This document shows, in pieces, positions 1 through 32,840 of a DNA stretch of 32,840 nt; position 1 is the first letter of the stretch, and every line of letters starts with the position of its first letter. Below the pieces are notes generated by a model. The model did no database searches. It saw only the letters and a list, made by a program, of their open reading frames with translations, and was not told where the DNA came from. Source of the stretch: a virus. The stretch is taken from positions 1 to 32,840 of IMG/VR virus record IMGVR_UViG_3300005582_000056; one strand, written 5' to 3'. The translations under genes were made by a program, and so were the position numbers.

Positions 1-2
1 TA

Positions 3-854
3 AGGAATTACAACCGCTATTTGACATCTTCGGAGTTATTAGAAACACTTGCGGACTCGGTTTCTATAAACCCCCACTACACATATAAGGAACACTCTAA
101 GGTATTAGGTGCTAGAATGGGAAAGACAATCCCTATTATACCAATAGATACTCTAAAGATATTAGAGGAGATAGAGAAACAAAAAGGTAAGATTCCTTTT
201 TCAGGCGTTAAGGATGTAGAGTGGGAAATTAATGGAGAGAACCTATCAGGCTTAATCAATCAGATTATATGGACATTATCCCCTAATGCTGCAAAACCAT
301 TAGATACATATAAGGTATTTGATTTAAATCTTTCCGCAGATTACTCCATAACTGCCATACCCGTAGAGCCATTAGATAAGGATGCGAGAGTACCTGAAGA
401 TAAACTGGCTAATAACATTAAGATAATTAACGATAGGTTAGCACAATTGAATTCCGATTTTCAATCTATTAAGGATATATTCTACTTTGGGAAGATTACA
501 CCTACCTCAACAACTAAATATACTATTCTTGCTTCCGCAGATTCGGGAGATGATATATCCGTTCAAGTGGTGAGCAAATCGTCTACCGTAGTAGATAAGC
601 AACCCCTCGTATCCACATCTCAATCCGATGCCGCCCAAGCTAAAGCAGATGATTTGGCGCAAAAGGTAGAGCAGGCTCAAACGGATTTACAAAAGAAGAT
701 TGACCAAACGGAGAACACTATTAAAACTGCTCAAGCGGGCGATACGGCCGCTCAATCGGAATTAAGAAGGCAATTACTCCAAGCACAACAAAACCTAACG
801 AATACAAACGCATCGCTCCTAAGTAGATTAAAAGCGAAAGGAATTGATATATAA
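3..854 (+). CDS. Coiled-coil phage protein, 5' end outside the window
   Basis: The reading frame is open to the first bases of the window and the only in-window initiator is a TTG at 21, so the gene probably starts upstream and about 284 residues are visible. The N-terminal half is mixed and matches no family I recognise. From about residue 200 the protein becomes Ala/Gln/Lys-rich with a heptad-like pattern, so the last 80 residues are probably a coiled coil. That fits a fibrous or scaffolding virion component. Its base composition is less AT-rich than the island that follows at 1125. A 46-residue membrane protein gene follows after 9 bases. Function unknown; virion-associated is only an inference from context. 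Confidence 0.7.
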   Translation, partial: RNYNRYLTSSELLETLADSVSINPHYTYKEHSKVLGARMGKTIPIIPIDTLKILEEIEKQKGKIPFSGVKDVEWEINGENLSGLINQIIWTLSPNAAKPLDTYKVFDLNLSADYSITAIPVEPLDKDARVPEDKLANNIKIINDRLAQLNSDFQSIKDIFYFGKITPTSTTKYTILASADSGDDISVQVVSKSSTVVDKQPLVSTSQSDAAQAKADDLAQKVEQAQTDLQKKIDQTENTIKTAQAGDTAAQSELRRQLLQAQQNLTNTNASLLSRLKAKGIDI

Positions 855-863
855 TAAAATAGT

Positions 864-1004
864 ATGAAAAGATTCGGAGATATCGCTACTATGATAACCC
901 TATTACCATTGATAATAGGAGTGGCAGTATTGGTTGGTTTATACTTTATGGTACGTTTTCCCCTATGGTGGATACAAAGAGCGTTAAAGACGAGGAAAAG
1001 GTGA
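864..1004 (+). CDS. Small single-span membrane protein (46 aa)
   Basis: A short frame starts with ATG nine bases after the previous stop and ends with TGA. Residues about 8-31 are a continuous hydrophobic stretch (ITLLPLIIGVAVLVGLYF), followed by an aromatic/basic juxtamembrane segment with two adjacent Trp and a strongly basic C-terminus (KTRKR). This is a single transmembrane helix with the positive end probably cytoplasmic. Size and charge pattern fit a small phage inner-membrane protein such as a holin or spanin accessory, but no family can be assigned. It lies in the same compositional block as the preceding gene and before the spacer that opens the accessory island. Confidence 0.55.
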   Translation: MKRFGDIATMITLLPLIIGVAVLVGLYFMVRFPLWWIQRALKTRKR

Positions 1005-1060
1005 TTAAAGTGTAACTATCAATAGGGATAACAAAAATTTTCTTTAAAAAACGACTCGTT

Positions 1061-1077
1061 CCCCCTACCCCCACCCC
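1061..1077 (+). other. C-rich tract in the spacer before the accessory island
   Basis: The 120-base non-coding spacer 1005-1124 contains CCCCCTACCCCCACCCC, three C-runs of 5, 5 and 4 in a region otherwise rich in A and T. The minus strand therefore carries three close G-runs. It could form a quadruplex-like or triplex-like structure, act as a protein-binding site, or be a recombination scar. No RNA gene or clear terminator hairpin is visible in the spacer. Confidence 0.6.
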
Positions 1078-1083
1078 AAAAAA

Positions 1084-1091
1084 TAAATTTG
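1084..1091 (+). promoter_or_regulatory. Possible -7 box of a promoter for the accessory island
   Basis: TAAATTTG matches the Bacteroidota -7 consensus TAnnTTTG and lies 33 bases before the ATG at 1125. No TTTG is present 20 bases upstream, unlike the three better promoters of this window, so the call is weak. A second partial match (TATATTG) is closer to the start codon. Confidence 0.25.
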
Positions 1092-1124
1092 TAAAAGTTA
1101 ATAATTATTAGTATATTGTAGGTT

Positions 1125-1427
1125 ATGAATATTACAGTCTTAGAGAAGTTAGAAAAAGGATGGATATCTATGGATTGGAAATCATATCTTCCAAAAGCTA
1201 ATCCGACTAAACAAAATCTTTCAGAATTAGTTGATAAGTTAGATAATTGGAAATCCAATAGAAAGTGTAAGGAGATAATATTGATTAAGTATAAGTCTAT
1301 GCCCGCTTATATAACTCTTAAACGAGAGGATTTTAAATCTATGGGTAATTGGTTGATGGGTAGATTAACCGAATTAGAAATGTATGAAGAATGTGCTAAG
1401 TTACATTCTATAAAAAATAAGTTATAA
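1125..1427 (+). CDS. Hypothetical protein (100 aa), first gene of the island
   Basis: A short basic protein starting at the ATG at 1125, the first good start after the C-rich spacer. It contains several Trp residues, a Lys-rich centre and no transmembrane segment, and it is predicted largely helical at both ends. I do not recognise a family. It ends in K-N-K-L, loosely resembling the hydrophobic tails of the island enzymes downstream. One base separates its stop from the ATG of the first oxygenase at 1429, so it is probably co-transcribed and translationally coupled with that gene and may be an accessory or regulatory partner. Confidence 0.65.
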   Translation: MNITVLEKLEKGWISMDWKSYLPKANPTKQNLSELVDKLDNWKSNRKCKEIILIKYKSMPAYITLKREDFKSMGNWLMGRLTELEMYEECAKLHSIKNKL

Positions 1428-1428
1428 T

Positions 1429-1983
1429 ATGGATAGATTGCACACAATTAAAAACTTTCTTAGTAATGAGGAATGTTCTGATATCTTACTAAAATATAAA
1501 GCAGAATTAAACTTAAAGCCAGCTGAAGTAGCTGGTAATAAGGTTACTGATAAACGGAAATCATCCGTAGCATTTATTAATGGGATAGAAGTAATAGATG
1601 AAAGGCTTAAGAATTTATTAAAGAATCTCATACAAATAAAAGGATTTGAAGTAACAGGATTAGGACCATATCAATTTACCGAATATAAAGTCGGTGAGTA
1701 TTATGATTGGCATACCGATTCATCTCCAACAGATGATTTGTATAAAGATAGATTCTGCTCTATTGTAATACAACTAAATGATGTATATGATGGTGGTTAC
1801 CTACAATTAAAAGATGAGAGTGGGGATAATACTATTCAATTAGATAAAGGTATTGGTACAATGTATATATTTTATTCAAATATAAGACATAGGGTAATGC
1901 CAGTTACCAATGGTGTAAGATATTCTTTGGTTAATTGGGTATCTCTTAGAAAATTAGATAATTTTAAAAAAACACTCATATAA
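1429..1983 (+). CDS. 2-oxoglutarate/Fe(II)-dependent oxygenase (prolyl 4-hydroxylase type)
   Basis: The 184-residue protein has the double-stranded beta-helix signature of Fe(II)/2-oxoglutarate hydroxylases. The HxD metal motif is H95-T96-D97 (YDWHTDSS), the distal metal His is H154 (RHRV) and the 2-oxoglutarate-binding Arg is R164 (GVRYSLVNWV). The core strand pattern with 'GGYLQL' is typical of the P4Hc/PKHD group, which hydroxylates prolyl or other residues in peptides or small substrates with loss of CO2 from 2-oxoglutarate. The substrate is unknown. It ends in K-K-T-L-I and overlaps the halogenase gene by one base (TAATG). It is one of five such oxygenases in the island, all clearly diverged from one another. 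Confidence 0.9.
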   Translation: MDRLHTIKNFLSNEECSDILLKYKAELNLKPAEVAGNKVTDKRKSSVAFINGIEVIDERLKNLLKNLIQIKGFEVTGLGPYQFTEYKVGEYYDWHTDSSPTDDLYKDRFCSIVIQLNDVYDGGYLQLKDESGDNTIQLDKGIGTMYIFYSNIRHRVMPVTNGVRYSLVNWVSLRKLDNFKKTLI

Positions 1984-3200
1984 TGAAGAACATTGTAATA
2001 GTTGGTGGTGGAACTGCGGGTTGGTTAAGTGCTTTCTTTTTTAAAAAAAAGTATCCAAAATATAGCATATCATTAATTGAAAGTACTTCTATTGGAATAT
2101 TGGGCGCCGGCGAAGGTGGTACTCCAAATCTACGTTCATTATTAATAGATGATTTTGGGTTCGATGAAGATGAATTTTTAGAAAAAGTAAATGGCACAAA
2201 AAAATACGGAATCATATTTGATGGTTGGCATAATAACAAAACGCATTCTTTTGTACATGGGTTTGGGTATGATGGATTAGAAAATGATTTATATTCATAT
2301 CATTTTAATGCTAGATTGTTTGCTGAATATTTAAAAGATAAAAGTATAGATAAGGGTGTTGCTCATATAGATGATGAAGTATTGAATTTTGTACAAACCA
2401 ATAACCAAATAAGTAAAATACTTCTAAAAAGTGGAAATGAAATAGAAGTTGATTTTGTTATCGATTGTTCCGGCTTTCATAGATTAGTAATTGGTAATTT
2501 ATATAATTCAAAGTGGAATTCATATGAAGATGAACTATTAGTAAATTCAGCTATCCCCTTTTTCATAAACGAACCAACCAATGATATAAAGCAACGAACA
2601 ATTGCACAAGCGATTGAATGGGGTTGGATGTGGAAAATACCTTTACAAAATAGATGGGGATGTGGATATCTTTATAATGATACAATAATAGATGATGAAT
2701 TTATTAAAAAAGAAATCGAAAGATTATATAAGGATAAAGATATACAAATAAACAAAAAAATAAAATTTAATGCCGGTTCGTATGAAGATGTGTGGGTAGA
2801 AAATTCTATTGCTATCGGATTATCTAGTGGGTTTTTAGAACCATTAGAAGCAACATCTATAATGACAATTATATTTCAGTTAAGACGATTACCCTCTGAT
2901 ATATTTGATTATTCAAATAAAGATACATACAATCATAAAATAAGGAAATGTAATTATCAAAACATGCTTTTTCTAAGACATCATTATAATTGTAGTAGAA
3001 CCGATACTATGTTTTGGAAAACATATCAGAATAAAAAATTGCCCGAATTGCTAGAAAGCATATACTCTACATTAAATAGTGGTAACATACCAATATCATA
3101 TACGTTTGGAATAGATAACGATACTATAACATTTACAAAAGAGCAATATAAGCACATTTTCTACAATAACTTTTTAAAGAAAGAAAAGACTCTTATATGA
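1983..3200 (+). CDS. Flavin-dependent tryptophan-halogenase-like protein
   Basis: 405 residues with the hallmarks of FAD-dependent tryptophan halogenases (PrnA/RebH group). These are the N-terminal dinucleotide fold GGGTAGW (residues 8-14), the second FAD loop GAGEGGTP (41-48), a Lys aligned with the catalytic lysine in T-K-K-Y-G-I (K74), the diagnostic WxWxIP motif at 215-220, and the conserved G-F-L-E-P-L-E-A-T-S segment at 283-292. Known members use FADH2, O2 and chloride or bromide to make hypohalous acid and halogenate Trp, peptide-bound Trp or other aromatics. This protein is about 100 residues shorter than typical free-Trp halogenases, which mainly trims the C-terminal substrate-binding part, so its substrate may differ. 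It overlaps the next gene by ATGA and ends K-T-L-I. Confidence 0.92.
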   Translation: MKNIVIVGGGTAGWLSAFFFKKKYPKYSISLIESTSIGILGAGEGGTPNLRSLLIDDFGFDEDEFLEKVNGTKKYGIIFDGWHNNKTHSFVHGFGYDGLENDLYSYHFNARLFAEYLKDKSIDKGVAHIDDEVLNFVQTNNQISKILLKSGNEIEVDFVIDCSGFHRLVIGNLYNSKWNSYEDELLVNSAIPFFINEPTNDIKQRTIAQAIEWGWMWKIPLQNRWGCGYLYNDTIIDDEFIKKEIERLYKDKDIQINKKIKFNAGSYEDVWVENSIAIGLSSGFLEPLEATSIMTIIFQLRRLPSDIFDYSNKDTYNHKIRKCNYQNMLFLRHHYNCSRTDTMFWKTYQNKKLPELLESIYSTLNSGNIPISYTFGIDNDTITFTKEQYKHIFYNNFLKKEKTLI

Positions 3201-3838
3201 ACAACATAAAAGAAATAGAATTTAGTCCTACATTATCCATATGGAAATCTAAATTTGATGTATCAAATAAAGATAAAATATTATCAGAGTGCGAAGAACT
3301 TATAAAAAATAAACCAAAAGTAAACACAGATGGTTATGCTTACTATATAAATAACGGACTAAAATACAATGGTTATGTTGATATAGAAATAAAAAAAGAA
3401 TTAGATTCAATTATGTGTAGTGGAATAAACGCATGTATCGATATACACAATCAAAAATTTAATGAAATAAAAACAGATGTTTGGGTAAACGTTGTTAGAG
3501 CACAAAATCCGGTACAAAAAAATTATAAAACAAATGGTTCGTTAGTATTTCATAACCACGTTGAATTAAATATATTAAATAAATTACCGCCTCCACTTTA
3601 TACATTTGTTTGTTACATACAAATGCCAGATAATTTATTGGGAGATGATGCTGTATTATTTATGGAAGATGTTGATAAATCGGTATTTTCAATACTACCA
3701 GATGAGGGTGATATATTAATTATGAAAGGAGATTTACCTCACGTACCAAATTATTCTCCCAATTCTACAAAAGATAGAGTTGTTTTAGCTGGCAGTATAA
3801 GAATGGATTTTTCTAAATTAAACAAAAGCTTAATATGA
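3197..3838 (+). CDS. 2-oxoglutarate/Fe(II) oxygenase-like protein (phage type)
   Basis: 213 residues resembling the 'putative 2OG-Fe(II) oxygenase' family common in phages. Candidate metal ligands are H119 or H121 in F-H-N-H-V-E and H182 in L-P-H-V-P, with R194 (KDRVVLAGSIRMDF) as the 2-oxoglutarate anchor. 'DEGDILIMKGDLPH' fits the strand leading to the distal His. The first ligand motif is HxH-V-E rather than the usual HxD, so metal binding should be viewed with some caution. The gene overlaps both neighbours by 4 bases (ATGA), implying translational coupling. It ends in N-K-S-L-I like its neighbours. Confidence 0.8.
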   Translation: MNNIKEIEFSPTLSIWKSKFDVSNKDKILSECEELIKNKPKVNTDGYAYYINNGLKYNGYVDIEIKKELDSIMCSGINACIDIHNQKFNEIKTDVWVNVVRAQNPVQKNYKTNGSLVFHNHVELNILNKLPPPLYTFVCYIQMPDNLLGDDAVLFMEDVDKSVFSILPDEGDILIMKGDLPHVPNYSPNSTKDRVVLAGSIRMDFSKLNKSLI

Positions 3839-4452
3839 TTGAAAAAATATATGTTTTTGATGATATAATAACTAACGAAGAACAAGATGAAATGCTTCAG
3901 TTTGTCAAAACAACAAACATGGAATGGACTTTTGAAAAAAATATAACGGGAAAGTATGGTAACAAAGATGATAAATTTTATCCAGCAAACGTTTTACCAA
4001 AAATTAGATTAAATAATCATCAGATAGATACGTTAATAACCAAAATACAATATAATGCAGTTCAAAAATTAAATCTAAAGTTTATTGAAAATTATAGATA
4101 CAAAATAAATTGGACAAAACCATTAGGATTTGAATATGATGTTAAAGATTTAATGCATGTAGATAGTGATATACAACATATAGCAATGGTTTATTATATT
4201 AACGATACCACAGGAAATACATTTATATATGATAATATTGATGGTAATAATGTTGAAATAAATTCTAAATATAGATACAACGATATTGATTATTCTAAAT
4301 TAACTTTAACAAAAAGTATTGAACCAAAACAGGGTAGGGTAGTGGTTTTTAATGGAGCGTTACATCACCATGGTTCTTATCCTAAAACAAACGATAGATA
4401 CATAATAAATTTTAATTTTGTTGCAAAAGAAAAAAGTAAATCTTTATTATAA
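3835..4452 (+). CDS. 2-oxoglutarate/Fe(II)-dependent oxygenase
   Basis: The 205-residue protein carries H108-V-D110 (MHVDSD), a strand 'HIAMVYYINDTTGNTFIY', a distal His within H177-H178-H179-G-S-Y, and R188 in N-D-R-Y-I-I-N-F. This is the usual facial triad plus 2-oxoglutarate Arg. It is a hydroxylase-like enzyme of the P4Hc superfamily, distinct from the two upstream copies in spacing and N-terminus. The substrate cannot be read from the sequence. It overlaps the upstream gene by 4 bases and the sulfotransferase gene by one base (TAATG), and ends K-S-L-L. Confidence 0.85.
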   Translation: MIEKIYVFDDIITNEEQDEMLQFVKTTNMEWTFEKNITGKYGNKDDKFYPANVLPKIRLNNHQIDTLITKIQYNAVQKLNLKFIENYRYKINWTKPLGFEYDVKDLMHVDSDIQHIAMVYYINDTTGNTFIYDNIDGNNVEINSKYRYNDIDYSKLTLTKSIEPKQGRVVVFNGALHHHGSYPKTNDRYIINFNFVAKEKSKSLL

Positions 4453-5177
4453 TGTTAATAGAAAATAAATTCATTTATCTAAATTTACCAAGATGCGCAT
4501 CAACATCTTTCCACATAGCTTGTCTTAAATATGGATTGGATATTAAATACTATGATGATATATTTCATACATTAAATCCTCCTAAAATAGATAAGAATGC
4601 TAATAATGAGATAATAGCAGATAGTTTAACACATTCACACGAAAGGTTATTTAATTTAAAGAAAAAGTTTGGAAAAGATGTTCCTGTTATTGCTGTTAAA
4701 CGTAATCCATACGATAGGTATATATCTTTATGGAAACACATAATAGATGAATTGTATAGGGTTGGTGAGATGGAAACATTCGAAATATTTAAATCACTTA
4801 CGACAGATGATTTACTATCATATACCGAATTAGATTTATCTTCCAATGATACTAAATATCCAGCTATTAATAAGTTTTTTAAAAGGAATGGTGTTCCTAA
4901 AACAGTACCATATGTAACTGCTATGATATATATAATGATGAGTCCAACTTCACATTATCACAACCACGATAAATCAATAATTTGGTTTGATATAAAAAAA
5001 TTGAATGAATTAGAAGAATGGGTTTCTAAAAAATTAGAATTTGATTTTAAATTAGAGAAAACAAATTCAAGTCAACATTTTGAATGTACTATTATAAATG
5101 ATGAATATTTTAGAAAAAAATATGATTCTATTTATAAAAATTATGATAGCCCAAAAAATATCAAATCTTTAATATGA
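4452..5177 (+). CDS. Sulfotransferase-like protein
   Basis: 241 residues with the two nucleotide-binding elements of PAPS-dependent sulfotransferases. The 5'-phosphosulfate loop is L-P-R-C-A-S-T-S (residues 12-19), right after the first beta-strand. The 3'-phosphate motif is K-R-N-P-Y-D-R-Y-I-S (R84 to S92). Known relatives transfer sulfate from 3'-phosphoadenylyl sulfate to hydroxyls of sugars, lipids or tyrosine. The acceptor here is unknown, and no PAPS-synthesis gene is seen in the window, so the donor would come from the host. It is coupled to the oxygenase before it and to a Cys-rich small protein after it by ATGA, and ends I-K-S-L-I. Confidence 0.85.
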   Translation: MLIENKFIYLNLPRCASTSFHIACLKYGLDIKYYDDIFHTLNPPKIDKNANNEIIADSLTHSHERLFNLKKKFGKDVPVIAVKRNPYDRYISLWKHIIDELYRVGEMETFEIFKSLTTDDLLSYTELDLSSNDTKYPAINKFFKRNGVPKTVPYVTAMIYIMMSPTSHYHNHDKSIIWFDIKKLNELEEWVSKKLEFDFKLEKTNSSQHFECTIINDEYFRKKYDSIYKNYDSPKNIKSLI

Positions 5178-5461
5178 TTAATTTTAAAGAAATATTTGTA
5201 GCTTGGCAAACCGCAGCAAGACCAACTCCATTCCAATCTAAAGTTGCTAAAGACCGTTTAGATGTATGTATTAAATGTCCGTTTAAAAAAGAAATCTTTG
5301 AAAAGAAACAATGGTCAGCTGTTTGTGGGAAATGTGGATGCCCGTTAAAAGCAAAAATATTTTCTCAAGAAGTAAACCCATGTCCTATGGGATATTGGAA
5401 TGAGCCTGATAAAAAGAATAGTATAGGTTTTAAATTAAAGGATAAAAAAACTTTTTTATAG
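5174..5461 (+). CDS. Small zinc-ribbon-like Cys-rich protein (95 aa)
   Basis: Six cysteines are arranged as C32-x2-C35, C51-x2-C54-x-C56 and C70 (CIKCPFKK, CGKCGCPLKAK, CPMGYW). This suggests one structural zinc site of rubredoxin or zinc-ribbon type plus extra thiols. The pattern C-G-K-C-G-C-P-L and the C-P-x-G-x-W ending recur in small uncharacterised phage proteins I recall from large marine phages, but no function is established. It may be a nucleic-acid-binding or protein-binding adaptor. It starts inside the stop codon of the sulfotransferase and ends K-K-T-F-L. A candidate late promoter follows directly, so it closes the first transcription block of the island. Confidence 0.75.
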   Translation: MINFKEIFVAWQTAARPTPFQSKVAKDRLDVCIKCPFKKEIFEKKQWSAVCGKCGCPLKAKIFSQEVNPCPMGYWNEPDKKNSIGFKLKDKKTFL

Positions 5462-5466
5462 AAATT

Positions 5467-5484
5467 GGATATTTATAATAAACA
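5467..5484 (+). promoter_or_regulatory. Candidate late promoter element, copy 1
   Basis: GGATATTTATAATAAACA lies 12 bases before the ATG at 5497. An identical 18-mer is found at 27508-27525 before the giant tail gene, and a variant at 32810-32828. Both exact copies occupy short intergenic gaps directly upstream of a start codon, which argues for a regulatory rather than a coding origin. Recognition by the gp55-like sigma factor encoded at 16174 is an inference. Confidence 0.55.
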
Positions 5485-5496
5485 TTAAATAAAGAT

Positions 5497-6984
5497 ATGA
5501 AAGGAACTATTATTGGCACTGACCTATTACAAAAGGGAAACGATGTACAGGTTATAGAAATAAATACAAACACTACTATATTCAATGATGGTGCTAATTT
5601 ATTAGATTATGATGCTCTTTTTGAGGTATTAAATTCTAATAACATAGAAGAATTGCACTTTATCTATACCGCTGGAAGTAGCTTTTTACCAACAAACGCT
5701 AGTTCTTTTGTATTTGAAGATAAGTTAAAAGAAAAATGTTTAGAGAACAATATAACATATCACAATTATGTAGTACCTCAAAACTCTGTTACCGTACCTT
5801 ACATAGAAGATGCACCAAACAAATTTATTTTAAGACAAGCATTTGATACAACCGCATTAGTTGATGATACATATTGTGCTAATAAGTACGAATTTATTAA
5901 TCTTATGAGTGGTTCTGGTATAGTTCCTAAAACATTTTTTAATGATGAAGTTTTGGGTGTTGATGAAATATCTGTTGTAGATTTGAACAACCCAAATCAT
6001 CCAAACTATGTTGTAAAAGCTAAAATCCCAACCTATGATATAACTTCTTATCCAGAACTTTATGAGTTAGGTACTCAGGAAGAATTGGATACATTAAAAC
6101 AATCTATTCCTTCTGATTATTTATTGCAAGAGTTTATATATGATGAGGAAAATATAGTAGATGGTAGATGGTCTGTAATAAGAAGTATTGATATTATATA
6201 TGGTGGTGAGCTTGATGTTATTAATATGGGAGGATATACCCAAACAACAATTATACCATTAACTTTTTCGGTTAACGAATTTGTAGAAAATACTAAAAAG
6301 TACAATCAAAAAACGAGATATAAATACATTAATAAACAATTATATAATACATCTAAAATAGATTTCCACGTAGATGATGAAACACAAATTTTATCATACG
6401 ATGGTACATTGGCTGATGTAGACACTATTCAGTTAGGTTCTTTTATTAAATCATTAGATTTTACCGATTTAGATGGAAGGTCACCAAATGATGCAGAAGA
6501 TATAACTGCTTTTGGATGGGATGGTACATTAGCAAAAACAATTGAAACGCTTACTGAAGTTTCCTCTTCGCTTGTGGGAATGCAATCCGCATCTGTTGAT
6601 ACAATATACATAAGAATTACATTAGAAAATGGTTTAATGTGGGATGATGCTCCATCTGCAACCTATTACTTTGAAGAAGTTAATTCATTATCTACTAGAT
6701 GGGATAGAGTGAACAATATGGTTGTTGGCGATAAATTAGTTGTAAGAAATAATTCTACAAATGAATTAGAAACTGTTGAGATAACTAATTTAGAAATGGT
6801 ACATGCACAAAAAACAATATATCAATTAGATTATGAACCATCGGATATTTTCTTAGTTGATATTGGCGATGGATTGTTTGGATTGATGCACAACGCATGT
6901 TGGTGTTGTTATAACCCATGCGGGCATTGGTGTTGTGATGGTGGTTGTCCAACGTGTGACCAAGGCCTTCCCCCAAAACTTTAA
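5497..6984 (+). CDS. Hint-domain (intein-like) protein with Cys-rich C-terminal tail
   Basis: Three parts can be read in this 495-residue protein. Residues 1-285 start with a short alpha/beta segment (G-T-D-L-L and I-E-I-N-T-N) and resemble ATP-grasp-like proteins I recall from phages, a tentative call. Residues about 290-466 look like a Hint domain: D-E-T-Q-I-L-S-Y-D-G at the start, V-G-D-K-L-V in the middle, then I-Y-Q-L-D-Y-E-P-S-D-I-F-L-V and a terminal M-H-N (His465-Asn466), the residues that cyclise Asn in inteins. Residues 467-495 are a tail with eight Cys. The usual first Cys/Ser nucleophile appears to be His291, so full splicing is unlikely, while Asn-driven C-terminal cleavage remains possible. 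It lacks the K-x-S-L-I tail of its neighbours and is preceded by a candidate late promoter. Confidence 0.7.
   Translation: MKGTIIGTDLLQKGNDVQVIEINTNTTIFNDGANLLDYDALFEVLNSNNIEELHFIYTAGSSFLPTNASSFVFEDKLKEKCLENNITYHNYVVPQNSVTVPYIEDAPNKFILRQAFDTTALVDDTYCANKYEFINLMSGSGIVPKTFFNDEVLGVDEISVVDLNNPNHPNYVVKAKIPTYDITSYPELYELGTQEELDTLKQSIPSDYLLQEFIYDEENIVDGRWSVIRSIDIIYGGELDVINMGGYTQTTIIPLTFSVNEFVENTKKYNQKTRYKYINKQLYNTSKIDFHVDDETQILSYDGTLADVDTIQLGSFIKSLDFTDLDGRSPNDAEDITAFGWDGTLAKTIETLTEVSSSLVGMQSASVDTIYIRITLENGLMWDDAPSATYYFEEVNSLSTRWDRVNNMVVGDKLVVRNNSTNELETVEITNLEMVHAQKTIYQLDYEPSDIFLVDIGDGLFGLMHNACWCCYNPCGHWCCDGGCPTCDQGLPPKL
6895..6981 (+). other. Cys-rich 29-residue tail after the Hint His-Asn
   Basis: The tail holds eight cysteines in 29 residues, including two tandem W-C-C-x-x-x-C units (W-C-C-Y-N-P-C and W-C-C-D-G-G-C) and a final C-P-T-C. 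It could bind zinc or iron, form disulfides, or be a releasable peptide if Asn466 cyclises. It contains two Trp, one Tyr, Pro, Asn and Asp, so it has plausible target residues for the island's modifying enzymes. This part is composition and position only; release is not shown. Confidence 0.6.
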
Positions 6985-7015
6985 TTAAAATAAAAAAATA
7001 TAAATAATAATTAAT

Positions 7016-7156
7016 ATGTCACAAAATAATAGAGTAGAAAGACCGGCAACAACAATTAAATCAATTGTAAGTCCTTTAACTGTAGATACCAAAGTTAAGA
7101 TTGCGGCAGCTTTTCAATTAATTGTAAATAAAATTAAGGAAAAGCATTTATCATAA
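7016..7156 (+). CDS. Small hypothetical protein (46 aa)
   Basis: The ATG at 7016 opens a 46-residue frame (starting M-S-Q-N-N-R-V-E-R-P) that ends at the TAA at 7154-7156. It sits between the Hint protein and the first SGNH gene, with 31 and 16 bases of spacing. The N-terminal half is polar with Pro and Thr. The second half (V-K-I-A-A-A-F-Q-L-I-V-N-K-I) can form an amphipathic helix. It has no Cys or transmembrane segment. I recognise no family. Its position suits a small partner protein or a modified peptide, but nothing in the sequence decides this. It is co-oriented with its neighbours and probably transcribed from the promoter at 5467. Confidence 0.5.
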   Translation: MSQNNRVERPATTIKSIVSPLTVDTKVKIAAAFQLIVNKIKEKHLS

Positions 7157-7172
7157 TTCTAATTTATGAGTT

Positions 7173-8000
7173 ATGAAATTGTTTACATTTGGGGATAGTT
7201 GGACAGAAGGCGTTGGTGGAGATTTAGGAGAAGAATTTACAACAAACAGTCCAGAAGAAAAAACTAAAATTAGGCAAAAATACTGCTGGCCAAAATATCT
7301 ATCTGATTTATTGAAAATAGAATTCCAAAACTTTGGAATGGGTGGTGCATCAAATAAGGTTATATTTGATGCAACTTGTCACGCTATACACAATAACATA
7401 ATTAAAAAAGATGATATTGTTGTAGTTATGTGGAGTTCATCTTTGAGAGATAATGTACCATTTTTTCCATCAAATAATCCTTGGCACTTTTGGGGAGAGA
7501 CTTCTATAAGAAAAAAACACATATATGGATTTATATTAGATAAAACACATTTTACTAAATCCGATAATCAATCATCCTTAAAAAAAGAATACAAAGAATA
7601 TTTTATAGATAATCTATTTTCAGAAACGTATTATGATATTATAAATCAAAATTATATTTTATATATCCAATATATGTTTGATAGAATTGGTATTCGTTAT
7701 GTTTTTTGCGATGCGTTTGATTTGATGATAAAAAAAGAAATAATAAAAGAGGTTGATAAAACAAATTTAATAAAAACAAACCACTATTGGGGATTATCGG
7801 ATAAAACGATAAAAAACTTTTTGATAAGTAAAAATAGAAAAGATGTTTGGGAAGATGGAAACCTATGGAGTGATAATATTACAGGTAAGCATCCTAATAA
7901 AATTGGATATGAACTAATTGCAAATATGTTATATGATTATATTTTAGAAAAAGATATATTATACTATAATACAAACGAAATAGAAAATAGAATAATATGA
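7173..8000 (+). CDS. SGNH/GDSL hydrolase-like protein, copy 1
   Basis: 275 residues. Block I of SGNH hydrolases is clear at the N-terminus (F-G-D-S-W-T-E-G, nucleophile S9). It is followed by a block II/III-like G-M-G-G-A-S-N and a C-terminal block V around H240 (G-K-H-P-N-K-I-G-Y-E). Members are esterases, acyl or acetyl hydrolases, or sugar O-acetyl transferases. In phages this fold often removes acetyl groups from glycans. There is no signal peptide. Its end overlaps the next oxygenase gene by ATGA, an arrangement repeated by the second SGNH gene at 10066 and its oxygenase. It ends N-R-I-I. Confidence 0.8.
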   Translation: MKLFTFGDSWTEGVGGDLGEEFTTNSPEEKTKIRQKYCWPKYLSDLLKIEFQNFGMGGASNKVIFDATCHAIHNNIIKKDDIVVVMWSSSLRDNVPFFPSNNPWHFWGETSIRKKHIYGFILDKTHFTKSDNQSSLKKEYKEYFIDNLFSETYYDIINQNYILYIQYMFDRIGIRYVFCDAFDLMIKKEIIKEVDKTNLIKTNHYWGLSDKTIKNFLISKNRKDVWEDGNLWSDNITGKHPNKIGYELIANMLYDYILEKDILYYNTNEIENRII

Positions 8001-8518
8001 AATATGCAATAAACACTTTTTTTAAAAAGAAAGAATGTGATGATATAATAGATTTTTGTATGAAAGAAGGTGAATCTTTCAATTATAATCCAAATGAAGT
8101 TTGGGATTGTAGGCGTGTGTATGATGAATCATTTAAAAAATATATTTTAGAAAAAATATTAGAAGTAGAAAAATTTGAATTATTTAATGTAAGAAATATA
8201 AATGTTAGTCTAACAAAATATTATGATTCAAGACGTTTAGATTTACACTTAGATAGTACATCTAATTATACCACTGTTATTTGTTTGAGTGATAATTTTG
8301 AAGATGGAAGATTTGTACTATCAGAAAAGCAGTGTAGTTTAAACGATGCTGATGTAAAAATAAAATTATCTTTGGGAGAAGGTATTACTTTTGAGGGTAA
8401 TAAAATTTATCACGGAGTTATGCCTGTATATACAGGATTAAGATGTGCGTTAAACATATGGATGAATGATAGTGATTTTAATTATTATAAATTAGATACA
8501 AAGAAAAAATTATTATGA
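7997..8518 (+). CDS. 2-oxoglutarate/Fe(II)-dependent oxygenase
   Basis: The 173-residue protein has H84-L-D86 (LHLDST), distal H139 in Y-H-G-V-M-P-V, and R149 in G-L-R-C-A-L-N-I-W-M, the complete metal and co-substrate set. The C-terminal pattern H-x-V-x-P-V-x-x-G-x-R is shared with the first oxygenase of the island (1429), so these two are the closest pair. The reaction is presumably hydroxylation of an unknown substrate. It is translationally coupled to the SGNH gene before it and to the small sulfotransferase-like gene after it by 4-base overlaps. Tail: K-K-K-L-L. Confidence 0.88.
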   Translation: MKYAINTFFKKKECDDIIDFCMKEGESFNYNPNEVWDCRRVYDESFKKYILEKILEVEKFELFNVRNINVSLTKYYDSRRLDLHLDSTSNYTTVICLSDNFEDGRFVLSEKQCSLNDADVKIKLSLGEGITFEGNKIYHGVMPVYTGLRCALNIWMNDSDFNYYKLDTKKKLL

Positions 8519-8997
8519 AGATACTAATAATTTCTTTACCTAGAACAGGCTCTACATCTTTATTGTACAAAATAGCTAACGAGAAGAATTTAAAACCATT
8601 TTTTGAACCATTTGATGGGACTAATAGAGTTATTTATAATAATGAAGATAATTCCGTTGTTAAAACAATAATATGTCATCATAAAAATAATTTAGAACTT
8701 ATTAGTAAATTTGATGAGGTTATACTTCTTAATAGAAGAAATCTAAAAGAGTTAATAGAGTCACACTCATATCAAACTTATTTTTCAAAAAAAGGATATA
8801 ATTCTAATAATCCATATGTTTATAAAGAGCCACCGCAAGAAATAATAAATTTGTGTACATCTGATATATTAAATTGGAATGAAGAAATTAAATACCTATC
8901 GGAAATTGCTAAAATACCAATTACATATTATGAAGATATTTTTGATAGTAATTCATCAGATAGATTAAGAATATCAATAACTAATAAATTAATTTAA
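8515..8997 (+). CDS. Short sulfotransferase-like protein
   Basis: 160 residues. The P-loop-like start I-S-L-P-R-T-G-S-T-S (residues 6-15) is the 5'-phosphosulfate-binding loop of sulfotransferases, and E-V-I-L-L-N-R-R-N fits the 3'-phosphate strand. The protein is much shorter than the 241-residue copy at 4452 and shares only these core motifs with it. The lost part is the variable acceptor-binding region, so it may be a minimal or specialised enzyme, or another P-loop kinase-like member. It ends T-N-K-L-I and overlaps the radical SAM gene by one base (TAATG). Confidence 0.7.
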   Translation: MKILIISLPRTGSTSLLYKIANEKNLKPFFEPFDGTNRVIYNNEDNSVVKTIICHHKNNLELISKFDEVILLNRRNLKELIESHSYQTYFSKKGYNSNNPYVYKEPPQEIINLCTSDILNWNEEIKYLSEIAKIPITYYEDIFDSNSSDRLRISITNKLI

Positions 8998-10061
8998 TGG
9001 TTGATTTAAAAAATTACATATGTAGTGTTCCATTTGAGGCATTAGAAATAATGGATAAGAAAAACTATATGTGTTGCGCAAGTTGGTTATTAAAAGAGTT
9101 ACCAAACAAAGTACCACTAAAAGATTTATGGAATTCCGATGAAGCAATAGAGATACGAAAATCAGTATCGAATGGTTCATACAAACATTGTGATAAAACA
9201 CAGTGTCCATTTTTAGCGCAATTAATAAATTTTAATCTACAATCATCAGGCCCAATACAACATATAAATAATGTATCTGAAAATATTAAGAAACATATAG
9301 ATTCAGATAACTTTTATATGGAATCAGGTCCTAAAATTTTACAAATGTCATTTGATAGAACCTGCAATTACAAATGTCCATCGTGTAGAGTGGATATGAT
9401 AGTAGCAAATACAAATGAAATAAAAAGCATTAATCTAAAGATAGATGAGATGGAAGAAACTTTTTCAGAATCCATCGAAACTATTTATTGTTCGGGCACA
9501 GCAGACCCATTTGCATCGGTATCTTATAGGAATTTTCTAAGAAACTTTAATCCAACAAAATATCCAAAATTAAAGAATATACATATTCATACTAATGCGA
9601 GTTTATGGAATAAAGAGATGTGGGATTCTATGCCGAACATACATAATTATGTTACTACTTGCGAAATTAGTATTGATGCTGCTACTCAAAATACATACGA
9701 AAATATAACTAGATTAGGTGGTAATTGGGATAATTTATTATCTAATTTAAAATTTATAAGCACAATACTCACATTAAGAAAAGTAAAAACATCATTCGTT
9801 GTTCAACAATCAAACTATAAAGAAATGGCTTTGTTTTTAGAAATAATGCAATCCATTTTTAAACAAAAAACAAAAGTATTTTTTGGAAAAATAAATAATT
9901 GGGGAACGTTTGATTCACATATGTTTGAGTTGTTAAAAATATGGGATAGTAATCATCCAGAGCATAAAGAATTTTTAAATGAGTTGAAAAAGGTTGCTAC
10001 AAACCCATATGTGTTTCATAATATGCACGATTTATTGGAATCTAAAAAATCTATCATTTAA
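8997..10061 (+). CDS. Radical SAM protein with N-terminal Cys motif (SPASM-like)
   Basis: The 354-residue protein carries the radical SAM iron-sulfur signature C123-x3-C127-x2-C130 (R-T-C-N-Y-K-C-P-S-C) at the start of a TIM-barrel-like region. A first 80-residue segment has its own cysteines (Y-M-C-C-A-S-W and C-D-K-T-Q-C-P-F), resembling the auxiliary-cluster (SPASM/twitch) region of peptide- or substrate-modifying enzymes, here placed before rather than after the core. Radical SAM/SPASM proteins often modify ribosomal peptides or sugars. The substrate is unknown. It ends K-K-S-I-I. A second SGNH gene begins 4 bases after its stop. Confidence 0.88.
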   Translation: MVDLKNYICSVPFEALEIMDKKNYMCCASWLLKELPNKVPLKDLWNSDEAIEIRKSVSNGSYKHCDKTQCPFLAQLINFNLQSSGPIQHINNVSENIKKHIDSDNFYMESGPKILQMSFDRTCNYKCPSCRVDMIVANTNEIKSINLKIDEMEETFSESIETIYCSGTADPFASVSYRNFLRNFNPTKYPKLKNIHIHTNASLWNKEMWDSMPNIHNYVTTCEISIDAATQNTYENITRLGGNWDNLLSNLKFISTILTLRKVKTSFVVQQSNYKEMALFLEIMQSIFKQKTKVFFGKINNWGTFDSHMFELLKIWDSNHPEHKEFLNELKKVATNPYVFHNMHDLLESKKSII

Positions 10062-10065
10062 TTAT

Positions 10066-10689
10066 ATGAAGGCAAATCTTTATGTGTGTGGTGATAGTTT
10101 TGTAGATTGGGATTTACCAGAAACACATTGGATAGATTATTTATCCAATCATTATAATGTTATTAAATTAGGTAAATATGGTTCTGATAATCATTCCATA
10201 ATATATCAAACGGGTAGTATTCCAAAATATAAAGATGGCGATAGAATTGTAATAGTTTTTACTGCGCCAGGTAGATTTCCAAGAAGATATTTTGGTGAAA
10301 GAGAAACAAATCATAATGTAAAATATTTGAATTGGGAATGGTATAAAGATAAATCATTTGCTAAAAAACTTTTAGAATTGAGGATATCAGAAACAGAATA
10401 TTGGTTAAATGGTGTTAGAAATAATGAAATATTTTTTATTAAAAAATTAAAAACATTTTATGAAGAATATAATCCCGTATTTGTAACATGGAGCGATGAT
10501 TTTCATAAAATGACTTCAGATTTTGTTGAATTGATAAAAGTAACATCCATAGCAGATGAAGGAGGTGAAAAAACAGATTGGCATCCTGGTTGGCATGGAT
10601 GTTATTGCTTTTATGAAAAATTATATTATTTATTAGGTATAAAAGATGATATAATACCATACAATAGAAAAGTAAACAAAATATTATGA
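10066..10689 (+). CDS. SGNH/GDSL hydrolase-like protein, copy 2
   Basis: The start is set at the ATG at 10066, just after the radical SAM stop. The longer frame from 9994 would overlap that gene by 68 bases and adds an unsupported leader. The 207-residue product begins with block I (Y-V-C-G-D-S-F, S11), has G-S-D-N as a block III-like Asn, and ends with a D-W-H-P-G-W-H segment (D171 and H173) fitting the catalytic Asp-x-x-His block. It is shorter and clearly diverged from the copy at 7173. Like that copy, it is coupled by ATGA to a following 2-oxoglutarate oxygenase. Tail: V-N-K-I-L. Confidence 0.72.
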   Translation: MKANLYVCGDSFVDWDLPETHWIDYLSNHYNVIKLGKYGSDNHSIIYQTGSIPKYKDGDRIVIVFTAPGRFPRRYFGERETNHNVKYLNWEWYKDKSFAKKLLELRISETEYWLNGVRNNEIFFIKKLKTFYEEYNPVFVTWSDDFHKMTSDFVELIKVTSIADEGGEKTDWHPGWHGCYCFYEKLYYLLGIKDDIIPYNRKVNKIL

Positions 10690-11204
10690 TACTATCAATT
10701 GATGAGTTTTACTTTTTAAAATCAGAATTAGAAAAAACACCAATTCTTACAAACTATGAGTTGAAATTCATAAAATCAGCACATCCACAATTATATTATA
10801 CTACTATAAATAAAAAAGATGATAGTGTAGCTTTGTTTACTGAAAAATCTTTTATTTATTCTTTACAAAATAAAAATTTGAACGAATTCATTTGTCAAAA
10901 GTTCGAAGAACCCTTAGAGAATTTATATATGATTCATAGATTATTATATGGTGTTTCTGGCTTTGCAAAAGCACATAAAGATAGGTTCACTACACATAAA
11001 ACAATAAGTTTAATTTTATCAGATGAGTTTACAGGCGGCGATATGTATATAAATGATGAAAAGATAAATTTAAACAAAAATAGAGAATATGTTATTTTTA
11101 ATGGTGGAAAAGATTTGCACGAAGTTAAACCGATTATAACGGGCGTTAGAGATGTACTTATAGTTTGGTTTTCCAAAAAACAATCAAAATTTAGCATAAT
11201 TTAA
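10686..11204 (+). CDS. 2-oxoglutarate/Fe(II)-dependent oxygenase
   Basis: 172 residues with H97-K-D99 (AHKDRFTTHKTISLIL), G-G-D-M-Y-I in the central strand, distal H145 (L-H-E-V-K-P) and R155 (G-V-R-D-V-L-I-V-W-F). This is the full set for a P4Hc-type hydroxylase. It is the last gene of the accessory island and ends S-K-F-S-I-I although no overlapping gene follows, so that tail is not forced by a start-codon overlap. A Bacteroidota-type promoter begins at its stop codon and drives the next, unrelated block. Confidence 0.88.
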   Translation: MILSIDEFYFLKSELEKTPILTNYELKFIKSAHPQLYYTTINKKDDSVALFTEKSFIYSLQNKNLNEFICQKFEEPLENLYMIHRLLYGVSGFAKAHKDRFTTHKTISLILSDEFTGGDMYINDEKINLNKNREYVIFNGGKDLHEVKPIITGVRDVLIVWFSKKQSKFSII

Positions 11205-11205
11205 A

Positions 11206-11237
11206 TTTGGTTTTTTAAAAAAAAATTGTTACATTTG
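11206..11237 (+). promoter_or_regulatory. Bacteroidota-type promoter (TTTG-N20-TAnnTTTG)
   Basis: TTTG at 11206-11209 and TACATTTG at 11230-11237 are separated by 20 bases, matching the -33/-7 boxes of the Bacteroidota housekeeping sigma factor. Counting four bases from the -7 box puts the transcript start near 11241, the A of the next gene's ATG, so the mRNA may be leaderless. Two more promoters with the same spacer lie at 11565 and 13670. Confidence 0.7.
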
Positions 11238-11240
11238 AGT

Positions 11241-11564
11241 ATGATTATAGTACCAGAAACTCCAATAACAGACGTTAGTTTCACAAAGTGGAATCCGTGC
11301 ATCAAAATAGAAGTCAAAGATGAATCCTTAGAGGATACATTCCATTATTACATCATACCCCTCATCGATGTATCACAGCAAGAATTAGAGAATAATTTGG
11401 AATCTATACCATCATTATGGTCATCGGAATCTACTGAATTCGAGTCGGAGGAGGGAATCACACTATATACTATGCGGCTATTTGATGAAGATATGCCAGA
11501 ATTAACCACAGAAGAGGAAGTTGAGATACTTTATAAAATTTTAACGAAAAAAGACCTATATTAA
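11241..11564 (+). CDS. Acidic hypothetical protein (107 aa)
   Basis: The ATG at 11241 is chosen. An in-frame TTG at 11226 lies inside the promoter and would not be transcribed. The product is strongly acidic in its C-terminal half (E-F-E-S-E-E and E-L-T-T-E-E-E-V-E). It has alternating strands near residues 25-45 and no membrane segment or recognised motif. Acidic small phage proteins are sometimes DNA mimics or regulators, but that is only a possibility here. It is expressed from its own promoter and followed by another promoter, so it is probably monocistronic, perhaps an early gene. Confidence 0.7.
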   Translation: MIIVPETPITDVSFTKWNPCIKIEVKDESLEDTFHYYIIPLIDVSQQELENNLESIPSLWSSESTEFESEEGITLYTMRLFDEDMPELTTEEEVEILYKILTKKDLY

Positions 11565-11596
11565 TTTGGAAATTTGAAAAAATTTTTGTATATTTG
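11565..11596 (+). promoter_or_regulatory. Bacteroidota-type promoter for the HD-domain gene
   Basis: TTTG at 11565-11568, a 20-base spacer and TATATTTG at 11589-11596. The predicted start near 11600 leaves a leader of about 76 bases before the ATG at 11676. The leader is A-rich near the start codon, as usual for translation in this phylum, and shows no clear riboswitch structure. Confidence 0.72.
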
Positions 11597-11675
11597 AGGT
11601 ATCTTTTTATTATTACTATATAGCAGACAGCACAGAAGCACTAAAAGATTAAAATAAAACTTAAAAAATCAAAGT

Positions 11676-12323
11676 ATGAAACAAAAGACAGAAAAGGAAC
11701 TGAAAGACAATTACGAGAAGTTTATTGCCGTTATCAAAAAGTATTTTACAGGGGATAGGTTAGAAAAACTTCTTTTTATGTATTCCGAAGAAGAATTAGG
11801 ACCAAATCTTGCAATTGCTCCAGCTAGTGGTAATGCCGGATATCATAACTGTTATACGGGTGGTTACATAGACCATATTTTTAATGTTTGTAAAAATTCA
11901 CTTAAAGTTAAAGAATTATTTATTCAGTTAGGTGGTAAAGTAGATTTTACAGATGAAGAATTAATATTCGTAGCATTACATCACGATTTAGGAAAGCTAG
12001 GAACTAAGGGTAAACCATACTATACACCAAATCCTTCGGATTGGCACATTAAGAATCAGGGTAAAGTATATACTGCTAACCCAGAATTACATCATATGAC
12101 TCATACTGATAGAACTATATTTGTTTTACAACAATATGGTATAACTTTTTCAGAAGCTGAATATTTTGGTATGAAATTAACCGATGGATTATACGATGAA
12201 GATAACATGAAATATTTAAAGGTGTTTGATATTAGTAAAAGAATGAAGTATAAAATCCCTTATATAATGCATTGGGCAGACCATATGAGTACAGTGATAG
12301 AATCCCAAAATAACGAAATATAA
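11676..12323 (+). CDS. HD-domain phosphohydrolase
   Basis: The 215-residue protein carries the HD-superfamily metal set. There is an early His in G-Y-I-D-H-I-F-N-V, the central L-H-H-D-L-G-K-L-G motif (H102, H103, D104), and later His/Asp residues (H-H-M-T-H-T-D and H-W-A-D-H). HD enzymes hydrolyse nucleotides, (p)ppGpp, cyclic nucleotides or other phosphoesters. Phage examples are often nucleotidases or counter-defence enzymes. The length is typical for a single-domain member. It has its own promoter, and its transcript ends at an intrinsic terminator 14 bases after the stop. Confidence 0.85.
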   Translation: MKQKTEKELKDNYEKFIAVIKKYFTGDRLEKLLFMYSEEELGPNLAIAPASGNAGYHNCYTGGYIDHIFNVCKNSLKVKELFIQLGGKVDFTDEELIFVALHHDLGKLGTKGKPYYTPNPSDWHIKNQGKVYTANPELHHMTHTDRTIFVLQQYGITFSEAEYFGMKLTDGLYDEDNMKYLKVFDISKRMKYKIPYIMHWADHMSTVIESQNNEI

Positions 12324-12336
12324 ACATAATTTTCGA

Positions 12337-12368
12337 AAGGTGGTAGGTGTTGCTTACCACCTTTTTTT
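12337..12368 (+). terminator. Rho-independent terminator
   Basis: AAGGTGGTA (12337-12345) and TACCACCTT (12355-12363) form a perfect 9-bp stem with a 9-base loop, followed by a T-run to 12368. It closes the HD-domain transcription unit. A GTG in the loop opens a longer frame for the following gene but would start inside the terminator, so that start is rejected. Confidence 0.88.
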
Positions 12369-12388
12369 ATTTGAAAATACTTATTATT

Positions 12389-12565
12389 ATGATTTACAAA
12401 GAAAAAGTAATAAACTTATTAGACGTTTTAAACGCTAAAATTAGAATCATCGAAAACGTTTCGAATGGTTCTATGCGATTATCTCAAGCAGAAGTTAATC
12501 AACTTATTAAAGATACAAAAGAGGTTACTGAACGTATTTCAGAAATCATTAGTATAGAACGATAA
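12389..12565 (+). CDS. Small helical hypothetical protein (58 aa)
   Basis: The start is at the ATG at 12389 (M-I-Y-K-E-K-V), after the terminator. The protein is charged and almost entirely helical by pattern (L-L-D-V-L-N-A-K-I-R-I-I-E and E-V-N-Q-L-I-K-D-T-K-E-V-T-E-R-I-S-E-I-I). It may be a coiled-coil partner of the membrane protein encoded next, with which it overlaps by one base (TAATG). No promoter with the Bacteroidota consensus is visible between the terminator and the start. Expression may come from read-through or a promoter type I cannot recognise. Confidence 0.7.
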   Translation: MIYKEKVINLLDVLNAKIRIIENVSNGSMRLSQAEVNQLIKDTKEVTERISEIISIER

Positions 12566-13665
12566 TGAATTGGCTTAAAATTTTAGTAGGTGTTTCCGCA
12601 CTAATCATAGCTGGATGTGCGGCTTATTTCTCCGTAACGGGGTTAGGTGTACTATTTGCAGGTGCTTCCTTATCAGTAATGATAATGGCTTCTGCATTGG
12701 AACTGGCAAAATTAGTTGCTGCTACATACTTAAAGCAAAAATGGGATGAAATTGGTGGATTTAATAAATGGTATTTAACTACATCGGTTGCAGTATTAAT
12801 GTTAATCACTTCAGCCGGTATTTTTGGATACCTTTCAAACGCTTTTCAAGCACAATCACTACAATTACAGCAAGTAGATAGAGAAGTAGCAGTACATCAA
12901 ACTAAAATTGACCAAAATACGGCTCAAATTACCCAACTTTCTACTCAAATTACGGAATTTAACACCAATCAAGGTAAAATATTGGATGGTGGTAAGGTAA
13001 ATTCTCGTCTTATTCGTTCAATCGATAATAGAGATAAGGAAATTGCTAAAATTAACGATAAAATTTCCGATTTACAAACCGAAAATGCTCAGGAAACCGA
13101 AAAAATCAACGAAATTAAGATTTCTAATTTAGATTTAGAAAAAGAAGTAGGTGGATTTCGTTTTGTTGCTGAAGCATTTGGTATGGAATTGAAAAATGTT
13201 GTAAAATTCTTCATATTTTTGATTGTAATTGTGTTTGACCCGTTAGCAGTTGCGTTAATTATCGCTTTTAATGGATTAATTGAAGATAAAAAGGGTAAGC
13301 AAAGACGTATTTTAACAAAAATGATGGAAAATGACCAAAAATTAGGATTATACGATAATTTGGATGACTTGATGGAAGAAAATTACAAAAATTACGAAGT
13401 TTATGGTGATAGTGGAAAAAAATCACCAATTAAAGAAGAAATTCCGGTTATAGTAGAAAATATTCTACAAAAAGAAGAACAATTGCCCAATTTACAATGG
13501 GAAGAATATATGCATCCCGAATTTCCATGGGCTAAAAAAGCATTATGGATAAATAATCCAAAAGCGGTTAATTATTGGATTTCAAACAAAGGAGGTTCTC
13601 GTAGAGAAGCCGATAAATACGCTAAGGAAGAAAGAGAGAGAGAGGAAAACATAAAAACATATTAA
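12565..13665 (+). CDS. Membrane protein with central coiled coil (366 aa)
   Basis: Three hydrophobic helices are visible near residues 4-28, 30-52 and 72-95. A coiled coil of about 100 residues follows (98-200, with Q-L-S-T-Q-I-T and repeated K-I-N-D-K-I). A strong membrane segment comes next (about 212-238, including D-P-L-A-V-A-L-I-I-A-F), then a charged cytoplasmic tail of about 125 residues. I recall similar proteins with the D-P-L-A-V-x-L motif in other large phages, always uncharacterised. The layout suggests an inner-membrane protein with a long periplasmic or cytoplasmic stalk, perhaps for superinfection exclusion or membrane organisation; no function is proven. It is coupled to the 58-residue gene upstream. 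Confidence 0.8.
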   Translation: MNWLKILVGVSALIIAGCAAYFSVTGLGVLFAGASLSVMIMASALELAKLVAATYLKQKWDEIGGFNKWYLTTSVAVLMLITSAGIFGYLSNAFQAQSLQLQQVDREVAVHQTKIDQNTAQITQLSTQITEFNTNQGKILDGGKVNSRLIRSIDNRDKEIAKINDKISDLQTENAQETEKINEIKISNLDLEKEVGGFRFVAEAFGMELKNVVKFFIFLIVIVFDPLAVALIIAFNGLIEDKKGKQRRILTKMMENDQKLGLYDNLDDLMEENYKNYEVYGDSGKKSPIKEEIPVIVENILQKEEQLPNLQWEEYMHPEFPWAKKALWINNPKAVNYWISNKGGSRREADKYAKEEREREENIKTY

Positions 13666-13669
13666 AATA

Positions 13670-13701
13670 TTTGGTTTTTTCATATTTTTTGTTTATATTT
13701 G
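13670..13701 (+). promoter_or_regulatory. Bacteroidota-type promoter for the UvdE operon
   Basis: TTTG at 13670-13673, a 20-base spacer and TATATTTG at 13694-13701. The predicted transcript start is near 13705, giving a leader of about 20 bases before the ATG at 13725. It would drive the repair, nucleotidyltransferase and deformylase block that runs to at least 16863. Confidence 0.75.
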
Positions 13702-13724
13702 GTAAAACTATTAAACTTTAAAAT

Positions 13725-14669
13725 ATGAATTTAGGTTACGCATGTATTAATATGACGATGGGTAAAAAAGTTACCACAAATCGTACTATGGTTAAACGTA
13801 CTTTCAATGAGAAAGGTTTGGATTATGTATCCGAACTCGCATTACTCAATGCAAAAGATGTTATTCGAATATTAGAATGGAATAGATTAAATGGTATTAG
13901 TTTATTTCGTTTATCATCTGCTCTTATCCCTTGGGGTGATAATATTGATATTACTCAACTAAAAGATTACAAAGAAATCAAATCAGAGTTGAAAAAAGCA
14001 GGTGATTACGCTAAATTTTGGAATATGCGTATTAATTCACACCCAGGTCCATTTAATGTATTGGTTTCACCATCGGAATCGGTTGTAGAAAAAACTATCG
14101 CTGATTTAGAATTACATGGTAAGGTTTTTGATATGATGGGATTATCTAAAACTCCATACAATAACATTAATATCCATTGTAATGGTGTTTACGGAGATAA
14201 AAAAGCAGCAATGGATAGATTTATCAAAAACTTCCAAAGACTCTCTAAATCAGTTCAAAGTAGGCTTACAATTGAGAATGATGATAAGGCTTCTATGTAT
14301 AGCGTTAAAGACTTAATGTATATTTACGAAAAAATTGGTATTCCAATCGTATTCGACTATCATCATCACCAATTTTGTACAGGCGATTTATCGGAAGAGC
14401 AAGCACTTAAACTTGCAGCAACTACTTGGCCTAAAAACATTAAGCAAGAGGTTCATTATTCCGAATCAAAAGCATTACACGAAAATAATCCAAAAGAAAA
14501 ACCACAAGCTCACTCACTTTATATTAACGCATTACCAAATACCTACGGATTAGATTTGGATGTTATGGTAGAAGCAAAAGCAAAAGAGTTAGCTATATTA
14601 CCTTATTTAAAAAAAGAATTAAATGAAAAAGTACGCATTGTTCATAGGAAGATGGCAGAATTGGCATAA
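13725..14669 (+). CDS. uvsE: UV damage endonuclease (UvdE/UvsE family)
   Basis: The 314-residue TIM-barrel protein begins L-G-Y-A-C-I-N and shows the succession of metal-binding segments of UV-damage endonucleases: R-L-S-S-A-L-I-P-W, R-I-N-S-H-P-G-P-F, N-I-N-I-H-C-N-G-V-Y-G, L-T-I-E-N-D-D and I-V-F-D-Y-H-H-H-Q-F. The family nicks DNA immediately 5' of UV photoproducts and some other lesions, using a trinuclear metal site. Full family length is about 300, so the gene is intact. It probably repairs phage DNA during infection of a sunlit host, an inference. Its 3' end overlaps the next gene by 47 bases. Confidence 0.9.
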   Translation: MNLGYACINMTMGKKVTTNRTMVKRTFNEKGLDYVSELALLNAKDVIRILEWNRLNGISLFRLSSALIPWGDNIDITQLKDYKEIKSELKKAGDYAKFWNMRINSHPGPFNVLVSPSESVVEKTIADLELHGKVFDMMGLSKTPYNNINIHCNGVYGDKKAAMDRFIKNFQRLSKSVQSRLTIENDDKASMYSVKDLMYIYEKIGIPIVFDYHHHQFCTGDLSEEQALKLAATTWPKNIKQEVHYSESKALHENNPKEKPQAHSLYINALPNTYGLDLDVMVEAKAKELAILPYLKKELNEKVRIVHRKMAELA

Positions 14670-14988
14670 TGGACATGAATGGTTAATCCGCCAACAAATG
14701 GATAAAGGAAAGAATGTTTGGGTTGCAATTAGAGATGTTCAGAAAGATGAGAACAATCCTAAATCAGCACAAGAAGTTTTAACAATGTTACAAAATGAAC
14801 CATTCTTTCAACAAAATTGGGATAAATTATTTGTATCAATTATTCCCGATATTGAATCGGTAAACTATGGTAGAGGAGTTGGATATGAAGTAATATATCA
14901 CGAACCACCAAACGAAATTGCTGAAATAAGCGGAACTAAAATTAGAAAAGGAGAAATAGATGCCACTGGTAAAACGACACATAGCTAA
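14623..14988 (+). CDS. Nucleotidyltransferase, NMNAT/cytidylyltransferase type
   Basis: 121 residues with the two signatures of the HxGH nucleotidyltransferase superfamily: G-R-W-Q-N-W-H-N-G-H (HxGH) after the first strand and I-S-G-T-K-I-R-K (ISTxIR) near the C-terminus. Nicotinamide-nucleotide adenylyltransferases have the same layout, so a role in NAD salvage is most likely, although 121 residues is short for that family. The ATG at 14623 is supported because the Rossmann start (Y-A-L-F-I-G-R-W) follows directly. It lies inside the end of the UV endonuclease gene. The 3' end overlaps the DUF2061-like gene by 29 bases. Confidence 0.8.
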   Translation: MKKYALFIGRWQNWHNGHEWLIRQQMDKGKNVWVAIRDVQKDENNPKSAQEVLTMLQNEPFFQQNWDKLFVSIIPDIESVNYGRGVGYEVIYHEPPNEIAEISGTKIRKGEIDATGKTTHS

Positions 14989-15172
14989 AGCTATAACTTA
15001 TAGAATATTTGGAACACTAACAACAATTGGATTAACTGTTGCCGCTGGATTGCCCATAAAATGGGCAGGAATGGTAGGATTAGGAGAACTTTTATTCAAA
15101 CCATTTATATACTTTCTACACGAAAGAATGTGGTATAGTTGGAGTAAATTCGGATTAAAAAAAGATAAATAA
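14960..15172 (+). CDS. DUF2061-like membrane protein (70 aa)
   Basis: The sequence K-A-I-T-Y-R-I-F-G-T-L-T-T followed by a hydrophobic stretch, then G-E-L-L-F-K-P-F-I-Y-F-L-H-E-R-M-W is characteristic of the DUF2061 family of small two-helix membrane proteins. The conserved H-E-R-x-W near the end is a good marker. As I recall, family members can be found beside or fused to sulfate-activation enzymes, but their role is unknown. Here the neighbours are a nucleotidyltransferase (29-base overlap) and a 36-residue membrane peptide. Confidence 0.85.
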   Translation: MPLVKRHIAKAITYRIFGTLTTIGLTVAAGLPIKWAGMVGLGELLFKPFIYFLHERMWYSWSKFGLKKDK

Positions 15173-15174
15173 TT

Positions 15175-15285
15175 ATGGAAAATCAAGGAAAAAGACCAGA
15201 ACAAATTAAATTTTCAAAAGATGCATCTTTTTATGCAATTGTTGGATTAATATTAACAATTGGATACATTATACTAACAAAATAA
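15175..15285 (+). CDS. Single-span membrane peptide (36 aa)
   Basis: The ATG at 15175 follows the previous stop by two bases. The product has a basic polar head (M-E-N-Q-G-K-R-P-E-Q) and a hydrophobic helix at residues about 18-34 (S-F-Y-A-I-V-G-L-I-L-T-I-G-Y-I-I-L). It stops five bases before the deformylase start, so it fits tightly in the operon, which supports it being a real gene. Function unknown; it may assist the DUF2061-like protein in the membrane. Confidence 0.6.
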   Translation: MENQGKRPEQIKFSKDASFYAIVGLILTIGYIILTK

Positions 15286-15290
15286 GTAAT

Positions 15291-15929
15291 ATGAAATTAA
15301 TTACAGACAAAAAACAAAATGGAATGATTAGTTCCGATTTTACTAAGTACTTAAAACATCCAGTACCTAAATCAGAATTAAATCAATTAGAAGTCGATAT
15401 ACTAAGAGATACACTATTTGCAGCATTAAAAGGAATGGGGGGTGTAGGGTTATCGGCTAATCAAATTGGAGTAAATAAAAGAGCGTGTGTCATTAAATTT
15501 AATGATGTTGAACTATTTCTTTTAAACCCTGTTATCACAGAACGTTCTAATGAAGGTTTTATCTTTTATGAAGGATGTTTATCTATGCCAGATACAATTA
15601 AAAAGCCCGTTAGAACATTACGTTCTACATATGTAGTTGTACAAACTGATAACTTAGGTGAATTACGATTCGAAATTACGCCAGAAGAAGATAGAAAATT
15701 AGAAGGACAAGTATCAGAAGGTACAATGAAAACCGTCGTTGTACAACACGAAATTGACCATTTGGATGGTATTACCATTAAAGATAGAATATATTCAACA
15801 ACGATTACTAAAAAGCAATCTTATGGTAGAAATGATAAGATTGTTATGAAAGCACCAAATGGTGATTTTGTTGAAGTGAAATACAAAAAAGCAAACAATT
15901 ATTTTTTAAAAGGATATGAAGTAGTATAA
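15291..15929 (+). CDS. def: Peptide deformylase
   Basis: All three catalytic motifs are present: G-V-G-L-S-A-N-Q-I-G (51-60), E-G-C-L-S-M-P (C96 as metal ligand) and Q-H-E-I-D-H-L-D-G (H153, E154, H157). The enzyme removes the formyl group from new N-termini using Fe(II) or another divalent metal. The phage protein is 212 residues, longer than minimal phage deformylases, with an insert of about 25 residues before motif 3 and a basic C-terminal extension. Phages may need it for rapid processing of abundant proteins. It is in a tight operon with small membrane proteins on both sides. Confidence 0.95.
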   Translation: MKLITDKKQNGMISSDFTKYLKHPVPKSELNQLEVDILRDTLFAALKGMGGVGLSANQIGVNKRACVIKFNDVELFLLNPVITERSNEGFIFYEGCLSMPDTIKKPVRTLRSTYVVVQTDNLGELRFEITPEEDRKLEGQVSEGTMKTVVVQHEIDHLDGITIKDRIYSTTITKKQSYGRNDKIVMKAPNGDFVEVKYKKANNYFLKGYEVV

Positions 15930-15930
15930 T

Positions 15931-16170
15931 ATGGAATATGTAATTTTAATATTAGTTTTTATCATACTTTCGTTAGTATATGCGGTTTATAATTTATTAT
16001 CTAAAGTAGAAAGATATGAAGATTTTATAGACCAGCAAGAGTTAAATAACCAAACATTACTGGAGACTTTGCGTAGAATAGATTCTAAGCAAATGTTTGA
16101 GAAGGATGATGAAGTAGGTTCTTTGTTTACACAAATAAAGGATATCCTCACCCAATTCAAACAATTCTAA
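15931..16170 (+). CDS. Small membrane-anchored coiled-coil protein (79 aa)
   Basis: An N-terminal transmembrane helix (residues 3-22, V-I-L-I-L-V-F-I-I-L-S-L-V-Y-A-V) is followed by a charged helix with heptad character to the end (Y-N-L-L-S-K-V-E-R-Y-E-D-F-I-D-Q-Q and L-F-T-Q-I-K-D-I-L-T-Q-F). It looks like an inner-membrane protein with a cytoplasmic coiled coil. No family recognised. It begins one base after the deformylase stop and ends three bases before the sigma factor gene. Confidence 0.72.
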   Translation: MEYVILILVFIILSLVYAVYNLLSKVERYEDFIDQQELNNQTLLETLRRIDSKQMFEKDDEVGSLFTQIKDILTQFKQF

Positions 16171-16173
16171 AAA

Positions 16174-16863
16174 ATGCCTAGAAAAAGAGTACCCAGAGTA
16201 TATTTCACAAAAGATACAGAAGATGCAATTATTGCATACAATAAAACGGATGACCAAACTATAAAGAATAAACTATACAAAGATAGAATTCAAATGTCAT
16301 TTGATAAACTTGCAGAAATAGTTTACAATAAATGGAAATTTAGTTACTTTGATGATGACCCACAAGATGTAATGGCGGAAGTTGTTGCATTTATGGTTGA
16401 AAAGATTCATATGTACCAAGAGGGTAAGGGAAAGGCATTCTCTTATTTTACTATTGTTGCAAGAAACTATCTTATCTTAAATAACAATTCAAATTATAAA
16501 AGATATAAAGATACTGATGTAATGTCATCTTTGCCTGATAATTGGGATACTGAAAATAATTGGGCAGAAGAAGTTCGTAACGAAGAACATAGAACATTCA
16601 ACGATAGAATGTTACAATACTGGGATGTACATTTAGAAAACTTCTTTCAAAAGAAAAGAGATATTCAGATTGCAGATGCGGTGTTAGAATTATTCAGAAG
16701 AGCAAACTATATAGAAAGTTTCAACAAAAAATCATTATACCTACTTATTAGAGAAATGACAGGGTATCCTACTCATTACATTACTAAGGTTGTCAACAAA
16801 ATGAAAGAAAAACAAATGGCACTTTATAATGAATTTGATAGGGAAGGTGATATAAAAATTTAA
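16174..16863 (+). CDS. Late-transcription sigma factor, T4 gp55-like
   Basis: 229 residues resembling the gp55 family of phage sigma factors rather than full sigma-70. There is a helical region-2-like core (D-D-P-Q-D-V-M-A-E-V-V-A-F-M-V-E-K-I and K-A-F-S-Y-F-T-I-V-A-R-N-Y-L-I-L-N-N-N) and a C-terminal helical part that could hold a reduced region 3/4. T4 gp55 directs host RNA polymerase to late promoters through a short -10-like box. By analogy this protein should recognise late promoters in this genome; the repeated element at 5467 and 27508 is a candidate. It lies directly upstream of the carbamoyltransferase and the structural genes. Confidence 0.82.
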   Translation: MPRKRVPRVYFTKDTEDAIIAYNKTDDQTIKNKLYKDRIQMSFDKLAEIVYNKWKFSYFDDDPQDVMAEVVAFMVEKIHMYQEGKGKAFSYFTIVARNYLILNNNSNYKRYKDTDVMSSLPDNWDTENNWAEEVRNEEHRTFNDRMLQYWDVHLENFFQKKRDIQIADAVLELFRRANYIESFNKKSLYLLIREMTGYPTHYITKVVNKMKEKQMALYNEFDREGDIKI

Positions 16864-16868
16864 ATATT

Positions 16869-18566
16869 ATGGTTTCATTAGGTATTTCCGCATTTTACCA
16901 CGATTCAGCCGTTTGTTTATTTGAAAATGGTAAGGTAATAGCAGCTATCGAAGAAGAAAAACTATCTGGCATAAAGCACGATAATTCATTTCCAAAACAA
17001 GCGATTAAATGGGTTTTACAATATTCAAATAAAACAATATCTGATATAGATACTATTTGTTGGTATGAAGAACCCAACTTAAAATATGATAGAGTAAAAA
17101 ACACTGTAGGTAAACATTGGTGGAAAAATCGTAAGATTTGGAAACAATTCAAAAAAGAATTTGAAGAAACCGAAGGTAATTTAAGTGTGTATCTAGCTAA
17201 AAAATTAAACTTTACAGGCAAAGTAGAATATGTAAAACATCATCATTCTCACTTAGCTTTTTCATATTACACATCTCCATTCGATGATTGTGTAGGTATT
17301 TCGGTTGATGGTGTTGGTGAATGGGAAACTGCATTGGCAGTAAGATGTAAGAATAATACATTTGAAGAAATATCATCCCTAAAATTTCCAAACTCATTGG
17401 GGTTAGTTTATTCAACTATAACTGCATACTTAGGATTCAAACCAAATAATGGGGAATATAAGGTTATGGGATTGGCACCATATGGTGACCCGATGAAATA
17501 CAAACACGTATTTGATAAAATTTCAAAATTTGATGTTCGTGGTAGTATAGAGATTGAACAAAAGTATTTTACTTGGAAATACTCAAATACCGATATGTAC
17601 ACATATAAGTTGGTAAATCTTATTGGAATCGAACCACGTGAGCCTGAATCTAAAATAGAACAACATCATATGGATTTGGCAGCTGCATTACAAAAATGGT
17701 ATGAGAGCTGTTTTTATTATTTTACAAATAATTGTATGCAGCAATCCAATACATCTAATTTAGTATTAGGAGGGGGTTCAGCATATAATGGCACTGCTAA
17801 TGGAAAAATACAAAAGCATGCACCCGTTGGTAATTTATGGATTCCATTTGCACCATCGGATGCAGGTTCTGCGATTGGTGCTTGTTTATATCATTGGCAC
17901 AACACATTGGATAACCCAAAAGTAAAAGGTGGCGATAATCAATCTCCATACTTAGGACCGGAGTGGACTAATCAACAATTTACAAATATTATACTTAAAG
18001 AAAAAGTTACAAATAAAGCAATGTTTTATGATGATACAAAAATGTTGTGTCAAAATGTTGCAAAATTAATAAACGATGGGGCAGTAGTTGGATGGTTTCA
18101 AGGTAGAACTGAATTTGGTGCTAGAGCATTGGGTAATCGTTCTATATTAGCTAATCCACATTTGCCAGATGTTAGAGATAGGATAAATAGAGTTGTAAAA
18201 AAGAGGGAATTGTTTAGACCTTTTGCACCATCCGTTGTGGTAGAGGAATATGCAAAATATTTTACATCGGAAGGAGAAGTTCCATATATGAATCAAGTAG
18301 TTAAAGTAACTAACTATAAATCTATTCCATCAGTAACTCACGTTGATGGTTCAGCTAGAATACATACTGTTACTAAAAAACAAAATAAACTATATCACAC
18401 CTTGTTAAAAGAATTTAAGAAAGTTAGTGGTACACCAATATTATTAAATACATCCTTTAATTTAAGAGGACACACAATGACTAATGACCCACAAAAAGCT
18501 ATTTGGACATTCCTAAATTCCGATATGGATTATTTGGTATTGGGTAATTATTTGATAAGTAAATAA
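16869..18566 (+). CDS. Carbamoyltransferase (NodU/CmcH family)
   Basis: The 565-residue protein has both halves of the family. The N-terminal Kae1-like domain starts L-G-I-S-A-F-Y-H-D-S-A and contains H-H-H-S-H-L-A as metal-binding site and D-G-V-G-E-W as part of the active site. The C-terminal YrdC-like domain contains G-R-T-E-F-G-A-R-A-L-G-N-R-S-I-L-A. These enzymes make carbamoyl-AMP from carbamoyl phosphate and ATP and transfer the carbamoyl group to hydroxyls of sugars or antibiotics. In large phages such genes are common, and glycan or modified-base decoration has been proposed. The gene is intact and of normal length, located between the sigma factor and the baseplate module. Confidence 0.93.
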   Translation: MVSLGISAFYHDSAVCLFENGKVIAAIEEEKLSGIKHDNSFPKQAIKWVLQYSNKTISDIDTICWYEEPNLKYDRVKNTVGKHWWKNRKIWKQFKKEFEETEGNLSVYLAKKLNFTGKVEYVKHHHSHLAFSYYTSPFDDCVGISVDGVGEWETALAVRCKNNTFEEISSLKFPNSLGLVYSTITAYLGFKPNNGEYKVMGLAPYGDPMKYKHVFDKISKFDVRGSIEIEQKYFTWKYSNTDMYTYKLVNLIGIEPREPESKIEQHHMDLAAALQKWYESCFYYFTNNCMQQSNTSNLVLGGGSAYNGTANGKIQKHAPVGNLWIPFAPSDAGSAIGACLYHWHNTLDNPKVKGGDNQSPYLGPEWTNQQFTNIILKEKVTNKAMFYDDTKMLCQNVAKLINDGAVVGWFQGRTEFGARALGNRSILANPHLPDVRDRINRVVKKRELFRPFAPSVVVEEYAKYFTSEGEVPYMNQVVKVTNYKSIPSVTHVDGSARIHTVTKKQNKLYHTLLKEFKKVSGTPILLNTSFNLRGHTMTNDPQKAIWTFLNSDMDYLVLGNYLISK

Positions 18567-18590
18567 TTATTAGTAGATAAAAGACAAATT

Positions 18591-18995
18591 ATGGCATCAG
18601 AATTTCAATTGTTTGATGGGAAAAACCTATCATCATTGTTTAAGGATATATACGAAAACCAACAAAACAAAAAGAAAAACATTTCCGATTTGATTGAATC
18701 ACTTCGTAAATTAATTAAAAACGTTGGTGAAGCAACTGTTATTGCTCCAATTATAAAAGACCTAATCGAAGTATCGGTTAAGAACGATGACCATTTAATT
18801 AAACTGGCAACAATCGCACAAAGATTAGCAGCTGCTGAAGCTAAAGGTATTGGGGAAGATGGTTGGTTAAGTGAAAATGAAAAGGCTCAACTACTACAAG
18901 ATATGGAAGAAACTATTAATGAAGTAGAAAAGAAAAATGAAGAAAAATTGGATGATATCAAATTAGAATTAGATGAATTAAAATCTAAAATATAA
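18591..18995 (+). CDS. Helical virion-associated protein (134 aa)
   Basis: A fully helical, charged protein with two long amphipathic segments (residues 10-75 and 95-134); the last 35 residues have a clear heptad pattern with alternating Glu and Lys. It opens the block of structural genes and is followed after two bases by the gp5-like spike gene, so a role in baseplate assembly or as a chaperone is likely. No named family recognised. Its start at 18591 follows the A-rich leader typical of this genome. Confidence 0.72.
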   Translation: MASEFQLFDGKNLSSLFKDIYENQQNKKKNISDLIESLRKLIKNVGEATVIAPIIKDLIEVSVKNDDHLIKLATIAQRLAAAEAKGIGEDGWLSENEKAQLLQDMEETINEVEKKNEEKLDDIKLELDELKSKI

Positions 18996-18997
18996 AA

Positions 18998-20257
18998 ATG
19001 GCAAACGAACCAACATCAAACAACGAAGGCGGTACATCATCCGTTATACACTCATATCTAGCGGTAGTAACCAAAGTATATCTTAAATCTGATAAAGAAT
19101 TAGACAAAGAAAAAGATTATATAAAAATATATAATGATAATAAAAACTTTGATTCTAATGATATTCGTTTTTTAGGTGCTATCGAATTTGCAAGAGAATC
19201 TGCTATTATTAACGAAGGATACGCATTTCCATTTGATAAAAATAATATGACTTATCCAATATTGGGTGAGACTGTTTTGATAATTGAAATCGGTAGAGAT
19301 TATTATTGGCTTCCTTACTCCAATACTCACTACCCAAACTACAGAGAGGATTATAAAACATCTCAAGTTGGTAAAGAAAAAGAGATATCAAAAAATACAA
19401 CTGAATCTAAAAATAAAAATTACCAAGAAACAAAAGCAACCGGAACGCCAAATCAAAAACCAACACAAACCAAATCGGATTCTAAAAAATATAAGATAAA
19501 CGAAAAAATTAAATTTTTAAATCCAAAGGAAGGCGATACCATTATAAGTGGTAGAGTTGGTAATACTATTCGTTTTAGTGAGTTTCATTTGACAGAAGAT
19601 GGTAAAACATCATCGCCATCTATATTCATTCGTAACAAACAAAACCCAGAGTTTGATGATAAAAAAATTGGTGAGCTAGTAGAAGAAGATATTAATAAAG
19701 ATGGTACATCTATATACATTGTATCTAACAAAGTTAAAGTTCCATTCAAAGAAGAAATAAAAAAAGAAAAGAAAGGATTTAAAGAATATCCATCTTCATC
19801 CGATTTTAAAGGAGACCAATTATTTGTAAATTCAGATAGAATAGTTTTATCTGCTAAAGCAAAAGAATTTATTATGTTTGGTAAAGGTAATACTGGCATA
19901 ATAACCGATGGTAACTTTTCAATTGATGCTGAAAAAGAAATATACTTTCACAATAAGAAAAACATAACCATCCATACCGAAGGTTCTAATCAAATATTTT
20001 TAAATTCAGATAATGGTAAAGTATATTTGGGTAAGAACACAGGCGAAGGAGATGCAGGTGCATCCGTACAAAAAATGGTATTAGGTGGTGAGTTAGTTAA
20101 AATAATGGGTGAGTTAATAGATGCTATAACAAAGCAACAATATTTAACACCTGCCGGCCCATCATCGGTTGGACCAACAAACGTAGCACAATTTACTTCA
20201 ATCAAATCAAAGTTAAAAACGCTACTATCTGCTAAAAACTTTTTAAGTAAATCATAA
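18998..20257 (+). CDS. Baseplate central spike protein, gp5-like without lysozyme
   Basis: 419 residues. Residues about 15-115 resemble the N-terminal OB-fold of gp5/VgrG spikes (A-F-P-F-D-K-N-N-M-T-Y-P-I-L-G-E-T-V-L-I-I-E and Y-Y-W-L-P-Y). Residues about 272-350 show the repeated short strands of the C-terminal triple-stranded beta-helix (R-I-V-L-S-A-K, E-I-Y-F-H-N-K, Q-I-F-L-N-S-D-N-G-K-V-Y-L-G). T4 gp5 has a lysozyme domain in between. Here that space is a low-complexity Lys/Thr/Gln linker (about 130-170) and a beta-rich segment, so cell-wall degradation must be supplied elsewhere. It forms the tip of the contractile tail. Confidence 0.82.
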   Translation: MANEPTSNNEGGTSSVIHSYLAVVTKVYLKSDKELDKEKDYIKIYNDNKNFDSNDIRFLGAIEFARESAIINEGYAFPFDKNNMTYPILGETVLIIEIGRDYYWLPYSNTHYPNYREDYKTSQVGKEKEISKNTTESKNKNYQETKATGTPNQKPTQTKSDSKKYKINEKIKFLNPKEGDTIISGRVGNTIRFSEFHLTEDGKTSSPSIFIRNKQNPEFDDKKIGELVEEDINKDGTSIYIVSNKVKVPFKEEIKKEKKGFKEYPSSSDFKGDQLFVNSDRIVLSAKAKEFIMFGKGNTGIITDGNFSIDAEKEIYFHNKKNITIHTEGSNQIFLNSDNGKVYLGKNTGEGDAGASVQKMVLGGELVKIMGELIDAITKQQYLTPAGPSSVGPTNVAQFTSIKSKLKTLLSAKNFLSKS

Positions 20258-20805
20258 TGTCTTGGAAAACATTCAAATCGACATTATTACCACAAATGCA
20301 AAACAACTCTTATCAGAGTATTAGTGATTTTGCAAAAGCATTTACGTTTGCATATGATATAGCAATTAAATCAGGCAAAGACCCAATAAATGGTGTACCA
20401 CTATTGAAAGGAAACCCCGTTTTAATGCAAGAAGCAATCATTCAATTTTTAGAGCAAACACAAAAAGCAAAAGTACTTACATTTTTAGAGGTGGTAGGAC
20501 CGGCTGTTATCATATATTGGGTTGGAGGAAAAATGTCACCATTGCCCCCACCAAAGATACCGGCTCCAGGTTCTATAAAAAATATAGCAACTACTATGGG
20601 AGTTGTATTAAAACCGGGAAGTTGGACTGCTACCAAAGTTCCACCAAATAATAATCCCGAACAATTTTTAGATGCATTCATACGTTCAGCAAAACTACAT
20701 TTGATGACTGTATCGGGAATATATTCAGTATTAGCACAATACCCACCACCAGCACCACCTGCACCAGGCGTTGTACAATGGAGTGGATATAAAGTGCCGG
20801 ATTAA
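20257..20805 (+). CDS. Tail or baseplate protein, unknown family (182 aa)
   Basis: The 182-residue protein overlaps the spike gene by one base (TAATG). It has a helical N-terminal third, a hydrophobic stretch near residues 75-92 (V-L-T-F-L-E-V-V-G-P-A-V-I-I-Y-W-V-G-G) and a Pro-rich C-terminus (Y-P-P-P-A-P-P-A-P-G). The hydrophobic stretch could be a buried strand or an inserted membrane segment. Position between the spike and gp25-like genes makes it a baseplate component, but I recognise no family. Confidence 0.72.
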   Translation: MSWKTFKSTLLPQMQNNSYQSISDFAKAFTFAYDIAIKSGKDPINGVPLLKGNPVLMQEAIIQFLEQTQKAKVLTFLEVVGPAVIIYWVGGKMSPLPPPKIPAPGSIKNIATTMGVVLKPGSWTATKVPPNNNPEQFLDAFIRSAKLHLMTVSGIYSVLAQYPPPAPPAPGVVQWSGYKVPD

Positions 20806-20822
20806 ATTAAATTTTCTATTTC

Positions 20823-20837
20823 AATATTTATTAAAAA
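20823..20837 (+). promoter_or_regulatory. Weak late-promoter-like AT element
   Basis: AATATTTATTAAAAA, partly similar to the candidate late element at 5467 and 27508, lies in the 41-base gap before the ATG at 20847. The match is limited to the ATATTTAT core and is not convincing alone in such AT-rich DNA. Confidence 0.25.
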
Positions 20838-20846
20838 GTATCTATT

Positions 20847-21362
20847 ATGTCAAAATCAGATGTATTATTGGGTCTCATTAAAGAGGTTGTTAAAAATGAG
20901 GTAAAGCAGCAAGTTAAAGAAGAAATTGTTAGACTTGTTAAAAGTGGTGCTATTACATTAAATAGCTCTAAGCCAAAGCCAACAACACCTTCTTTAAAAG
21001 AAGCAATCGCAGTTGACCCATTTGAAAAAGCAAATCAAGCTTTACAAAATAGTAGAAAGGTTACACCAACACAAAAACCACAAAAAGAATTTACAAAGAA
21101 TCCAATTTTAAATGAAGTGTTAAATATGACACAACCATTTACATCAGCTCATAGAGCAGAAGGGATGAGTAACGGAATGGTAGGCGGTAGTATCTTAGAT
21201 GCTATTCAACCGGAAAAAAGTATGGAAGAAGATTGGGAAACATTGAGTTACTCAAACGCAAATATGCCATCACACCAACTTCCATCTACGGATAATGTCG
21301 GTGTGGATGTTTTAGCAAAAGCGTTAACGAGAGATTATTCGGAATTAGTTAAAAGATTTTAA
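20847..21362 (+). CDS. Hypothetical structural or assembly protein (171 aa)
   Basis: The N-terminal 35 residues are a strongly charged helix (I-K-E-V-V-K-N-E-V-K-Q-Q-V-K-E-E-I-V-R), suitable for coiled-coil assembly. The rest is Pro/Thr/Lys-rich and probably extended, with short conserved-looking patches such as N-P-I-L-N-E-V-L-N-M-T. The flexible layout suits a chaperone, a tape-like linker or a baseplate glue protein. Family not recognised. It is placed directly before the gp25-like gene (two bases apart) and may be translated together with it. Confidence 0.7.
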   Translation: MSKSDVLLGLIKEVVKNEVKQQVKEEIVRLVKSGAITLNSSKPKPTTPSLKEAIAVDPFEKANQALQNSRKVTPTQKPQKEFTKNPILNEVLNMTQPFTSAHRAEGMSNGMVGGSILDAIQPEKSMEEDWETLSYSNANMPSHQLPSTDNVGVDVLAKALTRDYSELVKRF

Positions 21363-21364
21363 TA

Positions 21365-21799
21365 ATGGCAATAGAGCTTGGTAAATATAATGTAACGGAT
21401 ATAAAAGAAAACGATTATAAAGTTCTCGGAGTTTCTATAAACGAAACATCGAATTCAAATGGTGCGTTTGCTGTAAACTTTACATCTATTAATCAAGCAA
21501 AAAGTAATTTACAAAACTTAATCCTAACCAAAAAAGGTGAAAGATTAATGCAACCCGAATTTGGATGTGATATTTGGAAAATAATATTCGAACCAATTAT
21601 AGAGGGAGATATCGAATCTAAAATTGAAAATTCTATATTAGATGCAGTAAATACGTGGTTACCATATTTAAACATAGATACTATTTTGTTTGATTATGAT
21701 GATAATGATATAGATACCAATAAAATACAATTGGAAATACAATTTTCATTAAAATCAAATAGTAACGTAGGAGCATCAGTAATAATAGACATAAAATAA
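21365..21799 (+). CDS. Baseplate wedge protein, gp25-like
   Basis: 144 residues with the GPW/gp25 signature N-L-I-L-T-K-K-G-E-R-L-M-Q-P-E-F-G-C in the centre, followed by the usual I-x-E-x-I-x-x-A-x-x-x-W-x-P pattern (I-L-D-A-V-N-T-W-L-P-Y). The family forms the inner core of the baseplate wedge and starts sheath assembly in contractile tails. Length is normal. The gene order gp25-like then gp6/J-like is the usual one in contractile phages and related injection systems. Confidence 0.93.
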   Translation: MAIELGKYNVTDIKENDYKVLGVSINETSNSNGAFAVNFTSINQAKSNLQNLILTKKGERLMQPEFGCDIWKIIFEPIIEGDIESKIENSILDAVNTWLPYLNIDTILFDYDDNDIDTNKIQLEIQFSLKSNSNVGASVIIDIK

Positions 21800-21806
21800 T
21801 TAGAGA

Positions 21807-23837
21807 ATGGCGATAAAACCAAAAGATAAGAATTTCGGTAGTAATAGAAACATAAATTATGTTGGTAAAGATTTTGCTACATTAAAAGAAAACCTTATCG
21901 AATATACCAAAACGTATTTCCCAAATACCTATTCGGATTTCAACGAAGCATCTCCGGGTATGGTATTCATCGAACAAGCGGCAGCTATCGGTGATGTATT
22001 GGCTTTCTATCAGGATACACAATTAAAGGAATCAATGTTAGCACACGCTTCTGAAAGAAAGAACGTTGTTGCATTGGCTCAAACAATGGGATATAAACCA
22101 AAAATATCAACGCCGGCAGTAACAACATTGACTGTGTATCAGCAAGTTCCATCCATTGGTAGTGGTAGTTCAAATGTACCAGATGAATCATATTGCCTTA
22201 GAATAAAAGAAGGTATGGAAATATCTTCTAATACTGATTCTAATATTATTTTTAGAACAACCGATGTGGTTGATTTTTCTTTAAAAACTGATAGAGAAGT
22301 TGATGTACAAGAACGAAATCAAATTACAGGTGAACCAACATTCTACCTATTAACTAAGAAAGTAAAAGCAATATCTGCTACTGAAAAAGAACAATCATTT
22401 GCATTTACATCATATCAAGAATATCCAAAGGTAACAATAACCGATGATAATATAATTGCAGTATCATCTTGTACATCTGGCAATGGAAGTGTAAAATGGT
22501 ATGAAGTTCCATATTTAGCACAAGAAAGTATTTTTATTGAGAGAGCTAATACCGAATCAAATGGTGGAGAATTGAGTTCTTCATCATCGGTAGTTCCATA
22601 TATTTTAGAAATACAAAAAGTTCCATATAGATTCGCTGTAAAAGTAAATTCTGATAATACATTAGATTTACAATTTGGAAGCGGTGATACTAGTATGGCA
22701 GATGAAATAATTCTTCCAAATACTAAAAATGTAGGATTAGGATTGGCTAATTCTGTTAATAGGTTAAACCAAGGAATAGACCCATCAAATTTTTTAAAAA
22801 CAAATACGTTTGGAGTAGTACCAACAAATACAACTTTAACTGTTAAGTATTTAGTTGGTGGTGGAGTTTCATCTAATATAAATTCAAACGAATTAAATAG
22901 AATAACTAAAATAGAATATGAAGAAGATTTGGTATCATTCGCAACAGATGCTGACCGAAATTTATATTCATTTATGAAAGAATCGATAGCAGTTAATAAC
23001 GATGAACCTGCGGTTGGTGGTAGAGGAGCTGAATCTATTGAGGAAGTTAGGCAAAACGCATTAGCGATGTTTGGTTCTCAAAATAGAGCAGTAACAAAAG
23101 AGGATTATGTAGTTAGAGCATTATCTTTACCAGAAAGATATGGTAGTGTTGCAAAAGTTTATGTTTCGCCTGATGGTGAAATCGATAATAACTCACCATC
23201 ATCAATTCTTGCATCCCCAAAAAATATAGCAGAATTTGTTGGAGTTGTAGAAAGTATGAAAGATAAATCTACAAGCGAAATTCAAAAAGAATTAGTTAAA
23301 TATCTTTCTCAAAAGAAAACAGCAATATCAGAAGTAAATAATCCATTTGCTATTAATATGTACGTTTTGGGATACGATGAAAATAAAAACTTAACTCAAT
23401 TAAATCAAGCAGTTAAACAAAATCTTAAAACCTATTTAGGTGAATATAGAATGTTAACCGATGCAGTTAATATTATTGATGGTTTCATAGTAAACGTAGG
23501 TTTGGATTTTGAAGTAATTTGTTATTCAAATTATAATAAGAGAGAAGTGGTCGCAAACTGCTTAACTGAATTACAATCATATTTTGAAATAGATAAATGG
23601 ACATTCAATAAACCAATAAACATTTCAGAAATTGAATTAATATTAGCAAATGTAGAAGGTGTAATGAGTGTTCCATCGGTTAAAGTTTATAATTTATGTG
23701 GAGGAGATGGTAACTATTCACCAAACAAATATAATATAGATGAGGCTACTAAGGGTAAGATAATTTATCCATCTTTAGACCCGTGTGTATTTGAAGTTAA
23801 ATATTTAAATAAAGATATAAAAGGTAGGGCATTATAA
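21807..23837 (+). CDS. Baseplate wedge protein, gp6/J-like
   Basis: 676 residues. The start (N-Y-V-G-K-D-F-A-T-L-K-E-N-L-I-E-Y and N-E-A-S-P-G-M-V-F-I-E-Q-A-A-A-I-G-D-V-L-A-F-Y-Q-D) is typical of large gp6-type baseplate wedge proteins. The segment R-N-A-L-A-M-F-x-x-Q-N-R-A-V-T-K-E-D-Y-V near residue 420-435 is the conserved Baseplate_J motif. The C-terminal third has the L-x-x-Y-L-x-x-x-R-M-L-T-D-type region of J proteins. Gp6 dimers form the ring that links wedges. It overlaps the next gene by one base. Confidence 0.92.
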   Translation: MAIKPKDKNFGSNRNINYVGKDFATLKENLIEYTKTYFPNTYSDFNEASPGMVFIEQAAAIGDVLAFYQDTQLKESMLAHASERKNVVALAQTMGYKPKISTPAVTTLTVYQQVPSIGSGSSNVPDESYCLRIKEGMEISSNTDSNIIFRTTDVVDFSLKTDREVDVQERNQITGEPTFYLLTKKVKAISATEKEQSFAFTSYQEYPKVTITDDNIIAVSSCTSGNGSVKWYEVPYLAQESIFIERANTESNGGELSSSSSVVPYILEIQKVPYRFAVKVNSDNTLDLQFGSGDTSMADEIILPNTKNVGLGLANSVNRLNQGIDPSNFLKTNTFGVVPTNTTLTVKYLVGGGVSSNINSNELNRITKIEYEEDLVSFATDADRNLYSFMKESIAVNNDEPAVGGRGAESIEEVRQNALAMFGSQNRAVTKEDYVVRALSLPERYGSVAKVYVSPDGEIDNNSPSSILASPKNIAEFVGVVESMKDKSTSEIQKELVKYLSQKKTAISEVNNPFAINMYVLGYDENKNLTQLNQAVKQNLKTYLGEYRMLTDAVNIIDGFIVNVGLDFEVICYSNYNKREVVANCLTELQSYFEIDKWTFNKPINISEIELILANVEGVMSVPSVKVYNLCGGDGNYSPNKYNIDEATKGKIIYPSLDPCVFEVKYLNKDIKGRAL

Positions 23838-24955
23838 TGATTAGATTTTTTACAGCATCTTTTGATGCAAGTGTATATCTTCAACAACCCGACCAAAATA
23901 CGGGCAGAGATGAAGTATTGGAGGTTGGTAAATTATACTATGGTGATAGTAAAGAAGTTTGCCGAACTCTAATTAAATTTCCAATAAGTCAGATTGTATC
24001 TACTTTAAGTGAAGTAAATCTGAATGTAACGGCTAGTAATTGGAAAGCATATTTAAATTTAAAATCTGTACAAGCCGAAGAAATTCCTTTGGAATATACA
24101 ATATATGCTAACGCAGTTTCTCAAAGCTGGTCTATGGGAACTGGTACAAAGTTTGATAACATAACATCCAATGGTGTAAGTTGGAAATATAGAAATGGTG
24201 TAGATAGCTGGCAAGATAATACGATAGCAGGAACGGCAGTATTTAATGTAGGAACAACAGGTTCAGCAAATGCAGAAGGTGGAACTTGGTACACTGCTTC
24301 ACAAGCATCACAATCATTCAGTTATGAAGAAGCTGATATTAGAATGGATGTTACGGGTATAACGAAACTATGGATTAGTGGTTCTGCAAGCGGAGGATTT
24401 GATAATAATGGGTTTATAATACATCATAGCTTAGAAAATGAGAGCGATACAACTGATTATGGTTTATTAAAATTCTTTTCAAAAGAAACAAATACTATAT
24501 ACGAACCGAAATTAGAAATTGATTGGTATGATGTTTCATATACTTCGAATTTATCAACTCCTTCCGGCTCTGTTAACGATGGATATAAATTGGTTGTTTT
24601 AAATTTACAAAAAGAATATAAACAAAATACTAGGACAAAAATAAGAGTAAAAGCTAGAGATATGTATCCACTAAAATCATTTAGTAATACATTTGAATAC
24701 GCTCAATCTAAAGTACTACCAATACCAACCTTTTATCAAATAGAAGATTATAAAACAGGAGATGTTATTTGTCCATTTAGTACATACACACAAATAAGTG
24801 CAGATAATACTTCAAATTACTTTTGGCTGTATTTAGATAATTATCCTACAAATAGAACTTATAAAATAAAATTTAGAGTAGATGATATCGACCAGCAAGG
24901 AGTTACTTGGTCAACAATAATTGATGAAAGATACTTATTTGAAATCATAGATTAA
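23837..24955 (+). CDS. Tail or baseplate protein with DNRLRE-like beta domain
   Basis: 372 residues, almost all beta. Residues 1-235 resemble the DNRLRE/disaggregatase-like fold often seen in surface and tail proteins (F-D-A-S-V-Y-L-Q-Q, R-T-L-I-K-F-P-I-S-Q-I, V-S-Q-S-W-S-M-G-T-G and S-W-K-Y-R-N-G). The following region has fibronectin-like or Ig-like spacing. It is probably a peripheral baseplate or receptor-facing component. It overlaps both neighbours by one base (TAATG), so its amount is likely tied to that of the J-like protein. Confidence 0.75.
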   Translation: MIRFFTASFDASVYLQQPDQNTGRDEVLEVGKLYYGDSKEVCRTLIKFPISQIVSTLSEVNLNVTASNWKAYLNLKSVQAEEIPLEYTIYANAVSQSWSMGTGTKFDNITSNGVSWKYRNGVDSWQDNTIAGTAVFNVGTTGSANAEGGTWYTASQASQSFSYEEADIRMDVTGITKLWISGSASGGFDNNGFIIHHSLENESDTTDYGLLKFFSKETNTIYEPKLEIDWYDVSYTSNLSTPSGSVNDGYKLVVLNLQKEYKQNTRTKIRVKARDMYPLKSFSNTFEYAQSKVLPIPTFYQIEDYKTGDVICPFSTYTQISADNTSNYFWLYLDNYPTNRTYKIKFRVDDIDQQGVTWSTIIDERYLFEIID

Positions 24956-26106
24956 TGAACGGATTAACGCCATTAGAAACAATAGCTCAAAAGCTTGAAG
25001 AAAAAAGAAAATCTGAATTAGAAACCATATTAAAGGTATCTGGCTCTGCTGCTATTGCCAGAAATGAATATGGTATAACTGTTGTTGATGAAAATAATGT
25101 AGCATCATCGTTGGCATTTAAAAAATTAGTAAAGCCGAAGTACGATGAAGTTGAAATTAAAAAAGCAATTAACGTTGAAGTTAAAGAGCTTAGACCAGAT
25201 ATTCCAAAACCAAATTTAGATTTAGTACCAAAACCATTATATGATGATGAGGTAAATACTAACGCTGATTTGAGAAAAGAAAATGAAGATTTAACTAAGC
25301 AGGTTGAAGATTTAACACAAAAGGTAGCTGATTTAGAAGTTACTGTAAAAAGCGAAATAGATAATAGATTAACGATAGAACAAACGAATGATGCGTTGGT
25401 TAATCAATTGAATACCTTAACACAAACAATTGATGATTTTACAATACAAATTCAAACATCATTACAAAAATCAGTAGAGGAAGGAATTCTTAGAGCATCT
25501 TTACAATCACAAAATACAGGATTTAAAGCTCAGATTCAGGCATTAATTAAACAAATTGACTCATTAAATTCCATCATAGAAGGATTACAATCTCAATTAG
25601 GAGCAGTACAAAATCAACAAGCTATTGTACAAGGCACACAAGCACAAGCTTCTGCGGCAGGAGCGGATGTTATCAATGAAGTAGCAATTGTGAAATTAGA
25701 ACCAGAAGAAGATACTAACGCACCAAAGATATGGGCTAGATTTAAATCAGGCGGTGGTTCACAATGGAAAAATGGAAAATCTTTAACTATAACTAACAAC
25801 GATAAAAAAGAAATAACAGTTAAGTTAACAAAAACCAACCCATCCGGCGGTAGAGATTTTTACTCAATACCATCACCATCATTTACAATGGCTCCGGGTG
25901 AAAACAAATCTATTGAGTTTTCTTTAACAGAAAATACCGTTGGCGATTTAGATGCTAGAAAGAAAGGTGGATGGTTTGGAGGACATACGGGTTCTAAAGA
26001 TTATAAAGGTGGTTCATTAAAAGTAACAATTACACGTGCTGATGGAACATCTAAAGAAAAAACTTATGATGCTGGATTTGGTAAATATCATCCTAATTCA
26101 TACTAA
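24955..26106 (+). CDS. Coiled-coil tail protein with C-terminal beta domain
   Basis: 383 residues. Residues about 100-222 form a continuous coiled coil (E-N-E-D-L-T-K-Q-V-E-D-L-T-Q-K-V-A-D-L and repeated Q-I-x-x-L). A C-terminal globular domain follows (about 255-383), with an immunoglobulin-like pattern (L-T-I-T-N-N-D-K-K-E-I-T-V-K-L and M-A-P-G-E-N-K-S-I-E-F-S-L) and a Gly-rich end. It is probably trimeric and fibrous, such as a short fibre or a wedge connector. No named family. Confidence 0.72.
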   Translation: MNGLTPLETIAQKLEEKRKSELETILKVSGSAAIARNEYGITVVDENNVASSLAFKKLVKPKYDEVEIKKAINVEVKELRPDIPKPNLDLVPKPLYDDEVNTNADLRKENEDLTKQVEDLTQKVADLEVTVKSEIDNRLTIEQTNDALVNQLNTLTQTIDDFTIQIQTSLQKSVEEGILRASLQSQNTGFKAQIQALIKQIDSLNSIIEGLQSQLGAVQNQQAIVQGTQAQASAAGADVINEVAIVKLEPEEDTNAPKIWARFKSGGGSQWKNGKSLTITNNDKKEITVKLTKTNPSGGRDFYSIPSPSFTMAPGENKSIEFSLTENTVGDLDARKKGGWFGGHTGSKDYKGGSLKVTITRADGTSKEKTYDAGFGKYHPNSY

Positions 26107-26116
26107 TAAATAAATT

Positions 26117-27508
26117 ATGAGTATTACAAAATATACAAACTTCGATTCAATCGACATAAATAAATCCAATCAAGGTGAATTTTTGATGAAGGATGATAAA
26201 TTTATTGTCACAAAAAATGAAGTAGAAGATACCGATTTTGGTGATTGTAAATACGATGTAATGGAAGTATCTGTTTATGATATAAACAACAATCTTCTTC
26301 CACACAAAACAGGTAATAATGTTGCTTATATTAAAACGGGCGATATTAAAAATTACCTATATAACCTTACTAATAAAGGTGGTCAAAAAGAATTAGCAAT
26401 TGATATTGAAAAATTGTTAAATGATTTAGGATTTACAAATGGTATTCTTAAAGTTATAATAAATTTTGTAAGAAATAGAGTTGGAACTGATAATGAATTA
26501 AGTAGAGTTTGGATACAAGAGATATCCCCATCGAGAGAAGAAATTCGTGTACTTCCTTTAAAAACAAAAGATTCTACAATTAACAAAAGAACCGAAAAAG
26601 AATTTGAAAATATAAATAATCTAAATAAAGATTTTAAATATTATAGAAAAAATATATTAGATGCATTGGATTCATTTGAAGTTACATATTTGGATTCAAT
26701 TACTGATGCTATGGTTGCCAGATTTGGTAAAGATTTTTTATCAGTTCTTAGAACAGACTTTGGATTATCTGATTTCGATGGATTTAAAAAAAGAATATTC
26801 AGAGATTTTAAAGATAGTGTAACATATTGGATAACAAATAAAAACTACAATGTTGCCGAATCTAATTTTGGAAAACCATCGGCAATCAGATTTGAAGATT
26901 GTGAACAATATGATTTTAGTAGATTATTAAGTGAGATGTATTCTATATTAAGAAATTGTATAGATTATCATACTAAAACTTTAAAAAGAAGAGATATAGC
27001 TATTAAAACTCTTCCAAAAGAATTCGAAATTACCGAACTTAAAAAAGAAGTTAAAGATTTGGTTGGTGAAATAAAAGTTGAAGAAAATAGAGTAAGAAAT
27101 GTTTACAACCCAGAGAAAGTTGAATTAAATGTAAAGGGAAGTAAAATTTACACTATAAAAACAGACCCAATTGATATAGTTCCACCACCAAAAGAAATTC
27201 TTCCAATATTCGATTTACCACCAAACCCACCGGTTGAGGAAGAACCTATTAAAATAGAACCAATAAAAGAAGAGCCGATTAAAATTATACTTCCGCCAGA
27301 CCCAATTATTAAGATTGAACCTATTAAGGAAGAACCAATAAAAGAGGACCCGATTAAAACTCCAATAGCAGATGTACCACCATATACGGGAGGTGGCAGC
27401 GCCGGAGGAGGTGGTGGTGGTAGCTCCGATTACTTCGAAAGAGGTGGTGGCTACGGTAGAGAGCAAGTTTTTGAAAGAGACATGAGTCAAAGAGAAAATA
27501 TACAATAG
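26117..27508 (+). CDS. Tail or baseplate protein with Pro-Ile-Lys-Glu repeats
   Basis: 463 residues. The first 350 are a mixed alpha/beta region with an N-terminal beta part and a helical middle, unlike any family I know. The C-terminal 110 residues are a low-complexity extension (see the repeat entry) ending in a Gly-rich patch and a short charged tail. Its position between a coiled-coil protein and the giant tail protein argues for a baseplate role. The stop codon is immediately followed by the second copy of the candidate late promoter. Confidence 0.72.
   Translation: MSITKYTNFDSIDINKSNQGEFLMKDDKFIVTKNEVEDTDFGDCKYDVMEVSVYDINNNLLPHKTGNNVAYIKTGDIKNYLYNLTNKGGQKELAIDIEKLLNDLGFTNGILKVIINFVRNRVGTDNELSRVWIQEISPSREEIRVLPLKTKDSTINKRTEKEFENINNLNKDFKYYRKNILDALDSFEVTYLDSITDAMVARFGKDFLSVLRTDFGLSDFDGFKKRIFRDFKDSVTYWITNKNYNVAESNFGKPSAIRFEDCEQYDFSRLLSEMYSILRNCIDYHTKTLKRRDIAIKTLPKEFEITELKKEVKDLVGEIKVEENRVRNVYNPEKVELNVKGSKIYTIKTDPIDIVPPPKEILPIFDLPPNPPVEEEPIKIEPIKEEPIKIILPPDPIIKIEPIKEEPIKEDPIKTPIADVPPYTGGGSAGGGGGGSSDYFERGGGYGREQVFERDMSQRENIQ
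27182..27430 (+). repeat. Pro-rich repeat and Gly-rich patch inside the preceding tail gene
   Basis: Residues 356-417 repeat variants of E-P-I-K-E and P-I-K-I-E-P-I-K (at least six P-I-K units), then Pro-Pro-x steps and a poly-Gly/Ser patch near residue 425. The unit is about 5-7 residues and may adopt an extended polyproline-like rod or a flexible linker. The nucleotide repeats are imperfect, so slippage is not the only cause. Confidence 0.75.
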
Positions 27509-27525
27509 GATATTTATAATAAACA
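27508..27525 (+). promoter_or_regulatory. Candidate late promoter element, copy 2
   Basis: GGATATTTATAATAAACA, identical to the element at 5467-5484, starts at the last base of the previous stop codon and ends 7 bases before the GTG at 27533. It probably marks a late transcript for the giant tail gene. Identity over 18 bases between two gene starts 22 kb apart is the evidence. Confidence 0.6.
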
Positions 27526-27532
27526 ATAAAGA

Positions 27533-30500
27533 GTGATAGCAGCTTTAGATAATATTTTTGGAGGTAATCCAACTTTAAATCCATATGATGGTAACGGCGC
27601 ATATAACGCTTTCATCGATGCCGGCGGTAATGGGGGTTACTTAGGTGGTGGTGGAGGTGGTGGATATGTACCACCCGTTACACCAAATCCTACATACGTT
27701 CCATTAGCACCACAAATACCAATTTTACAAAAAGGTATTAAGATAAATTTAAAATCGGATAGTGGCGTTGCTGAATTTTTTGAAAATGCAAATACATTAG
27801 GATATGGTGAATCAACCGTTAGAGAATTTTATCCATCATCCACATTTTCAGGATTAAAAAAATATGAAATAGTACAAAGCGGTAAAACACCACAACAATA
27901 CTATGAAGTAAGTATTACAAAAAAATATCAGCCACCAGTAGAAATATCAACTCCATTAGATTTGGGTATTGATTATTTAAATCCTGATTATATAAGATTT
28001 GGTAGTTTTGGCATCGGATTTGATAGTGGTAGAAGAAATACATTTGGATATGGAAATAATCAAAATTATCCAAAGGGAACATATTTCCCAAAAATTAGAT
28101 ACAACTTTAATACAACCACAACTGCTATTGATTACAAATACGCAGAAAGTGTAACAATAAATGAGTATAACTTACAACCCGATGGTAGTTATTTATTAGA
28201 AAATACAAGAGTATCCGATTCGGATAGTGGCGTGTTTACATTAAATTTTACAACAAAGCCTAAAGTTAAAGTAAGAGATTTAGATTTAGATATAACAATA
28301 GATGTAGTTGAGAAGTTAGAATATGAAATTGTATTTTCTTCTAATTTAAAAAATGAATTAGGAAATAATGTAATATTATATTACACAATATTTTCAGCAC
28401 AAGAAAATATTTTAAAGCAAAGTTCTATCTCATTAGCAGATGGAAATGCCATACAAGAAATTGATTTAAAAGAATTAAATGGAGGTAGAGTAGATTTTCA
28501 AATAAGATATAACAATCTACCATCTAATTATGTTTTAACAAACATATACCAAACAGCCACACCAAATGGTTTGTTTGCTACAACCGAACCCGATTATAAC
28601 AAATGGAATAAACAACCATCTGCTTTTAGTGTATCTAGTGAGCTTTTAAAAACAGGCATATCTGTCGTAACTCTATTCGAAAAAGAAATAGAAGTAGAAA
28701 GACCATCTGTTGAAATAGATGATGTATATAAACAAATATCTGTTCAGGTAAAAGAATCAGATGATGATAAAAATATTTCAATTCCATTTAGAACAATAAA
28801 TGCTGATGAAGTATTACTTTATATCGATGGAAGTTCTCAAGTAATATCAATATCACCATCTAATCAGTATATAACTTTATCATTTAAGAATGATTTTGCC
28901 GAAGTTTATGGAACTAAAAAAATAGTTTTATTAGCTAAAAGTAATAGATACGGAACAGGAGATTCTGCTACTGCTTTAATTACTTTTACTGCTGTAAATG
29001 ATTTTCCATCTATTACTGAAATAAACTTTCCGCAAAATATAGATGTACCATCTTTTTCAGATTTTAACATTGAATATAAAGTAGAATACACATCGTTCTC
29101 AACAACAACGGTAGATGTAGATTTATTATTAAAAGATAAAAGTAGAATAGGTTTATTTAAAAACTTAAATCCAAACGGAGAAGTTTTAATAAACATAAAA
29201 TCTTTAAGAGAAAGATTTACAAATTGGGCAGGTAGTGATAATGTAACTTTGGTATTTAAACCATTTAATAGAGGTGGAGCCGAAGAGCTTATTGGTAATG
29301 AATACGAAGTAATAACTACTTTAGGATTGCCGGCATTTCAATTAGATGAGAATATATTTTCAACTGTTATATTTGATGCATTTGCAGAAAAATTAAGTGT
29401 AGTTGAACCTGAAAAAGAAAGTAAATATTTATCTCACTTAACAAATTTTGGTAATGATGAGCAAATATTAATTTCGTCTTGGGAAAATGATGATTGGACT
29501 TTATCGGATAAAGAAACGGATGAAATAGGAAACATAAAGGTAACAAATAAAGTTGATTCTTTAATTCTTAAATTATACACACCTTTAAATCCAAATATAA
29601 CCGCAAACTCTACTTTGTGGATTACTAAATTAATGTCAAATCCATTAATTGAAACTGTAATTCTTACGGAGCAAGATGAAGTTAAATGTCCACCAATAAA
29701 AGGACCTAATTTCAATATTGATGTTGATTTTGTAAGTGGACAATCTACCGCATATGAATCTTTGGATAACTTAATATTAAGTGGTTCAACAACATCAGCT
29801 CAATTAGTTTCTACATACTTAACATCATCATTAATAAATACCGATGCGTTAAATACCGAATATGTTAGTAGTTCTACATATTTGTGGAACAACTTTGTAC
29901 ATTTCAGTTCAGCAAAAGAACGAGTAGATAATTTTGTTTATAAAGTTCAATTAATTGAAGCTTATGAAAATTTAATAAGCGATACATATTCAACGGGCTC
30001 AACACCTTTATCAGGTTCCCACACTGGTTCATTATCTGCAACACAAGAAAGACAAAGACAGCAATCTAAAAAGGATACATTAATAGCTGGATTTGATGGA
30101 TTTGAAAAATTCTTATACGAATCATCATCTTTGAGTTGGCCGTACAATGGAACTACTAAAAGAGTTAGTACATCCAATGAAGTTGAAACTTGGTATAATA
30201 ATATTATAGAATTAGCAGAAGATTTCGATATCGAAAATCCAAATTATGTTTTAAATAACATACCTGAATACATTGTAAATAATGAAAACAATGAACAATT
30301 TATTTTATTCTTTACAATGGTTGGTCAACACTTTGATAACATCTACTATTATACTAAAGCAATTGAAAAAAGTAGAGGGTTAGGATACAAAGCAAAAGAT
30401 GGAATATCAGATAAACTATTATTCGATATTCTTAAATCATTCAATTGGGATGCAAAAAATCTTGCAGCTGATTCTAAACTTTGGGAATATACATTTGGTA

Positions 30501-32840: not shown

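Follow-up and report, generated by a model that had tools for sequence, protein, structure and literature searches.

A phage gene island with a shared C-terminal enzyme tag and a Hint-domain carrier: a candidate RiPP-like peptide-tailoring system

The window analyzed here is a viral DNA stretch of 32,840 nucleotides, positions 1 to 32,840 of IMG/VR record IMGVR_UViG_3300005582_000056. Between positions 1429 and 11204, a set of predicted modifying enzymes surrounds the gene for a Hint protein. A sequence-only reading of this DNA had listed five 2OG oxygenases, a halogenase, two sulfotransferase-like proteins, two SGNH proteins, and one radical SAM protein, all co-oriented. This inventory was correct, and every gene of the island lies on the + strand. 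Three features were absent from that reading: a tag shared at the C-termini, a Cys-rich protein of 95 aa (5174-5461), and a conserved 46-aa ORF (7016-7156). About 50 related islands from uncultured phages were found in IMG/VR, where the number of unrelated modifying enzymes reaches a dozen or more.

The island opens with a 2OG-Fe(II) oxygenase (1429-1983; Pfam 2OG-FeII_Oxy_3, 3.9e-16) ending in KKTLI. The next gene (1983-3200, ending in EKTLI) encodes a PrnA-like tryptophan halogenase (Pfam Trp_halogenase, 4.8e-89; PrnA, 1.3e-56) in which GGGTAGW, the PrnA Lys79 position, WMWKIP, and FLEPLE are all intact. With GxGxxG, WxWxIP, and the catalytic Lys and Glu of PrnA all present, its sequence is that of a flavin-dependent halogenase. 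The 213-aa product of 3197-3838 (NKSLI) is a divergent 2OG-Fe(II) oxygenase; it had no Pfam match, matched PHROG_81 (2OG-Fe(II) oxygenase) at 2.7e-6, and shows H-V-[DE]...H...R in alignment. At the sensitivity of the scan used, its relatives were restricted to the closest islands. A further 2OG-Fe(II) oxygenase (3835-4452; Pfam, 4.2e-6; SKSLL) and a sulfotransferase (4452-5177; Pfam Sulfotransfer_2, 1.2e-6; IKSLI) precede the 95-aa Cys-rich, zinc-ribbon-like protein (KKTFL). The latter matches PHROG_13558 (2e-7), annotated as of unknown function, and its family recurs in islands with 36 tagged members.

Downstream of the Hint gene (5497-6984) and the 46-aa ORF lies a 275-aa SGNH/GDSL hydrolase-like protein (7173-8000, ENRII), whose assignment sits at the Pfam threshold (Lipase_GDSL, 6.6e-5). 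It is followed by a 2OG-Fe(II) oxygenase (7997-8518; Pfam, 1.8e-6; KKKLL) that, like those at 1429-1983 and 3835-4452, scores over the Pfam cut-off. The small protein at 8515-8997 (TNKLI) has no Pfam match and is called sulfotransferase-like solely from the P-loop-like LPRTGSTSL within SLPRTGSTSL. An N-twitch radical SAM protein (8997-10061; NCBIfam NF033640, 8e-14; KKSII) carries the motif CNYKCPSC and is the partner recovered most widely among the islands. The second SGNH-like protein (10066-10689, 207 aa, VNKIL) lacks a Pfam match and is named from GDS and related motifs only; its longest ORF begins at 9994. The last gene (10686-11204, KFSII) encodes a 2OG-Fe(II) oxygenase slightly under the Pfam cut-off (1.3e-4; 23.3 vs 27 bits), with HxD...H...R present. 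PADLOC identified no defense system, returning just a generic viperin-like radical SAM match and a weak 2OG match that was likewise generic, and an Rfam scan of positions 1-12000 gave no match.

Each of the 12 genes flanking the Hint gene carries at its C-terminus a common tag with the consensus K-x-x-[KN]-[TS]-L-I-COOH. At the rate of internal dimers, the chance of 12 out of 12 genes ending in such a dimer is 1.5e-14. Using a profile scored leave-one-family-out, with each gene's own family excluded from training, the 12 island genes scored 3.3-11.8; among the 23 further window genes that were scored, Hint gene included, the maximum was 3.3 and most values lay below 0. Across the related islands, the tag was found on 37 sequence clusters, which include many unrelated enzymes. 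Together with the leave-one-family-out scores, this rules out inheritance within a single family as the origin of the tag. Its Thr, Ser, Leu, and Ile are written with many synonymous codons, including both Ser codon families. Island-terminal genes retain the tag even where 21-263 nt separate them from the next gene or where that gene lies on the opposite strand. In the window, the oxygenase at 10686-11204 keeps KFSII without an overlapping downstream gene, and 5174-5461 keeps KKTFL with the next start 35 nt further. Varied codons and retention in genes without a follower indicate a protein-level feature.

The tag also separated island enzymes from their relatives. All 18 halogenases within islands carried it versus 0 of the 12 fetched from outside, so by sequence the tagged form alone belongs to the system. 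Among radical SAM relatives, 50 of 51 were tagged, and the tag was absent from the oxygenase/halogenase cluster of HTVC008M. Halogenases of the same family occur in 78 isolate phages, mostly cyanophages. The link between halogenase and Hint gene proposed from sequence alone thus held for the tagged island form and failed for the family as a whole.

The protein encoded at 5497-6984, hereafter the carrier, is itself untagged. It comprises an ATP-grasp-like domain (aa 1 to ~285), a Hint domain (~290-466), and a Cys-rich tail (467-495), a layout derived from alignment, AlphaFold, Foldseek, and HMM searches. An AlphaFold model built from the alignment of 49 relatives reached a pLDDT of 84.7; with five close relatives only, the value was 36. 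The Hint region matched Hedgehog (1at0) and intein (RecA) structures in Foldseek (3e-8) and the KlbA intein by HMM (1e-5), bearing out the Hint identity suggested earlier. His465-Asn466 (6889-6894), which closes the domain, is invariant in 49 of 49 sequences, cleavage is predicted after Asn466, and predicted disorder starts immediately past it. Position 1 of the Hint domain is His in the window and block B reads DAPSATYYF. A splicing intein was rejected, as Cys1/Ser1 and the block B TxxH are missing. By sequence and model, the region is a Hint fold with a C-terminal His-Asn, as in type A bacterial intein-like domains, in which the residues needed for N-terminal cleavage are gone. The His at block F:13 is also missing, which counts against release of the tail by the Hint domain; certain inteins lack this residue yet manage (PMC4031507).

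The N-terminal domain shows an ATP-grasp-like order of elements with invariant ExN, R, and K (E21, N23, R113, K174, and R229), and its ExN hairpin is relocated to the N-terminus. From motifs and topology, it is probably a circularly permuted ATP-grasp-like domain. Its matches to RimK fell below threshold, hhalign against E. coli RimK and GshB was not significant, and a PDB HMM search with the domain, as is or permuted, gave no match. One carrier copy was present per record in the six records checked.

The tail (6895-6981, ACWCCYNPCGHWCCDGGCPTCDQGLPPKL) is a hypervariable, putative core peptide, predicted to be disordered. It contains two Trp and one Tyr, as already noted in the sequence-only reading, plus eight Cys. 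Across relatives, tails span 25-49 aa, and the Cys count is 6 or 8 in 48 of 50 cases. The tail diverges faster than the leader: in the 80-90% bin, identity is 0.63 for the tail and 0.85 for the leader. Tails of halogenase islands had at least two Trp in 17 of 17 cases; this association is confounded by carrier clade, so we treat it as no more than consistent. Directly downstream of the carrier gene is the 46-aa ORF (MSQNNRVERPATTIKSIVSPLTVDTKVKIAAAFQLIVNKIKEKHLS). A counterpart ORF of 25-51 aa follows the carrier gene in 54 of 55 loci. The carrier was present in all 26 radical SAM loci having enough flank. Overall, carrier and small ORF are nearly constant, the radical SAM and 95-aa proteins are frequent, and the halogenase is optional.

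These comparative data make a shared peptide substrate on the Hint protein much likelier. The earlier suggestion that the tail is this common substrate gained from the carrier co-occurrence and from the Cys-rich, fast-diverging tail. It lost ground to one clade (L086, L097, and L099) in which the tagged enzymes are kept, the Cys-rich tail is absent, and the C-terminus of the carrier instead holds one to three additional canonical Hint domains, closing with ...HNK. This clade counts against a core-peptide reading. So does the range of enzymes, since sulfotransferase, SGNH, and glycosyltransferase-like types also act on glycans.

Weighing this evidence, we favor, with somewhat more conviction than doubt, reading the island as a RiPP-like system for peptide tailoring that the phage itself encodes. 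Established from sequence are the gene content, the common tag and its conservation as protein, the domain layout of the carrier, the invariant His-Asn, the variability of the tail, and the co-occurrence. A conserved leader with a variable core is found in the 49-member alignment, the tail-less clade excepted, and tailoring enzymes are co-encoded. The carrier would be the precursor, its folded ATP-grasp-like and Hint leader, presumably with ATP-grasp activity, displaying a short Cys-rich core at the C-terminus. The tag would recruit the neighboring enzymes to the carrier; the simplest candidates for its receptor are the carrier, which is itself untagged, and the 46-aa partner protein. The recruited enzymes would hydroxylate, halogenate, sulfate, or cross-link the core, and Asn cyclization at His-Asn would release the finished peptide. 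The product may act as an effector, either inside the infected cell or in its surroundings, or may decorate the virion. Pfam and NCBIfam scans of the window proteins and of representative island proteins matched no leader recognition element or leader protease; the tag and the Hint domain may stand in for them.

A rather unlikely alternative is that the tagged enzymes decorate virion fibers or host-surface glycans, with the tag targeting them to the assembly site or virion and the Cys tail forming a disulfide or metal module instead of a substrate. Some islands adjoin giant fiber genes (L005) or glycosyltransferase-like genes, ST241 has a weak match to a galactose-3-O-sulfotransferase PHROG, the tag also occurs on FkbM methyltransferase and GT25-like proteins, and carriers without the tail occur. 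However, the tag co-occurs with the carrier, whereas island-adjacent fibers and glycosyltransferases are untagged, and a variable, mostly even-Cys tail behind a Hint His-Asn is odd for a purely structural module. The tag might instead be a degron through which a host protease, ClpXP or a tail-specific one, clears all tailoring enzymes together at a set time. Its basic-then-aliphatic ending resembles the MuA C-terminus as recognized by ClpX. In form it also follows the pattern of class I PDZ ligands ([ST]-x-hydrophobic-COOH); five phage records gave no PF00595 match for a phage-encoded PDZ receptor, so a reader could be host-encoded. Confinement of the tag to the operon's genes and its absence from other phage genes make a degron a slim prospect, as do the -LF endings that several unrelated proteins of the L034 lineage have in common, which suggest co-evolution with a phage partner and not with a fixed host protease.

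Very improbable, in our view, is a role of the ATP-grasp-like domain in activating the tag carboxylate and ligating the enzymes covalently to the carrier or an amine. RimK- and R2K-type ATP-grasp enzymes offer a precedent in using protein carboxylates as substrates (PMC4431377), the tag is exactly C-terminal, and the five N-domain residues are invariant, but the ATP-grasp identity is itself only probable. It is hardly credible that a nucleic-acid signal, such as translation coupling or a promoter, accounts for the shared gene ends. Overlaps of 1 or 4 nt are frequent among island genes, and AT-rich DNA favors K, L, and I codons; against this, synonymous codons vary, the tag persists without a follower or with an opposite-strand neighbor, and window genes elsewhere with similar overlaps are untagged. 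Codon variety and the terminal genes largely refute a translation-coupling artifact.

The proposed tailoring system resembles protein-like-leader RiPPs (proteusins and the nitrile-hydratase type) in its large conserved leader, short variable core, and gene neighborhood of tailoring enzymes, radical SAM and hydroxylating types among them. It differs in that the leader is ATP-grasp-like plus Hint, the enzymes carry their own C-terminal tag, the genes are phage-encoded, no separate protease is seen, and modification is putative. PT-HINT polymorphic toxins and type A bacterial intein-like domains likewise place the Hint His-Asn directly before a variable C-terminal segment; the carrier lacks their Cys/Ser1 and TxxH, ends in a 25-49 aa Cys-rich tail, and is surrounded by tailoring enzymes, not immunity genes. 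Encapsulin and microcompartment cargo peptides are also short terminal peptides common to unrelated enzymes that need to meet, whereas the island tag spans one phage operon and 37 sequence clusters, and neither an encapsulin nor a shell gene was noticed next to the islands. The cyanophage flavin halogenases and 2OG oxygenase clusters (VirX1, HTVC008M, and S-PM2) represent homologous families in T4-like phages, with halogenase identity of at most 39%. Unlike the island, those fetched had no tag, carrier, or small ORF.

No precedent was found among isolate phages, in 84,980 genomes of bacteria and archaea, or in Pfam, PHROGs, PDB, or the literature searched. Carrier relatives were absent from these 84,980 genomes and, beyond Hint-only matches, from isolate phages, and the literature on phage-encoded RiPPs yielded no comparable system (subscription journals and preprints lay outside coverage). 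We put forward, more tentatively, a new peptide-modification assembly line, so far in phages only, in which unrelated and freely swappable enzymes join via a tag read by a self-cleaving, permuted ATP-grasp-Hint carrier with a diversifying core. Convergence of 37 clusters on one operon tag would be a general plug-in mode of enzyme recruitment, undescribed in the literature searched. Should the tag serve to dock enzymes on the carrier, it would provide a portable 4-5 residue handle for constructing tailoring pathways and a self-releasing leader for modified-peptide production. Large uncultured phages would also be producing halogenated, hydroxylated, or sulfated peptides themselves, raising the testable question of how phages use natural-product chemistry in infection.

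Islands of other phages add SET and FkbM methyltransferases to the enzyme types. An APS kinase adjoins one relative, consistent with PAPS supply to the sulfotransferases.

Positions 1429 to 11204 of this 32,840-base record of an uncultured phage hold an island whose genes all lie on the plus strand, most of them overlapping their neighbours by 1–4 nt. The enzymes that the sequence-only reading had named there, namely 2-oxoglutarate oxygenases, a flavin halogenase, and sulfotransferase-like, SGNH and radical SAM (rSAM) proteins, were borne out by family searches; the 213-aa oxygenase, the 160-aa sulfotransferase-like protein and the second SGNH protein are weaker assignments based on motifs or weak PHROG matches. 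Individually, these enzymes are of known kinds. Read in translation, all island genes but the Hint gene have similar C-termini, in order KKTLI, EKTLI, NKSLI, SKSLL, IKSLI, KKTFL, ENRII, KKKLL, TNKLI, KKSII, VNKIL and KFSII. A tag profile that drew only on other families gave all 12 scores of 3.3 to 11.8, and the other 23 window genes scored reached a maximum of 3.3 and were mostly negative. Just downstream, an HD-domain-like gene (11676-12323) ends QNNEI and its relatives QDNII, QDNVI or QDNLL, possibly a marginal tag.

The same tag was found in two more phages with this island, L005 (48 kb) and L006 (237 kb). In the 237-kb record, 10/10 island-proper genes besides the Hint gene were tagged, as was at least one gene just upstream; background genes matched at a few per cent with a stricter pattern and in 25/267 cases with a looser one. 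Across about 50 non-redundant islands, 282 distinct tagged proteins gave the consensus K-x-x-[KN]-[TS]-L-I-COOH; the tag occurs on 37 sequence clusters, SET and FkbM methyltransferases among them. Leucine in the tag is encoded by TTA, TTG, CTA, CTT, CTC and CTG, threonine by four codons and serine by both codon families, and the tag is retained in final island genes whose next gene is 21–263 nt off or on the opposite strand. It is therefore a protein tag. It is present on 18/18 island halogenases versus 0/12 homologues outside islands, and on rSAM proteins in 50/51 cases. The scans covered the best 80 of 114 rSAM relatives, and the family is thus larger than outlined here. Within the L034 lineage, -LF endings are shared by several proteins that are not related to each other, which suggests lineage-specific co-evolution of the tag with a phage-encoded receptor. 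L034, L035 and L037 all combine divergent carriers with several such -LF tags.

The untagged Hint protein (5497-6984), termed the carrier, was aligned with 49 relatives, and this alignment was also used for an AlphaFold model (pLDDT 84.7, disorder confined to residues 468-495). The Hint fold spans residues from about 290 to 466, with Foldseek matches to Hedgehog (2.8e-8) and RecA intein and an HMM match to the KlbA intein. Because Cys1 and the block-B TxxH are lost while His465-Asn466 is invariant, the sequence suggests cleavage at the C-terminal side alone. A His-Asn end together with mainly cleavage products is also seen in type A bacterial intein-like domains (PMC4031507). The N-terminal domain is probably an ATP-grasp with its metal-binding hairpin (GTDLL...IEINTN) shifted to the front; its sole Pfam signal, a sub-threshold one, aligns residues 1-30 with RimK 139-168, and a permuted profile was collinear with RimK over 201 columns, a match that is not significant.

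Directly behind the HN lies a tail of 25–49 aa (6895-6981 in the window). Among 50 non-redundant carriers it has six cysteines in 35, eight in 13, and seven and nine in one each; Cys makes up about 20%, Gly, Pro, Ser, Tyr and Trp are abundant, and identity drops faster than in the leader. All halogenase islands (13/13 complete, 17/17 overall) have at least two tail Trp, versus none in 8/16 complete islands lacking a halogenase (Fisher p = 0.003). This association tracks carrier clades and is only consistent with the tail as substrate. Immediately 3′ of the carrier gene, 54/55 loci have an ORF of 25–51 aa (7016-7156 in the window), divergent yet alignable and helical-looking by eye, whose product is a candidate carrier partner or tag reader.

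The observed parts, tag, conservation and co-occurrence are best fitted by a scheme whose docking, chemistry, release and use we infer. The core peptide would be displayed on the carrier, tagged enzymes would assemble on the carrier or its small partner and modify the core, and the Hint domain would free the product. Modification of glycans or fibres by the tagged enzymes remains a serious rival, because tagged enzymes persist beside tail-less carriers. The L086/L097 carrier extends into three further canonical Hint domains (four in tandem with little or no linker, L086:3179-5911, also L089), and that of L099/L101 into one (two in tandem, likewise, L099:12216-14063). These carriers end LVHNK without the Cys-rich tail, and their neighbours are still tagged, more loosely in L099/L101. 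Either these clades have another modification target or the Hint array has replaced the tail. A putative virion protein (L012:1099-2757; 237-kb contig 118253-118798) contains another Hint domain, of canonical appearance (Cys1, TxxHP, HN), with a lectin-like region beyond it.

Carrier relatives numbered zero among 50,697 isolate phage records and zero among 84,980 genomes, Pfam, PHROG and PDB held no carrier family beyond Hint, and the papers searched described no comparable system. As far as could be tested, an operon-wide tag combined with a putative self-cleaving carrier is previously undescribed.

An APS kinase adjoins the L005 island (NCBIfam apsK 6e-19), which fits a PAPS source for the sulfotransferases. 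Look-alikes occur in L006, L029 and L036 (the latter by sequence only), and an NMN-adenylyltransferase-like gene is conserved in all of these loci; these genes (L005:2693-3151 and window 14623-14988) possibly serve PAPS supply or a cofactor role.

The island is flanked by typical phage genes, encoding gp25- and gp6-like baseplate proteins, UvdE, peptide deformylase and an untagged NodU/NolO-like carbamoyltransferase outside the island (16869-18566, PHROG_1601). Among isolates, the gp6-like protein is closest to those of Microcystis phage Mel-JY01 (42%) and Flavobacterium phage immuto (39%). Shine-Dalgarno-like sites precede 2/32 genes in the window versus 17/27 in HTVC008M, and this near absence would fit a Bacteroidota host; their scarcity is a trait also of Bacteroidota and their phages.
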